From contig JAUIJD010000015.1 of NCBI GenBank assembly GCA_030431475.1, positions 1 to 64,000 on the forward strand: 64,000 bases of DNA. The letters run 5' to 3'. Shown here piece after piece: positions 1 through 64,000 of the stretch. The notes below the pieces were generated by a model. The model ran no database searches, was not told the origin of the DNA, and saw only the letters and a program-made list of their open reading frames with translations. This DNA is from Verrucomicrobiia bacterium (lineage in GTDB: Bacteria; Verrucomicrobiota; Verrucomicrobiia; Verrucomicrobiales; Akkermansiaceae). Both the position numbers and the translations under genes were made by a program. Positions within the stretch are counted from its first letter, which is position 1; each line of letters opens with the position of its first letter.

Positions 1-1199
1 ATGCGGTAGGCGATGTAGTCGACGTTGACTTCATCGAGGACGGACTGCCGGTAGGTGTAGCGGCTGACGGTGTTCTGGTGGAAGAAGGCTTCGGTATCGA
101 GGGAGGGGGTGGCGGTGAGGCCGACGATGAAGGCGTCGAAGTAGTCGAGGACCTGCTTCCATTTGTTGTAGATGGAGCGGTGGCATTCATCGACGATGAT
201 GAGGTCGAAGGTCTCGGGGGGAAGGTTGGGCTGGTAGGTGACTTCGATGGGTTCGCCGGTGGCGAGGTCGCTTTCTGCGGAAGTGAAGGAGGAGAGCTCG
301 TCCTGGTCGTCGTCGATGGCTTCGGGGTCGCCTTTGAGCTGGGCGAAGAGGCGCTGGATGGTGGAGATGACGACCTGGTTGACGGGATCGAAGCCGGCGG
401 CGCCGAGGTGGCAGACGTTGTAGACTTCGGGGAAGAGCTTGCCGGTGTCGGGGGCGGCGTAGGTGTCGAACTCGCCCTTGGCCTGGGTGCCGAGGGAGTT
501 GCGGTCGACGAGGAAGAGGACGCGCTTGAGGCGGGCGAACTTGAGGAGGCGGTAGACTTCGGTGACGGCGGCGTAGGTCTTGCCGGCGCCGGTGGCCATG
601 TGGATGAGGGAGCGGGGACGGGCGGCGGCAAGGGAGGCTTCGAGGCCGGTGATGGCCTCGTGCTGGCAGTGGCGCAGGGGCTGGGCGGCACCGGCCATGA
701 AGGCGTCGAGCGGGTGCGCGGTGGGGAGGGCGGCGAGGCGGCGGCGGAGGGTGTCCCCTTCTCCACTGGCCTCGGCCAGCAACTTGCGAAGCGCCTCAGG
801 CTTCGGGAAGTGGAAGAGGGGCCGGGCACGGCGCCCGGGATCGCGCGCGTCGGTGAACTGGATCTGGCGGCCGTTGGCCTCGAAACGGAAGGGTAAGGGG
901 TTCTGCCAGCAGCTGTCGGGGTCAGTCCACTTGCGGAAGGCGGCGTAGGTGGCGGATTGTTCCTGGACGCCTTCGAGGGAGTGGTCGGAGCGCTTGGCTT
1001 CGAGGATGCCGCAGGCTTTGCCGTCGAGGTAGAGGATGTAGTCGGCGCGGCCAACGGTGCCGTCACGGCTGTCGCCGGAGAGCTCGCATCGTGCGCTGGG
1101 TTTCCTATCCACGGCATTCCCAGCAGCCACGACCGTCCATCCGGCCGCCTGCAACTGGCGGTCGATGATTTCTCGGGCAGCGGCTTCGGGGGTGGTCAC
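1..1199 (-). CDS. hsdR: Type I restriction enzyme R subunit, C-terminus cut by window edge
   Basis: This is the ATP-dependent translocase and endonuclease subunit of a type I restriction system. I translated it by hand because it has no stop inside the window; 399 codons are visible. The N-terminal nuclease motif is present (Asp53, then Glu67-Ala-Lys69 in ILEAKR). The Walker A motif ATGAGKT is at residues 202-208, the DECH box at 337-340 and LTATP at 361-365. This order matches the short HsdR class that ends in an EcoEI-type C-terminal domain. The start is GTG at 1199-1197: an in-frame TAG lies seven codons upstream and no earlier start exists. No hsdM or hsdS gene is visible, so they must lie beyond the left edge or be absent. 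The neighbour to the right is divergent and unrelated. Confidence 0.9.
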   Translation of the reverse strand, partial: MTTPEAAAREIIDRQLQAAGWTVVAAGNAVDRKPSARCELSGDSRDGTVGRADYILYLDGKACGILEAKRSDHSLEGVQEQSATYAAFRKWTDPDSCWQNPLPFRFEANGRQIQFTDARDPGRRARPLFHFPKPEALRKLLAEASGEGDTLRRRLAALPTAHPLDAFMAGAAQPLRHCQHEAITGLEASLAAARPRSLIHMATGAGKTYAAVTEVYRLLKFARLKRVLFLVDRNSLGTQAKGEFDTYAAPDTGKLFPEVYNVCHLGAAGFDPVNQVVISTIQRLFAQLKGDPEAIDDDQDELSSFTSAESDLATGEPIEVTYQPNLPPETFDLIIVDECHRSIYNKWKQVLDYFDAFIVGLTATPSLDTEAFFHQNTVSRYTYRQSVLDEVNVDYIAYR

Positions 1200-1325
1200 G
1201 GCGACGAGGTGCCGGCTCTAACGGCAGCCTCCGGAGCCTAGGAAATCCGAAGGATCGCTGACAAGGACAAGCCTCGGGCCCGGGACAACCGGGATCGCCG
1301 GGCAGGCCGCGTGGTGGCGGCCCAT

Positions 1326-1485
1326 GGGGAGAAGGGATTTGAAATCCCTTTCTTCGCGGGGAGAAGCCCGCTTCTCCGTTGGCGGGGACGCGAGAGGACA
1401 CGGGGTCCTCCCTGCCCGCGGGATGGGCCGACCCGCACCTCCGACGCCCGCCATCCGCCCAAGGGATTGCAAATCCCTTCTCCCT
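1326..1485. repeat. Two-armed palindromic element between hsdR and the ABC operon
   Basis: Two 25-bp arms at 1326-1350 and 1461-1485 are inverted copies of each other (23 of 25 match). Each arm contains its own near-perfect palindrome, AAGGGATTTGAAATCCCTT on the left and AAGGGATTGCAAATCCCTT on the right. A 110-bp spacer separates them and itself holds small GC-rich inverted repeats. The element fills much of the divergent gap 1200-1659, where I see no gene. It resembles the REP/BIME type of intergenic palindrome rather than a terminator, since the flanking genes point away from it. Confidence 0.6.
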
Positions 1486-1659
1486 ACCTCGCCCTCCTCG
1501 CCCTCGCCCTCGTCCTCGTCCTCCCCGCCCCCCAAATCGTCCTTTTCCCTTGCAAAATCGGCCGTGCGATTTTTTCAAACAGCCCCGCCGGACGGTGCCG
1601 CTATGGCCGTTGTCGGACGCCCAAACCCCGGACGCCCCAGACCTGAAATCCTTTTCACC

Positions 1660-2406
1660 ATGATCGAAGTCGAGAACCTCACCAAACGTTTCGGCACCAA
1701 GCTCGCCGTGGATCACCTCAGCTTCACCGTCCAAAAGGGCGAAGTGCTCGGATTCCTCGGGCCGAACGGCGCCGGCAAATCCACCACCATGCGCATGGTC
1801 ACCGGATTCCTGCCGCCGACCTCCGGCAGCATCCGCATCTGCGGCACCTCGGTGATCGAGAACCCCACCGCCGCCAAGCGCCACATCGGCTACCTGCCCG
1901 AGTCCGCCCCGCTTTACAACGACATGACCGTCACCGGTTTCCTCAACTTCGCCGCCGAGATCCGCGGGCTGACCGGCACGGCGAAGAAGGAGGCCGTCTC
2001 GATGGCCATCGAGACCTGCTTCCTGGAAAGCGTCGCCCGCCAGTCGATCGACACCCTTTCGAAGGGCTACCGCCACCGGACCTGCCTCGCGCAGTCGCTG
2101 CTGCACGACCCCGAGGTGCTGATCCTCGACGAGCCGACCGACGGCCTCGACCCGAACCAGAAGCACGAGGTCCGCCAGCTCATCCGCCGCCTCGGCGAAA
2201 AGAAGGTCGTCCTCTTCTCGACCCACATCCTCGAGGAGGTCGAGGCCGCCTGCACCCGCGCGGTGATCGTCGATCGCGGCCGCATCGTCGTCGATGGCAC
2301 CCCGGAAGAGCTCAAGGAGAAGTCCGGCACCGGCTCGCTGACCGATCTCTTCCGCCAGGTCACCACCCGCGACACCGAACCCGAAACCTCCGAGGACGCC
2401 GCCTGA
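1660..2406 (+). CDS. ABC transporter ATP-binding protein, GldA-like
   Basis: This 248-residue protein is the ATPase of an ABC-2 type exporter and would act on the cytoplasmic face of the inner membrane. Walker A (GPNGAGKST) is at residues 34-42, the signature LSKGYRHR at 133-140, Walker B (VLILDE) at 153-158 and the H-loop His at 189. All the key residues needed for ATP hydrolysis are present. An open frame extends upstream to 1324, but the extension is low-complexity Pro/Ser/Arg sequence over a palindromic repeat, so I chose ATG 1660, where the family begins. It heads a four-gene same-strand operon with a permease, a GldG-like protein and a DUF4340 protein. In Bacteroidetes the related GldA/F/G are linked to gliding; substrate and role here are unknown. 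Confidence 0.9.
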   Translation: MIEVENLTKRFGTKLAVDHLSFTVQKGEVLGFLGPNGAGKSTTMRMVTGFLPPTSGSIRICGTSVIENPTAAKRHIGYLPESAPLYNDMTVTGFLNFAAEIRGLTGTAKKEAVSMAIETCFLESVARQSIDTLSKGYRHRTCLAQSLLHDPEVLILDEPTDGLDPNQKHEVRQLIRRLGEKKVVLFSTHILEEVEAACTRAVIVDRGRIVVDGTPEELKEKSGTGSLTDLFRQVTTRDTEPETSEDAA

Positions 2407-2418
2407 GCACTCCGGTTT

Positions 2419-2450
2419 CAGCATTTCAGTTTTTCAGCATTTCAGTTTTT
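2419..2450. repeat. Perfect 16-bp tandem duplication upstream of the permease
   Basis: The unit CAGCATTTCAGTTTTT occurs twice head to tail (2419-2434 and 2435-2450), three bases before the ATG at 2454. It is AT-rich against a GC-rich background and occupies most of the 47-bp gap between the ATPase and permease genes, including the region where a ribosome binding site would normally lie. Confidence 0.85.
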
Positions 2451-2453
2451 ACC

Positions 2454-3188
2454 ATGAAAGACGTCTGGACCATCTACAAGCGCGAGCTCGGCAGCTACTT
2501 CGGCCAGCCCATCGCCTACGCCATCATCGTCATCTTCCTGCTGCTCTCGATGGTGTTCACCTTCACCCTCGGCAACTTCATCGAGGCCGGCGACGCCTCG
2601 CTGACCTACTCCTTTTTCCTCTACCTGCCCTTCGTCCTGATGGTGCTGGTGCCGGCCGTCGGCATGCGGCTGTGGTCGGAGGAGCTGCGCAGCGGCACCG
2701 TCGAGCTCATCGGCACCTACCCGATCTCGCTGTGGTCGGTCATCCTCGGCAAGTTCAAGGCCGCCGCCACCGTCTGGCTGATCGCCATCGCCCTGACCTT
2801 CCCGATCTGGATCACGGTCAACTGGCTCGGCGAACCCGACAACCTGGCCATCATCTCCGGCTACATCGGCGCCTTCCTGCTGGCCTGCACCTTCCTCGCG
2901 ATCACCCTGCTGGTCTCGGCCTTCACCCGCGACCAGGTCATCTGCCTCATCGTCTCGTCGGCGATCTGCATCGGGCTGGTCTTCGCCACCTTCGATCCCT
3001 TCGTCCGGCAGTACTCGAAGACCTTCTCGCCGGAGGTGAAGGACGCCATCACCGCGCTCGGCGTGTGGGACCACTTCCTGTCGCTGGCCCGCGGCGCCTT
3101 CCGCCTGCAGGACGTGCTGTGGTTCGCCTCCATCATCATCGCCTCGCTGCTCGGCACGAGCGCCATCCTCTCCGCCAAGCGCTCCTGA
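2454..3188 (+). CDS. ABC-2 type permease, GldF-like
   Basis: This 244-residue integral membrane protein shows about six hydrophobic segments (near residues 20-40, 52-70, 105-122, 135-155, 162-180 and 222-240). The motif WSEELRSGTVELI near residue 75 is the conserved cytoplasmic stretch of ABC-2 permeases that pair with GldA/CcmA-type ATPases. It presumably forms the membrane channel for the ATPase encoded 47 bp upstream. The next gene starts 40 bp downstream on the same strand. The transported substrate cannot be read from the sequence. Confidence 0.85.
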   Translation: MKDVWTIYKRELGSYFGQPIAYAIIVIFLLLSMVFTFTLGNFIEAGDASLTYSFFLYLPFVLMVLVPAVGMRLWSEELRSGTVELIGTYPISLWSVILGKFKAAATVWLIAIALTFPIWITVNWLGEPDNLAIISGYIGAFLLACTFLAITLLVSAFTRDQVICLIVSSAICIGLVFATFDPFVRQYSKTFSPEVKDAITALGVWDHFLSLARGAFRLQDVLWFASIIIASLLGTSAILSAKRS

Positions 3189-3228
3189 ACCCCCTTCTCC
3201 ACGCACCCAACTCCACGCTTCATTCACC

Positions 3229-5190
3229 ATGAGCCAGGAAGACAAAATCCTCCACCCCGTCGCCCGCGCCATCCTCGCGATCGTCGCGCTCGTCGTCATC
3301 GTCGTCGCCGGCAACATGCTGGTCTCGTCGCTCGGCATCGGCCACAAGACCCTCGACCTCACCGAGGACCGCATCCACACGCTTTCCGAGGGCACCGGAA
3401 ACATCCTCGAGGAACTCGCCGCCCCGGTGGTGATCCGCTACTACGCGTCGCGCACCACCGACTACATGCCGGAGGACTTCAAGCTCCACATGCGGCGCGT
3501 CGACGACCTGCTCGCCGAGTATGAAAGCCTCGCCCCGGACGGGAAGCTGCGCGTCGAGAACCTCGACCCCGAGCCCGACACCGACGCCGAGGACGCCGCC
3601 AACCTCGACGGCATCAGCGGCCAGACAATCAACAACGAGAACATCTACCTCGGCCTGGCCATCTCGTGCCTCGACCGCACCACCACCATCCCCCTCCTCG
3701 ACCCGCGCGACGAGACCATGCTCGAGTATGAGATCTCGCGCGCCATCGCCGAGGTCAGCGCCACCCGCAAGCCGTTGATCGGCGTGATGTCCGCCCTCGA
3801 GCTCGCCGGCGGCCCGGCGGGGATGCCCGGCCAGCGTCCGAGCCAGCCGTGGGTGATCTACAACCAGCTCCAGCAGTCGTACGAGGTCGAGGACCTGACC
3901 ATGACCCCGGGCGAGATCGACGCCGACCGCTACAAGGTCGTCCTGCTGATCCACCCGGCCGGCATCACGCCGGAGGCGGAGTTCGCGATCGACCAGTACC
4001 TGCTCGAGGGCGGCACCGTGATCGCCTGCCTCGATCCCTTCTCGCTGGCCGCGCAGATGACCGGCGGCGGCAACCCGATGATGGGCCAGCAGGGCACGCC
4101 CACCTCCTCGACCCTGCCCACCCTGCTCAAGGCGTGGGGCGTCGAGATGCCGACCAACCAGACCGTCGGCGACGGCAGCTACCAGACGATGATGAACGGC
4201 AACCGCGCCGGACTCGCCGTCCTGACCGTGCCGCAGGAAGGCATGCCGCAGGAGGACAGCATCGTCACCAAGGACCTCACCAGCGTGACCTTCTTCCTCG
4301 CCGGCGGCATGACCAAGAGCGGCAGCGCCGGCGTCGCGGTGGACACGCTCGTGAAGGCCTCGTCCGCCGCCGGACTGGTCGACAATTTCCCGGCCTCCCG
4401 CCTGGATCCCTCGCTGGTCACCAGCTTCCGCCCCGACGGCAAGAACTACGACCTCGTCCTCCACCTGAAGGGCGAGTTCTCGACCGCCTTCCCCGATGGC
4501 GATCCGTCGGCCCCGGCGGAAGCCGAGGAGGAGGAAGACGGCGGAAGCGAAGAGGAGGCCGGGGACGACGGCGACAAGGCCGACGCGGAGGCCGAAGAGA
4601 AAGCGGAGGCGCCCACCCACCTCACCGAGGCCCGGGCCGCCGGCAACGTCTTCCTGATTTCCGACGTCGATGCCTTCTACGACCAGTTCGCCTACCAGGT
4701 GCAGCGGCTCGGCAACATCCAGCTCGCGCAGCCGATCAACGGCAACTCCTCGCTGTTCTTCAACCTCATCGACCAGGCCGCGGGTTCGCCCCACCTGATC
4801 GGCTCGCGCAGCCGCGCCGCGACCAGCCGTCCGTTCACGGTCTTCCGCGAAATGGAGGCGGATGCCAACCAGGCCGTCGGCAAGAAGATCGAGAAGCTCC
4901 AGGAGGAGGCCACGCAGGCCGAGGAGCGCCTCCGCGAGCTGCAGGCGCAGAAGACCCAGGGCTCCGAGCTCTACCTTTCGCCCGAGCAGGAGCAGGAGAT
5001 CCGCAAGCTCCGCAAGCAGGAGGTCGACGCCGGCCGCGAGATCCGCGAGCTGCAGAAGGACCTGCGCCGCGACAAGGACGCGATCGCCGCCCGCATCATC
5101 ACCTGGAACATCGCCGGCGTGCCGCTGGCCATCATTCTCGTCGGCCTCGGGCTCTTCGCCGCCCGCCGCTCCCGCACCCGTGCCCGCTGA
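3229..5190 (+). CDS. GldG-family ABC transporter auxiliary protein
   Basis: This 653-residue protein has one N-terminal transmembrane segment (about 13-33), a large extracytoplasmic region and a C-terminal transmembrane segment (about 628-648) ending in a basic tail. The N-terminal half (TLDLTEDRIHTLSEGTGNIL, then YYASRTTDYMPEDFK and later IYNQLQQSYEVEDL) matches the GldG / uncharacterised ABC transport auxiliary family. Two features stand out. There is a very acidic Glu/Asp-rich stretch near residues 424-455. A predicted coiled coil lies near residues 545-620, just before the last membrane segment. It sits in the operon after the permease. In gliding bacteria GldG is part of the GldAFG transporter; a motility role here is not shown. 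Confidence 0.8.
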   Translation: MSQEDKILHPVARAILAIVALVVIVVAGNMLVSSLGIGHKTLDLTEDRIHTLSEGTGNILEELAAPVVIRYYASRTTDYMPEDFKLHMRRVDDLLAEYESLAPDGKLRVENLDPEPDTDAEDAANLDGISGQTINNENIYLGLAISCLDRTTTIPLLDPRDETMLEYEISRAIAEVSATRKPLIGVMSALELAGGPAGMPGQRPSQPWVIYNQLQQSYEVEDLTMTPGEIDADRYKVVLLIHPAGITPEAEFAIDQYLLEGGTVIACLDPFSLAAQMTGGGNPMMGQQGTPTSSTLPTLLKAWGVEMPTNQTVGDGSYQTMMNGNRAGLAVLTVPQEGMPQEDSIVTKDLTSVTFFLAGGMTKSGSAGVAVDTLVKASSAAGLVDNFPASRLDPSLVTSFRPDGKNYDLVLHLKGEFSTAFPDGDPSAPAEAEEEEDGGSEEEAGDDGDKADAEAEEKAEAPTHLTEARAAGNVFLISDVDAFYDQFAYQVQRLGNIQLAQPINGNSSLFFNLIDQAAGSPHLIGSRSRAATSRPFTVFREMEADANQAVGKKIEKLQEEATQAEERLRELQAQKTQGSELYLSPEQEQEIRKLRKQEVDAGREIRELQKDLRRDKDAIAARIITWNIAGVPLAIILVGLGLFAARRSRTRAR

Positions 5191-5214
5191 ACCCCGATCC
5201 CCTTCCTCACGACC

Positions 5215-6558
5215 ATGAACAAACGACAAGTCATCGTCCTTTGGATCATCGCCGTGGCGCTCGTCGCCGCCCTCGCGATCGTCAATTCCTCGAAATCCAA
5301 CACCTACCAGAGCGCCACCGAGCGCCAGCGGGGTGACACGCTGCTCGCCGACTTCAAGCCGGCCGAGGTCGCCGACATCGCCATCTCGCAGGGCGACGAG
5401 AGCGTCACCCTCACCCAGAAGGAGGGCGGCTGGGTCGTCACCAGCCGTGACGACTACCCGGCCAACGTCAGCGACATCAACACGCTCCTGCGCACCATCG
5501 AGGAGGTCAAGGTCACCCAGGGCGTCGAGGCCGACGCCGAGTTCGCGCCGCGCTTCGGCATGGACCCGGAGGCCAGCGACGCCGAGGAGCGCGGGATCGA
5601 CCTGGTGCTGTCGAACGACGCCGGCACCGAGCTCGCCCACCTCACCTTCGGCAAGAACACCGAGAGCGCCGGCGATCCGATGAGCCCCTTCGGCGGCGGC
5701 GGCGCCACCGGCCGCTTCGTCCGCAACCACGCGGACGCCTCCGGCATGTATGTCACCAGCGAGCTCTTCCCGACGCTCAGCACCGACGCCAGCACCTGGC
5801 TCGACGAGGAGTTCCTCACGGTCGAGAAGATCCGCTCGATCGCGGTCAGCAAGCCCGGCCAGGAAAGCGACATCGAATGGAAGCTCACCCGCGACGACGA
5901 GGAGGGCGACTTCGCGCTGGAAGGCAAGAAGGAGGAAGAGGAACTCGACTCCACCGCGATCAACCCGCTCAAGAATCTCTTCTCCTACGCCCGCTTCGAG
6001 GACGTCGTGCCCGCCGCCGATGCCGAGGAGGCCTGGAACAAGGAACAGCGGCAGCAGGCCATCATCGAGACCTTCGAGGGCTTCACCTACAACGTGACCT
6101 TCGGCCCGGAGAAATCCGAGGGTGACGCCGAGGCGCAGGACTACCTGATGCGCGTCGCGGTCACCGCCGAGCTTCCCGAGAAGCGCAAGCCGGCGGAGGA
6201 CGAGACCGAAGAGCAGGCCAAGGAGGCCGACGAGGCCTTCGCCTCCCGCAAGAAGGAGCTCGAGGAGAAGCTCGAGGTGGCCCGGCAGCTCGAGGGCCGG
6301 ACCTTCCGCGTGACCAAGTTCACCGTGGACGCCCTGCTCAAGAACCGCACCGGGCTGATCAAGTCGGCCGCCCCGGCCAACACCGGGACCACTCCGGCGA
6401 TCCCCGGCGCGACCGCGCCCGGCGGCGCCGCGCCCATGCCCCCTCGCCGTCCCACGCAGGCCGTGACGCCGCCCATCGCCATCCCGCCGCTTCCCGAAGA
6501 GGATGAGGCGGCCTCCGGCGACTCCGGCACGGACAAGGCCGAGGGCGGCGACGAGTAG
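5215..6558 (+). CDS. DUF4340 domain-containing protein
   Basis: This 447-residue protein has an N-terminal membrane anchor (IVLWIIAVALVAALAIVNS, residues 6-24) followed by an extracytoplasmic domain of the DUF4340 type. The visible family pattern is VTLTQKEGGWVVTSRDDYPA near residue 63, followed by a threonine/leucine-rich segment. DUF4340 proteins regularly follow GldG-like proteins in such operons, which is the best functional hint. A charged Glu/Lys-rich segment runs from about 320 to 365. The C-terminal 80 residues are Pro/Ala-rich and low in complexity. It is the last gene of the operon, 24 bp after the GldG-like gene, with no clear terminator after it. Confidence 0.8.
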   Translation: MNKRQVIVLWIIAVALVAALAIVNSSKSNTYQSATERQRGDTLLADFKPAEVADIAISQGDESVTLTQKEGGWVVTSRDDYPANVSDINTLLRTIEEVKVTQGVEADAEFAPRFGMDPEASDAEERGIDLVLSNDAGTELAHLTFGKNTESAGDPMSPFGGGGATGRFVRNHADASGMYVTSELFPTLSTDASTWLDEEFLTVEKIRSIAVSKPGQESDIEWKLTRDDEEGDFALEGKKEEEELDSTAINPLKNLFSYARFEDVVPAADAEEAWNKEQRQQAIIETFEGFTYNVTFGPEKSEGDAEAQDYLMRVAVTAELPEKRKPAEDETEEQAKEADEAFASRKKELEEKLEVARQLEGRTFRVTKFTVDALLKNRTGLIKSAAPANTGTTPAIPGATAPGGAAPMPPRRPTQAVTPPIAIPPLPEEDEAASGDSGTDKAEGGDE

Positions 6559-6689
6559 TGCCAGCCGGCGGTCGGCGGGTCCGCCACCCTGCAGGACATC
6601 GCTGACTCGGAAGCGCGTCGCACGAAGCCGGCGGAGGGTGTCTTCGGGTGCGAGTGGAAGCGGCGGGCACTTTCCTACCCCGCAACGGC

Positions 6690-6779
6690 CGCCCGGAACC
6701 GTGGCCGGGGCTTCCAGCCCCGTCGCCAGGACCCAAAGCCAGTCGGGCGACGGGCCTGGAAGGCCCGGCCACATCCGCT
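6690..6779. repeat. 90-bp two-armed palindromic repeat, copy 1
   Basis: This element lies between the DUF4340 gene and the halogenase-like gene. It starts CGCCCGGAACCGTGG and ends CGGCCACATCCGCT. Two arms fold back on each other, and each arm is also a hairpin with a TTCCA-type loop: GGGGCTTCCAGCCCC in the left arm and, read on the other strand, GGGCCTTCCAGGCCC for the right. A second copy lies at 12567-12656. The first 34 bp are identical between copies, 35 of the last 36 bp match, and the central 20 bp have diverged. The rest of the gap 6559-6840 shows no gene. Confidence 0.85.
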
Positions 6780-6840
6780 CCCCTTTCAGCGACACCCGGT
6801 GCCTTCAGTCCCGCTTGCGCCCCGCGTCATTCGGCCTAAG

Positions 6841-8436
6841 ATGCGCGCAGCCATGGTCATGCCTGCGGAAATCCCGACCGTCGATTACGACGTGGTCATC
6901 TTCGGGGGGGCCTTTTCGGGTTCCGCCCTCGCGCTTCTTCTCAAACGGGCCCGGCCCGAGACGCGCATCCTCATCCTTGAGAAATCGGAGGCCTTCGACC
7001 GGAAGATCGGCGAATCGACCTCCGAGGTCGCCGGCTGCTTCATCACCCGCATCCTCGGGTTCTCCCACTACCTCGCCCGCGAGCACTACCAGAAGCACGG
7101 GCTGCGGATGTGGTTCAACACCGAAGAAAACGACTGCCCGAACTGCTGCACCGAGCTCGGCCCCTACTTCCAGGCACGCTTTCCCACCTACCAGCTCGAC
7201 CGCTCGAAACTCGACCAGCACATGCTCGAGACCGCCGTCGAGGAAGGCTGCGAGCTGGTCCGGCCGGCGAGCGTGAAGCGCTTCGAGCTGAAGGGCGCGG
7301 GCATGAACGAGGTCACCTACAAGGCCGACGGCGAGACGCACACCATCCGCGCCGGATGGGTGGCCGACTGCTCCGGCAAGGCGGCGCTCATCGCCCGCCA
7401 CCGAGGCACCATCGAACCGCTTCCCGAGCACCCGGTCCACTCGATGTGGGTGCGCTTCCGCAACGTCCGCAGCCTCGACTCGGACGAGGCCCGCCGGCTC
7501 GTCCCCGGTCTCGCCGACGGCCCGATCGTCTCCCGGGGCAGCGCCACCAACCACCTGATGGGCCGCGGCTGGTGGTCGTGGATCATCCCGCTGCCGAACG
7601 GTGAGTTCTCCGCCGGGGTCACCTGGGACGAACGGCTCTTCACCCCGCCCTCGGAAGGACGGGTCGGGCAGCGCGTGCTGGCCCACCTCAAGTCGCACCC
7701 GATCGGCCGCCTGATGTTCGAGAACGCGGAACCCGTCGAGTACGACGCCCGCATCTACAAAAAGCTGCCGTACTACTCGACCGAGGTCTGCGGCGACGGC
7801 TGGGTCACGATGGGCGACGCCGCGGGTTTCATGGACCCGCTCTACTCGCAGGGCCTCGACTACTGCGCGCACGGCACCTACGCCGCCCACAAGATCCTCC
7901 TCAAGGCGCTCGACGGCGAGTGCGTGAAGGAGCCCCTCGCCCAGCACAACCAGCAGTTCGGCGAGTCCTACCATCGCTGGTTCCGGTCGCTCTATCTCAA
8001 CAAATACCAGTACATCGGCGATGCCGACCTGATGCGCGCGGCCTTCCTGCTCGACCTGGCGACCTACTTCGTCGGACCGGTGCAGCTCGTCTACCGCTGC
8101 CCCGACAAGGAGTACTCGAAAATGCCCTACGACGGGCCGGTCGGCGCCGGGGTCGCCCGCTTCATGGCCTTCTATAACCGCCGCCTCGAGCGCGTCGCCC
8201 GCAAGCGGATCGCCAACGGTTCCTACGGCCGCCACAACCTCAAGCGGCGGATGTTCATCCGCAAGACCTTCGAGGGCAGCCCGAAGGCCCTGGGCCACCT
8301 CGTCACCGGGATCCGCATCTGGCTCTGGCTTGAGCTCCGGAACGCCTTCACCCGGCCGATCGACGACATGCCGGAGCCCACCGAGAAGGCGATGCCCGCC
8401 CCCACCGCGAAGCAGCCGGCGATGTCAGGTGGCTGA
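6841..8436 (+). CDS. FAD-dependent oxidoreductase, flavin halogenase-like
   Basis: The product is about 531 residues. An N-terminal dinucleotide-binding motif (VVIFGGAFSGSAL, 18-30) is followed by GESTSEV (57-63). A WSWIIP sequence at 245-250 fits the WxWxIP signature of flavin-dependent halogenases. MGDAAGFMDPLYSQG near residue 328 is the FAD pyrophosphate-binding GD motif. Lys85 in EHYQKHGLRMW sits where the catalytic lysine of phenolic halogenases falls. The family also includes geranylgeranyl-reductase-like oxidoreductases, so halogenation is not proven. In-frame ATGs exist at 6799, 6841, 6853 and 6859; 6841 is a compromise, as 6799 lies just after a repeat element. No biosynthetic genes flank it. 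The stop codon lies inside a 123-bp direct repeat. Confidence 0.7.
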   Translation: MRAAMVMPAEIPTVDYDVVIFGGAFSGSALALLLKRARPETRILILEKSEAFDRKIGESTSEVAGCFITRILGFSHYLAREHYQKHGLRMWFNTEENDCPNCCTELGPYFQARFPTYQLDRSKLDQHMLETAVEEGCELVRPASVKRFELKGAGMNEVTYKADGETHTIRAGWVADCSGKAALIARHRGTIEPLPEHPVHSMWVRFRNVRSLDSDEARRLVPGLADGPIVSRGSATNHLMGRGWWSWIIPLPNGEFSAGVTWDERLFTPPSEGRVGQRVLAHLKSHPIGRLMFENAEPVEYDARIYKKLPYYSTEVCGDGWVTMGDAAGFMDPLYSQGLDYCAHGTYAAHKILLKALDGECVKEPLAQHNQQFGESYHRWFRSLYLNKYQYIGDADLMRAAFLLDLATYFVGPVQLVYRCPDKEYSKMPYDGPVGAGVARFMAFYNRRLERVARKRIANGSYGRHNLKRRMFIRKTFEGSPKALGHLVTGIRIWLWLELRNAFTRPIDDMPEPTEKAMPAPTAKQPAMSGG

Positions 8437-8707
8437 CGCTTCCAGCGGCAGGCCGTCACGGCGGCTTCCAGCCGCCTTCTCCCGCCTTCCCCAAGGGCCC
8501 CCAGACCCGGAAACCCATCCTCGCCACCGCGAAGCCGGATGAATCCGGCGCTCCATTTGATGAAGCCGCCGGGAATCAAGCGTAGCTGACGCTTCCAGCG
8601 GCAGGCCGTCACGGCGGCTTCCAGCCGCCTTCTCCCGCCTCCCCCAAAGGGCCTCCGACCCGGAAACCCGTCCCCGCCACCGCGAAGCCGGATGAATCCG
8701 GCGCTCC
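8432..8707. repeat. 123-bp direct repeat pair, period 153 bp
   Basis: Two near-identical 123-bp units occupy 8432-8554 and 8585-8707, separated by 30 bp. Each contains a small hairpin CGCTTCCAGCG, a larger hairpin GGCGGCTTCCAGCCGCC with the same TTCCA loop, and a third palindrome GCCGGATGAATCCGGC followed by GCTCC. The first unit overlaps the last five bases, including the stop codon, of the halogenase-like gene. The second ends seven bases before the sixA stop. The repeats therefore fill the convergent gap between the two genes, 8437-8714, which has no other content. Confidence 0.9.
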
Positions 8708-8714
8708 CTCCCGC

Positions 8715-9197
8715 CTACCGCGGTTTCTTGCCCGCCATCATCTTCGGCGGCACGTTGTAGAGCAACCGCCCACCCCGTGTCGGCGGACTCACCACGAGGC
8801 CGATCAGCGAGCCTTTCTTGACCTCGACCCCGCCGCTGCCGGCGAGCAGCCACTCGACCAGGCTCGAGAAGTCCGGCTCGTGCCCCACCAGCATCACGCG
8901 TTCGAACTCCACGAACGCCTTCAATTCCTCCAGCGCGACCTCGGGCCGCATCCCGCAGTCGATCCACGGCTGCGTGACCGGGCCCGGCATCTCCGCAGCC
9001 TCGCAGAAATGCTCCGCGGTCTGCTTGGCCCGGACCCTCGGACTGGTGAGCACCAGATCGGGGCGCCGATCCAGCGCCCGGAGCAGGCGACCTGCTCTTT
9101 CGGCCTGCCGCACGCCCTTCTCGACCAGCTCACGCGCGAAATCCCCACCCTCGTGGAAATCCTCGGCCTTGCCGTGACGCAGCAGAACGAGCTCCAT
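8715..9197 (-). CDS. sixA: SixA-type phosphohistidine phosphatase
   Basis: This 160-residue protein belongs to the histidine phosphatase superfamily. It starts MELVLLRHGKAED, with the catalytic RHG triplet at residues 7-9. Further family motifs are LTSPRVRAKQTAEH near residue 50 and MLVGHEPDFSSL, holding the second catalytic histidine, near residue 102. The length fits SixA, which removes phosphate from histidine phosphotransfer domains; other substrates are possible. The frame can also start at a GTG at 9203, overlapping the fabG stop; I prefer ATG 9197, where the family begins. It is transcribed just after fabG and is probably co-transcribed with it. Confidence 0.8.
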   Translation of the reverse strand: MELVLLRHGKAEDFHEGGDFARELVEKGVRQAERAGRLLRALDRRPDLVLTSPRVRAKQTAEHFCEAAEMPGPVTQPWIDCGMRPEVALEELKAFVEFERVMLVGHEPDFSSLVEWLLAGSGGVEVKKGSLIGLVVSPPTRGGRLLYNVPPKMMAGKKPR

Positions 9198-9199
9198 GA

Positions 9200-9946
9200 T
9201 CACATCGTCATCCCACCGTCGACCGCGAGCACCTGACCCGTGATGTAGCGGCCCTGCGGACCCGCCAGATAAACCACCGCGTCGGCGATGTCGTCCACCG
9301 TCCCGAAGTCACCGAGCGGGATCTTCGCCAGCACGTCCTCGCGCACCTTTTCCGGCAGCACGTCAGTCATGTCGGTCGTGATGAAACCCGGCGCAATCGC
9401 GTTGCACGTGACCTTCTTGCCGGCCAGCTCGCGGGCGACCGACTTGGTGAAACCGATCAGGCCGGCCTTGCTCGCCGCGTAGTTGGACTGGCCGGCGTTG
9501 CCGATCAGCCCGATCACCGAGGCGATGTTCACGATCCTCGCGTCCTCCGCCTTCATCATCGGCCGCATGAAGGCCTTCACCGTGTTGAAGGCGCCCTTGA
9601 GATTGGTGTCGAGCACCGTCATCCAGTCCTCCTCCTTCATCCGCATCAGCAGGCCGTCGCGGGTCACCCCGGCGTTGTTGACCAGGATGTTCACCCCTCC
9701 GAAATCCTCAAGGATGCGCTTGCCGAGGTCCTGAACGGCCCCGTGATCGGCCACGTCCACCGCGTAGGCCTTCGCCGCGTCGGGATGGGCCGCGTTGATG
9801 GCCTCCGCGGTCGCGCCGCAGCTCGACTCGCTGCGGCTCACCACCGCCACCTTCGCGCCACGATCCGCGAACGCGCGCGCGATCGCACCGCCGATCCCCC
9901 GACCGCCACCGGTCACGACCGCCACCTTGCCTTCAAAGCTCTGCAT
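9200..9946 (-). CDS. fabG: 3-oxoacyl-[acyl-carrier-protein] reductase, SDR family
   Basis: This 248-residue short-chain dehydrogenase begins MQSFEGKVAVVTGGGRGIGG, with the TGGGRGIG cofactor motif at residues 12-19. NNAG lies near residue 87, the catalytic Ser near 138 and the YAASK pair (Tyr/Lys) near 151-155. The C-terminus ends GQVLAVDGGMTM, typical of FabG, the NADPH-dependent reductase of fatty acid elongation. The frame is open to 9976, but the added ten residues precede the conserved start. No fab cluster surrounds it: the divergent neighbour encodes a cytochrome c and the downstream gene is sixA. A role outside fatty acid synthesis is therefore possible. Confidence 0.85.
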   Translation of the reverse strand: MQSFEGKVAVVTGGGRGIGGAIARAFADRGAKVAVVSRSESSCGATAEAINAAHPDAAKAYAVDVADHGAVQDLGKRILEDFGGVNILVNNAGVTRDGLLMRMKEEDWMTVLDTNLKGAFNTVKAFMRPMMKAEDARIVNIASVIGLIGNAGQSNYAASKAGLIGFTKSVARELAGKKVTCNAIAPGFITTDMTDVLPEKVREDVLAKIPLGDFGTVDDIADAVVYLAGPQGRYITGQVLAVDGGMTM

Positions 9947-10033
9947 GGCGGGAGCCTGTCCCGACCGCCGCGGCATTCCAAACCGAAAAAGCGCCCTGAA
10001 AGATCCGGGCCTCCGCCGCTGTTATCCGCCTTC

Positions 10034-11074
10034 ATGCGCCGCCTTCTGATCCTCCTCGCCGGCTGCGGCGTTCTCGACGCATCCCCGCTCACTCTCGACA
10101 ACCTCCCGCTCGGCGAGGAAGCGCGCCCCCTCCTGCTCCGGACCTACGTCCCGGACCCCGGGCTGTCGAAGGAGGTCTTCGCCCATCACCACGACGCGGA
10201 TTCCTCGCCGAAGTACACCCCGAAGACCGGACGCGACATCAAGGGCCGCTACCAGCCGATCCCGGGCATCCCCGCCGCCGTCGCGGTCAACCACGGCCCC
10301 GCCCTCTCCTACGCCTTCGACACCACCGAGTGCCGCCTGCTCTACGCCTGGCAGGGCGGTTTCCTCGACATGTTCCCCTACTGGGGCGATCCGGACCGCG
10401 GCAACCGCCGGTCCTTCGGTTACGTTCCCTCGCTCGTCGGCACCGTCTTCCACCAGGCCTCGGGAGCGCCCCCGCTCGAGCTCGACGGCCGCCCGGTCGC
10501 CGAACTCGGCGACCCCGACTACCTCGGCTACGATCTGGACGAGCAGGGCGTGCCCACCTTCCGCTACCGCTTCGGCGAGCACCGCTTCTCGCTGCGCGTC
10601 GCCCCCCTCGACGACCGACCCTTCTCCTGCCGGCTCACCTTCCGCAGCGAAAGCCCCGGACGACTCGGCTACCGCGGACAGGAGGAGACGGTCTTCGACC
10701 GGGGCGTGCTGGTCGTCAACCTCCGCGGCAAGGCCCTCTCGGAGCACTCCGGCTTTCCCCGCAAGATGGCCATCGACCGTCCCACCGCCGCCGCCGGGGA
10801 GACGCTCTTCGCCAACTACGGCTGCATCGCCTGCCACAGCACCGACGGCTCCGATGGCCACGGCCCGTCACTCGCCGGTCTCTTCGGAAAGGAACGGCCG
10901 CTGACCGGGGGCACCACGGTGAAAGCCGACGACGCCTACCTCCGCGAATCGATCAAGGACCCCAACGCCCGGACTGCCGAGGGTTTCCCGCCGAACTACA
11001 TGCCGCCCTACCCGCTCAAGGACAAGGAGGTCGAATCCCTGGTCCTCTTCATCAAATCCCTTCGCGACCGATGA
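10034..11074 (+). CDS. Secreted monoheme cytochrome c protein
   Basis: The 346-residue product has a short signal sequence (MRRLLILLAGCGVLDAS) that could also be read as a lipoprotein signal. Residues 20-245 form an uncharacterised domain rich in aromatic and acidic residues. The C-terminal 90 residues are a class I cytochrome c with CIACH at 264-268 and a likely axial methionine in NYMPPY. The last four bases overlap the start of the next gene (ATGA), so the two are translationally coupled. The frame is open upstream to 9743, but the upstream part runs through fabG in the opposite sense. It probably takes electrons from, or is structurally paired with, the propeller protein encoded next. Confidence 0.8.
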   Translation: MRRLLILLAGCGVLDASPLTLDNLPLGEEARPLLLRTYVPDPGLSKEVFAHHHDADSSPKYTPKTGRDIKGRYQPIPGIPAAVAVNHGPALSYAFDTTECRLLYAWQGGFLDMFPYWGDPDRGNRRSFGYVPSLVGTVFHQASGAPPLELDGRPVAELGDPDYLGYDLDEQGVPTFRYRFGEHRFSLRVAPLDDRPFSCRLTFRSESPGRLGYRGQEETVFDRGVLVVNLRGKALSEHSGFPRKMAIDRPTAAAGETLFANYGCIACHSTDGSDGHGPSLAGLFGKERPLTGGTTVKADDAYLRESIKDPNARTAEGFPPNYMPPYPLKDKEVESLVLFIKSLRDR

Positions 11075-12510
11075 AGCCTCTCCTTCTTCTCGCCCTTCTC
11101 ACCCCGCTCATCGCCGCGGACCACCGGATCGAGGACATCCCGCTGCCGGAGGGCGTGCCGCCGGAAGTCGGCGGCCTCGACTTCGCCCCCGACGGCTCGC
11201 TCTTCGTGGTCCTGCGCCGCGGCGATGTCTTCAAGGCCACGCCGACCGACGACCCGCGGGACTTCGACTGGCAGCTCTTCGCCACCGGCTTTCACAACGG
11301 CTGCGGCATCGACGCCGTCAGCCCGTCGAAGATCCGCGTCACCCAGATGGCCGAACTCACCGAGGCCGAGGACACCGACGACGACGGCGCCGCCGACCGC
11401 TACCGACGCCTCGCCCACGGCTGGGGCCTCTCGGGGAACTACCACGAGACCAACACGCTCGTCCCCGACGGCCGGGACGGCTATTACCTCTCGATCGGCA
11501 CCGCCTCGCACAACGGCCCGACCTTCGAGCACACGCTCGGCGACTACTCGAAGTTCGGACGCCGCGGGCGCAACTTCTCGGCCGTCAAATGGCGCGGCTG
11601 GGTCCTCCACTACGGGCCCGACGGCGAACTCACCCCCTTCGCCTCCGGCTTCCGGATGCACAACGGCCTCCATCTCGATCCGGAGGGCCGGCTGTGGTCG
11701 TCCGACAACCAGGGCGACTGGAAGGCCACGACCCCGCTCTACCACATCGAGAAGGGGAACTTCTACGGGCACCCCAGTAGTCTGGTCTGGGATCCCGAGT
11801 GGCCGGACGACAAGGATCCGCTCTCCACCTACCGCGACGACCTCGACGCCTACAACGAGCACCGCACGCGGCCGGCCATCCAGATCCCGCACCGCGGGGT
11901 GAACCGCTCCGGCTCGGAGATTCTCACCATCCCCGACGGCTTCGGACGCTTCGCCGGCCAGATGATCCTCCTCGACAACAACGGCACCCGCATCACCCGC
12001 CTCATGGTCGAGGAGGTCGGCGGCGCGATGCAGGGCGCCTGCCTCCACTTCATCGACGGCGAAGGGCTCCGGTCCGGCAACAACCGGGCCCGCTTCTCCC
12101 CCGACGGTCGCCAGCTCTACATCGGCCAGACCACCCGCGGCTGGGGCAAGCTCGCGGAAGGCCTGCAACGCATCACGGCCGGCGATCCGGTCTTCGAAGT
12201 GGAAACGATCTCGCTCACCCCGAAGGGATTCAGGCTTGAGCTGACCGCGGACCTCGCCGCTGGCGATCCGTCCGGCATCGGGGTCTCCTCCTTCACCTAC
12301 CAGTCCCGCTGGACCTACGGCTCTCCGATGGAGAACAAGCGCGACCACAAGATCACGGTCGGCGGCAGCGGCCCGACTCTCGACCTGGCGGTCGAGGGCC
12401 TCGAAGCCGGCCGTGTCTACGAAATCCGCCTGCCCGAACTCGCCTCGAAGGACCGCGGCAAGCTCCGCCACCGCACCCTCTACTACACCGCCAACCGGCT
12501 GCGGGAGTAG
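11071..12510 (+). CDS. Secreted beta-propeller protein, dehydrogenase-like
   Basis: This 479-residue protein starts with a signal peptide (MKPLLLLALLTPLIAADH). Propeller-like segments follow, such as GGLDFAPDGSLFVVLRRGDV, FRMHNGLHLDPEGRLWSSDN and SPDGRQLYIGQTTRGWGK. The pattern recalls PQQ-dependent sugar (sorbosone/glucose) dehydrogenase-like proteins of Planctomycetes and Verrucomicrobia, but I see no heme motif and cannot identify PQQ ligands. The start ATG overlaps the stop of the cytochrome gene by four bases. Together they look like a periplasmic redox pair. It ends 254 bp before a convergent sulfatase gene. Confidence 0.7.
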   Translation: MKPLLLLALLTPLIAADHRIEDIPLPEGVPPEVGGLDFAPDGSLFVVLRRGDVFKATPTDDPRDFDWQLFATGFHNGCGIDAVSPSKIRVTQMAELTEAEDTDDDGAADRYRRLAHGWGLSGNYHETNTLVPDGRDGYYLSIGTASHNGPTFEHTLGDYSKFGRRGRNFSAVKWRGWVLHYGPDGELTPFASGFRMHNGLHLDPEGRLWSSDNQGDWKATTPLYHIEKGNFYGHPSSLVWDPEWPDDKDPLSTYRDDLDAYNEHRTRPAIQIPHRGVNRSGSEILTIPDGFGRFAGQMILLDNNGTRITRLMVEEVGGAMQGACLHFIDGEGLRSGNNRARFSPDGRQLYIGQTTRGWGKLAEGLQRITAGDPVFEVETISLTPKGFRLELTADLAAGDPSGIGVSSFTYQSRWTYGSPMENKRDHKITVGGSGPTLDLAVEGLEAGRVYEIRLPELASKDRGKLRHRTLYYTANRLRE

Positions 12511-12566
12511 GTGGAGGACAAGGGGTGTCAATTGAGGCGACGGGCTCGTTTGGAGCTCGTAGCGGT

Positions 12567-12656
12567 CGCCCGGAACCGTGGCCGGGGCTTCCAGCCCCGT
12601 GACCAAGTCCAACACCAAACCCGGCGACGGGCCTGGAAGGCCCGGCCACATCCGCT
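12567..12656. repeat. 90-bp two-armed palindromic repeat, copy 2
   Basis: This is the second copy of the element at 6690-6779, in the same orientation, lying between two convergent genes. Outer segments match copy 1 almost perfectly while the central 20 bp differ. Nothing else is recognisable in the gap 12511-12763, apart from a smaller palindrome of the form GCGGACTGAAATCCGC near 12731-12746. Confidence 0.85.
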
Positions 12657-12763
12657 TGCCCGCCACTTCCAGACAAAGGGAAGCCGAGCGGAGCGGGGAC
12701 CTCAATCCACGCCCATTCCACCGGCTCCGATGCGGCGGACTGAAATCCGCGCCTTCTCGCCGC

Positions 12764-14941
12764 TCACTTCAGCAACTCCTCGAGCTTCGGCTCCATCGCC
12801 TCGGCCCACATGCGGTAGCCCTTGCCCTGCGGGTGCAGCGCGTCGGGCATGACCTCCTTGGTCAGCACGCCTTCGTCGTTGAGGAAGGTATCGGTCATGT
12901 CGAGCCAGTGGATGCGCCCGTCGTCGGCGTGGCCCTTGATGATCTCGTTGATCCCGTCGTTGATCTTCCGCAGCTTGCCGTCGGGCTGCTCGTCCCGCGG
13001 GAAGACCGAGAGCAGGAGGATCTCGGCCTCCGGCGAACGGTCCCGCAGCAGCTCGAGGATCAGCTTGATGCCCCCCGCCGTCTCCTCCGGCGGCGCCTGG
13101 CGGTGGCCGGAGTTGTTGGTGCCGATCATCAGCACGTAGGCCTTGGGATCGACGCCGTCGAGCTCGCCGTTGAGCAGGCGCCACAGGACGTGCTCGGTGC
13201 GGTCGCCGGAATACCCGAGATTCAGCGCCTTGCGGTCGCCGTAGAACTCCTCCCACGTCGCCTTGCCGTGGCCTTCCCAGCCCTGGGTGATCGAGTCGCC
13301 GATGAAGACCAGCTCGTGGCCGCCCTTCTTCACCTCCTTGAGCTTCTGCTGGTGGCGCTGCTTCCACCACCCCTGGTCCTTGCGGTGTGCCGGCTGGGTC
13401 GCCTCGCTGACCTCGTATTCGCCGCGCAGATCGGAGTAGAGCTTCTTCATCCGCTCCAGCACATCGGCATGGGCCGGATCGTCGTGGACCGATTTCATCT
13501 CCTGCGGATCCTTCTCGAGGTCGAAGAGGTTCCACGACTTGTCCCCGGGGAAATACATCAGCTTGTAGCGGTCGTTGCAGACGCCGTCGTGCGCCGCCAC
13601 CCGGTGGGTGTGCTCGCCACTATAGAAATAGTAGAGTCCTTCGCGCCAATCCTCCGGCGCCTTCCCCGAAGCCTTCAGCACCGGCAGCAGGCTGCGCCCC
13701 TGCACCGCCTCCGGCACCTCGACGCCGGCGATCTCGAGGAAGGTCGGCGCGTAGTCGATGTTCTGGATCAGCGCCTCGCTGCGCGAGCCGGGCTCGATGA
13801 CCCCGGGCCAGCGCACCAGGAAGGGCATGGCGAAGCTCTCCTCGAACATCCAGCGCTTGTCGTACCAGCCGTGCTCCCCGAGGTAGAAACCCTGGTCGGA
13901 GGAGTAGATGACGATCGTGTTGTCGGCGAGACCGCTCTCGTCGAGGTAGTCGAGCATCCTGCCCACCCCCTCATCGACCGCGCGGATGCAGCGCAGGTAG
14001 TCCTTGATGTAGCGCTGGTATTTCCAGCGGGTGACATCCTTCCCTTCGAGCTCCCCCGATTCCACCGCGGCGATCATCGCCTGGTTCTCCTCCTCATAGG
14101 CGGCGTCCCAGGCCTTCTTCTGCTCGGCGTTCATCCGCATGTATTCGCCGTTGCGGATTCCTTTCCGGAAGTATTCGGGAAAGCGAGGCTCTCCCTTGAG
14201 CTTCATGTCGTGCCCCCAGTAGAAGTCCTTCTCGACGCTCATCGCCTGCTTCTTCAGCGAGGGATGGCGGTTGGCGTAGTCATCGAAGAGCGTCTTCGGC
14301 TCCGGCAGATCGACATCATCCCAGAGATCGGCATGGCGCAGCGCCGGCGACCAGTTGCGGTGGGGCGCCTTGTGCTGGCACATCAGGATGAAGGGCTTGT
14401 CGCCGTCGCGACCGTTCTTCAACCAGTCCAGCGCGCGCTCGGTGACGATGTCGGTGCAGTAGCCGGTGTAGCGTTTCTTCCCGCCGCCCTGCTGGAGGAA
14501 GTCGGGATTGTAGTAGCTGCCCTGACCCGGGAGGATCTCCCAGTAGTCGAAGCCCTGCGGCTTCGAGACGAGGTGCCACTTGCCGACCAGCGCGGTCTGG
14601 TAGCCGGCCTTCTGGAGCAGCTTCGGGAAGGTCGTCTGGCTGCCGTCGAAGGTCGAGTTGTTGTTGTCGAGGTAGCCGTTGATGTGGCTGTGCTTGCCGG
14701 TGAGGATGGCCGCCCGGGAAGGACCGCAGATCGAGTTGCAGCAGTAGGAGCGGGTGAAGATCGCCCCCTGTTCGGCGATGCGGTCGAGGTTGGGCGTCGG
14801 CGCCGCATCCTTCAGCGGACCACCGTAGGCCGAGATCGCATTCAGCGCGTGGTCGTCCGAAAAGATGAACAGGATGTTGGGGCGCTCCGACGCGAACAAC
14901 GCGGGAGCCAGCAGAACGAGGGCGAGAACAAGGGGTTTCAC
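12764..14941 (-). CDS. Secreted sulfatase fused to an SGNH/GDSL hydrolase
   Basis: This 725-residue secreted protein joins two enzymes. A signal peptide covers residues 1-18. An S1-type sulfatase domain covers about 20-490, with metal-binding NILFIFSDDH at 22-31 and the formylglycine signature CGPSR at 72-76, where Cys72 must be converted to formylglycine. From about 540 an SGNH hydrolase domain follows: FIGDSITQGW with Ser550, IGTNN with Gly607 and Asn609, and DALHPQGKGY with the Asp700/His703 pair. All catalytic residues of both domains look intact. A plausible job is removing both sulfate and acyl (for example acetyl) groups from one polysaccharide; the substrate is not visible. No anaerobic sulfatase maturase is encoded nearby. 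Confidence 0.9.
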   Translation of the reverse strand: MKPLVLALVLLAPALFASERPNILFIFSDDHALNAISAYGGPLKDAAPTPNLDRIAEQGAIFTRSYCCNSICGPSRAAILTGKHSHINGYLDNNNSTFDGSQTTFPKLLQKAGYQTALVGKWHLVSKPQGFDYWEILPGQGSYYNPDFLQQGGGKKRYTGYCTDIVTERALDWLKNGRDGDKPFILMCQHKAPHRNWSPALRHADLWDDVDLPEPKTLFDDYANRHPSLKKQAMSVEKDFYWGHDMKLKGEPRFPEYFRKGIRNGEYMRMNAEQKKAWDAAYEEENQAMIAAVESGELEGKDVTRWKYQRYIKDYLRCIRAVDEGVGRMLDYLDESGLADNTIVIYSSDQGFYLGEHGWYDKRWMFEESFAMPFLVRWPGVIEPGSRSEALIQNIDYAPTFLEIAGVEVPEAVQGRSLLPVLKASGKAPEDWREGLYYFYSGEHTHRVAAHDGVCNDRYKLMYFPGDKSWNLFDLEKDPQEMKSVHDDPAHADVLERMKKLYSDLRGEYEVSEATQPAHRKDQGWWKQRHQQKLKEVKKGGHELVFIGDSITQGWEGHGKATWEEFYGDRKALNLGYSGDRTEHVLWRLLNGELDGVDPKAYVLMIGTNNSGHRQAPPEETAGGIKLILELLRDRSPEAEILLLSVFPRDEQPDGKLRKINDGINEIIKGHADDGRIHWLDMTDTFLNDEGVLTKEVMPDALHPQGKGYRMWAEAMEPKLEELLK

Positions 14942-14987
14942 GCCGCTAGATACGCCCGATCCCCCCGCCTATTGCAAGGGAATGCCA

Positions 14988-16409
14988 TCACAGCTGGTCG
15001 GCGATCGATTCCGCCAGCGGCGCGACCGGCGACTCGGTGTCGTCGCGACGAACGAGCCGGGATTTCCGGAAGTCGGCCTCGAAAACCTCAACGCGAACCT
15101 GCCGCACCGCCCGGGGCTCACGGAAGGCGATGTTGAGCTCGCGGTTGATGCGCATGCTCAGCGTGTCGAGGTTCGCCGATCCGAGCAGCACCCAGTCGTC
15201 GCAGAGCATCGCCTTGAGATGCGTCATCCCCGGGTAGCGGTAGACGCGCGCGCCGGCATCGATCAGCTCGCGGGCGGTGGCCTGGTGGTTCGAGTGCATG
15301 ACGGCCGAGTCGTTGCGACCGGGCAGCACGACGCGGACATCCACCCCGCGCCCCGCCGCCGCGGTGGCGGCGCGGACGATCTCATCCGAACCAAAGTAGG
15401 GCGTCTCGATCCACACCCGCTTGCGGCTGGCGCGGATCGCCGCCACATGCGCCTTGAAGATATCGACCGTGCCATGGGCCGCATCGGTCCGCAGCACCCG
15501 CACCCTTCCCGCCGACGAGGGCCAGTCGACCTCCGGCATCCGTCGCTCGGGCAATACCCAGGCGAAGTCCCCCCAGGATCCGGCCCGCCGCCAGGTCCGT
15601 TCGAAATCCTCGGCCATGGTCTTCACCACCGGTCCCTCGACCCGGACCATCAGATCGTGCCACTCGGAGTAATACTCCCGCCCGATGTTCATGCCACCGA
15701 GCAGGGCGACACGGTCGTCGACGACGATCAGCTTCGTGTGATCCGCCACCAGCCACGGGTTGAGGGTCCGCCGGACCTTCACCGCCGAGCCATCGCGCAG
15801 ATAACGCCCGATGTCCGGCACCGGCTCGAAGTCGCCCGGCGGAGGCGTGTCGGGCGCCGCCACCGCGGCCCAGGTGCTGCCGAGGTCGTCGAACATGACC
15901 CGCACCCGCCGTCGCTCCGACAGGCGGCGCAACCGGTCGGCGTAGCGGCAGGCGATGTCGTCGTTGTCGAAGATGAACATCTGCAGGTCCACCGACCGCT
16001 CCGCCCCCTCCAGCAAGCGGTCGAACTCCCTGAAGAACCGCGGACCATCGACCAGGCAACGCACGGTTCCCGGCTGCGCGGCGGGCAGGCCCTCGCGATC
16101 GAGCATCCGTTCGAACCCGTCGCTGCCGGGCGGATCCGACGGTGGCTCCGCGGGCTCCACGCTCACCGGCACGTTGCCCACCACCACCTCGCGGGACCTC
16201 GCCCAGGTCAGGTAGAGCCCGGTCCGCACCGACGTCGCCGGCTGCCGGACGGTGGCCACCGCGGTGGCACGAAACGCGGTGGCCGCGAGATTGCCCGCCC
16301 CTTGAACGGGATCGAGCGCCTGCTCGGGCAGCCGCTTGGAAGGCACGACCGAACCGCATCCCGCCAACCCGAGGCCCGCCACCATCGCCATCCACCCGCG
16401 TCCGATCAT
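14988..16409 (-). CDS. Phospholipase D-family lipoprotein, cardiolipin synthase-like
   Basis: This 473-residue protein has a lipobox, LAGC, with the acylated Cys at 18. Two HKD motifs follow: His224-x-Lys226 with Asp231, and His397-x-Lys399 with Asp404, each continuing into GGMN or GSAN. This is the complete PLD superfamily active site, as in cardiolipin synthases and related transphosphatidylases. Unlike classical cardiolipin synthase it lacks N-terminal membrane spans and is lipid-anchored, so a periplasmic or outer-membrane phospholipid role is more likely. The start ATG 16409 directly precedes the signal peptide; an open frame extends further upstream over the end of the GH5 gene. It lies between the sulfatase fusion and the GH5 gene, all on the minus strand. 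Confidence 0.85.
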   Translation of the reverse strand: MIGRGWMAMVAGLGLAGCGSVVPSKRLPEQALDPVQGAGNLAATAFRATAVATVRQPATSVRTGLYLTWARSREVVVGNVPVSVEPAEPPSDPPGSDGFERMLDREGLPAAQPGTVRCLVDGPRFFREFDRLLEGAERSVDLQMFIFDNDDIACRYADRLRRLSERRRVRVMFDDLGSTWAAVAAPDTPPPGDFEPVPDIGRYLRDGSAVKVRRTLNPWLVADHTKLIVVDDRVALLGGMNIGREYYSEWHDLMVRVEGPVVKTMAEDFERTWRRAGSWGDFAWVLPERRMPEVDWPSSAGRVRVLRTDAAHGTVDIFKAHVAAIRASRKRVWIETPYFGSDEIVRAATAAAGRGVDVRVVLPGRNDSAVMHSNHQATARELIDAGARVYRYPGMTHLKAMLCDDWVLLGSANLDTLSMRINRELNIAFREPRAVRQVRVEVFEADFRKSRLVRRDDTESPVAPLAESIADQL

Positions 16410-16453
16410 GACCCTCAGTCTCGCCGAGCCACGCACCCTTCTCAAGTTTTCCG

Positions 16454-18064
16454 TCACCGCAGCAGCGGCTCGATCAGGCGCGGCTCGTCCTTCTCCGCAT
16501 CCCAGCACCCGAAGCCTGCCTTCCACTCCCACCAGCACCAGGGGATGCCGTGGCGCTCCGCCGCCTCCCGCACCGCCCGCGCGTAGCGCTTCCTCGATGC
16601 CTCGTCCGCGGCGTCGAATGCCCCGAACTCCCCGAGGTGCACCGGACGACCGAAGATCCGCGACCACTCCGCCGCCTCCGCGAAAAGCCGCTCGGCCCGA
16701 CGAATCGAACTGGGATTGCTCGCCGCCGGCCGCGTGTTGTAGTCCTCGATCCATCGCTTCAGGCCGAAGCGCTCGCGGAGTTCGGGCGGCATGGGCAGGG
16801 CCTCCTCCGGGGGACCGGGGAACACGACGCCGCGCAGCGGTTTCAGGCCGACCCATTCGGCCCCCTGGTGCGTGAACTCGAAGGGATCGTAGCAGTGGAC
16901 GCTGACGATTACCCGTTCCTCGTCATCCGGCAGGCGCAGCGCACCGAGCGAGCCGACCACCGACCATTCGCCCGGGTTCACCACCACGATGCGCTTCGGG
17001 TTGCTCCCGCGGATCGCCGCCAGCGCCTCGGCATGCACCTCGTTGAGGAGCTCGCCCCCGAGCTGGTGGCACGGTTCGTTGAGCAACTCGAAGAACAGGG
17101 CCGGCGGCCAGTCCCGGAAGTGCTCCGCGATCGCCCGCCACCCGGCGACGAACGCCTCGCGATGCTCCCCGGGTTTGTCGCACAAGGCTTCGAAGTGATG
17201 CCAGTCGAGCAGCACGCGAAGATCGCGATCGAGCGCCCGCCGGAGGACCGGCTCCAGTTCGCCCGGCAGCGGCTCCGCGATCTTCCCGTCCTCAAGATGA
17301 AAATGCCATGCCACCGGCACGCGGATGTGGTCGAAACCGGCATCGGCGATCCGGTCGATGTCCTCGACGGTGTAGCGAAGGCCCCAGCTTCCGGGTTCCG
17401 CCTCCCAGCCGTTGCCCAGATTCACCCCGCGCCCGAGCGTCGCCGCCGCCCGGTGGGCCGGCGTGTCGGACCCGAGCCGCTTCGGCGCGGCGAACGCCTC
17501 CGGCACCGCCGCCTTCACCCGGAACCGCAGGGTCACCGGCCGCCCCGCCTTCACCGGCAGCTTCGTCACCAACGGCCGCCCATGCCATGAGGCGCCCAGC
17601 TCTTTTCCGGACAGCGGCCAGTCATCGGCCGGCGGATAGTCCGCCCACGGCGACGACCAGCCATCGGGCCCTTGCGAAAAGTCGCCGTTGGAGAGCGACG
17701 TCCCCTCCACCTCGAAGTCGTCCCAGAGCAGTTCCTGACGCCACACCTCTCCCTCCTCGGCCTGGGCCCACGGGCCGTTCAGGCTCAACGCCACCTCCCC
17801 ATCCGCCCGGGGCACGAACCGCACCGTCACCGGCTGCCATCGCCACCAGGTCACCGGGGCGGACAGATCGACGAGCCGCTCCCTCGCTTCCGGGTCCTCC
17901 AACCAGCTTCCGTTCGCCACCGTTCCCGGCCAGACCTCCACCGACTCCAGCGGCGGTGCCGCGGGAGGCACGGTAAGGTGCCATCGTGCCGAGTCCGCCA
18001 TCCTGACCGGTGCCCCGGCCACCACCGCGATCGTCATCACCGCCGCCATCCACCCTGCGATCAT
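16454..18064 (-). CDS. Secreted glycoside hydrolase family 5-like enzyme
   Basis: The 536-residue product has a signal peptide (about 1-18), an N-terminal beta-sandwich-like domain (about 25-190, carbohydrate-binding in style) and a GH5 TIM barrel from about 205. Barrel landmarks are GRGVNLGNGWE at 211-221, HIRVPVAWH at 246-254, WHH at 288-290, ELLNEP with acid/base Glu330, VHCYDP at 389-394 and HLGEFGA with nucleophile Glu479. This fits endoglucanase/mannanase-like retaining enzymes; the exact substrate cannot be assigned. The gene is transcribed in the same direction as the PLD lipoprotein gene, 44 bp upstream of it. It probably acts outside the cell on beta-linked polysaccharide. Confidence 0.85.
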   Translation of the reverse strand: MIAGWMAAVMTIAVVAGAPVRMADSARWHLTVPPAAPPLESVEVWPGTVANGSWLEDPEARERLVDLSAPVTWWRWQPVTVRFVPRADGEVALSLNGPWAQAEEGEVWRQELLWDDFEVEGTSLSNGDFSQGPDGWSSPWADYPPADDWPLSGKELGASWHGRPLVTKLPVKAGRPVTLRFRVKAAVPEAFAAPKRLGSDTPAHRAAATLGRGVNLGNGWEAEPGSWGLRYTVEDIDRIADAGFDHIRVPVAWHFHLEDGKIAEPLPGELEPVLRRALDRDLRVLLDWHHFEALCDKPGEHREAFVAGWRAIAEHFRDWPPALFFELLNEPCHQLGGELLNEVHAEALAAIRGSNPKRIVVVNPGEWSVVGSLGALRLPDDEERVIVSVHCYDPFEFTHQGAEWVGLKPLRGVVFPGPPEEALPMPPELRERFGLKRWIEDYNTRPAASNPSSIRRAERLFAEAAEWSRIFGRPVHLGEFGAFDAADEASRKRYARAVREAAERHGIPWCWWEWKAGFGCWDAEKDEPRLIEPLLR

Positions 18065-18142
18065 GCCTCCTTCCTCGCACGCCCCCCGCGCCCCTTCAAG
18101 CAACCCTTGCCGCGCGACGCCGAACCGACCTAGGTTCAGGCC

Positions 18143-18451
18143 ATGGAACACCACGTCTATTTCTGGCTGAAAAGCGAGCATCAGAACGAAGCCGACCGCG
18201 CCACGTTCGAAAAGGGCCTCGCGTCACTTCTCGAGATCGACCTCGTCGCCGGCGGTCTCTGGGGCACGCCCGCTCCGGTCATGGAACGTCCGGTCATCGA
18301 CCACTCGTGGGACTACGCGCTGTCGATGCGCTTCGATTCGGTCGAGAGCCAGGATGCCTACCAGACGCACCCCGACCACGAGACCTTCATCTCCAGCTTC
18401 AAGGACTGGTGGGACAGCGTCCAGGTGCGGGACATCAAGCCGGGCGCCTAG
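18143..18451 (+). CDS. Dabb family (stress-responsive alpha/beta barrel) protein
   Basis: This small 102-residue protein begins MEHHVYFWLKSEH and carries the Dabb pattern: a histidine-rich first strand, YALSMRFDSVESQDAYQTHP in the middle and a terminal HETFISSFKDWW helix. The family forms dimeric ferredoxin-like barrels of mostly unknown function; some members are plant stress proteins or cyclases. It stands alone, divergent from the GH5 gene. Its TAG stop shares the CTAG tetramer with the stop of the convergent sugar porter gene, so the two coding regions overlap by four bases. Confidence 0.8.
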   Translation: MEHHVYFWLKSEHQNEADRATFEKGLASLLEIDLVAGGLWGTPAPVMERPVIDHSWDYALSMRFDSVESQDAYQTHPDHETFISSFKDWWDSVQVRDIKPGA

Positions 18452-19806
18452 CGATTCCCCCACTGCCTCTCGATCTCCTCGAGCGGCCGCCCCTTCGTCT
18501 CGGGCACCATCAGTGCGATCCACACGACCTGCAGGACCATCATCCCGCAGAAGAAAAGGAACACCAGGCTGGGCGCGAACCAGCTCACCATCGACGGAAA
18601 GAAAAGCGTCAGCAGCGCCGCGAAAATCCAGTGCGTGAAGCTGCCCAGCGAGGTCCCCTGCGCCCGGTGGCGGTTGGGAAAGATCTCGGAGATGAAGACC
18701 CAGATCACCGCGCCCTGCCCGACCGCGTGCGCCGCGATGAAGGCGAAGACGAAGTAGGGGATCAGCGCCCCGACGTCCGAGCGGCCGGCATCGACCTGAT
18801 GGAAGGCCCACGCGCACAGGCCGAGCGAGACGATGTAGCCGGCCGAGCCCAGATAGAGCAGGGTGCGACGCCCGAGCCGGTCGATCAGCCACAGCCCGAC
18901 GAAGGTGAAGACGAGATTCGTCACCCCGATGCCGATCGTCTGCAGCAGCGCGGCCTGCCCCTCCAGCCCCGCCATTTCGAAAATGCGCTTGGAGAAATAG
19001 AGCACCGCGTTGATGCCCGAGAGCTGGTTGAAGAAGGCGATCAGGAACGCCAGCAGGATGGGCACCCGCAGCCGCCGGCTCCAGAAGCGCCCGGTGCTGG
19101 TCTGCTCGTCCGCCGCCTTCGCGATGGTCTCCACCTTCCCCTCGATCTCCTCGGCCGTGGCCGCCGGATCGATCATTGCCAGCACCTTCGCGCCGGCCTC
19201 CGGCTCACCGCGGATCCCGATCAGCCACCGCGGGCTCTCGGGGAGCGTGAAACACATCACGCTGTAGACCAGCGCCGGCACGGCCTCGACACCCAGCATC
19301 CAGCGCCACGCCTCGCCGGGCAGCGAGCCGCCCTCGCCCAACCAGGCGATAACCGCGTTCGAGGCGAAGGCGATCAGGATCCCGAACACGATGTTGAACT
19401 GGAACATCCCCGCCAAGCGCCCACGCCAACCCGGCGGCGCGATTTCGGAAATGAACAAGGGCGCGACGACCGTCGAGATCCCCACCCCGACGCCGCCGAT
19501 GAAACGGGCGACCATGAAGGAATACACGCCCGTCGCCAGCCCCGACCACAGCGCCGAAACGAGATAGAGGATCCCGATCGATAGCAGGGTCCGGCGCCGC
19601 CCGAAGCGATCGGCCGGCCAGCTCGCGACCAGCGATCCCGCCACCGTGCCCCACAGTGCCATGCTCAGCGCCAGCCCGTGAACGCCCGGGCTCAGTCCCC
19701 ACAGCTCCTCGATCGACTGCTCCGCCCCGGAAATGACCACGGTGTCGAAACCGAACAGAAACCCGGCCAGCGCCGCGGTGATCGACCAGAGAAGCAGTTT
19801 GTTCAT
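18448..19806 (-). CDS. MFS sugar porter
   Basis: This 452-residue, twelve-span transporter belongs to the sugar porter family of the major facilitator superfamily. Signature sequences include FGFDTVVISGAEQ in the first span, ADRFGRRRTL between spans 2 and 3, PESPRWLIG after span 6, QLSGINAVLYFSKRIF in span 7 and DRLGRRTLLYLGSAG after span 8, with PETKGRPLEEIE at the end. These are the classical hexose/pentose proton symporter motifs. I chose ATG 19806; a longer frame to 19932 adds low-quality sequence. The GH32 fructanase gene lies 55 bp upstream on the same strand, so fructose uptake is a reasonable inference. Confidence 0.9.
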   Translation of the reverse strand: MNKLLLWSITAALAGFLFGFDTVVISGAEQSIEELWGLSPGVHGLALSMALWGTVAGSLVASWPADRFGRRRTLLSIGILYLVSALWSGLATGVYSFMVARFIGGVGVGISTVVAPLFISEIAPPGWRGRLAGMFQFNIVFGILIAFASNAVIAWLGEGGSLPGEAWRWMLGVEAVPALVYSVMCFTLPESPRWLIGIRGEPEAGAKVLAMIDPAATAEEIEGKVETIAKAADEQTSTGRFWSRRLRVPILLAFLIAFFNQLSGINAVLYFSKRIFEMAGLEGQAALLQTIGIGVTNLVFTFVGLWLIDRLGRRTLLYLGSAGYIVSLGLCAWAFHQVDAGRSDVGALIPYFVFAFIAAHAVGQGAVIWVFISEIFPNRHRAQGTSLGSFTHWIFAALLTLFFPSMVSWFAPSLVFLFFCGMMVLQVVWIALMVPETKGRPLEEIERQWGNR

Positions 19807-19861
19807 GGAGTTCTTCGATCCAAACGAGGAAGCGGTGCGGAGTGCAAGGCGGCAGGCCGGT

Positions 19862-21985
19862 TCATCGATTCCACACCGAGCCGAGACGATGCACCCGCAG
19901 CTCGTCGAAATGGACCTCCCCACCGGTGGCAATCACCGTCAGCGGCCCGCCGCGTTGATCGACATAGCTCCCGACATAGGTCCCGTTGGCGAACACCTCG
20001 ATCGTCCCGACATCGGAGAACACCCGCAACCGCAGCTTGCCGTCGACCACGGCCTGCCGCCCCTCGGCACCGCCCAGCGTCCGGGTCGCTCGATCCCAGC
20101 CGATGGACTCGCCCAGCACCGTCACGCCGCAGCGTTCGGCCGTCGTCTTCTCCAGGTCGATCACCGCTTCGATCTCGAAGCTCCTCCCACGGAAGCCCTC
20201 GATCTTCTCGCCGTCGGAGCGCAGGCCGACGCCCGCATCCTTTGTTCGCCGCCTCAGCCCCCGCGCTTCCGGCGACGGTTCGATCCACAACCTCACCTCG
20301 CCGTCGACCTCGCGCAGCGAGAAGTCCATCGGCAGGGTCATCTGCAGGCTGAAGGGCGCGCCGCCGAAGGCCGCGATGTCACCGCGCATCCAGCCAAAAT
20401 GCACCCGTCTCCCGTCGGGCGCACTGTCGTAGGTCTGCCCGGCGTAGGCGTTCCCCCAGTAGTGGCGCTGCGGTTCGCCGGAGGGCTCGAAGTGTTCGCC
20501 ATCGAAGTCACCGATCCGGTAGAGACCCTTCGCACCCCACACGACCCACTTCGTGCGCTGCGGGTCACCGTCGATCGCCAGCTCGAAAAGGTCCGGGCAC
20601 TCCGAGTCACCCGGGATCCGGTAGGTCGAGGCCTGCCTCCATGACACCAGGTCAGGGGAAACGTGGATCCCGTACTCGTCCCGGTCGTGATAGAGCGCCA
20701 TCACCCACCTGGCAGTGGGCTCGTGCCAGAACACCTTGGGGTCGCGGTTGCCGCCGACGAGGTGCTCCAGCACCGGATTCCCGTCGAATTTCGAAAAGGT
20801 CCGTCCACCGTCCGCACTGTAGGCCACCCCCTGGGTCGCCCGCTGACCCGGTTCGAGCGCCAGTTCGCCCCACGCGGTGTAGGCGAGTCCGAGCCCTTCC
20901 CGGTCGCCCACCGGCAACGCGCTCCGCTTTGCCGGAACGACAAAACCCGAACCCGAATACATCACGCCCTGCGGACCCGGCACCAGCGCCGGCGGAAGTT
21001 CCTCCCAGTGGAACAGGTCGTCGCTGACCGCGTGCCCCCAGGTCATGTTGTCCCAGAAGATGTTGTAGGGATTGTGCTGGTAGCACAGGTGCCAGGTGCC
21101 GTCATGATACACCAGACCGTTCGGATCATTGATCCATCCGCGCCGGCTGGTGAAATGATAAAGCGGCCGGCGGTCTTCCTGATAGATCATCTCCTCGCCC
21201 GGATAGTCATCGGACAGGGCCACCCGCTCCCAGGCTTCGCGCAGCTCCCTCGGCAGCCTCGCGGAAACGGTCAGCGTCTTGCCCCGATGATCGGCGAGGT
21301 CGGTGAACACCCAGAAGTCCGGATCGCCACTCAACGCGATGTTCGCGTAGGTGAAGGGTTCGCCGTCGAGGGTCATCACGAAGCGCCGGCTTGCGGTCTT
21401 GTCGCGGGTCACCGGCCAGGCGAGGTAGCGACCCTCCACCCCCCAGCTCCGCTCGACCTCGACCACGGCCGGCGTGTCGCTGAGCCGGATCGCATCGACC
21501 GTGATGTGCCCCCAGCCGCCGCGCCGCCGGTCGACCACCTCCAGCCGCGCCTCGCGGCCGTCGAGGTCCGACACATCCCAGCTCCGCCACTCAAGCGCCT
21601 CGCTGCCGCCCGACCCGGTGTTCGGGCCCGTCGCCGTGCGCAGCACCTCGCCTTCCGGCGACACCAGGTTGAGGCAGGTCTCGCCCGGGTAGGCCCCTCC
21701 TCCGATGAGGAAGTTCAGGTGCCTTCGTTCGATCCGGAAAGCCCGCGAGCGGAGCCGGCCCGTCGAGTCATCGCCGCCGTGATAGCTGCTCGCATGGCCG
21801 CGTCGCTCGTAGCCGCTCACCTCCATCTGGTTCGGCAGGGTTCCCCGGGCCGGCCCTTTTCCGAAGGCCTCCCCCTCGACCGTCCATCCCCCGAAGCCCT
21901 CCGCCTCGAAGTCGTCGATCACGAGGTCCTCCGCGAATCCGAGGACCGGAAACAGGGCGAGCGAGGCAAGTCGATGAAAGCGCAT
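19862..21985 (-). CDS. Secreted glycoside hydrolase family 32 (levanase/inulinase-like)
   Basis: The 707-residue product has a signal peptide (about 1-18) and an N-terminal 150-residue sandwich domain beginning DLVIDDFEAEGFGGW. The GH32 five-blade propeller and C-terminal sandwich follow. The three catalytic motifs are intact: WINDPNG with nucleophile Asp287, RDP at 414-416 and ECPD with acid/base Glu462. GH32 enzymes hydrolyse beta-fructosides such as sucrose, inulin and levan. The extra N-terminal domain, which recurs in Verrucomicrobial and Planctomycetal GH32 proteins, may bind substrate. It is followed 55 bp later by the sugar porter gene, giving a compact fructan-use unit. A possible promoter region lies at 21986-22037, downstream of hrpA. 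Confidence 0.9.
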   Translation of the reverse strand: MRFHRLASLALFPVLGFAEDLVIDDFEAEGFGGWTVEGEAFGKGPARGTLPNQMEVSGYERRGHASSYHGGDDSTGRLRSRAFRIERRHLNFLIGGGAYPGETCLNLVSPEGEVLRTATGPNTGSGGSEALEWRSWDVSDLDGREARLEVVDRRRGGWGHITVDAIRLSDTPAVVEVERSWGVEGRYLAWPVTRDKTASRRFVMTLDGEPFTYANIALSGDPDFWVFTDLADHRGKTLTVSARLPRELREAWERVALSDDYPGEEMIYQEDRRPLYHFTSRRGWINDPNGLVYHDGTWHLCYQHNPYNIFWDNMTWGHAVSDDLFHWEELPPALVPGPQGVMYSGSGFVVPAKRSALPVGDREGLGLAYTAWGELALEPGQRATQGVAYSADGGRTFSKFDGNPVLEHLVGGNRDPKVFWHEPTARWVMALYHDRDEYGIHVSPDLVSWRQASTYRIPGDSECPDLFELAIDGDPQRTKWVVWGAKGLYRIGDFDGEHFEPSGEPQRHYWGNAYAGQTYDSAPDGRRVHFGWMRGDIAAFGGAPFSLQMTLPMDFSLREVDGEVRLWIEPSPEARGLRRRTKDAGVGLRSDGEKIEGFRGRSFEIEAVIDLEKTTAERCGVTVLGESIGWDRATRTLGGAEGRQAVVDGKLRLRVFSDVGTIEVFANGTYVGSYVDQRGGPLTVIATGGEVHFDELRVHRLGSVWNR

Positions 21986-22037
21986 GACCCCATCCTACGG
22001 GGCAACCACCCGCGCCCCTTCCACCCCGACCGGGGGG

Positions 22038-25000
22038 CTACCAGCCCTTGCGCAGCCGCTTCTCGCTGACCTTTTCCACCACCGGCACGTCGGGCGCGAA
22101 CAGCGACACGCGGAACTCCTCGAGCATCCACCCGTAGTCCCACAACACCGGGTTCTCCGGCTCCGCGGTCCACGCCGCGAACCACGGCTCCCAGTGCTCC
22201 CGCACCCGGTCCATCTTCTCGAGGTCCTTGCCGATCGGCAGGCTCTTCAGCCGTCCCAGACGCGAGCGCACGGCCCGCAGCCGACGTTCGTAGTCGATCA
22301 CCCGGAAATAGCCCGCCTGCCACGCGAAGCGCGGCCGGAACAACCAGGCGAGTTGCTCCTCGAGATCCTCCGCCACCTCGGCCAGGTGGCGATCGCCCTT
22401 CATCCCGTGGATCGCCTCGCGGGCGTGCTGCAGGTCCTCGGTCGCCTGCTCCAGCGAGGCCCCGATTTTCTGCGCCGCCGGCCACCACTCGCTGCGGGCC
22501 TCCTCCGCCCGCGTCGCGAACTCCTCGGCCGTCGAGATCCTGCCGCGACCCAGCGCCCCCTCCGCGGCCAGCGCGACGAGGTCGTCCGTCGGACACTTCA
22601 ACCGCGGCAACTCGATCTTCGCCATCAAGCCCAGCGGCATCTTCTTGCGCACGTAGGCCGCCTGCTCCGGCTGGGCCGCCATCATCAGGCGTGCCACCCC
22701 GGCCCGATGCGACTCCGCCGCTTCCGCCGCCCGCGAGAAGGCCCGGGTTCCCACCGTGCCTCCCTCGTCCACCAGCGCCGGGAAGGCCCGCGAACCGGAC
22801 ATCTCGACCGCCTCCGGCAGCTCCATCTCCGGCCAGCCGCTCCAGCCCGAGCTCTCCCATTCCTCGTTCGCCGACTCCTCGAAGCGCTCCTTCACCATCG
22901 CCCCGAGCTGCTGCCGGAGTTCCGACACCGAGGTGCCGAGCGCGACCTCCTCGCCCTCGTCGTCGCAGATCCAGATCTTGGTCACCAGCTCGTCCGGCAA
23001 ACGCGACCACTCGAAATCCCCGACGCCGATCTCGAAACCGGACGCTTCCGTTAGAAACGCCGCCAGACACCTGCCGACGTCCTTGTCCCGAGGCTGGGTC
23101 CACCAACGATCCGCGAACACCCGCGCCCGGTCGGCCACCGGCTGGCACGCCCGCCGCAGATGCTTCGGCAGCGAGCGGATCAGCCACTCGGCCCGCCGTT
23201 CGAGGTCGCCCGGCACCCCCCATCCCGGCAACCACTCGGGGAGATGCGGGAGCTGGTCGATGTGCACTCCCAGCGTCACGCCGTCGTCCCTCGCCCCCGG
23301 ATCGCAGCGGTAGTACACCGCGTACTCCTGCCCCTCGTGCTCGATCCAGTCGGGGAAGCCCGAGAGGTCCAGCCCTTCGAGATCCTCCAGCACCACGTCC
23401 TCGCGCCCCGGCAGGTTCGATTCCTCATGCTGCTTGCGCCAGCGGTGGAACGCCTTCGCCGTGCTCATCCCGTCCGGCAGCCGGCTCTCGTAGAAATCCA
23501 GCACCGCCTCCTCGCTCCACAGGCCGTCCCGTCGGCGCAGCTTGTGTTCCATCAGCTCGACCTCGCCGCGGAGCTCCCGGAGACGATCGACGATCCGCGA
23601 CTTCCCCTTCACCCCGCCCTGCATCAGGCCCTCGCGGATGAAGATCTGCCGCGCTCCAACCGGATCAATCCGCCCGAAATGCACCCGCCTCCCCGCCACG
23701 ATCGGCAGGCCGCCGCAGATCACCGTCTCCTTCGCGTACACCGCCCCCTGGCCCTGCTCCCAGTGACCGTCGGAGTAGCGGCACCGGCAAAGGTGCGGCG
23801 CCACCTGCTCGACCCAGGCCGGATCGATCCGTGCCAGCCGCCGCGCCCACAGCCGGGTCGTCTCGACGAGTTCCATCGCCATCACCCACTCGAAGCGCTT
23901 CCCGCCGAACAGGCCCGACCCCGGAAACACCGCAAAGACCCCCCCGCTCGCCGAGCGATACGCCCGTTCCTCGCGATCCCACAGGCCGAACTGCCGCGGC
24001 ACCCCCGCCAGCAAAGCCCGATGGAAACACGCGGAGTCCGGCAGCGCCGTGGCTGCCCCGGCCCGGGGCAGCCTGCCCGCCGTAGCCTTGGCGAAGGAGG
24101 GGCCGTGGTTGCGGCGGCCCGCCGCAAACTCTGAAGCGAGTTCATCATGCACGTTCCCCCACTCCACCACCCTCCGGTAGTTGAGAAAGTTCTCCCGGCA
24201 GAACTTCCGCAGCCGGTTCCCGTGCCACCGTCTGCCCTTGCGAAACTCCTGCAGGGCCCGCCACAGGAGCAGCACCGAGAGAAAGTCACTCTCCTCGTGC
24301 CGCCACTTCGAGTGCGCCTTGTCGGCCTCCTTCTGCTTCTCCTTCGGCCGCTCCCGCACGTCCTGCGTCTCCAGCCCCGCCACGACCGGGAGCACGTCGG
24401 CGAGCACCCCTTCCTCCCGGGCCTCCATAAGCATCCGTGCCAGCCGCGGATCGACCGGCATCCGCGCCATCTCTCGCCCCGACTCCGTGAGGTGCTTGTC
24501 GCGATCCAGCGCCCCGACCTCGCGCAAAGTACGATACCCCTCGGAGATCGCCTTCGGTGCCGGCGGATCGAGGAAGGGGAAGTCCTCGATGTCCGGCAAC
24601 CCCAGCGATTTCATCCGCAGGATCACCCCGGCCAGCGAGCTGCGCCGGATCTCCGGGTCGGTGAACTCCGGACGCGACTCGAGATTCTCCTCGTCGTAGA
24701 GCCTCACGCACACCCCCTCGCGCACCCGGCCGCAGCGTCCCTTGCGCTGGCGGGCGCTGGCCTGGCTCACGTCCTCGATCTGCAGCCGCTGCACCCCGCG
24801 CCCCGGACTCCAGCGGCTCACCCGCGCCAGCCCGGAATCCACGACGCACACGATGCGCGGGATCGTCAACGAGGTCTCCGCCACGTTCGTCGCCAGCACG
24901 ATCCGCCGCTTCGGTCCCGGATGAAACACCCGCTGCTGGTCGCCCAGCCCGAGTCGCGCGAAGAGCGGCAGCACCTCGGTGTTCCGATACCGCCGTCCCT

Positions 25001-25829
25001 CCAGCGCCTCCGCACAATCGCGGATCTCGCGCTCGCCGGGAAGAAACACCAGCACGTCCCCGTCCTCGACCCCGCTCAACCAGTCGACCGCCCGCACCAC
25101 CCCGTCGGCCAGGTCCTCGTCCTCGTCCCCCGGCATGAACCGCTCCTCCACCGGAAAGGTCCGTCCCTCCGCCTCGATGACAGGCACCGTGGCTGCCCCG
25201 GCCCGGGGCAGGCCGTGGTCGCGGCGGCCCGCCGCGTCCGCAAAGTACTCCGCAAACGCCCCCGCATCCAGCGTCGCCGAGGAAATCACGATCCGCAGCT
25301 CCGGCCGCCGCGCGAGCAACCGCTTCAGATACCCCAGCAGGAAGTCGACGTTCAGCGATCGCTCATGCGCCTCGTCGAGGATCAGCGCATCATACCGCCG
25401 CAGATCCGGATCCCCCTGCGTTTCCGCCAGCAGGATCCCGTCGGTCATGAACTTGATCCGCGTCTCCTTCGAGGTCCGGTCCTCGAAGCGCACCTGGTAG
25501 CCGACGAATCCGCCCAGCGGCACCCGCAGTTCCTCTGCCACCCGCTCCGCCACGCTCGCCGCCGCGATCCGCCGCGGCTGCGTGCAGCCGATCCAGCGGG
25601 CTTTCCCACTCCGCAATCCGCAATCCGCAATCCGCGATCCGAGCGCCTCCGCCACCATCTTCGGCAGTTGCGTCGTCTTGCCGGACCCCGTTTCCGAAAC
25701 GACGACCACCACCTGGTGCTCGCGGATCGCCTCCACGATCTCGCGCCGACGCGCCACCACCGGCAGCGCCTCGGGATAGTTCAGCTTCGGCAAGCCATTC
25801 CGCATCGCGCGCGGAGCAAAACCCGGCAC
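22038..25829 (-). CDS. hrpA: ATP-dependent RNA helicase HrpA
   Basis: This 1263-residue DEAH-box helicase has SETGSGKT at 45-52, DEAH at 152-155, SSAT at 183-186, then helicase C-terminal motifs (TNVAETSLTIP, QRKGRCGR) and the long HrpA-specific C-terminal half (DUF3418-type). E. coli HrpA, about 1300 residues, rescues stalled ribosomes; the same role is likely here. Three stretches do not belong to the family and correspond to repeats in the DNA: near 64-75 (7-bp tandem repeats), 199-215, and 569-595. The last two encode nearly the same peptide around GLPRAGAAT or RLPRAGAAT. All keep the frame. Start is ATG 25829, with ATG 25805 as alternative. It is divergent from a sulfatase gene across an inverted repeat. 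Confidence 0.92.
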   Translation of the reverse strand: MPGFAPRAMRNGLPKLNYPEALPVVARRREIVEAIREHQVVVVVSETGSGKTTQLPKMVAEALGSRIADCGLRSGKARWIGCTQPRRIAAASVAERVAEELRVPLGGFVGYQVRFEDRTSKETRIKFMTDGILLAETQGDPDLRRYDALILDEAHERSLNVDFLLGYLKRLLARRPELRIVISSATLDAGAFAEYFADAAGRRDHGLPRAGAATVPVIEAEGRTFPVEERFMPGDEDEDLADGVVRAVDWLSGVEDGDVLVFLPGEREIRDCAEALEGRRYRNTEVLPLFARLGLGDQQRVFHPGPKRRIVLATNVAETSLTIPRIVCVVDSGLARVSRWSPGRGVQRLQIEDVSQASARQRKGRCGRVREGVCVRLYDEENLESRPEFTDPEIRRSSLAGVILRMKSLGLPDIEDFPFLDPPAPKAISEGYRTLREVGALDRDKHLTESGREMARMPVDPRLARMLMEAREEGVLADVLPVVAGLETQDVRERPKEKQKEADKAHSKWRHEESDFLSVLLLWRALQEFRKGRRWHGNRLRKFCRENFLNYRRVVEWGNVHDELASEFAAGRRNHGPSFAKATAGRLPRAGAATALPDSACFHRALLAGVPRQFGLWDREERAYRSASGGVFAVFPGSGLFGGKRFEWVMAMELVETTRLWARRLARIDPAWVEQVAPHLCRCRYSDGHWEQGQGAVYAKETVICGGLPIVAGRRVHFGRIDPVGARQIFIREGLMQGGVKGKSRIVDRLRELRGEVELMEHKLRRRDGLWSEEAVLDFYESRLPDGMSTAKAFHRWRKQHEESNLPGREDVVLEDLEGLDLSGFPDWIEHEGQEYAVYYRCDPGARDDGVTLGVHIDQLPHLPEWLPGWGVPGDLERRAEWLIRSLPKHLRRACQPVADRARVFADRWWTQPRDKDVGRCLAAFLTEASGFEIGVGDFEWSRLPDELVTKIWICDDEGEEVALGTSVSELRQQLGAMVKERFEESANEEWESSGWSGWPEMELPEAVEMSGSRAFPALVDEGGTVGTRAFSRAAEAAESHRAGVARLMMAAQPEQAAYVRKKMPLGLMAKIELPRLKCPTDDLVALAAEGALGRGRISTAEEFATRAEEARSEWWPAAQKIGASLEQATEDLQHAREAIHGMKGDRHLAEVAEDLEEQLAWLFRPRFAWQAGYFRVIDYERRLRAVRSRLGRLKSLPIGKDLEKMDRVREHWEPWFAAWTAEPENPVLWDYGWMLEEFRVSLFAPDVPVVEKVSEKRLRKGW
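24047..24125. repeat. In-frame palindromic insertion in hrpA, long copy
   Basis: This copy shares its left 25 bp (ending in the palindrome TGCCCCGGCCCGGGGCA) and its right 24 bp with the copy at 25187-25235, with one base change. Between them it carries an extra 30 bp, including the stretch GCCGTAGCCTTGGCGAAGG, that the other copy lacks. Both total lengths keep the hrpA frame once flanks are counted. Read in the hrpA frame it gives the peptide segment PSFAKATAGRLPRAGAAT, a string I recall from repeat-derived insertions in proteins of unrelated bacteria. Confidence 0.8.
25187..25235. repeat. In-frame palindromic insertion in hrpA, short copy
   Basis: This 49-bp repeat unit around TGCCCCGGCCCGGGGCA is nearly identical to the two ends of the 24047-24125 copy. 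It encodes residues of about 199-215 of HrpA, just after helicase motif III, where other HrpA proteins go directly from the AEYF segment to PVI(E/D)V. Confidence 0.8.
25611..25638. repeat. 7-bp tandem repeat inside hrpA
   Basis: Four tandem copies of CCGCAAT (the fourth is CCGCGAT) lie in the hrpA coding region. They encode part of an extra loop, about residues 64-75, between motif I and motif Ia that has no counterpart in the usual family pattern. Confidence 0.75.
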
Positions 25830-25859
25830 CGCCGCCGCGACAAGCGAAGGAGCGTCAAA

Positions 25860-25969
25860 GGAGCGCCGATTATGAAATCGGCAAGCGGATGCATGGAGCT
25901 CGGACGGAGTTTGAGGAGTGAGACGGCCTCTGATGAGCGGGCGGCTGCCGATTTCATCATCGGCGCTCC
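25860..25969. repeat. Inverted repeat element between divergent hrpA and sulfatase genes
   Basis: Two 23-bp arms (25860-25882 and 25947-25969) are inverted copies with one mismatch, separated by 64 bp. Each arm starts from GGAGCGCCGAT on its outer side and contains a small palindrome GCCGAT...ATCGGC. The outer end GGCGCTCC is also the end of the third palindrome in the 8432-8707 repeats. Both flanking genes are transcribed outward, so it sits in a promoter region, not at a terminator. Confidence 0.8.
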
Positions 25970-26015
25970 TTCTCTCCCCGGAAGACCCTCATCCTTCCCA
26001 CCGTATCCCCCCGCC

Positions 26016-27293
26016 ATGCTCCGCCTGCTTGCGTTCCTCCTCCTCACCGCCCTCGCCGCCGCGAAGCCCAACGTCCTGCTCATCCTCTCCGACGATCAGG
26101 CCTGGTCCGACTACGGTTTCATGGGCCACGAGCACATCGAGACTCCCGCGCTCGACCGGCTCGCCGCCGAGTCGCTCGTCTTCACCCGCGGCTACACCCC
26201 CGTCCCGCTTTGCCGGCCGTCCCTCGCCTGCCTCACCACCGGTCTCCACGCCCACCAGCACGGCGTCACCGGCAACGACCCGATGCTCCCCGACGAGCAC
26301 GCCAACCCGATGCGCTCCCGCGCCAACCCGGAACACGCGCCCATTTACCGCAAGGTTATCGCCGACTGGCAGGAGCACCCCGACTGGATCTCCTCCTTCA
26401 CCGGCGCCGGCTACCGAACCCTCCAGACCGGCAAGTGGTGGGAAGGCGATCCCGTCGCCGACGCCGGCTTCACCGAAGCCATGACCCACGGCGACCCGAA
26501 ACGCGGCGGCCGCCACGGCGACGCCGGGCTCGCGATCGGCCGCGAGGGCCTTGAGCCGATCAAGTCCTTCATCCGCGAGTCCGGCGACACCCCGTGGTTC
26601 GTCTGGTATGGCGTGTTTCTCCCCCACGCGCCGCACACCCCACCGCAGGACCTATTGGAGAAATACCAGGCGCTCGCACCCACCGAGGCCATCGCCCGCT
26701 ACTGGGCCTGCTGCGAGTGGCTCGACCGCACCGTCGCCGAGCTCGTCGCCTTCCTCGACGAGCAGGGGGAACTCGACGACACCCTGATCCTGTACACCTG
26801 CGACAACGGCTGGATCCAGGATCCGAAACGTGCCAACCGCTACGCCGACCGCTCCAAGCAGACGGCCTACGAAGGCGGCATCCGCACCCCCATCATGCTC
26901 TCATGGAAAGAACGCATCGAACCCCGCCGCGACGACACCCACCTCGCGAGCAATCTCGACCTGTGGCCGACGGTCGCCAGGCTCACCGGAACCGCCCTTC
27001 CCGACGACCTTCCCGGCATCGACCTGACCGACCGCTCCGCCGTCGAGGCCCGCAAGGCGATCTTCGGCGCCGACTTCCAACACGACCTCGTCGCCCCCGG
27101 GCAAGCGGCCCGCAGCCTCGACGCCCGCTTCGTGATCGACGGCTGGTGGAAACTCCTCGTCCCGGCCAACGGCGGAGAGGCCGAACTCTTCAACCTGAAA
27201 CAGGATCCCCGGGAGAAACGCAACCTCGCCTCCGACGAACCCGACCGGGTCGCGCGGCTTGGCGCCGACCTCGACGCTTGGTGGACCCCCTAG
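26016..27293 (+). CDS. Secreted S1-family sulfatase with CxPSL signature
   Basis: This 425-residue protein has a signal peptide (MLRLLAFLLLTALAAAKP) and the alkaline-phosphatase-like sulfatase fold. Metal-binding NVLLILSDDQ is at 19-28, and the activation motif is CRPSL at 66-70. The canonical formylglycine signature is CxPSR; here Leu replaces Arg. Later landmarks are LQTGKWW near residue 140, FLPHAPH near 205 and YTCDNGW near 263. It is at the short end for S1 sulfatases. The start ATG 26016 leads directly into the signal peptide. The gene is divergent from hrpA and isolated. The substrate is unknown; whether Cys66 is matured with Leu at the fifth position is the open question. Confidence 0.85.
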   Translation: MLRLLAFLLLTALAAAKPNVLLILSDDQAWSDYGFMGHEHIETPALDRLAAESLVFTRGYTPVPLCRPSLACLTTGLHAHQHGVTGNDPMLPDEHANPMRSRANPEHAPIYRKVIADWQEHPDWISSFTGAGYRTLQTGKWWEGDPVADAGFTEAMTHGDPKRGGRHGDAGLAIGREGLEPIKSFIRESGDTPWFVWYGVFLPHAPHTPPQDLLEKYQALAPTEAIARYWACCEWLDRTVAELVAFLDEQGELDDTLILYTCDNGWIQDPKRANRYADRSKQTAYEGGIRTPIMLSWKERIEPRRDDTHLASNLDLWPTVARLTGTALPDDLPGIDLTDRSAVEARKAIFGADFQHDLVAPGQAARSLDARFVIDGWWKLLVPANGGEAELFNLKQDPREKRNLASDEPDRVARLGADLDAWWTP

Positions 27294-27403
27294 CGACCTT
27301 CCGGAGCATCGACATTCCTGTCGATCTCCCAAGCCTCGCGTCACCGGTCGGCCAGATCGACCGACATGCCGGCGCTCCGCCGACCGCCCTCCCGGCGCCT
27401 CCA

Positions 27404-27427
27404 TTGCTGCTAAAAAACCAGCAGCAA
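27404..27427. terminator. Perfect 8-bp inverted repeat between convergent genes
   Basis: TTGCTGCT and AGCAGCAA flank an eight-base loop AAAAAACC in the 151-bp gap between the convergent sulfatase and hypothetical genes. There is no T-run directly after the stem, so a terminator function for either gene is only possible. The rest of 27294-27444 shows nothing. Confidence 0.35.
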
Positions 27428-27444
27428 CCGACCCGTCATCCGGA

Positions 27445-28023
27445 TCACGGGCGATCGGCCTCTCCACGGAGGCAGTCCTCGAACTGCCCGGCCTCCGACC
27501 GCCATCCGCCCCTCGCCAAGGCGGCCCGGACCTTCTCCACTTCCGGCACCACGACTCCCTCCCGTGCGATCTGCCGCTCGTCCCGCGGAAAATCCCCAAG
27601 CGGCAGCGTCCGCTCGGACAAATGGAAGCAGGCCCACGCCCTCCACGACCGCACTTCCCGTCGTTCCCCCTTCACCCGCGTCGCGAGGTGCTGGAAATGC
27701 CTCACCGGATTTCCCAGGAATCGCCCCTCCGGTCGTCGCTCCAGCATCCACACCAACGCGCGATACGGCGACGGCCACTCCTCCAGCACCGCATCGTCGG
27801 GCGCCAGGTCGGCTCCCCAGGCTCGGTCCAGTTGGAGAATCGCCTGGGCCGGCAGGCCCCGCCGCCAAAGGCACTGCGCGTAGTCGAGCGCGGTTCGGTA
27901 GAACCACCGGTCCCGCCGTCGCCCCAAGGCCCGGAGTTCACGAAAACTCATGCCCGGGCGGGCCGGAGGCAGCCCGGGACAGGCATCGAAAAGCCAGGTT
28001 TCGGGTTCCTTCGCTTGCGACAT
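27445..28023 (-). CDS. Conserved hypothetical protein
   Basis: This 192-residue soluble protein has no signal peptide. It contains a helical, tetratricopeptide-like central stretch (RWFYRTALDYAQCLWRRGLP, then AQAILQLDRAW) and many Trp and Arg residues. I do not recognise a named family, though it reads like conserved small proteins seen in Verrucomicrobia. The start ATG 28023 gives MSQAKEPETW; a longer open frame upstream lies opposite the PSD1 gene and is unlikely to be coding. Its start is 100 bp from the divergent PSD1 gene. Confidence 0.65.
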   Translation of the reverse strand: MSQAKEPETWLFDACPGLPPARPGMSFRELRALGRRRDRWFYRTALDYAQCLWRRGLPAQAILQLDRAWGADLAPDDAVLEEWPSPYRALVWMLERRPEGRFLGNPVRHFQHLATRVKGERREVRSWRAWACFHLSERTLPLGDFPRDERQIAREGVVVPEVEKVRAALARGGWRSEAGQFEDCLRGEADRP

Positions 28024-28122
28024 CACCCCACCCCATCCATCCCACGAAGAACTGAAAGAGAAATCGGGGGGACTGGGTAATTGCCACAACGCTTTCCTGC
28101 GAATAAACTGACAAAAGCCGAC

Positions 28123-31100
28123 ATGACCTTCGCAAATCTCCCGATCCTCCGCATGACCCTCGCCACCCTTGGCGCGGCTCTGCTCGTCTGCCAGTGCCGA
28201 CAGGAACCGGTGGCGGTTCTGAAGGGCCCCGGCGACGAGGTCGAAGAGGCCGGGGAAATGCCTGCGGCGGAACGCGGCATCCCCGATGAGGTCACGTTCA
28301 ACGAGCACATCCAGCCCATCCTCTCGGAGTACTGCTACCATTGCCACGGCCCCGATGCCGGCACCCGCCTTCCCGAGAGCGAACCGCTTCGCCTCGACCT
28401 CGCCGACGAGGCGCTGGCAACCCGTGAAAGCGGGAAGCCGGTGATCATTCCCGGCGACGCCGCCGGCTCGCTGCTGGTCAAGTTGCTCCATTCGGAGGAC
28501 CCGGAGTCCATCATGCCGCCGCCCGAGTCCCACAAGGAACTCGACGACCATCAGATCGCGCTCCTCGAGAAGTGGATCGACCAGGGTGCCGAGTACCAGG
28601 ACCACTGGGCCTTCCTGCCGGTTGAGAAACCCGAACCGTCGACCGATTCCGGGTGGGGCGTCTCACCCATCGACGACCTCGTCCACGCCAAGCTTGCCGA
28701 AAACGGCCTCGAGCCGAATCCCGACGAAGATCCCGCCCGCCTTTGCCGACGCCTGCACCTCGACCTCACCGGGCTTCCTCCTTCGCCCGAAGACGTCGAA
28801 GCCTTCGTGAAAGCCGCGGCCGGGGACCTGCAGGCGGCCGTCGAGGCCGAGGCCGACCGCCTGCTCCAGACGACCGCCAGCGCCGAGCACTTCGCCCGCC
28901 ACTGGCTCGATGCCGCCCGCTACGCCGACACCCACGGCATCCACATCGACAACTACCGCGCCATCTGGCCGTACCGCGACTGGGTCATCCGCGCCTTCGA
29001 GAGGAACCTGCCCTGGGACGAGTTCACCCTGGAACAGATCGCCGGCGACATGCTGCCGGAGCCGACGCTCGACCAGCTTGTCGCCACCGGCTTCCACCGC
29101 TGCCTGCCGACCACCGGGGAGGGCGGCGCGATCGCCGAGGAATACCTCGCCATCTACGCCCAGGACCGGACGGACACCACCTCGGCCGTCTGGCTCGGCC
29201 TCACCATGGGCTGCGCGTCGTGCCACGACCACAAGTTCGACCCCATCGCGATGAAGGAGGTCTATTCGTTCAACGCCTTCTTCCGGAACACCCCGATGTC
29301 GGCGCTCGACCGGAACAACGCGAACCACCCGCCCAACATCTTCGTTCCGCTTCCCGGGGACCGCCCCCGCCTCGCCGAAATCGAGCAGCAGAAAAAGGAC
29401 ACCAACCAGAAACTCGCCCAACGGAAGAAGAAGGCGGGCGGCGACTTCGAACGCTGGCTCGCCGAGTCCTCCACCGAGCAACCGGTCGAGATCGATTCGA
29501 CACTCGCACTGCATCTCCCCCTCGACTCGGCCGGCCCGGTGCGTGGCAAGGTCGACGATGCCGAGCGCGAATGGCCCGCCGAGCTTCCCCTCATCGACGA
29601 CCCGGAACCCGGCCAAGTGGTTTCCCATCAACCCGTCGATCTCGGCGACCTCCTTTCCTTCTCCCGCGGGGACCAGGTCACCTACGGCGGCTTCATCCGC
29701 TACGAGGGCAAGCCGACCGGCGCCCTGATCGCCCGGATGAACCCCGACGACGCCTTCCGGGGCTGGGATCTCTACATCCAGCAGGGCCGTCCCGCCGCCC
29801 ACGTGATCGACCAGTGGCCGCACGCCGCCTCGAAGATCACCGCCAACCAGCCGATCAAGGCCGGCGAGTGGCACCACGTGATGATCACCTACGACGGCCG
29901 CCAGTCCGGGCATCAGGCCCTCGCGATCCACGTCGATGGCAAACGGGTGCCGGCCGGAGTCGACCCGAACACGGTCGGCGGCAGCATCGAAACCGGGGTC
30001 CCGCTGCGCCTCGGATCCCGTCACAACAACGACTCGAAGATCGGCGGCGGCAAGGTCGCGCTGCGCGACTTCCGCTTCCATCGCCGCCTCCTGTCCGAAC
30101 CCGAGATCGCCGAGCTCGCCAGCCGCGGCATGATCCGCACCCTGCTCGCCACGCCGGAGAACGAGCGCACCCCGGATCAGCACGACCGCCTGTTCAACTA
30201 CTACATCTCCAGTATCGATCCCCCGTCCGTGGAACTCCGCAAGACCCTGGACCAGCTCGGCAAGGAGGAGGCCCGGCTCCGCGAGCGGGGCTCCATCTCG
30301 CTGATCATGCGCGAGAAGAAGGACGAGCCCTTCGCCCACGTCCTCAATCGCGGCGTCTATTCGGACAAGGGCGAGCGGGTCACTCCCGACACCCCCGGAG
30401 CCCTGCCCCCGATGGCCGCGGACCTGCCGAAGAACCGCCTCGGCCTCGCGAAGTGGCTCGTTTCCGAGGACAACCCGCTGACGCCCCGCGTGACCATGAA
30501 CCGGCTCTGGGCCCAGATCTTCGGCACCGGCATCGTCGAGACCGTCGGCGACTTCGGCATCATGGGCGCCCGCCCGTCCCATCCGAAGCTGCTCGACTGG
30601 CTCGCCGCCGAGTTCGTTGATTCCGGCTGGGACCACCGCCACATGGTGAAGCTCATCGTCACCTCCGCGACCTACCGCCAGGCGGCGACGGTCACGCCGG
30701 AGAAGCTCGAAGCCGACCCCGCGAACCGGCTGCTTTCCCGGGGACCCCGCTTCCGCCTCGACGGTGAACAGATCCGCGACATGGCCCTCGCCACCTCCGG
30801 ACTCCTTCACCACCAGCTCGGCGGCCCGCCGGTGAAGCCCTACCAGCCCGAGGGCATCTGGGAGGCCGTCGCCATGCCGCAGTCGAACACCCGGAACTAC
30901 AAGGCCGACACCGGCGACAAGCTCTACCGCCGCTCGATCTACACCTTCTGGAAACGCACGGCCCCGCATCCGGCGATGGAGATCTTCAACGCGCCCACGC
31001 GTGAGGTCACCTGCGTCGCCCGCGAGCGCACCAACACGCCGCTTCAGGCCTTCGTCACCCTCAACGATCCCCAGTTCGTCGAGGCCTCCCGCCGGCTTGC

Positions 31101-31374
31101 CGAGCACGCGATGACCGAGCCGGACTTCGACACGCGCCTCGACTTCATCACCACCCGCCTCATCGCACGGTCGCTGGTCGAGGAAGAGAAGGAACACGTC
31201 CGCCGGACCCTCGACACCGCGCTCGAGCGTTTCACCGCCGACCCCGAGGCCGCGAAGCAGTTCCTCAGCGAAGGCGAGACCGAACCCGACGCCGCCCTCC
31301 CGGCCCCCGAGCTGGCCGCCTGGACGCTCGTCGCCAGCCAGATCCTCAACCTCGACGAAACGCTCAACCGCTAA
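28123..31374 (+). CDS. PSD1/planctomycete-type cytochrome c protein with LamG domain
   Basis: This exported protein has 1083 residues from ATG 28123 (alternatives 28081 and 28153). After a hydrophobic N-terminus comes a planctomycete cytochrome C domain with heme motif CYHCHGPD (Cys71, Cys74, His75). A PSCyt2 (DUF1549) domain follows, with RLHLDLTGLPP and a second CxxCH in MGCASCHDHKFDPI. A LamG-type sandwich lies at about 500-650 (GEWHHVMITYDG). The C-terminal PSD1 (DUF1553) domain contains NRLWAQIFGTGIVETVGDFG and FNAPTREVTC. Such proteins are abundant in Planctomycetes and Verrucomicrobia and nearly always precede a DUF1501 gene, as here. Their role is unproven; a periplasmic redox or polysaccharide-linked function is inferred. 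Confidence 0.88.
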   Translation: MTFANLPILRMTLATLGAALLVCQCRQEPVAVLKGPGDEVEEAGEMPAAERGIPDEVTFNEHIQPILSEYCYHCHGPDAGTRLPESEPLRLDLADEALATRESGKPVIIPGDAAGSLLVKLLHSEDPESIMPPPESHKELDDHQIALLEKWIDQGAEYQDHWAFLPVEKPEPSTDSGWGVSPIDDLVHAKLAENGLEPNPDEDPARLCRRLHLDLTGLPPSPEDVEAFVKAAAGDLQAAVEAEADRLLQTTASAEHFARHWLDAARYADTHGIHIDNYRAIWPYRDWVIRAFERNLPWDEFTLEQIAGDMLPEPTLDQLVATGFHRCLPTTGEGGAIAEEYLAIYAQDRTDTTSAVWLGLTMGCASCHDHKFDPIAMKEVYSFNAFFRNTPMSALDRNNANHPPNIFVPLPGDRPRLAEIEQQKKDTNQKLAQRKKKAGGDFERWLAESSTEQPVEIDSTLALHLPLDSAGPVRGKVDDAEREWPAELPLIDDPEPGQVVSHQPVDLGDLLSFSRGDQVTYGGFIRYEGKPTGALIARMNPDDAFRGWDLYIQQGRPAAHVIDQWPHAASKITANQPIKAGEWHHVMITYDGRQSGHQALAIHVDGKRVPAGVDPNTVGGSIETGVPLRLGSRHNNDSKIGGGKVALRDFRFHRRLLSEPEIAELASRGMIRTLLATPENERTPDQHDRLFNYYISSIDPPSVELRKTLDQLGKEEARLRERGSISLIMREKKDEPFAHVLNRGVYSDKGERVTPDTPGALPPMAADLPKNRLGLAKWLVSEDNPLTPRVTMNRLWAQIFGTGIVETVGDFGIMGARPSHPKLLDWLAAEFVDSGWDHRHMVKLIVTSATYRQAATVTPEKLEADPANRLLSRGPRFRLDGEQIRDMALATSGLLHHQLGGPPVKPYQPEGIWEAVAMPQSNTRNYKADTGDKLYRRSIYTFWKRTAPHPAMEIFNAPTREVTCVARERTNTPLQAFVTLNDPQFVEASRRLAEHAMTEPDFDTRLDFITTRLIARSLVEEEKEHVRRTLDTALERFTADPEAAKQFLSEGETEPDAALPAPELAAWTLVASQILNLDETLNR

Positions 31375-31383
31375 CCAGGGGGT

Positions 31384-31399
31384 GCCGGCTTCAGCCGGC
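31384..31399. repeat. Small palindrome in the PSD1-DUF1501 gap
   Basis: GCCGGC-TTCA-GCCGGC forms a perfect six-base-pair hairpin with a four-base loop, ten bases after the PSD1 stop. It resembles the TTCCA-loop hairpins elsewhere in the window and could stabilise or attenuate the mRNA between the two genes. Confidence 0.6.
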
Positions 31400-31419
31400 T
31401 TCCCACAGTTTCCACCACC

Positions 31420-32886
<1,467 letters not shown>

Positions 32887-32899
32887 CGCCGACCGGGGC

Positions 32900-33634
32900 T
32901 CAGGGCACCCGGAAATACTTCCGCTCCTCGAGCGGAAAGCGCGGGTCGGCGACGAGGCTGCCGGAGCTGATGCCCTTCACGTTGATGAAGGCGTCGTCGT
33001 AGGGGCTGTGGACGTAGCCTTCCCAGTCCTTCACCTTGCGGGCCGTCGGAAAGTTGCCGCGCAGGTCGAGTTGGGAGACATCGACGTCCGAGCCCGAGCG
33101 TGCTGCCTGCGGTTGCGGGGCGGCTTCGTTCGACGCCGCCACCGGGGCCGCCGGCTCTTCCTTGCCGCCGCCGAACCACTCGTTCCACTTCTCGGCCACC
33201 GTCTTCCGCTTCTTCTCCGGCTCCGGTGCCGCAGCGGCCACCGGCTCGGGCTCGGACGGCACCTCGGCGACCTGCGGCTCGGGCGCGGCAGGTGTCTCCT
33301 CCGTCTTCTTCGAGTTCTGCCAGTCGGCCCACATCTCGGCGACGGTCCGGCGCTTCTTTTCCGGCTGCTCGGCCACCTGGGGTGCCGGGGCCGCCTGAGG
33401 TTCGGGCGACGGAGCCGCTTCCACCGGGGGCGCCGTCTCGGGAGCCGGGGTCCGGGTCTCGGCCGAGCCGAGCGAAGCCACGATGTCCCGGGCGCTCCGG
33501 CTCGGCGCGGCCTCCGCGCGGCCGGCGTCGGGGTCCTCGTTGATCCACTCCGTCGCGGTGCCGCAGGCACCGAGGACCGCGGCGGCGAGAATCGGCAGGC
33601 CGCGGCGGAGAATCGTCTCAAGGGGCATCTTCAT
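32900..33634 (-). CDS. Lipoprotein with repeated TVAExWxxW motif
   Basis: This 244-residue protein has a lipobox LGAC near residue 24 and is otherwise low in complexity: Pro/Ala/Glu-rich linkers surround two copies of one motif, RRTVAEMWADWQNSKK and KRKTVAEKWNEWFGGG. The C-terminus (NFPTARKVKDWEGYVHSPYD through PRFPLEERKYFRVP) is a compact block that looks folded. I do not know the family; the tail may be shared by Verrucomicrobial lipoproteins. Start ATG 33634 (alternative 33628) directly precedes the signal peptide. The gene is convergent with the DUF1501 gene, 13 bp away, and divergent from the SMP-30 gene. Confidence 0.7.
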   Translation of the reverse strand: MKMPLETILRRGLPILAAAVLGACGTATEWINEDPDAGRAEAAPSRSARDIVASLGSAETRTPAPETAPPVEAAPSPEPQAAPAPQVAEQPEKKRRTVAEMWADWQNSKKTEETPAAPEPQVAEVPSEPEPVAAAAPEPEKKRKTVAEKWNEWFGGGKEEPAAPVAASNEAAPQPQAARSGSDVDVSQLDLRGNFPTARKVKDWEGYVHSPYDDAFINVKGISSGSLVADPRFPLEERKYFRVP

Positions 33635-33728
33635 CGTGAAAGGATCGAGTCCCCCGCCCCCCCGATGATCAAGCACAAAGCACAAATCGCCTCTGGATCC
33701 GTCCCGCCGGGAATGTCAGCTTGGCGCC

Positions 33729-34685
33729 ATGCTCGGACGTATAGCCCTCCTGCTGATCATCGCCGTCAATGCCCGTGGGGTCGAGTCGATCGAGCGGCTC
33801 GACCCGGCCCTCGATGCCATTATTCCCCCGGACGCCGAGATCGAGACGCTCTGCACCGGCTTCGACTGGGCGGAGGGACCGGTCTGGGACCCCCGGGCCA
33901 AGCACCTGCTCTTCTCCGACGTCCCGCGCAACACGATCTACGTGTGGCGCGAGGGCATGGCCGAAGCCGAGGTGTGGATGAAGCCGAGCGGCTTCACCGG
34001 TCCGGTCGTCAACCGCCGGGAACCGGGCTCGAACGGCCTCGCCCTCGACCCGCAGGGTCGGCTCGTCTGCTGCGAGCACGGCGACCGCCGGGTCTCGGTG
34101 CTGACGAAGGACGGCGGCAAGATGACGATTGCCGATCAGTACAACGGCAAGCGCTTCAACTCCCCCAACGACCTCGCCATCCGCCGCAATGGCGACATCT
34201 ACTTCACCGACCCCCCCTACGGCCTGCCGCGCGACGCCGAACCCGAGCTGCCCTTCTGTGGCGTCTTCCGCGTCACCCCGGAGGGCGTCGTCACGCTGCT
34301 CGAGCGGGCGCTCGAGCGCCCCAACGGCATCGCGCTTTCCCCCGACGAGAAGATCCTCTACGTCGCCAACTCGCATGGTCCGGCCATGAAGATCATGGCC
34401 TACCCGGTCGAAGGCGACGGCACCCTCGGCCCCGGGCGGATGTTTCTCGACGCCCGCGAATTGAAGGGCCCGGGCAGCACCGACGGCCTCAAGGTCGGCA
34501 TCGACGGCACCGTCTTCGCCACCGGCCCGGGGGGCCTGCTCGTGATCTCACCCGAGGGAAAACTGCTCGGCCGTGTCCTCTGCACCCGCCCCACCGCCAA
34601 TGTCGCCTTCGGCCACCAGGGCCGGTTCCTCTACCTGACCTCTGACGACCGCATCCTCCGCCTCCCTCTCCGCCCCTCCTCATGA
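33729..34685 (+). CDS. SMP-30/gluconolactonase-like protein, secreted
   Basis: This 318-residue six-bladed propeller protein has an N-terminal signal peptide (MLGRIALLLIIAVNARG). Family motifs are GFDWAEGPVWDP near 49-60 with the metal-binding Glu, RFNSPNDLAIRRNGDIYFTD near 141-160, and ERPNGIALSPDEKILYVANS near 196-215. These match the SMP-30/gluconolactonase/LRE-like family, which hydrolyses sugar lactones using a divalent metal. A lactonase would act on the product of a periplasmic sugar dehydrogenase, and such a dehydrogenase-like protein is encoded elsewhere in the window. It overlaps the next gene by four bases. Confidence 0.85.
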   Translation: MLGRIALLLIIAVNARGVESIERLDPALDAIIPPDAEIETLCTGFDWAEGPVWDPRAKHLLFSDVPRNTIYVWREGMAEAEVWMKPSGFTGPVVNRREPGSNGLALDPQGRLVCCEHGDRRVSVLTKDGGKMTIADQYNGKRFNSPNDLAIRRNGDIYFTDPPYGLPRDAEPELPFCGVFRVTPEGVVTLLERALERPNGIALSPDEKILYVANSHGPAMKIMAYPVEGDGTLGPGRMFLDARELKGPGSTDGLKVGIDGTVFATGPGGLLVISPEGKLLGRVLCTRPTANVAFGHQGRFLYLTSDDRILRLPLRPSS

Positions 34686-35683
34686 AGCTCTCCATCCTGT
34701 TGATCCTGACCCTCGCCGTCGCCCTGCGTGCCGACGAGCGCCCCGCCCACGTCGAACTCGCCGACGCCGCCGGAGCTTTCCTGGAAAGCCTCGACGAAGC
34801 CAAGGCGAAGCAGGCGAGCTTCCCGTTCAAATCCGACGAGCGGGAGAACTGGCACTACACGCCGGTCGCCCGGAAGGGCCTGCCGTTGAAAGCGATGACC
34901 GAATCGCAGAAGAACGCGGCGGTCGAGATGGCCAACACGATCCTCTCGGAGAAGGGCGCGTTGAAGGCGGCCCAGATCATCTCGCTCGAGGCCGTGCTGG
35001 CCGTGCTCGAGAAGCGCCCCGACTTCCGCGATCCGGAGAAATACTTCGTCTCCCTCTTCGGCGATCCCGGTGCCACCGACGGCTGGGGCCTGCGGTTCGA
35101 GGGCCACCACCTGTCGATCAATGTCACCGTCGTCGGCGAACACGTCGCCGTGACCCCGTCCTTCATGGGTGCCAATCCCCGCGAAGTCCGTGAAGGCGAG
35201 AAGCAGGGTCTGCGACCGCTCGCCGCGGAAGAGGACCTCGCCCGCGCCCTCGCCGCCGCCCTGCTCGAGGCCGGACGCAAAGACGTGATCTTCAGTGAGG
35301 ACGCCCCCGACGAGATCCTGACCGGCGAGGATCGCGTCGCCGGGCAGCTCGACCGCGTGGGTCTGGCCGCCGCCGACATGACCGAAGCCCAGCGGATGGC
35401 CCTGCTCGGACTGGTTTCCGAATACACCGGCCGCTTCCGGGAAGATGTCGCCAAGGCGGACATGGCCGCCATCCGCGAGGCCGGGATCGACAAAATCCAC
35501 TTCGGCTGGGCCGGTTCGCTGAAGCCCGACGAGGCCTTCTACTACCGCATCCAGGGCCCGACCTTCCTCCTCGAGTGCGCCAACACCCAGAACGACGCCA
35601 ACCACATCCACACCGTCTGGCGCGACTTCAACGACGACTTCGGCCGGGACCTGCTGCGCGAGCATCTCGAACACGACCACTGA
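34682..35683 (+). CDS. DUF3500 domain-containing secreted protein
   Basis: This 333-residue protein has a signal peptide (MKLSILLILTLAVALRAD) and matches the DUF3500 family: RENWHYTPVARKGLPLKAM near 54-72, HLSINVTVVGEHVAVTPSFMG near 143-163, WAGSLKPDEAFYYRIQGPTF near 279-298 and NDANHIHTVWRDFNDDFG near the C-terminus. The function of the family is not known. Its ATG overlaps the stop of the SMP-30-like gene, so the two are translationally coupled and probably serve one pathway. A two-armed palindromic element begins three bases after the stop. Confidence 0.82.
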   Translation: MKLSILLILTLAVALRADERPAHVELADAAGAFLESLDEAKAKQASFPFKSDERENWHYTPVARKGLPLKAMTESQKNAAVEMANTILSEKGALKAAQIISLEAVLAVLEKRPDFRDPEKYFVSLFGDPGATDGWGLRFEGHHLSINVTVVGEHVAVTPSFMGANPREVREGEKQGLRPLAAEEDLARALAAALLEAGRKDVIFSEDAPDEILTGEDRVAGQLDRVGLAAADMTEAQRMALLGLVSEYTGRFREDVAKADMAAIREAGIDKIHFGWAGSLKPDEAFYYRIQGPTFLLECANTQNDANHIHTVWRDFNDDFGRDLLREHLEHDH

Positions 35684-35685
35684 GA

Positions 35686-35850
35686 TTTGGAGTGCGGGGG
35701 CTTGCTCCCGCTTTTGGAGGAATCGGGATGCCCCGCCTCCGAGCAAGCTCCGTGAAACCGGGACGCTGCTCTTTTTCACCATCCGCGAGTGATCCCCGGA
35801 GTGGCCACCCCAGGTCGCACAAAAGCGGAGGCAAGCCTCCGCACTCCAAA
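35686..35850. repeat. 165-bp two-armed palindromic element
   Basis: Arms of 31 bp at 35686-35716 and 35820-35850 are inverted copies (28 of 31 match), separated by 103 bp. Each arm contains its own eight-base-pair hairpin, GCGGGGGCTTGCTCCCGC on the left and GCGGAGGCTTGCCTCCGC on the right. One difference between the arms is a paired change (G-C in one stem against A-T in the other). It occupies almost all of the gap between the DUF3500 and second PSD1 genes. No gene is visible in 35684-35909. Confidence 0.8.
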
Positions 35851-35909
35851 GCACCATTTGCAATCTCCCGCACTGAAACATGCGGACGAGGCTGCCCGTA
35901 GCTCGGCCC

Positions 35910-38777
35910 ATGCGCGCAACGATGCTCCTCTGCCTCGCCCTCCCGGCCACCGCCGCCGAGGTGGATTTCGCGCGTGATGTCCGCCCCATCCTCAACGCCC
36001 ACTGCACCGCCTGCCACGGCGGCGTGAAGGAGGCCGGCGAGGTTTCGTTCATCTACCGCGACAAGGCCCTGGGCAAGGGGGAGTCCGGCAAGACGGTCAT
36101 CGTTCCCGGCGATCCGGACGGCTCGGAAATGATGCGCCGCATCCTCTCCGACGACCCCGACGAGGTGATGCCCAAGCCCGAGCACGGGCCGCCGCTGCCC
36201 GGGCACGAGATCGCCATCCTGAAACAATGGATCAAGGAGGGGGCCGAGTGGGGGGAGCACTGGTCCTTCGTGCCACCGGAGAAGCACCCCGCCCCGGAAA
36301 CGAGAACCGCCGACTGGCCACGCCACGATCTCGACCACTTCGTGCTCGCTCGCCTCGAGTCCGAGAAACTCCCGCCCTCCCCACAGGCCGACCCCGCCTC
36401 GCTCCTGCGCCGCGTCTCGCTCGACCTCACGGGGCTCCCACCTTCCCTCACAGACCTCGAGCGATTCGCAGCCGATCCTTCCGACGCCGCCTACGCCCGT
36501 GAGGTCGACCGCCTGCTCGCCTCGCCGCGCTTCGGCGAACGCTGGGCCAGCGTGTGGATGGACCTCGCCCGCTACGCCGATTCCGAAGGCCTCGGCGTCG
36601 ATGGCCGCCGCGAAGTCTGGAAGTACCGCGACTGGCTCATCGATGCCTTCAACCGCGACCTTCCCTACGACCGCTTCACCATCGACCAACTCGCCGGCGA
36701 CCTGGTGCCCGACGCCTCGCTCGAGCAGAAGATCGCCACCTCGTTTCACCGGCTGTCCCAGTCGAACGACGAGGGAGGCACCGACGACGAGGAGTTCCGC
36801 GTCGCCGCCGTGATCGACCGGGTCAACACCACCTGGGAAGTCTGGCAGGGCGTCAGCATGGGCTGCGTCCAGTGCCACAGCCATCCCTACGACCCGATCG
36901 AGCACGAGGACTACTACACCTTCATGGCCTTCTTCAACCAGACGGCCGACGCCGACCTCGGCGAGGAGCTTCCGAAACTCCGCGTGCCGCACGACAAGGC
37001 CCGCTACGCCGAGGCCAACGAACTCCAGCAGGCCATTGTCGATGCCGAGCAGGCGCTTCACGAGCGCCGGCTCGAGATCGACCGGGGCACCCGCTGGCAT
37101 CCGGCCGGCATCGCCAAGGCCGAGGGAAAGCGCGCGTCCCTCACGGTGGTCCGTCAGGATGGCCACGACGAATACCGGGCCGACTCGAATGTGGCCTCGG
37201 GCGCCATCTACACGCTCACCCTCACGCCCCCGGCCGAGCTCACGCAGCTCACCGCCCTGAGGCTCGAGTTTCTGCCCCTCGACGAAGCCAGCGCCGCCCA
37301 CACGCCCGAGTGGGGCGCCATCCTCAAACGCTTCCGCCTCGAGCTGCGGCGTCCGGACGGCGACGATCAGCCGATCGAGCTCGCCGAGATCGTGGCCGAC
37401 GAAGCCCACCCCTTCTTCGACCCCAACGGCTCGCTCAAGGGCTCGAACCGGGGCTGGGGCACTTACTCGAAGACCTTCGGGCCCCGCCACGCGACCGTCG
37501 TGCTCCGGGAGCCCCTGCCGCTCGCCCCCGGCAGCCGGCTCGTCGCCACGATCGAGAACGGCCCCACCATCCTCGCCAGCTTCCCGATGGTGTCGAAGCG
37601 GGGACGCCTTTCCCTGACCGACGAACCCGCCTGGATTTCCCATCGCTCCGAACCCGGCGTCGCCGCGCTGCGCGACGAACTCGCCAACGCCCGCAAGCGG
37701 CTCCAGGCCATCCCCTCGACCAGCGTCCCGGTGCTGCGCGAGCGGGACCCGCGCTTCGCCCGCGAGACCCGCATCTTCGAGCGAGGCAACTGGCTCGAGA
37801 AGGGCGAGCTCGTCCGCCCGGGAACCCCCGCGCTCCTGCCCCCGCTCGAAATCGGAGAGCAGCCCCCGCGTCTCGCCATGGCGCGCTGGATTGCCTCGGC
37901 GGAGAATCCGCTCACCGCCCGGGTGGCGGTCAACCGCTTCTGGCTCGAGTTGTTCGGCACCGGCCTCGTCGCGACCCCCGAGGACTTCGGCTCGGCCGGC
38001 GAGCCGCCGAGCCATCCGCAGCTCCTCGACACCCTCGCGGTGCGCTTCGCCACCGAGATGCGCTGGAGCATGAAATCCCTGCTGCGAGAGATCGTCACCA
38101 GCGCGACCTACCGCCAGTCGGCGGTCGTCCGTCCCGACCTCGCCGAACGCGATCCGTCCAACCGCCTGCTCGCCCGCGGCCCGCGCCAGCGGCTGAGCGC
38201 CGAGATGGTCCGCGACCACGCGCTGGCGGCGTCCGGGCTCATCGCCCACCGCGACGGCGGCCCGCCGGTCCACCCGCCGATCCCGGCGGGCGTGTGGAAG
38301 CCCTTCGTCGCCGGCGACCGGTGGAAGACCCCCGCCGAAGGCGAGCCCGACCGCTACCGCCGCTCGGTCCACACCTACTGGAAACGCAGTATTCCCTATC
38401 CGCTCTTCTCCACCTTCGATGCGCCCACCCGCGAGCTCTGCTCGAAGCGCCGGATCGTTTCGAACACGCCGCTGCAGGCGCTGACCCTCCTCAACGACGC
38501 CGCCTTCCACGAATGTGCCCGCGCCCTCGCCGCCCGGATGAGCTCCGAAGAGTCGGCGGATCTGCGTCGCCAACTGTCCCACGGCTATCGCCTCGCGACC
38601 TCGCGCCAGGCCTCTCCCGAGCGGATCGGCGACCTCGTCGGGCTCTTCGAGGCGACCCGCGACCGCTACCGGTCCGATCCCGGACTCTCGAAGCAACTGG
38701 GCGCGAGCCCCGAGGAGGCCGCCCTGACCGTGACCGCCTCCATCCTTCTCAACCTCGACGAAGCCCTCACCCGATGA
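35910..38777 (+). CDS. PSD1/planctomycete-type cytochrome c protein, second copy
   Basis: This 955-residue protein starts MRATMLLCLALPATAAE, a clear signal peptide (35880 is a longer alternative). Heme motif CTACH is at 32-36. A PSCyt2 domain follows, with LDLTGLPPS near 175 and a second CxxCH in MGCVQCHSHPYDPI. A middle beta-rich domain replaces the LamG domain of the first copy. The C-terminal PSD1 domain contains NRFWLELFGTGLVATPEDFG and FDAPTRELCS. Domain order matches the gene at 28123, but sequence similarity is moderate, so these are paralogues rather than a recent duplication. Its last four bases overlap the next gene. Confidence 0.88.
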   Translation: MRATMLLCLALPATAAEVDFARDVRPILNAHCTACHGGVKEAGEVSFIYRDKALGKGESGKTVIVPGDPDGSEMMRRILSDDPDEVMPKPEHGPPLPGHEIAILKQWIKEGAEWGEHWSFVPPEKHPAPETRTADWPRHDLDHFVLARLESEKLPPSPQADPASLLRRVSLDLTGLPPSLTDLERFAADPSDAAYAREVDRLLASPRFGERWASVWMDLARYADSEGLGVDGRREVWKYRDWLIDAFNRDLPYDRFTIDQLAGDLVPDASLEQKIATSFHRLSQSNDEGGTDDEEFRVAAVIDRVNTTWEVWQGVSMGCVQCHSHPYDPIEHEDYYTFMAFFNQTADADLGEELPKLRVPHDKARYAEANELQQAIVDAEQALHERRLEIDRGTRWHPAGIAKAEGKRASLTVVRQDGHDEYRADSNVASGAIYTLTLTPPAELTQLTALRLEFLPLDEASAAHTPEWGAILKRFRLELRRPDGDDQPIELAEIVADEAHPFFDPNGSLKGSNRGWGTYSKTFGPRHATVVLREPLPLAPGSRLVATIENGPTILASFPMVSKRGRLSLTDEPAWISHRSEPGVAALRDELANARKRLQAIPSTSVPVLRERDPRFARETRIFERGNWLEKGELVRPGTPALLPPLEIGEQPPRLAMARWIASAENPLTARVAVNRFWLELFGTGLVATPEDFGSAGEPPSHPQLLDTLAVRFATEMRWSMKSLLREIVTSATYRQSAVVRPDLAERDPSNRLLARGPRQRLSAEMVRDHALAASGLIAHRDGGPPVHPPIPAGVWKPFVAGDRWKTPAEGEPDRYRRSVHTYWKRSIPYPLFSTFDAPTRELCSKRRIVSNTPLQALTLLNDAAFHECARALAARMSSEESADLRRQLSHGYRLATSRQASPERIGDLVGLFEATRDRYRSDPGLSKQLGASPEEAALTVTASILLNLDEALTR

Positions 38778-40255
38778 ACCTGTTCCAACACCTGCGGACC
38801 GAGTCGCTGCGTCATCTCAGCCGACGTCATTTCCTGCGTGACTGCGGCACCGGACTGGGAGGCCTCTGGCTCGCCTCCCAGGGGCTTGCCTCCGGCGCGG
38901 GGAAACTCTCGATCTCCCACGACCCCTCGAATCCGCTCGGCACGCTCGCCCCGTCCTTCGCCCCGCGGGCGAAGCGGGTGATCTACCTCCACATGGTCGG
39001 CGCCCCGAGCCAGCTCGAGCTCTTCGACTACAAGCCCTCGCTGGCGAAGTTCGACGGTCGCGACTGCCCTTCGGAGTATCTCGAGGGCCAGCGCTTCGCC
39101 TTCATCCAGGGCGTGCCGAAGATGCTCGGCCCCCAGTTCGACTTCAAGCAGCACGGCGAGTCCGGCGCCTGGGTTTCCGACCGCCTGCCCGAGCTCGCGA
39201 AGCACGTCGACAAGCTCTGCTTCATCAAGACGATGCAGACGGACCAGTTCAACCACGGGCCGGCCCAGCTCCTTGTCCACACCGGCAACCAGAACCTCGG
39301 CTACGCCTCGATGGGCTCGTGGATCACCTGGGGCCTCGGCACCGAGAACCAGAACCTCCCCGGCTTCATGGTCCTCCTTTCCGGCGGCCGCCAGCCGCGG
39401 GTCGGCGCCTCGCTGTGGGGCAGCGGTTTCCTGCCCTCGGTCTACCAGGGCGTCCAGTGCCGCTCGGCCGGTGATCCCATCCTCAACACCGCCAACCCGG
39501 CCGGGGTCGATCGCCGGATCCGCCGCGCCGCACTCGACTCGCTCAAGCAGCTCAACGAGCGCACCTACGCCGACTTCGGCGACCCCGAAACGGTCACCCG
39601 CATCGCCCAGTACGAGATGGCCTTCCGCATGCAGGTCTCGGTGCCGGAGGTGATGAGCATCAAGGACGAGCCCGCCCCCATCCACGAGCTCTACGGGACC
39701 GAACCCGGCAAGGAGTCCTTCGCCAACAACTGCCTGCTGGCCCGCCGACTCGCCGAGAACGGCGTCCGTTTCATCCAGCTCTTCGACTGGGGCTGGGATT
39801 CGCACGGCTCGAACAAGGGCGAGGCCATCAATCACGGCTTCAAGAACAAGTGCCGGTCCATCGACCGCCCGGTCGCGGCGCTGCTGACGGACCTGGAACA
39901 GCGCGGCATGCTCGAGGACACGCTGGTCGTGTGGGGCGGTGAGTTCGGCCGCACGCCGATGCAGGAGAATCGCGGCGGCGGCGAGCGCAATGCCTTCGTC
40001 GGCCGCGACCACAACCCGAACGCCTTCACCCTCTGGATGGCCGGTGCCGGCGTGAAGCCGGGCTTCACCTACGGCGAAACCGACGAGATGGGCTACCTGG
40101 TCGGCCGCGACCCGGTCCACGTCCGCGATTTCCACGCCACCCTGCTCAAGCTCTTCGGGTTCGACCACCGGCAGCTCTCGTTCCCCTTCCAGGGGCTCGA
40201 CCAGAAGCTCACCGGGGTGAAGCCCGCCCGCGTCGTCGAGGATCTGCTGACGTGA
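38774..40255 (+). CDS. DUF1501 domain-containing protein, second copy
   Basis: This 493-residue protein has a Tat-like signal (LSRRHFLRDCGTGLGGLWL). The same landmarks as in the first DUF1501 protein appear: MVGAPSQLELFDYKPSL near 76-92, [20 protein letters not shown] near 393 and GRDHNPNAFTLWMAGAGVKP near 415. The ATG overlaps the PSD1 stop (ATGA), so production of the pair is coupled. Here the active-site-like block contains an extra Gly-rich RGGGERN stretch absent from the other copy. It ends 18 bp before the convergent rnc stop. Confidence 0.88.
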   Translation: MNLFQHLRTESLRHLSRRHFLRDCGTGLGGLWLASQGLASGAGKLSISHDPSNPLGTLAPSFAPRAKRVIYLHMVGAPSQLELFDYKPSLAKFDGRDCPSEYLEGQRFAFIQGVPKMLGPQFDFKQHGESGAWVSDRLPELAKHVDKLCFIKTMQTDQFNHGPAQLLVHTGNQNLGYASMGSWITWGLGTENQNLPGFMVLLSGGRQPRVGASLWGSGFLPSVYQGVQCRSAGDPILNTANPAGVDRRIRRAALDSLKQLNERTYADFGDPETVTRIAQYEMAFRMQVSVPEVMSIKDEPAPIHELYGTEPGKESFANNCLLARRLAENGVRFIQLFDWGWDSHGSNKGEAINHGFKNKCRSIDRPVAALLTDLEQRGMLEDTLVVWGGEFGRTPMQENRGGGERNAFVGRDHNPNAFTLWMAGAGVKPGFTYGETDEMGYLVGRDPVHVRDFHATLLKLFGFDHRQLSFPFQGLDQKLTGVKPARVVEDLLT

Positions 40256-40273
40256 AGGAGAGCGCCGCCCCGC

Positions 40274-40972
40274 TCAGTCCGCCGACTCGCCGGCTTCCCA
40301 CAAGCGCGCGCGCAGCGCCTCCCCCGCAGCCCGGGCTTCGGCCTCCTTCTTGCTCTTGCCCTTGCCGGTCGCGAGCTCGAGGCCGCGCCAGACCACCTTC
40401 GCCGTGAAGACCTTGCGGTGGTCCGGACCGGTCTCTCCGAGAATCTCGTATTCCGGCGGCTCCGGCTGGATCGCCTGCAGGCACTCCTGCAGTTCGCCCT
40501 TCGGGTTCCGCTCTTCCGGGCTCCCGGCCAGCGCCTCAATCTCCTTCTGGAAAAGACGCAGCACCAGCTCCCGGCACGGTTCGTAGCCGGCATCCAGATA
40601 GACCGCCCCCATGAGCGCCTCGAAGGCGTCCGCCAGGGTCGAAACCCTCCGGCGCCCGCCGGTGGCCTCCTCCCCCTTTCCGAGCAGCACGTAGCTGCCG
40701 AGGTCGATGGTCAGCGCGAACCGCGCCAGCGCCCTCCGCGAGACCAGCCGCGAGCGCAGCTTGGTGAGCTTCCCCTCGGGAAACTCGGGGAACATCTTGA
40801 ACAGGTCCTCGGTGAGGATGAGCTGCAGGACCGCATCGCCGAGGAACTCCAGACGCTGGTTGTCGAAGTGCGGCTGCTGCGACTCGTAGGCGAGGCTCGG
40901 ATGAGTCATCGCCTCCGCGAGCAGAAGCGAGTTCCTGAACTTGTAATCCAGCCGGCTTTCGAGGCTTTCCAT
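40274..40972 (-). CDS. rnc: Ribonuclease III
   Basis: This 232-residue enzyme cleaves double-stranded RNA, including rRNA precursors. The nuclease domain shows the signature RLEFLGDAVLQ near 42-52 and the second acidic cluster DAFEALMGAVYLDAG near 115-129. A dsRNA-binding domain follows (about 155-228), with GKGKSKKEAEARAA near 205. ATG 40972 gives the usual MESLESRLDYKF start; an in-frame GTG four codons upstream is an alternative. The tRNA-His gene lies 55 bp upstream on the same strand, so both may share one transcript. Confidence 0.95.
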   Translation of the reverse strand: MESLESRLDYKFRNSLLLAEAMTHPSLAYESQQPHFDNQRLEFLGDAVLQLILTEDLFKMFPEFPEGKLTKLRSRLVSRRALARFALTIDLGSYVLLGKGEEATGGRRRVSTLADAFEALMGAVYLDAGYEPCRELVLRLFQKEIEALAGSPEERNPKGELQECLQAIQPEPPEYEILGETGPDHRKVFTAKVVWRGLELATGKGKSKKEAEARAAGEALRARLWEAGESAD

Positions 40973-41027
40973 GGCGCTGTTCACTCGGCCTCCTCTTCCC
41001 CCCGGAAGGATATCCCGAGGAAAAAGG

Positions 41028-41104
41028 TGGGGTGACCGACGGGACTCGAACCCGCGACAACCTGAACCACAATCAGGGGCTCTACCAACTGAGCTACGGC
41101 CACC
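41028..41104 (-). tRNA. tRNA-His (GTG anticodon)
   Basis: The minus strand folds as a complete cloverleaf. The seven-base acceptor stem is GTGGCCG paired with CGGTCAC; the D-arm is TAGCTCAGTTGGTAGAGC. The anticodon arm is CCTGA-TTGTGGT-TCAGG with anticodon GTG, and the T-arm contains GGGTTCGAGTCCC. The extra G at position -1, diagnostic for tRNA-His, is encoded and faces C73. The 3' CCA is encoded in the gene. Confidence 0.95.
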
Positions 41105-41192
41105 GTTACCGGAGGGCGGAGACCTATGCCCGGGACACGGCGTTGAAAAGAGAAAAATCGTTCTCTTCGTGCCGGAGCCCCAGGCTGTGGCC

Positions 41193-41504
41193 ATGGACGA
41201 CGACGCCCACCGCATCCCCATCACCCCGGAACTCGACCTCCATACTTTCCGGCCATCGGAGATCGGGGAGCTGCTGCCCGCCTACTTCGAGGAATGCCTG
41301 CGCGAGGGGATACACCACGTCCGCGTGGTCCACGGCAAGGGCACCGGGACGCTGCGCGAGGGCGTTCACGCGCTGCTGCGCCGGCTCCCCGAGGTCGAGT
41401 CGTTCCAATACCCCGCCGGCGAGGGCTCCGGCGGCTGGGGCGCGACCTGGGTCAGGCTGGCTCCACCCGCGCCAGAATCCACAGCAGATCCGACAGGCGG
41501 TTGA
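41193..41504 (+). CDS. Smr-domain protein
   Basis: This 103-residue protein is a stand-alone Smr (small MutS-related) domain. The LDLHTF motif is near residues 12-17 and the HGKGTGTLREGVH block near 49-61; both are hallmarks of Smr nickase/nuclease-type domains, also found at the C-terminus of MutS2. A GTG at 41169 in frame is an alternative start. It runs divergently from the tRNA gene. Its 3' end overlaps the convergent adenosyltransferase gene by 53 bases, which is long for two real genes; both families are clear, so I keep both. Confidence 0.85.
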   Translation: MDDDAHRIPITPELDLHTFRPSEIGELLPAYFEECLREGIHHVRVVHGKGTGTLREGVHALLRRLPEVESFQYPAGEGSGGWGATWVRLAPPAPESTADPTGG

Positions 41505-41982
41505 AGTAGAGCTTCACGGCATCGGGAAGCGGCGACTCCGCCTCGTGCAGCTCCCACACGCGTCGCTCCGCCCGGCGGGCCACCGAACGGGACAAATCCA
41601 ACCCCGCCCGCGACACCGAGTGTTCGGCTCCCGGCCGGGCCCAGCCGGTGAACCGGACGCCCCGTTGCTCGAACGCCTTCGCCTGCGCCTCCAGCCAGTC
41701 CACATCCGCATCCGAAACGCTGGCAAACCCCTTCTCGGCATACCGCTCGTCGTCCTCCGGGAGACAGGCCAGCCGGCCCATCAACCCGACGAGGGTCTCC
41801 TGGATCCGGTCGATCAACGCCTCGAGCTCCGGCTCGAGGCCCGCGGCCCTCGCCAGGCCGAGTGCTGAATTCAACTCGTCGACCGCACCCAGCGCCTCGA
41901 CGCGCAGGCTCGTCTTCTCCGTCCGCCTGCCGAAGAGCAGATCGGTCTTCCCGTCGTCGCCGCGCCCGGTGATGATGCTCAT
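41452..41982 (-). CDS. Cob(I)alamin adenosyltransferase, PduO/ATR type
   Basis: This 176-residue enzyme transfers the adenosyl group of ATP to cob(I)alamin to make coenzyme B12. The N-terminal ATP-binding signature SIITGRGDDGKTDLLFGRR is followed by RVEALGAVDELNSALGLAR near 28-46. RRAERRVWEL near 133 and the terminal YFNRLSDLLWILAR near 158 complete the family pattern. All the conserved ATP-contacting residues I can recall are present. It suggests a B12-dependent enzyme elsewhere in the genome. It overlaps the Smr gene tail-to-tail and starts 72 bp from the divergent queE gene. The gap contains a short tandem repeat of CCAAGTTCGAAGTT. Confidence 0.88.
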   Translation of the reverse strand: MSIITGRGDDGKTDLLFGRRTEKTSLRVEALGAVDELNSALGLARAAGLEPELEALIDRIQETLVGLMGRLACLPEDDERYAEKGFASVSDADVDWLEAQAKAFEQRGVRFTGWARPGAEHSVSRAGLDLSRSVARRAERRVWELHEAESPLPDAVKLYFNRLSDLLWILARVEPA

Positions 41983-42054
41983 GCGGGGAGCTTCCGCTCC
42001 AAGTTCGAAGTTCCAAGTTCGAAGTTCCACCCACACGATTCCCCGCGTTCCCAG

Positions 42055-42807
42055 ATGAAACTCGCCAAACTCGACCACGGTCCGGAGATCTTCCACACGA
42101 TCCAGGGCGAAGGGATCAGCGCCGGCGCCCCGGCGGTCTTCGTCCGCGCCTCGCTGTGCAACCTCCACTGCCGCTGGTGCGACACCGAGTACACCTGGAA
42201 TTTCACCGGCACCCCCTGGCCGCACGACAAGGACGAACAACCCGGCGGCGCCAAGCACGACAAGGGGGACGTGATCCTCGAGCTCGAGCCCGCGGAGGTC
42301 GCTGCGGAAATCGCCCGCCACCCCTGCCGGCGGGTCGTCCTGACCGGCGGCGAACCGCTTCTTCAGCAGGACGACTGGCTCGAGGTGATCGGCCACCTCC
42401 GCGGGCGGGACCCCGACTACCTTTTCGAGGTCGAAACCAACGGCACGCGGGTGCCGGCCCCCGCCTTCGACGCCGCCATCGACCAATTCAACGTCTCGCC
42501 GAAGCTCGGCCACGCCGGCATGCCGGAAAATCTCCGCCTCGTGCCCGAGGCCCTCGCCCATTTCGCCGCCAGCCCCAAGGCCTGGTTCAAATTCGTCGCC
42601 GCCCGGGCCGCGGACCTGCAGGAGATCGACGAACTGGTCGAGCGCCACGCCCTGCCCGCCGAACGCATCCTCGTCATGCCCGAGGGCCGCACCGCCCCCG
42701 AGCTCGACCGCCGCGCCCTCGAACTCGTGGACGCCTGCCTCGAACGGGGTTGGCGCTTCGGCGACCGGCTCCACGTCCGCCTCTGGGGCGACCGCCGCGG
42801 GGTTTGA
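42055..42807 (+). CDS. queE: 7-carboxy-7-deazaguanine synthase
   Basis: This 250-residue radical SAM enzyme makes 7-carboxy-7-deazaguanine, the ring-contraction step on the way to queuosine and other 7-deazaguanines. The Fe-S cluster motif is Cys35-x3-Cys39-x2-Cys42 (CNLHCRWC). The N-terminus FHTIQGEGISAGAPAVFVR and GGEPLLQQ near 97-104 are typical of QueE. The other queuosine genes (queC, queD, queF) are not in this window. It is the first gene of a plus-strand group, but the next gene lies 141 bp further on, so co-transcription is uncertain. Confidence 0.93.
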   Translation: MKLAKLDHGPEIFHTIQGEGISAGAPAVFVRASLCNLHCRWCDTEYTWNFTGTPWPHDKDEQPGGAKHDKGDVILELEPAEVAAEIARHPCRRVVLTGGEPLLQQDDWLEVIGHLRGRDPDYLFEVETNGTRVPAPAFDAAIDQFNVSPKLGHAGMPENLRLVPEALAHFAASPKAWFKFVAARAADLQEIDELVERHALPAERILVMPEGRTAPELDRRALELVDACLERGWRFGDRLHVRLWGDRRGV

Positions 42808-42948
42808 ATCGACAAGAATCGCCCGCCGCCGGTCGCGTCTTTCCGGGCCTGCCGCTCGGGGGGTCGCCCCGGGCGCTCCGCCTTGAGCGGATTTCCCGCA
42901 ACTTCCCTCTGGCCACGGGGTTTTCCCCGGCAGACACTCGTCCCCGTC

Positions 42949-43344
42949 ATGAATCGCGACCCTCAAAAGTCCCAGCACGACCCCAACGATCCCGTCTGGG
43001 ATCTCCTGCGCCAGGTCCCCCGGCGCGACGCCGGGCCGCGATTTGTCGATGACACCGTGCGGGCCGCGCGCCTCTCGACCGCCGCCGAACCCTGGTGGCG
43101 CCGACTGTGGGTGCCCCTGTCACTCGGTGGTCTGGCCACCGCCGGCACCGCCGCGCTCGCGGTCTTCCTGATCACCCAGCAGCCGGAATCGCCGGAGGCG
43201 GTTCCGATCGTGGAGGTGACCCCGCCGGCGACCGAATCGCTCGACGTGCTCGATGACCTGGCCCGAACCGAGGCTCTCAGCGTCGCCGCCGACTACCCGG
43301 CGCAGTTTACCGACGCCGAACTGGTCAGCCTGATCACCTACTGA
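42949..43344 (+). CDS. Small single-span membrane protein, anti-sigma-factor-like
   Basis: This 131-residue protein has a cytoplasmic N-terminus with PNDPVWDLLRQVPRRDAGPRF and the helical segment VDDTVRAARL. One transmembrane segment follows (about 60-78) and then a short acidic, Pro-rich external tail. The layout resembles anti-sigma factors that hold ECF sigma factors at the membrane, but no sigma-factor gene is adjacent and the zinc-binding HxxxCxxC motif is missing. I do not recognise a named family. The next gene begins six bases after the stop, so it is probably co-transcribed with the HAD phosphatase. Confidence 0.7.
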   Translation: MNRDPQKSQHDPNDPVWDLLRQVPRRDAGPRFVDDTVRAARLSTAAEPWWRRLWVPLSLGGLATAGTAALAVFLITQQPESPEAVPIVEVTPPATESLDVLDDLARTEALSVAADYPAQFTDAELVSLITY

Positions 43345-43350
43345 GCCGAC

Positions 43351-43992
43351 GTGCCCCCGGCTCTGATCTTCGACCTCGACGGCACCCTCGTCGATTCGCT
43401 TCCCGGCATCGCCGCGGCGCTCAACGCCGCCCTCGCCGAGCAAGACCTCGCCCCTCACGGCACCGATGCCGTCCGCGGATTCGTCGGCTCCGGCTCCTAC
43501 ATGCTCTGCCGTCGTGCCATCCCCGACCGCGAACCCGATGATCTCGCCCGCCGGGTCGAACACGGCTTCAAGCGCCACTACGCCGATCACTGGCGGGACG
43601 GCACCACCCTGTTTCCCGGCATCGACGTGCTGATCGAGCGGCTTTCCTCGACCGGCCGCCGACTCGCCGTCCTTTCCAACAAGCCGGATGCCTTCACCCG
43701 GGAAATGGTCGACCACCTCTTTCCCCGGCAGCCCTTCAGCCTCGTCCGGGGACAGATCGACGGCTCCCCCCGCAAGCCGGACCCCGGGGCAGTCGGCCCT
43801 CTCCTCGACCATTGGAAAACCGACCCCGGAAACTGCCGCCTGATCGGCGACTCGGAGGTCGATCTCGAGACCGCCGAAGCGGCCGGCATCCCCTTCATCG
43901 GCGTCGCCTGGGGCTACCGCCCGGCGGACATTCTCGGGCCATCCGTGGTCGATTCCGTCACCGTCCTGGAGGCGCTGCTCACACCGGACTGA
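43351..43992 (+). CDS. gph: Phosphoglycolate phosphatase-like HAD hydrolase
   Basis: This 213-residue haloacid dehalogenase-family phosphatase has the catalytic DLDGTLVDS motif at 8-16, with nucleophile and general-acid Asp two residues apart. Motif II is VLSNKP near 108-113 and the Lys/Asp motifs are RKPDP and GDSEVDLETA near 145-176. The cap domain and length fit Gph/PGP, which clears 2-phosphoglycolate formed during DNA repair. Start is GTG 43351, six bases after the previous stop. Other substrates are possible in this broad family. A gap of 136 bp follows before hpf. Confidence 0.8.
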   Translation: MPPALIFDLDGTLVDSLPGIAAALNAALAEQDLAPHGTDAVRGFVGSGSYMLCRRAIPDREPDDLARRVEHGFKRHYADHWRDGTTLFPGIDVLIERLSSTGRRLAVLSNKPDAFTREMVDHLFPRQPFSLVRGQIDGSPRKPDPGAVGPLLDHWKTDPGNCRLIGDSEVDLETAEAAGIPFIGVAWGYRPADILGPSVVDSVTVLEALLTPD

Positions 43993-44128
43993 GCATATCC
44001 TCTGATGCCGCATTTTTATCCAGATCAATGTGGCAATCCCTCGGCTTTTGGCCCAGATTCGGTAGTGGATGAGTCGGATAGAACCGGACATCCCTTCAAC
44101 ACCCAAACCCCTAAAAAGGAGACACACG

Positions 44129-44716
44129 ATGCAAACAGAAAACGTGAACCTGCCCATCACGGTGACCGTCCGTCACGAGTCCGTGACCGACTCACTGCGC
44201 GACTACGCCCATAAGAAGATCGAGGGCCTGAACCTCGACTATCCGCGCATCATCGAGGCCAAGGCGGTATTGGACGTCCAGAAGAACCGGCACATCGCCG
44301 AAATCCTGCTCTTTTGCGCGAACCACATCGTCATCGAAGCCACCACCGAAGGACAGGACATGTATGCCGCCATCGACGAGACGATCGACAAGGTTGCCCG
44401 CCGCATGCGCAAGCAGAAGACCCGCCTCATGAAGAAGCGGCGTCCGCATCGCAACGAGTCGATCCGCTACATCGACGAAAGCCATTTCGATGAATCCGTC
44501 CTCGATCACCCCGAGGAGTCCGAGACCGACCCCGAGCCCTTCCTCGTACACAAGGAGCGCTACTCGCTGCGCACCATGTACAAGGAGGACGCCGTCATGG
44601 AGCTCGAGCTCTCCGACAAGCCGTTCATCCTCTACAAGAGCGCGCGTCGCGATTGCCTGAGCATCATCTGGCGCCGCAAGGACGGCGAGTTCGCCTCGAT
44701 CGACATCAACCAGTAG
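44129..44716 (+). CDS. hpf: Ribosome hibernation promoting factor, long form
   Basis: This 195-residue protein combines the RaiA/HPF N-terminal domain (about 1-105, starting NLPITVTVRHESVTDSLRDY) with the C-terminal dimerisation domain of long HPF (about 135-195, ending YKSARRDCLSIIWRRKDGEF). Long HPF pairs ribosomes into inactive 100S dimers during starvation. A clear Shine-Dalgarno AGGAG, seven bases before the ATG, fixes the start at 44129; such a site is rare in this window. An in-frame ATG at 44069 is rejected. A strong rho-independent terminator follows, so hpf is probably a single-gene unit. Confidence 0.92.
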   Translation: MQTENVNLPITVTVRHESVTDSLRDYAHKKIEGLNLDYPRIIEAKAVLDVQKNRHIAEILLFCANHIVIEATTEGQDMYAAIDETIDKVARRMRKQKTRLMKKRRPHRNESIRYIDESHFDESVLDHPEESETDPEPFLVHKERYSLRTMYKEDAVMELELSDKPFILYKSARRDCLSIIWRRKDGEFASIDINQ

Positions 44717-44736
44717 TCGACGCGACCCTTCACTCC

Positions 44737-44773
44737 GGGCCGGCCTCCCCCTCGCGGGGGCCGGCCCTTTTTT
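44737..44773 (+). terminator. Rho-independent terminator of hpf
   Basis: A GC-rich stem (GGGCCGG with CCGGCCC outside, CCCCC with GGGGG inside, four-base loop) is followed directly by six T residues. It lies 20 bp after the hpf stop and 76 bp before the convergent addA stop. The rest of 44774-44849 shows nothing. Confidence 0.9.
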
Positions 44774-44849
44774 GCGCCCTCAAAGGAGCGGCTCCTTCCA
44801 GGTGCCGCCTCTCCTCCAGGCGCACCCTCTTCACCTACCCGCCCGCACT

Positions 44850-47800
44850 TCAACACCCCACCCACTCACGCAATCTCGTGCTCAGCAGCCAGCACTCGAT
44901 CTCCGCCTCCGGATACACCTGCGCCAGCAGCCTGCGGTAGGCCTTCATCTGTCCCGCGTAGCGCTGCCCGAGCGCCTTCCCGCTTTCGACCGCATCGGTC
45001 TTGAAGTCGATCAGCTCGATCCGCTTCCCGCCGTCGAACACGTGCAAGCGGTCGATCACGCCGCTCGTCCACGTGCCGTCGATGATCCCCTCCACCGCCT
45101 GTTCGCGGAAGAGTTCCACCTCCCGCCCCCGGCGCTCGAAGCGCTCCCGCACCCCGGGCGTGGCCAGAACCGCCGCGACCGTCTCCCCCGCCTCGCCGCG
45201 AGGGAGTTCGGGCGCCTTCTCGTCCACCCAGTCGATCTGCTCAAAGATCGCATGCATCTCGTTGCCGAAGGCGCGCCCTCCCGCCGATCCGCCACTCACC
45301 GCAGCCCCGGCTTTCTCGCCGCTCGGGGTCGAGCGCCCGCGCCTCGGCACCCCGGCTCCCAGCTTCGGCGACGGCGCCTTCGTCGATTCCTCGCGACGCT
45401 CGAGCCCGGTCATCCAGGCCGGGTCGCCCGACTGCCACAGGATTCCGTCCTCACCCTCGCCGACCGAGCGCTGGATCCAGTTCGCCGGAGACGCAAAGCC
45501 ATCCGCATCCTTGCGGCTCTTCGGCGGCTTCGGCAGCAGCACGTACAGCCCTCGCTTCGCCCGCGTCAGCGCCACATACAGCACGCACATCGCCTCGTAG
45601 CACTGCGCCTCGCCCCAACGCTCCTCGGCCTCCCGCAAGGCCGGCACCTGCTGGCGCACCCAGCGCGCCGGATTCTGCAAGACCCAGCCATCGCCCGCCG
45701 CGACGTCGAACTTCCCCGCGTCCGGCACCTGCCGGTCCTCGATCTCCGGCAGGATCACCACGTCGAAGCCCAGACCCTTCGACTTGTGCACCGTCATCAC
45801 CTGCACCGCCGCCGCGCCGGGACTCTGGGGAACTTCCAGGTCCGAAATCCAACGCAACGCTTCCCGCGCCCCGACGCCGCCCCCCGCATCGAAGGCCGCC
45901 AGGGCCCCGATCATGTCGCCGGCCCGCCGACGACCGAACTCGGAAAGTCCGTCCCACTCCGGCTCGATCACCCCCTCCAGCATCCCGGCGAATCCCCGCT
46001 CGGCCGCCTCGGCCATCAAACCCTCCCAGACTTTCCAGGGCTCCTCGCCGAAGCGCCTCACCAGCACCGGTTCCAGTCGCGACATCCGCACCACCCCGCG
46101 GGCGAAATCATCCGCCGGATCCGCCAGCCACGCGACCAGATGAAACAGCGCCACGCCCACCGGACTGTCCGCCGTCGGCTTCCGCGCGCCTTCCTCGATC
46201 ACATCGAAGCCCTCCGTCCGCAGCAGCTCCGCCACCTCGGCCAACTGCGCGTTGGTCCGGACCAGCACCCCGCAGCTCAGCTCCCGCTCGCCGACCCCGA
46301 GCTCCTTCATCAGCTCGACCATCCGCGCGTGGCGCTCCGCCGCCTTGCCCTCGACCATCTCGACGCGGCTCTCACCGGTCAGCTTCGGACGCGCCGCCAC
46401 GTGGTCCTCCCACTCCCAGCGGCCGTTCACGGCTTCGCCGAAAAGATCCGCGATCGTTCCCCGGTCGCCGCACACCCGGTTGACCAGTTCCAGCACCGCT
46501 CCGCACGAACGCCACGAGTCAGGCATCGTTCTCACCGTCAGCTCGCCCGCGTAGCGGGACTTCACTTCGCCGAAGAGCGTCACGTCCCCGCCGCGCCAGC
46601 CGTAGATCGCCTGCTTCACGTCGCCGACGACGAACAGCGAGCCCTCCGGATCCGACGCCGCCTCGTCGAGCAGAGGCTCCATGCCCCGCCATTCGGCCCG
46701 GCTCGTGTCCTGGAACTCGTCGAGCAGCCAGTGGTCGTAGCGGGCGTCGAGCCGGAAATCCACCGCCTCCCGCCGCAACCGCGCCTCCTCGCTCGAGACC
46801 CATTTCCCCATCAGCACCTTCACGTCGTCGAAGCCCAGCATCCCGCGCCGACGCAGGCGTCGCTCGCACTCCCGGTCGTAGCGGGCCACCAGATCCATCA
46901 CCGCACCGGTCCGCTCGATCGCCGCCGACAGTTCGCAACCGGCCAGCAGTTCGAGCATCCCGCGGAACGCATCCTCCGCCGCCGGCCCGGGCGTGAACTC
47001 CTTGTAGTGCTTCAGCACCAGCGGATCCCCCGCCCCCACCCACTCGCAGACGCTGTCGAAAAGCCGGCCCGCCGCGCCCAGCGATCCGCTGCCGACCGTG
47101 TGCAGCTCCAGCGCGTCGACCAGCTTCCCGTAGGCCGCGTCCTGACCCTTGCGCGTCCACTCGATCGTCGTCGCCGCCTTCCGCAGCGAGCTCGCGAAGC
47201 CCCGCTTCTCCTCCTCCCACCGCCCGACCTCCGGCAGTTCGCCGAAGGCCGTGTGCAGCCCCTCCGGCCCGGAACGCACGCCGGCTTTCCAGCGGCCGTG
47301 CCAGGCCTGGAAGAACTGCCCGAGGGGCTCGCTCACCCCACGCTCCTCCCGGCCCACCGTCGCCCGCTTGAAGGCATGCAGGAACTCCTCGGCCTCACCG
47401 CCCTCCAGCGCGTTGCCGAGGATGTCGCCGAGGATGTCCGACAGCGCCGCTTCAAGCTTCGGCCCCTGAACCAGCTCGAACTTCCCACCGGTCAATCCCA
47501 GCTCGTACTGGAATCCTCGTACCACGCGGGTGAAGAAACCGTCCATGGTCCCGAGCTGGAAGCGGGGCAGCGCGCGCACCACCTTCTCCAGCGTCCCGAC
47601 GGCATCGACCGCCTCCCCGACCGCTTTCTTCAATGCCTCCGCCTTGCGCCCGTCCCGGGCCGCCTCGCCCAGCTTCGACAGCACCGAGTCGGCGAACTCC
47701 CCGGCCGCCTTGCGGGTGAAGGTCAGCGCCACGATCCGCTCCGGGTCCACCGCCCTCGCCCCCACCATGCCGATCACGCGGTTGCCGAGCTGATAGGTCT

Positions 47801-47855
47801 TCCCCGATCCCGCCGAGGCGAGGATGAGCAGATTCTTGTCGAGGATCTCCTTCAT
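44850..47855 (-). CDS. addA: AddA-type UvrD helicase with C-terminal nuclease
   Basis: This 1001-residue protein is the helicase-nuclease subunit of a RecBCD-like double-strand-break repair complex. Walker A ASAGSGKT is at 13-20, LTFTRKAA near 44-51, the UvrD Walker B LLDEFQD at 377-383 and GDVKQAIYGWRGG near 410. VMTVHKSKGLGFDVVILPE lies in the second helicase half and YVALTRAKRGLYV after it. The C-terminal PD-(D/E)XK nuclease shows GVIDRL near 933, LIDFKTD at 948-954 and the QMKAY motif at 966-970. ATG 47855 overlaps the addB stop by four bases, so the two are coupled. Its partner is the neighbouring addB-like gene. Confidence 0.88.
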   Translation of the reverse strand: MKEILDKNLLILASAGSGKTYQLGNRVIGMVGARAVDPERIVALTFTRKAAGEFADSVLSKLGEAARDGRKAEALKKAVGEAVDAVGTLEKVVRALPRFQLGTMDGFFTRVVRGFQYELGLTGGKFELVQGPKLEAALSDILGDILGNALEGGEAEEFLHAFKRATVGREERGVSEPLGQFFQAWHGRWKAGVRSGPEGLHTAFGELPEVGRWEEEKRGFASSLRKAATTIEWTRKGQDAAYGKLVDALELHTVGSGSLGAAGRLFDSVCEWVGAGDPLVLKHYKEFTPGPAAEDAFRGMLELLAGCELSAAIERTGAVMDLVARYDRECERRLRRRGMLGFDDVKVLMGKWVSSEEARLRREAVDFRLDARYDHWLLDEFQDTSRAEWRGMEPLLDEAASDPEGSLFVVGDVKQAIYGWRGGDVTLFGEVKSRYAGELTVRTMPDSWRSCGAVLELVNRVCGDRGTIADLFGEAVNGRWEWEDHVAARPKLTGESRVEMVEGKAAERHARMVELMKELGVGERELSCGVLVRTNAQLAEVAELLRTEGFDVIEEGARKPTADSPVGVALFHLVAWLADPADDFARGVVRMSRLEPVLVRRFGEEPWKVWEGLMAEAAERGFAGMLEGVIEPEWDGLSEFGRRRAGDMIGALAAFDAGGGVGAREALRWISDLEVPQSPGAAAVQVMTVHKSKGLGFDVVILPEIEDRQVPDAGKFDVAAGDGWVLQNPARWVRQQVPALREAEERWGEAQCYEAMCVLYVALTRAKRGLYVLLPKPPKSRKDADGFASPANWIQRSVGEGEDGILWQSGDPAWMTGLERREESTKAPSPKLGAGVPRRGRSTPSGEKAGAAVSGGSAGGRAFGNEMHAIFEQIDWVDEKAPELPRGEAGETVAAVLATPGVRERFERRGREVELFREQAVEGIIDGTWTSGVIDRLHVFDGGKRIELIDFKTDAVESGKALGQRYAGQMKAYRRLLAQVYPEAEIECWLLSTRLREWVGC

Positions 47856-50533
47856 GCCGTCACCTCCTCCACCATTTCCTCCAGCGACCGACCGCAAGCG
47901 AGCCCCTCGAAATCATCGTAGCGGACCCGTTCCGCCGGCGGCCAGAAGATCCGTGCCCTGACCCTCCCGATCACCCACTCCGCGCAGGCCAGTGCCGAAT
48001 CGCGGTCGGCCTCGCGGAAGTCGTCCCACAACGACAGCCCGACCTCCCCCTCGGTCGCGCCGAGCACGATGTAGCCCATCGCATCCACCTCACCGAACTC
48101 CGCCGAATAGAGCGGCACCTGGAGGTTGGTCCATCGAACCGGCTTGCCCTTGGCGTTGTGGCCGACCACCTCGTCGACCCCTTCCAGGTGCGCCGGGAGC
48201 ACGGTCGCGGCGGTCATCCCGATCCGGTGATCCTTCTCCACCTCCTTGATCTTGTTGTAGGTTTTGTAGTCGAGCACCCGACGCCGCCCGTCGGCGTGAC
48301 GATCGATCCGGTCGACCTTCCCGACCAGCGTCACGCCGTCCACCTCGCGCTCGAACTTCGTTTCCACCTCCTCGACTCGCCACCCCGCGGCCCGTTCGCA
48401 GGCCTGCAGTCGCGCGAACCACGACAGCCGCTGCCGCGCCCCTTCCGTCTGGATCCGCACCGCCAGCGGCGGCGTGTCGCCATGCTTCTCCGCCACCACC
48501 CGCCCCAGCTCGGCGTGCAGCCATTCCTCCAGCGCCTCCGACTTCGAGAAGTCCCGCGCTTCCTCGTCGAGTCCCCATCGCTCGAGGACCAGGTGCACCA
48601 CGTTGCCGAAATCCCGCGCGTTCCACTCCACCCGCTCCGGTTCCCGCGAGTACATCGCCACCCCGTGCTTCAGATAGAATCGCAGCGGACACGCCAGGTA
48701 ATCGCGCAGCGCGGTCACGCCCAGCCGGGGCTTCAGCTCGCCTGCCGGCACCTGCCACTGCCAGTCCTTCCGCCACTGCATCCCCGCATCCGGTGGCGCC
48801 ACTTCCGCGAAGAGTATCTCCACCCGCCGCGCCAGCTCCTCGCCCGAGGCCGCCAGCAGCAGCCGCGAGGGCAGGAGCGCGTCGCCGTCCGCACTCGACT
48901 TCGCCAGCAGGAGATCCACCCGCCCACCCGCCTTCCGGGCCTCCAGCATGGCCGTCAGCACGTAGGCATCGCGCGACGCGCGGCGCGCATCGGTCGTCAG
49001 CCCGAGCAATTCCCGCACGCCTTCGGAAAGCCAGGCATCCGTCGTCGGCGCCGCCGGGACCCGACCCTCGTTCATGCCACAGACCACCAGATGAGCACCC
49101 GGCTCGTGCAGGAGTTCCAGCCAGCCCTTCACGTCCGCCACCCGGTCGTCCGGCGCCTCCTTGATGCCTTCCGAAAGCCCGGCCGCCAGCAGGTCGAGCC
49201 AGAAGGCCGCATCCCGCCTCACCCTGCCGAACACCGGCTCCATCGCCACCAGCCAGTCACGCACCTCCTCCCATTGCCCCTCGGGATCCACCCGGTCCAA
49301 CAAACGCGCCATCGCCTCGGCAAAGGGCTGCCTCAGGAACGCCCCGCGCACCGCCTCCAGCTTGTCCATGGTCTCCGCCGCGAGCGCCGGCTGCGGCATC
49401 CTGTCCCGCGTCTGCGGGACCGTTTCCGCGGTTTCCAGCCGCTTGACATCCTCCCCCGTCCTCACCAGCCCGCGATCCCGCATCGCCGAAAGCTGCCGCA
49501 CCCGCTGCATCCGCATCCCGCCCACCAGCGCCCCGGTCTCCTCCACTCCGAGCAGATCGATCGCCCCGGCCACCTCCGGCCGCGCCAGCCATGCCCGCCA
49601 CAGCGAAAGCCATCCGCGCACCCGCGACACGGCCCCGCCGGCCGGGTTGTGGACCGTCCACCCCCCACGCCCGAAAGCCCGCACCAGTTCCTCCGCGGTT
49701 TCGTCGTCCGCCGAGCCCAGTGCCAGCCCGTCCGAGGCCGTCCCCGCCTCCGCCACCCGCTCGACGGCGCGCTGCGCCTGCTGGCGTGGGTCCGCCGTCA
49801 GCACCACCCCCCCGTCGTCGGGCCAATCGATCGCCCGATCCTTCCAAAGCTCCACCTCCGGTCGTCCGATCTCATCGAATCCTTCGCCCTCGGGCGCGCC
49901 GACCAAACAGACCACCTCCGCCCCGTCCAACCGCCTCACCACCGCCTCCGGCAGATCCGGCACCCCGGCCAGCACGATCCGCCCTTCCACGGTCTCCTCC
50001 ACCAGCCGTTCGAGGGCCCGCGAACGCCCCGTCAGGCCCCACTTCGAAAGCACGGCCTCCTTGGCCCGCCACAGATCCCCCAACTCCCGCCAGCGCTCGC
50101 CCTCCACCGACTTTCCCAACCGCCGCGATGCCGCCTCCAAGGTCAGCGCCGCCTCCTGCAGCGCCCGCTCCAGCGTCATCAGGGAGTTCGCCAGCGGCAG
50201 CGCCCACCCGCTTTCCTCCTCGAGACCCGGCGGCGTCGGAAACACGTTTGCGAAGCGTCCCCAGTCTCCCACGCTTTCCAGCGACTCGACCCATGCGAGC
50301 ACCTCCGCCGCGGCGGGGGCCGCCTCGTCCGTCCGGATCAATCCTCCCGGCGTGATCACGCTCGGTGCCAGGCACCCGCCCCGCTCCGCCAGCGCTTCCC
50401 GCAGCCGCCGCCCGGCCTGGGCCGTCGGCACCACGACCGTCATCCCCGGCAGCTCGTCCCGCCGATCCCAAAGCCACGCCACCACCGCTCCGAGCAGCGG
50501 CCGCTCCCACCCGAGGAAAACCCGTCGATCCAT
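47852..50533 (-). CDS. addB: AddB-like nuclease subunit
   Basis: This 893-residue partner of AddA lacks an active Walker A motif: the usual position reads VVVPTAQAGRRLREAL (34-49), as in helicase-dead AddB proteins. The C-terminal PD-(D/E)XK nuclease domain has LVGKVDRID at 736-744 and VLDYKTYNK at 753-761, after the typical YLACPLRFYLKHG segment. I do not see the CxxCxxxxxC cluster of Fe-S AddB proteins; only scattered cysteines follow. It therefore supplies a second nuclease and a structural, possibly Chi-scanning, half of the complex. Start ATG 50533; a longer frame to 50617 extends into the divergent promoter region. It is the first gene of the addBA unit. Confidence 0.82.
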   Translation of the reverse strand: MDRRVFLGWERPLLGAVVAWLWDRRDELPGMTVVVPTAQAGRRLREALAERGGCLAPSVITPGGLIRTDEAAPAAAEVLAWVESLESVGDWGRFANVFPTPPGLEEESGWALPLANSLMTLERALQEAALTLEAASRRLGKSVEGERWRELGDLWRAKEAVLSKWGLTGRSRALERLVEETVEGRIVLAGVPDLPEAVVRRLDGAEVVCLVGAPEGEGFDEIGRPEVELWKDRAIDWPDDGGVVLTADPRQQAQRAVERVAEAGTASDGLALGSADDETAEELVRAFGRGGWTVHNPAGGAVSRVRGWLSLWRAWLARPEVAGAIDLLGVEETGALVGGMRMQRVRQLSAMRDRGLVRTGEDVKRLETAETVPQTRDRMPQPALAAETMDKLEAVRGAFLRQPFAEAMARLLDRVDPEGQWEEVRDWLVAMEPVFGRVRRDAAFWLDLLAAGLSEGIKEAPDDRVADVKGWLELLHEPGAHLVVCGMNEGRVPAAPTTDAWLSEGVRELLGLTTDARRASRDAYVLTAMLEARKAGGRVDLLLAKSSADGDALLPSRLLLAASGEELARRVEILFAEVAPPDAGMQWRKDWQWQVPAGELKPRLGVTALRDYLACPLRFYLKHGVAMYSREPERVEWNARDFGNVVHLVLERWGLDEEARDFSKSEALEEWLHAELGRVVAEKHGDTPPLAVRIQTEGARQRLSWFARLQACERAAGWRVEEVETKFEREVDGVTLVGKVDRIDRHADGRRRVLDYKTYNKIKEVEKDHRIGMTAATVLPAHLEGVDEVVGHNAKGKPVRWTNLQVPLYSAEFGEVDAMGYIVLGATEGEVGLSLWDDFREADRDSALACAEWVIGRVRARIFWPPAERVRYDDFEGLACGRSLEEMVEEVTA

Positions 50534-50620
50534 CGCCCAAGGTTCTGCCCGCCCACCGCCCCGCGAGGAAGCAAAAGCTGGCCGAAGTTGAGGTTCCCGC
50601 CCGATCGACTCCCTCAACCC

Positions 50621-50635
50621 TCCCCATATTGGGGA
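50621..50635. promoter_or_regulatory. Short palindrome in the addB / giant-protein divergent gap
   Basis: TCCCCATATTGGGGA is a six-base-pair inverted repeat with an AT-rich centre in the 161-bp divergent gap 50534-50694. Its size and place fit an operator or hairpin, but no binding protein is known. I see no convincing promoter boxes nearby. Confidence 0.35.
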
Positions 50636-50694
50636 TGGGCAAGCTTCTGGACTCTTCGGTTAAATGGAGTTTCGTACCTTCGAAAACCCTGTTC

Positions 50695-53600
50695 ATGCCG
50701 TCATTTCTCCACCGCGGGCTGCGAAGCGCACTCCTGCTTGTTCCTTTCGCCATCGGATCGCCCGCCGTTCTCGGGGATCTCGTCCATCGCTGGTCGTTCA
50801 ACGAAGCGCCGGGCAACGCCAGCAACGGCACCACCCTGACCGATTCGGTTTCCTCCGCCGTCGCCACCGTCCGCGGCGAGTACATCACCCCGGCGAGTTT
50901 CGACGGCGCCGCCCTGCGCCTCCCGGGCACCTCCGACGGCAACCACTCGCTCGGCTTCATGTCGGCCTACCTCGACCTGCCGAACGGGATCATTTCCTCG
51001 AAGACGAACCTCACCGTCGAGATCTGGGCCACCCCCCACAGCGTCACCGCCTACGACCGTCTCTTCGATTTCGGGCGCTCCGACCAGAGTCACGGCCCGG
51101 GGGCGGAGCCGGGCGAGCTCGCCGAGATCAACGGCCAGGGACAGATCCCGGGCAACCGCAACGCCGACGACACGCTCTACTACAGCTTCGGCATCGGCAA
51201 CGACGAGAACGGCCAGCGGCTCGAGGCGATGATCAACGACACGGCCAATCCCGGTCTGTATCACGATGCCGCACAGGCGACCAACCTCGGCACCCGCTAC
51301 CACTACGTCTTCACCTTCGAGGACTCGGTCGGCGCCTTCGGATCCGACGGCGGCCGGGTGAGCTGGTACCGGGACGGCACCCTGATCCACACCGCCGACG
51401 TCGATTTCCACCTCTCCGAGATGGAGGACGTGAACAACTGGCTCGGGCGCTCGCAGTGGACCACCGACTGGAACGCCGACGCATCCTACGACGAGGTGCG
51501 CATCTGGGACCATGCCCTCACGCCCGCCGAGATCTCCGCCAACCTCGCCGCCGGTCCGGACTCGCTGGAGGACCCCGACACCGACGACGACGGCCTGCTC
51601 GACGTCGCGTTCGAGGACCACTACTTCGGCAACGACGACGGCACCGCGAGCCAGACCGAACTCGACCTCCACGACGGCGACGACAACCCGGACGGCGACG
51701 CCTACACCAACCTCCAGGAGCAGGCCATGGGCACCGACCCCACCGACCCGCTTTCCCCTCCTCCCCCCCCGACTCCGGACCACCTCTGGACCTTCACCGT
51801 CCAGGCCGACTCGACCGCCGAATCCGGAACGGTGTTCACTGATGAGATCGGAGGCGTCTGGGAGGCCACCCTCGTCGGCCAGGGCGGCCAGTTCGACGGC
51901 CGCCAGGTCATCCTTCCCGGCAGCACGACCGGAAACCAGCCGCTCTCTTCCATCTCCGCCTATCTCGACCTCTCCAACGGCATCGTTTCCGACACCCCCA
52001 GCGTCACCTTCGAGGCCTGGGCGACACCGATCTCCTCGAAGAACTGGCAGCGCCTCTTCGACTTCGGACGGACGGTCAGCTCCCACGGCGGAGGGGCGCC
52101 CGGAGAAATCGTCGACGACTTCACAGCACCGGGCCTGACCGATGCCTACGACAACCTGAGCCTCACTTTCAACGACGGCGGCGACATCAACACCCAGCAA
52201 CTCGAGGGCGAGTATGACAACACGGGCATGGATCCCTACTTCTCGTCCGCCGCCACCACGCCGGGTCAGGAATACCACTACGCTCTGGTCGTCGAGGACG
52301 GCGTCGGCATCTACGGCGCCGCCGGCATCCGCGCCTCCTGGTATCGCGACGGGGTGCTGCAGAACTCCGCCGACTTCAACTTCCGTCTGGTGGACATGGA
52401 GGACGTCAACAACTGGATCGGCCGCTCGATGTATTCGGGCGATTCGAACGCCCACATGGCCCTCAACGAACTGCGCATCCACCGCAGCGCGCTGTCGCCG
52501 GCTCAAATCATTTCGAGTATGAACGCCGGAGCGGATCCCTCAAGTGGTCCTCCGGAGCCGCCGACCCCCGCCCCGATTCCGATCCGGCTGTGGGACTTCA
52601 ACACCGCCCCGGGACCCGCCGCCGCCGGCACGGTGTTCAACGACGCGTCGTCCGACGGCGAGGAAGCCACCGTCCGGGGCAACAACGCCGAGCTGACCGG
52701 AACCGAGCTCCTGATCGGGGACGACGGGAGCGGCGGCCGCCAGACTACCGGCGGCGCCCAGTCCGGAGACAACATCTCCGCCTACCTGGAACTCCCCAAT
52801 GGTTTCATCAGCTCGTTCACCGATCTCTCCATCGAGGCCTGGATCACCCCGCGCAGTTCGGGCAACTGGCAGCGCACCTTCGACTTCGGGAATTGCACGG
52901 TCACCCACGGCAGCGGTGCCCTGCCGGGCGAGATCATCGACGACGGCACCGCACCCGCCGGGTTTGAAGCCAACGACAACATCTTCCTCTCGATGAACGT
53001 CGGTGGTGACCTCAACGCCCAGCGCTTCGCCGCGAAGATCGGCTCCGGCGCCGAGTCGGCGAATGACAACTCATCCCTGGCGACGACCCCCGGAACCGAA
53101 TACCACTACGTGCTCACCGTCGAGGACGGCGCCGGTGCCAACGGGGCGAGCGGTTGCCGGATCAAGTGGTATCGCGACGGCGCCCTCGTCTCCACCATCG
53201 ACCTGCCCTTCCGGCTGCAGGACATGGAGGACGTGAACAACTGGATCGGTCGATCCAACTGGTCACAGGACCAGAACTCCCACCTGTCGATCAACGAGTT
53301 GAGGGTCTACGACCGCACGATCACCCCGCAGGAGATCGGCTCCTCCTTCGACAACGGCACCGACGTCGGTTTCGCCGCACCCACGGCCCAAAACGACACC
53401 GCCACCCTTCATCGCGGACAGAAGGTCCTCGTCCAGGTGCTCGCCAACGACAGCGGAGGCATCGACCCCGGCTCCGTGACCATCGGCGCCGGACCCGCCC
53501 ACGGGACCGTGTCGCTGTCCCCCGACGGCTCCGTCCTCTACACGCACGACGACAGCGGAACCGCCCCGGATTCCTTCACCTACACCGTCTCGGGCATCGG

Positions 53601-56238
53601 CGGGACCTCGTCGCCCGCGACCGTGGACATCACCATCGCCACCGATCTGCGCATCGACAACCCGGCCTGGGCCATGCCGGCGGCGGCCCCGCCCACCGCG
53701 CTGACCCTCGTCGACGCCCTCCCCGGCCTCACCTTCACCCGCCCGGTCTGCCTCACCCCGGTCCCCGGCGACCCGCAGCAGCTCTACGTCAGCGAACAAC
53801 CCGGCATCATCCAACGGGTGGCGGATGTGACCTCCCTCACCCCGGCCACCAATGTCTTCCTCGACATCTCGGGCGCCGTCGACATGGGCCCCTTCCTCGC
53901 CGGACAGCCGGAGAACGGCCTCCTCGGCCTGGCCTTCCACCCGGACTACGAAACCAACGGCTACTTCTACGTGGCCTACACGGTGAACCAGGGCGGAAAC
54001 TACTTCCAGCGGGTGTCGCGCTTCAGCCGTGATGCCGCCGACCCGACGATCGCGGACCCGGCCAGCGAGCTGATCCTCCTCCACATCGACGACTTCGGGC
54101 TGAACCACAACGGGGGCGACCTCCACTTCGGTCCCTCGGACGGCTACCTCTACTACGGCACCGGGGACGGGGAGAACTCGACCGCCGGCCAGGCCCGGAG
54201 CCAGAAGATCGACGACGACTTCTACTCGGGCATCTTCCGGATCGATGTCGACAAGAAGCCCGGCAGCCTCGAGCCCAATCCCCATCCGTCGATTCCGACC
54301 TATTCGGGGGAGGCGGCGTTCGGCATCCCGCCGGACAACCCCTTCGTCCACACCAGCCTCGGCGGCGACTGGGACGGCCTCTACAACGGGGACGACTATT
54401 CCGGCGCGCTGGGCACGGTGCGCACCGAATTCTGGGCCACCGGGATCCGTCATGCCTGGCGCATGTCGTTCGACCCGGTCACCGGCGACCTCTGGGAAGG
54501 CGATGTCGGCCAGGTCACCTACGAGGAGATCAACCGCATCGAACGCGGCGGCAACTACGGCTGGGCCTACCGCGAGGGCGCCCACGACTTTTCCGGAGTC
54601 CTCGGCTCCCCACCCGCCGGATGGACCAGCATCGATCCGATCTACGACTACCTCCACAACGGGCTCGGCGGCGATGCCAACTACACCGGCAACTCGGTCT
54701 GCGGCGGCTACGTCTACCGCGGCACCCGCTTCCCGGAGCTCTACGGCTACTACATCTTCTGCGACTCGATCTCCGGTCACATCTGGCAGATGGACACCGC
54801 CACCGGCACCACCACCCGCATCGCCGGCCTGCCGGGACAGTACGGCGTGTTCTCGTCGATGGGCGTCGACCCGAGCAACCAGGACATCCTCTTCTGCGCC
54901 TACCTCACGGGGAAGATCCTCCGCCTCTCGAAGAGCACCGACCTCTCCACCGGATTTCCGGAAACCCTGAGCGAGACCGGCCTGTTCTCGGACCTGACCG
55001 ACCTCTCCCCGGCTCCCGGCATCCTGCCGATCCAGCCGAACCTGAAGTTCTGGAGCGACTACGCCGACAAGGTCCGCTGGTTCGGTATCCCGGACGACAC
55101 CAGCCGCATGACCTACCAGGCGGAAGGCCCGTGGACCTATCCGACGGGCATGGTCTGGGTGAAGCACTTCGATCTTGCCATGACCCGTGGCAACCCCGCC
55201 ACCAACAAGCGCATCGAGACCCGCGTGCTGGTGAAGACCGACAGCGGCGTCTACGGCGTCAGCTACCGCTGGAACGAGGACGAGACCGAGGCCTACCTCG
55301 TCGAGGACGCCGGCGTGTCCTTCGACCTCGAAATCGACGACGACGGAACCCCCTACACCCAGACCTGGGGCATCCCGAGCCGCTCGACCTGCATCACCTG
55401 CCACCAGGACCGCCCGCTGTCGTTCTACACCCGCCAAATCAACCGGGTGGAGACGATGAACGGATTCATCGGAAACCAGATCGACCTCCTCCACTCCGCC
55501 GGCTACCTGACCAACGACCCCGATCCGGTCGAGACCCTGCCCGCCCACGTCCGACCCGACCAGACCGACCTTCCGCTCGAACAACGCGCCCGCTCCTACC
55601 TCGACGTCAACTGCGCCTACTGCCACCAGGACGGCGGGAGCATCGGCGGCCTGTGGGACGGCCGCGAGGAGCTCACGCTCGAGGCAACCGGCATGATCCA
55701 CGGCACCCCGATCCAGAACCTCGGCAACCCGGCCAACGAGTACATCGTGCCTCAGGACCCGCTTCACTCCGTCATCCTCCAGCGCGCCGGGGCGACCAAC
55801 GGTTTCACCCGCATGCCCCCGGTCGCCACCAACGAGGTCGACCTCGAGGGACTCGAGCTCCTCACCGAATGGATCAACTCCATTCCCACCGACCGTCTCT
55901 ACGACGACTGGGCGGCGGAAAACCTGGTGTATGGAGGCAAGGCCGGCGACGACGACGGGGACGGACGCACGAACTACGACGAGTTCCTGCTCGGAACCCA
56001 TCCGCTGTCCGGTGCCGACGATCCTCCGCTCGCCATGGACGGGGACGAGCTCGTGCTCCAACGCCGCGCGTTCCGCTTCTACGACATCGAGACCAGCACC
56101 AATCTCGTCGATTGGGAGAGCTGGGACGTCCCGGAGAACACCGAAGGCTACGTCGGCAGCGACGAAGTCGACGTGATCCCGCTGTCGACGAGCGAGGACG
56201 ACCGGCGCTTCTTCCGGATCGAGGTGCGGGAGCCCTGA
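50695..56238 (+). CDS. Giant secreted LamG / sugar dehydrogenase / cytochrome c protein
   Basis: This 1847-residue secreted protein has many domains. A signal peptide (1-26) is followed by three LamG-type sandwich domains (about 27-290, 361-615 and 630-891). All share phrases such as AYLDLPNG or AYLELPNG, FDFG and DMEDVNNWIGRS. A calcium-binding Asp-rich linker lies near 294-352 and a cadherin-like/bacterial Ig domain at 893-983 (VLVQVLANDSGG, FTYTVSG). A PQQ-dependent sugar dehydrogenase-type propeller covers about 1002-1420 (GLLGLAFHPDY, WATGIRHAWRMSFDP). The next domain carries two heme motifs, CITCH (1566-1570) and CAYCH (1640-1644). The C-terminus has another Asp-rich block. It could bind a polysaccharide, oxidise sugars and pass electrons to its own hemes; that is inference. 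Confidence 0.85.
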   Translation: MPSFLHRGLRSALLLVPFAIGSPAVLGDLVHRWSFNEAPGNASNGTTLTDSVSSAVATVRGEYITPASFDGAALRLPGTSDGNHSLGFMSAYLDLPNGIISSKTNLTVEIWATPHSVTAYDRLFDFGRSDQSHGPGAEPGELAEINGQGQIPGNRNADDTLYYSFGIGNDENGQRLEAMINDTANPGLYHDAAQATNLGTRYHYVFTFEDSVGAFGSDGGRVSWYRDGTLIHTADVDFHLSEMEDVNNWLGRSQWTTDWNADASYDEVRIWDHALTPAEISANLAAGPDSLEDPDTDDDGLLDVAFEDHYFGNDDGTASQTELDLHDGDDNPDGDAYTNLQEQAMGTDPTDPLSPPPPPTPDHLWTFTVQADSTAESGTVFTDEIGGVWEATLVGQGGQFDGRQVILPGSTTGNQPLSSISAYLDLSNGIVSDTPSVTFEAWATPISSKNWQRLFDFGRTVSSHGGGAPGEIVDDFTAPGLTDAYDNLSLTFNDGGDINTQQLEGEYDNTGMDPYFSSAATTPGQEYHYALVVEDGVGIYGAAGIRASWYRDGVLQNSADFNFRLVDMEDVNNWIGRSMYSGDSNAHMALNELRIHRSALSPAQIISSMNAGADPSSGPPEPPTPAPIPIRLWDFNTAPGPAAAGTVFNDASSDGEEATVRGNNAELTGTELLIGDDGSGGRQTTGGAQSGDNISAYLELPNGFISSFTDLSIEAWITPRSSGNWQRTFDFGNCTVTHGSGALPGEIIDDGTAPAGFEANDNIFLSMNVGGDLNAQRFAAKIGSGAESANDNSSLATTPGTEYHYVLTVEDGAGANGASGCRIKWYRDGALVSTIDLPFRLQDMEDVNNWIGRSNWSQDQNSHLSINELRVYDRTITPQEIGSSFDNGTDVGFAAPTAQNDTATLHRGQKVLVQVLANDSGGIDPGSVTIGAGPAHGTVSLSPDGSVLYTHDDSGTAPDSFTYTVSGIGGTSSPATVDITIATDLRIDNPAWAMPAAAPPTALTLVDALPGLTFTRPVCLTPVPGDPQQLYVSEQPGIIQRVADVTSLTPATNVFLDISGAVDMGPFLAGQPENGLLGLAFHPDYETNGYFYVAYTVNQGGNYFQRVSRFSRDAADPTIADPASELILLHIDDFGLNHNGGDLHFGPSDGYLYYGTGDGENSTAGQARSQKIDDDFYSGIFRIDVDKKPGSLEPNPHPSIPTYSGEAAFGIPPDNPFVHTSLGGDWDGLYNGDDYSGALGTVRTEFWATGIRHAWRMSFDPVTGDLWEGDVGQVTYEEINRIERGGNYGWAYREGAHDFSGVLGSPPAGWTSIDPIYDYLHNGLGGDANYTGNSVCGGYVYRGTRFPELYGYYIFCDSISGHIWQMDTATGTTTRIAGLPGQYGVFSSMGVDPSNQDILFCAYLTGKILRLSKSTDLSTGFPETLSETGLFSDLTDLSPAPGILPIQPNLKFWSDYADKVRWFGIPDDTSRMTYQAEGPWTYPTGMVWVKHFDLAMTRGNPATNKRIETRVLVKTDSGVYGVSYRWNEDETEAYLVEDAGVSFDLEIDDDGTPYTQTWGIPSRSTCITCHQDRPLSFYTRQINRVETMNGFIGNQIDLLHSAGYLTNDPDPVETLPAHVRPDQTDLPLEQRARSYLDVNCAYCHQDGGSIGGLWDGREELTLEATGMIHGTPIQNLGNPANEYIVPQDPLHSVILQRAGATNGFTRMPPVATNEVDLEGLELLTEWINSIPTDRLYDDWAAENLVYGGKAGDDDGDGRTNYDEFLLGTHPLSGADDPPLAMDGDELVLQRRAFRFYDIETSTNLVDWESWDVPENTEGYVGSDEVDVIPLSTSEDDRRFFRIEVREP

Positions 56239-56286
56239 GGCGGCTTTTTCCTTCCGGATCGGCACGCGCTATGCAAGGCCTTGCCC

Positions 56287-57516
56287 ATGCGCCTGCTTGC
56301 CTGTCTTACCCTCGTTTTCCTCCCGCTGCTCGCGTCGCATGCTCAGGACGAGCCGACGGCGACCACCACCGCGGAGGCGTCCGTTCCTCCCCAGGAGCTT
56401 GAGTTGCGCCTGGTTCCCTTCACCCCCTCGCAGCTCGAGGTCGAGGCCAAGGCATGGCAGGAGCTGGTGCAGGAGAAGTCCCGCGAAGTGGCCGATGCCA
56501 AGATCGAGGCGCTGAGATCGGGCAGCACGGACCAGGAGCGGATCGAGGCGCTGCTGAAGGAGGAGAAGCAGTTGATGGACCGCCTCGGGATCGTGCTCGA
56601 TTCATGGGAGGCCAAGGGCGGCGAACCGGATGAGATCCGCTCGTGGCTGACGGCCGTCCGCGGCGCCGAACTCCAGGTCGACAATCCTTCGGGCCTGGTC
56701 GCCGCCTTCCGCCGCTGGCTCGAGGCCGAGGACGGCGCTCGTTCCTGGGTCGTGAAGCTGGCGATCTTCGCGGCAATCTTCTTCGCCGGGGCGATTCTCG
56801 CCTCGATCTTCTCCCGCCTCGCCGGCAAGGCGATGGCGCGCCACAAGAGCAGCTCGGAGCTGCTGGACCGCTTCGTCACCACCATCATCCGGCGCGGCAT
56901 CCTCTTGCTGGCCATCGTCATTGGGCTTTCGACCCTGGGCGTGAAAGTCGGAGCGCTGGTCGCCCTCATCGGCGGCGGTGCCTTCATTCTCGGCTTCGCG
57001 CTGCAGGACAGCCTCGCCAACTTCGCCAACGGCATCATGCTCATGATCTACCAGCCCTTCGATGTCGGCGATGCCGTCGAGATCGGCGGCGTGTCCGGCT
57101 CGGTCGATTCGGTCAGCCTCGTCAACACCACCATCAAGAGCTGGGACAACAAGGTCATCATCGTCCCGAACAAAAACGTCTGGGGCCAGACCATCACCAA
57201 CATCACCGGGTCCGACCAGCGGCGCGTCGACATGGTCTTCGGCATCGGCTACGACGACGACATCGAGAAGGCCCAGGGCATCCTCGAGAAGATCGTCTCC
57301 GAACACGAGCTGGTGCTCGAGGATCCCGCTCCCACCATCAAGATGCACGAGCTCGCGGACTCGTCCGTGAATTTCGTCTGCCGCCCGTGGGCGAAGACCT
57401 CCGACTACTGGGGCGTCTACTGGGACATCACCCGACGGGTGAAGGACGAGTTCGACGCCAACGACATCAGCATTCCCTTCCCGCAGCGCGACGTGCACCT
57501 GCATCAGGCGGGCTGA
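56287..57516 (+). CDS. Small-conductance mechanosensitive channel, MscS family
   Basis: The 409-residue product has a cleavable signal peptide (MRLLACLTLVFLPLLASHAQ), a helical periplasmic region (about 25-140, strongly charged) and three membrane spans (about 150-175, 195-212 and 215-240). The pore helix ALVALIGGGAFILGFALQDSLANFANG at about 219-245 is the family signature. The MscS beta domain follows, with FDVGDAVEIGGVSGSVDSVS and IIVPNKNVWGQTITNITGSD. It protects cells from hypo-osmotic shock. ATG 56287 is preferred over an in-frame TTG six bases upstream. Its 3' end overlaps the convergent YihY-family gene by 13 bases. Confidence 0.9.
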   Translation: MRLLACLTLVFLPLLASHAQDEPTATTTAEASVPPQELELRLVPFTPSQLEVEAKAWQELVQEKSREVADAKIEALRSGSTDQERIEALLKEEKQLMDRLGIVLDSWEAKGGEPDEIRSWLTAVRGAELQVDNPSGLVAAFRRWLEAEDGARSWVVKLAIFAAIFFAGAILASIFSRLAGKAMARHKSSSELLDRFVTTIIRRGILLLAIVIGLSTLGVKVGALVALIGGGAFILGFALQDSLANFANGIMLMIYQPFDVGDAVEIGGVSGSVDSVSLVNTTIKSWDNKVIIVPNKNVWGQTITNITGSDQRRVDMVFGIGYDDDIEKAQGILEKIVSEHELVLEDPAPTIKMHELADSSVNFVCRPWAKTSDYWGVYWDITRRVKDEFDANDISIPFPQRDVHLHQAG

Positions 57517-58466
57517 CCGTCCTTGGGACGCGGCGTATCCAGCGGGCGGGTGAGGATCCGCACCACCACGGCGCCGGCGAAGAGCACCATGGCGTTGTAG
57601 TAGATCCAGACCTGGACCAGCAGGAAGGATCCGATCACGCCGTAGACGCTGAAGCCGGCGCCGATCGACATCGCCCCCATCGCCCGGCTCCCGATCTCCC
57701 ACAGCAGGGCCGCCCCCACGGCGACCCCGAGGGCGTTCCGGGTGGCGACCCGCTCCTTCGAGAGAAACCGGTAGAGCAGGAAGAACACGAGGGTGTTCAC
57801 CGCCAGCCCCACCAGCATCGCGCCGGCCCAGGAAAACCCCTCCACCGCCGGCACCCACTCCCGGACGAACGCGTTCGCCCCGCGCATCACCAGTCCGGCG
57901 ACGAACACCAGCACCACCACCAGTCCCATGCCGAAGAGCATCGCCAGCGAGCGCAGGCGGCCGAGCAGCATCCGTTTCACGGCGGCCACCAGCCCTTTCG
58001 GCATCTTGCGCTGACGCACCTGCCAGATCCGGTTGAAGCCTCGGTCGATCTGCAGGAAGACGAGCGAAGCGGTGAACAGGAGCATGACCCCCGCGAGCGG
58101 CCCGGTCACCAGGGCCCCCGACTCGACCCGGCTCAGCATCTGTCCGAGCGCCTCACCCACCTCTGGGGAAAGCTGCTGGGAGACCGTGGTGAGAATCGTC
58201 TCCCGGGCGTCCCGTCCCTTCTCGACGAACTGAAAGAAGGTCCCGACCCCGGCCATCAGCACCAGCATCAGCGGAAACAGCGAAAGCGCGGCGTAGTAGG
58301 CGACCGCCGCGGCGATGGCGGTGCATTCGAAGGTGAGCCACGCCTGCCACGCTTCCCCCGCTCGTTGTTTGATCGCCGGCCACACGGCTCCGAATCTACG
58401 GGCTGACGCCGTCGGCACAAGCGACCGGATCGGAAAGGTTGAACCGATCGGAAAAATCCGCATCAT
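57504..58466 (-). CDS. YihY/BrkB family inner membrane protein
   Basis: This 320-residue membrane protein has about six spans and the YihY family pattern: AIAAAVAYYAALSLFPLML near 49-67, then QIDRGFNRIWQVRQRK near 138-153 and the C-terminal YGVIGSFLLVQVWIYYNAMV near 274-293. The family was once annotated as ribonuclease BN, which is wrong; its function is still uncertain. Two ATGs open the frame at 58466 and 58463, and a GTG at 58418 is also possible. With the first start only 11 bp separate it from the divergent lipase-like gene, so the GTG may be the real start. Confidence 0.85.
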   Translation of the reverse strand: MMRIFPIGSTFPIRSLVPTASARRFGAVWPAIKQRAGEAWQAWLTFECTAIAAAVAYYAALSLFPLMLVLMAGVGTFFQFVEKGRDARETILTTVSQQLSPEVGEALGQMLSRVESGALVTGPLAGVMLLFTASLVFLQIDRGFNRIWQVRQRKMPKGLVAAVKRMLLGRLRSLAMLFGMGLVVVLVFVAGLVMRGANAFVREWVPAVEGFSWAGAMLVGLAVNTLVFFLLYRFLSKERVATRNALGVAVGAALLWEIGSRAMGAMSIGAGFSVYGVIGSFLLVQVWIYYNAMVLFAGAVVVRILTRPLDTPRPKDGQPA

Positions 58467-58477
58467 CCTGCCGCCTT

Positions 58478-60142
58478 ATGCCCAACCGCTTCCTCACCCT
58501 TCTCCCGGCCCTGCTTTTCGTCGCCTCCTGCTCGGCGCCGATCAGCGTGCACGAGAACGACGCCGTGCCCCCGGCCGCCCGGGTCACCAGCCCGGCGGCC
58601 CTCGAGCGCGCCGCCGAGCCGGGCGACAACGCGCTGGCCGACATCGGCCCGCTGCTGGATGCCCTGCGCACCACCGGCCGTGCCATCGCCGGCGGCAACG
58701 ACGACGCGATTCCGGAGTACAACTACCTGACCGCCCGTCTCGTCGACCGTCTCATCGAGGCCGGCGTGCGCCCCTGGGACCAATCGCTGCCGGTGAGCGG
58801 CGGCTCGGTCGACTACCTGCTCCGCGGCACCGAGCCGGCCGACCTCAAGGATCCAGGCCGCGAGTTCATTCCCACCGATCGCCTCTCCTTCACCGGACGC
58901 TACGCCCGCGACACCGGCCGCACGGCCGGCATCGGCGCCCCGCTGGTCACCTTCCTGGGCAACGGGAAGCGGTCGGAGAAGACCATCCCCTACCGCACCG
59001 TCACCGCGGTGGTCCGCTTCGACGGCAACCAGGCCACCGTGGACCTGCTCGATCCCTTCGCCACCCAGGAAGTCTCGCTCGGCGGCCGCACCCTGCCGCT
59101 CAGCGCCGACTTCAACTCGCCGGTGGCCTACATCCTGTCCAAGGACCGGATCGACGAGCTCGGGCTCGCCCGACTGATCAATCCCACCCGCTACGACGAC
59201 ACGGCGCGGCTGAGTGCGGTGCAGCCCTACGACCCCGACAAGATTCCCGTGCTCTTCGTCCACGGCCTGCAGGACACGCCCGCCTCCTTCGCCCCGATGT
59301 ATTTCGAGCTGATGGACGACCCCGCCATCCGCGACACCTACCAGTTCTGGGCCTTCAGCTATCCCAGCGGCTACCCCTACCCGATGCCGGCCGCAATCCT
59401 GCGCGACGAGCTCGACCGGATGCGCGAACTGCACCCCGACCACAAGGACATCGTCATCATCGGCCACAGCATGGGCGGCCTGATCTCCCGCTTGATGGTC
59501 ACCGACGTCGGCGACGGCATCTGGGTGAAGTTCTTCGGCAAGGCACCCGCGGAGAGCGGCCTCAGCGGGGAAAGCCGCGAGCTGCTCGAGGACGCGCTGC
59601 TCTTCGACGCTCGGCGCGACATCTCGCGCGCCATCTTCATCTCGGCTCCCCACCGCGGCAGCGAACTGGCCACCAACATCATCGGCTGGATCGGCATCAA
59701 GCTGGTCCGTTTCCCGGCCACCCTCGCCAACGTGCGGGACTCGTTCATCAGCGCCCTCAGCCTCGACGCCTCGGGCATGCAGCTCGACCGCTTCCCCAGC
59801 AGCATCGACACCCTCTCCCCGAGCAACCGCTTCGTGAAGGCGATCAACGAGTATCCGATCCGCCCGGACATCCCCTACCACTCCATCATGGGCGACCGGG
59901 GCAAGGGCGACACGCCCGATTCCAGCGACGGCGTGGTCGCCTACTGGAGCTCCCACCTCGACGGCGCGGTTTCCGAGAAGATCGTGCCCAGCAACCACAG
60001 CGCCCACCAGAATCCGGCGGGCATCGAGGAAGTCCGGCGCATCCTCCACCTCCACGCGGGACTCCCCTACCGCGCCCGCACCGACCTCGAGCCGGCCGGG
60101 CCGGAGGAAATGAAACGCGGCCCCGGGCGCTGGCCGCGCTGA
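58478..60142 (+). CDS. Alpha/beta-hydrolase lipoprotein
   Basis: This 554-residue protein has a lipoprotein signal (ALLFVASC near residues 11-18). The first 250 residues form an uncharacterised beta-rich domain. From about 258 an alpha/beta hydrolase follows: VLFVHGLQDTPASFAPMY carries the oxyanion loop and IIGHSMGGLISR the nucleophile Ser331. FISAPHRGSELATNIIGWIG lies near 387 and a late histidine in NHSAHQNPAG near 513. It looks like a triacylglycerol lipase or esterase anchored in a cell-envelope membrane. The true substrate is unknown. Start ATG 58478 gives the signal peptide directly; ATG 58439 would overlap the divergent gene. Confidence 0.82.
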   Translation: MPNRFLTLLPALLFVASCSAPISVHENDAVPPAARVTSPAALERAAEPGDNALADIGPLLDALRTTGRAIAGGNDDAIPEYNYLTARLVDRLIEAGVRPWDQSLPVSGGSVDYLLRGTEPADLKDPGREFIPTDRLSFTGRYARDTGRTAGIGAPLVTFLGNGKRSEKTIPYRTVTAVVRFDGNQATVDLLDPFATQEVSLGGRTLPLSADFNSPVAYILSKDRIDELGLARLINPTRYDDTARLSAVQPYDPDKIPVLFVHGLQDTPASFAPMYFELMDDPAIRDTYQFWAFSYPSGYPYPMPAAILRDELDRMRELHPDHKDIVIIGHSMGGLISRLMVTDVGDGIWVKFFGKAPAESGLSGESRELLEDALLFDARRDISRAIFISAPHRGSELATNIIGWIGIKLVRFPATLANVRDSFISALSLDASGMQLDRFPSSIDTLSPSNRFVKAINEYPIRPDIPYHSIMGDRGKGDTPDSSDGVVAYWSSHLDGAVSEKIVPSNHSAHQNPAGIEEVRRILHLHAGLPYRARTDLEPAGPEEMKRGPGRWPR

Positions 60143-60221
60143 TCCGCCGCCCCCCGTTCCCGCTCCCGCAATGCTGCGTCCGGCGCCGCGGGCGATGACC
60201 CGAATCGTCGGAACTCGTTCA

Positions 60222-60249
60222 TTGACACGGGTTTCGCGACCCCTAAGCT
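60222..60249 (+). promoter_or_regulatory. Probable sigma-70 promoter of ppdK
   Basis: A perfect -35 box TTGACA at 60222-60227 and a -10-like TAAGCT at 60244-60249 are 16 bp apart. Transcription would start near 60256, about 70 bases before the ppdK start codon, at the foot of the leader hairpin. The remainder of 60143-60221 has no visible feature. Confidence 0.5.
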
Positions 60250-60256
60250 CCGCGCG

Positions 60257-60300
60257 TCCGCGCCGGAGGGGGCTGCTACACGCCCCCCCGCGGACCCTCC
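60257..60300 (+). promoter_or_regulatory. Leader hairpin with alternative pairings upstream of ppdK
   Basis: TCCGCG (60257-60262) can pair with CGCGGA (60289-60294), and inside it GGGGG (60268-60272) with CCCCC (60283-60287). A competing pairing joins GGAGGG (60265-60270) to CCCTCC (60295-60300). If the promoter is right, this structure forms the very 5' end of the ppdK mRNA. It matches no riboswitch class I know. Confidence 0.4.
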
Positions 60301-60325
60301 GCTAACCTGACCACCAAGACAACAG

Positions 60326-63151
<2,826 letters not shown>

Positions 63152-63158
63152 TCGTGGC

Positions 63159-63175
63159 GGTGGCTTCCAGCCGCC
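63159..63175. repeat. TTCCA-loop hairpin after ppdK
   Basis: GGTGGCTTCCAGCCGCC folds with six base pairs (one G-T) around the same TTCCA loop found at 6690-6779, 8432-8707 and 12567-12656. It begins eight bases after the ppdK stop and precedes the real terminator. Confidence 0.6.
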
Positions 63176-63198
63176 GTGCCTTTACCCCAGGCTTCCCA

Positions 63199-63234
63199 CC
63201 GCCCCTTTCGCATCATGCGGAAGGGGCGGTTTTT
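63199..63234 (+). terminator. Rho-independent terminator of ppdK
   Basis: CCGCCCCTT pairs with AAGGGGCGG; an inner GCAT/ATGC pairing closes the loop. Five T residues follow on the plus strand. It also ends in A residues on the other side and could act on the convergent minus-strand gene. A further nine-base inverted repeat GGCCGCGGA/TCCGCGGCC lies at 63243-63281, at the end of that gene. Confidence 0.9.
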
Positions 63235-63280
63235 CGTACGCCGGCCGCGGATCCGGCGCTGCCGCCCGATCGTCCGCGGC

Positions 63281-64000
63281 CTATCCGTCCGCCACCGGCA
63301 GCAGCACGGCGTCGCGCATGCCGTGGATCTTCTTCTTGTCGACCGGCGCCAGCGTCGCCAGGCAACCGCCGAGACTCGTGGTGCCCTCGCCGTCGGTGAA
63401 ATAGTACGGGCAGAGCCTCACCCGCGCCTCCATCATCTCGACGCTGCCGTCGTCCCGATACACCGGATGCTCCACCACCCGGGTTTCCCGGAACTCCTGC
63501 ATGATCCAAGGCTGCTGGCTGAACTCGCCGAGCGCATGACCGAGCCTCTGGCGCCACTCGGGTGCTGGCAGGTCGTGACCGATGAACACCCCGCGCGACC
63601 CCCAGGCGGTCTCGTGGAAGCCACTGATCTTCAGCACCAGCTGGCGCTCCTTCTGGCTGAACTCGGCCACCTCGTCCCACGAGTGGACCTCGAGCCGGGG
63701 CAGCGCGGCCTGCGGCGGCAGCGGCGAGGGATCGACCACCCAGCTGAAGGGCACCAGCTCCCTCACCCGGTCGAGATGGCTTCCCCGGAGCATCTCACGC
63801 CACAGCGGCTTGAGCGCCGGCGTCCAGAGCAGCGCCAGCCAGAGCTTGTCCTCGAGATGGGGAAGGCAGGGCGGATTCATCCGCACCCCGCCGGAGATCG
63901 ACGCCTCGGCCAGCGAGCGAAAGAGAGGCAGGCTCTCCCAGTCGAACCACTCGAAGAAGCGATACAGGTCGGTCCCTGCCGCCGCATCGAACTCCTCGGC
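63281..64000 (-). CDS. Conserved hypothetical protein, N-terminus cut by window edge
   Basis: 240 codons are visible and the frame continues past the right edge without a start, so the N-terminus is missing. The visible part has VLKISGFHETAWGSRGVFIG and, near the end, RVRLCPYYFTDGEG, LGGCLATLAP and DKKKIHGMRDAVLLP. I recall similar segments from conserved uncharacterised bacterial proteins. The Lys/Ser-Gly-rich and Gln-Glu-Phe segments look like the second half of an ATP-grasp fold, but I cannot confirm that. An internal ATG at 63886 is not the true start. It is convergent with ppdK. Confidence 0.65.
   Translation of the reverse strand, partial: AEEFDAAAGTDLYRFFEWFDWESLPLFRSLAEASISGGVRMNPPCLPHLEDKLWLALLWTPALKPLWREMLRGSHLDRVRELVPFSWVVDPSPLPPQAALPRLEVHSWDEVAEFSQKERQLVLKISGFHETAWGSRGVFIGHDLPAPEWRQRLGHALGEFSQQPWIMQEFRETRVVEHPVYRDDGSVEMMEARVRLCPYYFTDGEGTTSLGGCLATLAPVDKKKIHGMRDAVLLPVADG

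Follow-up and report, generated by a model that had tools for sequence, protein, structure and literature searches.

The window, a stretch of 64,000 nucleotides from an Akkermansiaceae genome of the Verrucomicrobiota, carries two copies of a 90-bp element. Copy 1 (6690-6779) lies between the ORFs 5215-6558 and 6799-8436, and copy 2 (12567-12656) between the ORFs 10330-12510 (+) and 12764-14941 (-). As the original prediction had it, the outer parts of the copies are nearly the same (34 of 34 positions on the left, 35 of 36 on the right), while the centre has diverged (10 of 20). The core of each copy runs from GTGG to CCAC without an assigned strand, at 6701-6772 and 12578-12649, and consists of two inverted arms, 6701-6727 (+) and 6746-6772 (-) around an 18-bp spacer in copy 1, and 12578-12604 (+) and 12623-12649 (-) in copy 2. 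Outside the GTGG terminus, both copies share the flank CGCCCGGAACC (6690-6700 on the + strand, and 12567-12577), which recurs, more or less exactly, at several further copies in the genome. The near-identical arms differ by the predicted paired changes in their stems, CGGGGC/GCCCCG in arm 1 and CGGGCC/GGCCCG in arm 2, and both stems enclose TTCCA with six of six base pairs formed. The architecture of the arms is fixed, with GT-GGC, a 6-bp stem, a 5-nt loop, the returning stem, a short bulge and GCC, and the stems covary within it. Counting both window copies, we found 14 distinct doublets of inverted arms, each 66-73 bp long; at the loci fetched, the two arms were unlike in 11 doublets and like in 3, and in all 14 a single long two-arm hairpin was predicted to be more stable than two small hairpins. 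The elements at 6690 and 12567 are REPINs, that is, non-autonomous doublets of REP hairpins with a GTGG foot, a 6-bp stem and a 5-nt loop, and we call their hairpins family A.

Further TTCCA hairpins, also part of the original prediction, have loops starting at 8440, 8466, 8593, 8619 and 63165. A first element of a sister family, B (8429-8476, +), consists of the hairpin GTGGC-TGACGC-TTCCA-GCGGCA-GGCC followed by a second hairpin, CGGCGGCTTCCAGCCGCC, and resembles in type both ends of the ispG-embedded cassette described below; another with a GTAGC foot (8582-8629, +) lies 153 bp downstream. The lone hairpin GTGGC-GGTGGC-TTCCA-GCCGCC-GT-GCC (63154-63180, +) begins just after a TAA that ends two bases before it.

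Copies of these hairpins are dispersed well outside the locus. The arm GTGGCCGGGGCTTCCAGCCCCG, with up to three mismatches permitted, gave 36 matches in the 4.73-Mb genome and the reversed pattern gave 0, while the pattern GTRGC-N6-TTCCA-N6-(1-2)-GCC gave 35 matches compared with 3 in the control. In a covariance-model scan of this genome alone, 70 matches at E <= 0.01 were among the 150 candidates scored. The tag was GTGG in 34 and GTAG in 1 of the 35 pattern matches, a pattern that itself demanded GTRG; the 22-base arm search, which permitted mismatches, gave a GTGG start in 35 of 36 and GGGG in the remaining one. Compensatory change in the stems was measured on 20 hand-picked hairpins, in which 96.7% of 120 cells were paired, compared with 73.6% in shuffles; double-change cells numbered 23 against 5.7 in shuffles, a count reached by 0 of 500 shuffles, and the covariation score was 0.572, with slid registers giving at most 0.103. 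Two of the five measures on this set were unexceptional, namely the number of base pairs showing a double change (4, with 2.9 in shuffles, equalled or exceeded in 116 of 500) and further pair types (9 against 6.7, as high in 25 of 500). As a rough gauge of intergenic bias, a simple codon score made without gene calls gave one coding frame on both sides for 7 of 40 hairpins and no such shared frame for the other 33; 5 of the 7 belong to the two cassettes of RAYTs (REP-associated tyrosine transposases). The constant loop of the original prediction did not hold across species, although the same architecture is kept: ispG-embedded cassettes elsewhere have loops such as GTCTC, GTCCC, GGCCC and TTGCA, which rules out TTCCA as a universal loop.

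RAYTs with these hairpins on their flanks are indeed present in the genome, on other contigs, and both lie inside host genes. One is in frame within a DUF5107/TPR gene on contig C29, with family A hairpins at 5029, 5095, 5785 and 5831; the other is an in-frame insert within ispG on contig C23, flanked by family B hairpins. Each RAYT is flanked by its own dispersed REP family. Both cassettes have REP hairpins at start and end, and this hairpin DNA also codes for the linkers that join the RAYT to the host protein. Pfam matches placed the host domains and Y1_Tnp together in a single ORF, and the embedded RAYTs appear to have no start and stop of their own. Across the whole genome, 17 of 19 Y1_Tnp matches fall in frames of at most 446 aa. 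The NCBIfam model REP_Tyr_transpos matched all 20 embedded domains with E <= 0.001, L047, at 76.1 bits, falling short of the curated cut-off (80); all 20 aligned embedded RAYTs keep the HUH (HxH) and Tyr residues unchanged, and among solved structures TnpArep 4er8 is the best match by sequence. A single-polypeptide model matched both the IspG and the TnpArep structures. Outside the RAYT the AlphaFold fusion model was poor (mean pLDDT 62.6), and its geometry was dropped for this reason.

Related RAYTs occur in frame in ispG, metH, leuS, carB and other genes of this genome and its relatives. In 46 of 50 ORFs picked for being long, reference loci included, the stretches before and after the RAYT matched one and the same host reference. 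The other four were left out: L133 matched CinA on a single side, neither L154 nor L156 had a host match, and L150 was truncated at a contig end. The ORF search gave none at L144 and L147. The search of relatives used an embedded RAYT as query and is therefore biased toward embedded copies; that with PF01797 across 288 genomes of the phylum took in the best-scoring matches listed, among which embedded RAYTs, with their low scores against this profile, would not show up. Embedded RAYTs mostly sit at one linker per host gene. In ispG, 9 of 128 complete genes are occupied, 8 of them at one site, and the linker, 37-52 aa long in 21 empty genes, measures 277-313 aa when occupied. With ispG empty in 119 of the 128 relatives, the enzyme can evidently do without the insert. 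Judged by eye, the same linker was used in 13 of the 13 leuS cases listed, 18 of 19 in metH and 7 of 7 in carB. Long ispG frames lacking a RAYT (G024, G134, G104, G115 and G072) were set aside as N-terminal read-through, and ispG of G096 has a frameshift and no insert. Most of the genomes compared are draft or metagenome assemblies; however, assembly chimera as a general cause is ruled out by an ispG example on a single 5.7-Mb contig (G002), a metH example on a 4.16-Mb contig (G083) and Rubritalea marina DSM 17716, whose record has a RAYT in metH (L179).

Purifying selection acts on the embedded RAYTs at a level similar to that seen in the host enzyme. In the five usable pairs of 11, RAYT dN/dS was 0.05-0.11 at a dS of 0.08-1.08, the value of 0.09 for L088/L157 resting on few changes. 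The other pairs were unused, with RAYT dS above 2 (L218/L219, 0.06; L094/L160, 0.12), almost no changes (L119/L150, 0.28) or saturation (L145/L151, L167/L193 and L183/L185). Part of this selection could reflect the need to avoid misfolding inside an enzyme. In a quick tree, the RAYTs at the main ispG site formed one group (13 rows, 11 different; SH-aLRT 95), and their phylogeny is discordant with that of ispG. Identities of RAYT and IspG flanks at 10 loci were uncorrelated (Spearman -0.06, one-sided Mantel p 0.61; p 0.62 with flanks cut more strictly), and in one pair the RAYT dS was 0.08, compared with 0.27-0.42 in the host flanks; vertical inheritance alone was rejected on these grounds. A tree built from just the 11 ispG RAYTs has weak support, with 1 of 8 inner branches starred, and the discordance may come from lateral transfer, conversion or rate differences. 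Occupancy is patchy: an IspG tree of 38 rows, a sample enriched for occupied genes, shows at least six changes. Among 12 hand-chosen genomes, family A hairpins were present in all 4 with the TPR-embedded RAYT (G000, 29; G017, 44; G001, 3; G096, 22) and in 0 of the 8 without it; two of the three in G001 lie at the RAYT itself.

The dispersed copies, the compensated stems, the hairpin-flanked RAYTs and this co-occurrence support the likeness to REP/BIME elements and their RAYTs that had been suggested from the window. We consider it very probable that the elements are mobile REPINs served by RAYTs embedded in frame in host genes, here DUF5107/TPR and ispG, and that this position would protect the RAYT. 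The REPINs would be moved by RAYT (TnpAREP) enzymes, a family of Y1/HUH transposases, probably those encoded in frame inside host genes; recognition would need each arm folded as its own single-stranded hairpin, and stem changes would therefore be kept only as pairs. The ribosome would read through the insert, so that the RAYT would fold as a domain anchored within a linker of the still functional enzyme, from where it would supply nicking and joining of REP hairpins in trans to REPINs elsewhere. The RAYT would be protected because its loss or frameshift would break the host enzyme. A broader reading, to which we give about an even chance, is that of a widespread class of protein-embedded transposases in several phyla, with ispG, metH, leuS, valS, alaS, carB and others as hosts. 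In it, RAYTs would be translated linker domains that spread laterally to the same linker, intein-like but without splicing, drive REPINs in trans and are guarded by the essentiality of the host.

The purifying selection would also suit a domesticated RAYT, which serves the host enzyme in regulation or oligomerisation and has lost DNA movement. We regard this as doubtful, for the hosts are many and unrelated, the catalytic residues are intact throughout, near-identical REPs are dispersed in the same genomes and ispG occupancy is patchy. Less likely again is an ordinary REPIN/RAYT system whose in-frame position is an accident in tolerant genes, without lasting significance. In-frame REPs within ORFs are indeed on record for Opitutus terrae and Rickettsia (PMC3733652, in the text available), and the short frames of most Y1_Tnp matches in this genome fit such a view; however, the reuse of one linker of one gene across many genomes (ispG, leuS, metH and carB), the single group of RAYTs at the ispG site and a dN/dS far below 1 argue against it. 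That the paired arms are RNA hairpins, acting as terminators or mRNA stabilisers with covariation from RNA selection, seems improbable: both window REPINs do lie between ORFs and one hairpin follows a stop codon by two bases, but hairpins of this kind also delimit RAYT cassettes within ORFs, and family A tracks one RAYT across genomes. Splicing of the insert out of the RNA or the protein, ahead of function, is barely tenable, despite recurrent sites in essential enzymes that recall inteins and the discordant phylogeny at one site, given that no intein or Hint domain was among the Pfam matches listed and no Rfam family, group I/II introns included, reached its gathering threshold in 8 loci (74,470 bases), on which grounds an intron or intein was rejected, that the frame is open across the REP linkers of the 46 counted ORFs (picked as long) and that the insertion sites are variable linkers.

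Inteins are in-frame inserts at recurrent sites of essential enzymes and are discordant with the host gene, all of which the embedded RAYTs share; in contrast to inteins, no splicing domain was detected here, the sites are linkers and a transposase takes the place of the homing endonuclease. Rickettsia palindromic elements, which are small and not known to carry a transposase gene, likewise place palindromic DNA in frame within protein-coding genes. None of REPINs, RAYTs and in-frame REPs is new in itself. As far as the available text goes, the REPINs of Pseudomonas fluorescens are also two inverted REP hairpins around a short centre, dispersed and related to RAYT-adjacent REPs, but their RAYTs are separate single-copy genes, apparently not self-mobile, with a largely species-congruent phylogeny (Bertels and Rainey 2011, PMC3116915), whereas the RAYTs here lie in frame in host genes and are discordant at ispG. 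The GTAG-type REPs and REPtrons, Opitutus terrae included, share the tag (GTGG in most O. terrae elements), the short stem-loop, REPs within ORFs and a REP-flanked RAYT; the available sections of that report, which also mention the Rickettsia elements, give RAYTs as own genes and do not describe one inside another gene (Di Nocera 2013, PMC3733652). The TnpAREP/TnpAY1 survey shares the HUH-Y1 core and the REP flanks, but its inserts, in the text available, lie inside TnpA, whereas here a TnpA-type domain lies inside other proteins; the words 'in-frame', 'fused' and 'Verrucomicrobia' are absent from its main text (Quentin 2018, PMC6006769). The main texts of the open-licence literature that we searched yielded no description of RAYTs sitting in frame within essential enzymes.

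The discussion of PMC3116915, in the part available, asks what saves RAYTs and REPINs from extinction, since RAYTs appear single-copy and not self-mobile. An in-frame position within an essential enzyme would answer this directly, as deletion or frameshift would come at the cost of enzyme damage, and the in-gene position could explain how such transposases escape loss. The embedded RAYTs also provide a series of naturally occurring large domain insertions, placed at orthologous linkers. At one fixed locus, the RAYTs of different species carry REP stems and loops that differ, which makes the coevolution of REP and recognition testable in a calibrated system. Within the window, the GGCCC-loop hairpin at 25189-25216 (+) shares all 28 bp with one end of the RAYT cassette inside ispG of a congener (G017) and lies in frame within the ORF 22038-25829 (-), where it encodes GRRDHGLPRAGAATVP. 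A second GGCCC-type hairpin with three mismatches (24049-24076, +) is also in frame in this ORF, which looks like a DEAH helicase as judged from its motifs.

Direct comparison confirmed the description of the two 90-bp elements in the window. They are REPINs (REP doublets), with cores from GTGG to CCAC at 6701-6772 and 12578-12649, in which a single type of hairpin occurs twice, as inverted copies. Every arm is laid out as GT-GGC, a 6-bp stem, a TTCCA loop, the second strand of the stem, a bulge of one or two bases and GCC. The paired changes of the original prediction were also recovered: within a doublet, the two arms are distinguished by a C-G/G-C swap that leaves each small hairpin intact. 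A search for copies in the assembly (4.73 Mb, 109 contigs) found many: the 22-base arm with up to three mismatches matched 36 times (reversed-pattern control, 0), a pattern fixing only GTRGC, TTCCA and GCC matched 35 times (3 in the control), and a covariance model trained on 20 hairpins found 70 at E ≤ 0.01, with 150 candidates scored and no negative-control genome. Hairpins of the two REPINs are called family A and those at 8429-8629 family B. Two units recur 153 bp apart at 8429-8707, the double hairpin of family B and another palindrome, GAAGCCGGATGAATCCGGCGCTCC; with two copies of each, this is by eye a tandem duplication.

A RAYT-type gene had been proposed as the mover of these elements, and the genome holds two candidates. 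Among the stretches around its 19 Y1_Tnp matches, two carry TTCCA hairpins close on both sides; in the L046 and L049 stretches such hairpins lie about 1.6-3 kb off the match. The RAYT on contig C29 is bounded by family A hairpins (left 5029 and 5095, right 5785 and 5831) and the one on C23 by family B hairpins. Neither is a gene of its own: the first lies in the uninterrupted frame of a 1371-aa DUF5107/TPR protein, the second in that of IspG/GcpE, and Pfam placed host domains and Y1_Tnp within the same ORF. With the same hairpin families on both sides of the RAYTs and dispersed copies elsewhere, the likeness to REP/BIME-RAYT systems held. Two REP hairpins outside the cassettes, at C86:12667 (L024) and C76:16337 (L038), apparently lie in coding frame by codon score; the latter has a further compensated stem, CGGGTC/GACCCG.

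Comparison of 12 genomes, those at hand rather than a systematic draw, strengthened the REP-RAYT link. The TPR-embedded RAYT was found in the window's genome and in G017, G001 and G096 (59-100% identity, frames of 1380-1906 aa), which carry 29, 44, 3 and 22 family A hairpins, respectively; G096 belongs to a different family of the same order, and two of the three hairpins in G001 are located at the RAYT itself. The other eight genomes, where the best match to this RAYT is at most 52% identical and matches in frames above 800 aa belong to RAYTs embedded in different host genes, have no family A hairpins.

The paired changes had been taken as selection on a folded form, a reading that covariation supported. 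We aligned 20 hairpins, comprising the termini of cassettes embedded in ispG in several species, together with copies from the window and genome; 96.7% of 120 cells were paired against 73.6% in shuffles, a percentage biased upwards because hairpins were picked for their hairpin-like look. Double changes numbered 23 against 5.7 in shuffles, and all slid registers were far worse; two of five covariation measures were unexceptional, in that 116 of 500 shuffles scored as high for pairs with a double change, and 25 of 500 for further pair types. Eleven of 14 doublets have unlike stems in their two arms. In these the long stem joining both arms has 2-5 mismatches, versus 1-3 in the three like-arm doublets, while the two small hairpins sum to -14.2 to -14.5 kcal/mol in nine of the 11 (DNA parameters). 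Because unlike arms leave the long stem mismatched and keep the small hairpins, the pattern of changes points to single arms as the constrained form. However, energies do not decide between the forms: with DNA parameters the long form is more stable in all 14 doublets, over overlapping ranges (-17.8 to -33.6 with unlike arms, -31.4 to -37.5 with like arms).

REP, REPIN and RAYT are established, and the window's elements add one member; what varies is where the RAYT itself is lodged. We found no description of a RAYT lodged in frame in a host gene in the parts available to us of the open-licence literature, including PMC3733652, PMC6006769, PMC8266576 and PMC3116915, and the words 'in-frame' and 'fused' are absent from the searched text of PMC2817692. 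The ispG-embedded RAYT has matches at E ≤ 1e-20 in 88 of 144 genomes, the window's own included. Among the matches listed, 55 by manual count lie in frames of at least 500 aa; 52 were re-read and an ORF was recovered for 50. Both the use of an embedded RAYT as query and the choice of ORFs by length favour embedded cases, so the share is not an unbiased one. In 46 of the 50, reference loci themselves included, both sides of the RAYT match the same host reference: MetH (12), LeuS (11), IspG (9), CarB (5), TPR/DUF5107 (4), adenosine deaminase (3) and HsdR (2).

Of 80 loci kept from a public genome collection, some duplicating the 144-genome set, 41 share their reading frame with a host gene to one side or both (BLAST or Pfam, manual tally; for L168 the evidence is a weak BLAST hit plus a position close to L162 in the RAYT tree). 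Further hosts include ValS, AlaS, DinG-type helicases, XseA, Sua5, a poly(A) polymerase-type enzyme and Eco57I/MmeI-type methylases. Record titles, which may be wrong for metagenome bins, name Verrucomicrobia, Planctomycetota, Armatimonadetes, Kiritimatiellae, Bacteroidota, Ignavibacteriales and Chloroflexales. By visual judgement the linker recurs within each host gene (LeuS, 13 of 13 printed; MetH, 18 of 19; CarB, 7 of 7; ValS, 3 of 3). Large restriction enzymes or methylases (Eco57I/MmeI type, HsdR) host the RAYTs at L161, L176, L180, L206, L218, L219, L224, L228, L143 and L152. The best-scoring PF01797 matches in 288 genomes of the phylum, read visually, nearly all lie in frames below 270 aa, with one above 500 (G217, 567 aa), so Y1 genes of those genomes generally do not sit in long chance frames; embedded RAYTs score below the matches listed, so this search gives no count of them.

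The ispG linker was followed in most detail. The IspG N-terminal part is present in 137 of 144 genomes; leaving out fragments or broken frames (G005, G006, G075, G084, G096, G120, G127, G130 and G133), a RAYT is present in nine of 128 ispG genes, eight of them using the same linker and the ninth, in G129, a different one. Empty linkers were read directly in 24 genes and four more long-framed ones (G072 was also re-read), the remaining empties being taken from frame length. The linker spans 37-52 aa in 21 empty genes with a DPFSY-type motif, versus 277-313 aa when occupied. RAYTs of the main site group together (SH-aLRT 95 in a quick tree; 13 rows, of which 11 differ), and occupancy requires at least six changes on a 38-row IspG tree, in a sample enriched for occupied genes. 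Identities of RAYT and IspG flanks were uncorrelated across 10 loci (Spearman -0.06, Mantel p 0.61-0.62): G002 and G017 have flanks 88% identical and RAYTs 51% identical, and the L088/L157 pair has a dS of 0.08 in the RAYT versus 0.27-0.42 in host flanks. The pattern suggests that RAYTs arrived laterally at a fixed site or were replaced there, but ten loci and poorly supported RAYT branches do not amount to proof. Three hairpins in the window's genome, one within the window, are identical to the ends of the G017 ispG cassette, as if a G017-like RAYT had formerly been active here. The RAYTs of L091 (G129, ispG) and L222 (metH) occupy sites different from others in the same gene, which suggests independent insertions. 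At L267, a frameshift without insert splits the G096 ispG, either a sequencing error or a pseudogene.

The HxH motif and Tyr do not vary in any of the 20 aligned embedded RAYTs, and conservation of these catalytic residues favours retained activity. Among 11 RAYT pairs compared, five had a usable RAYT dS (0.08-1.08), with dN/dS of 0.09 in IspG, 0.05 in LeuS, 0.08 in CarB, 0.08 in adenosine deaminase and 0.11 in ValS; the host flanks gave 0.02-0.10, and the REP-encoded linkers were less constrained (0.17-0.89). Structural constraint inside the enzyme can partly explain the low RAYT values. AlphaFold, given 18 aligned rows including five fusions, predicted the RAYT domain of the L157 IspG-RAYT fusion confidently (17 of 19 ten-residue blocks over 351-540 at pLDDT 83-94), with low-confidence linkers and mixed IspG (mean pLDDT 62.6, pTM 0.36). 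Foldseek matched the predicted model to IspG entries and to 4er8, a TnpAREP-hairpin complex (E 1.6e-5).

In-frame REPs are already known from Opitutus terrae and Rickettsia (PMC3733652). The window has two REP-like hairpins in frame, at 25189 and 24049, both in the minus-strand ORF 22038-25829, and the peptides they encode resemble the right-hand linker of the G017 embedded RAYT (L089). The ORF itself, judging from its motifs, looks like a DEAH helicase.
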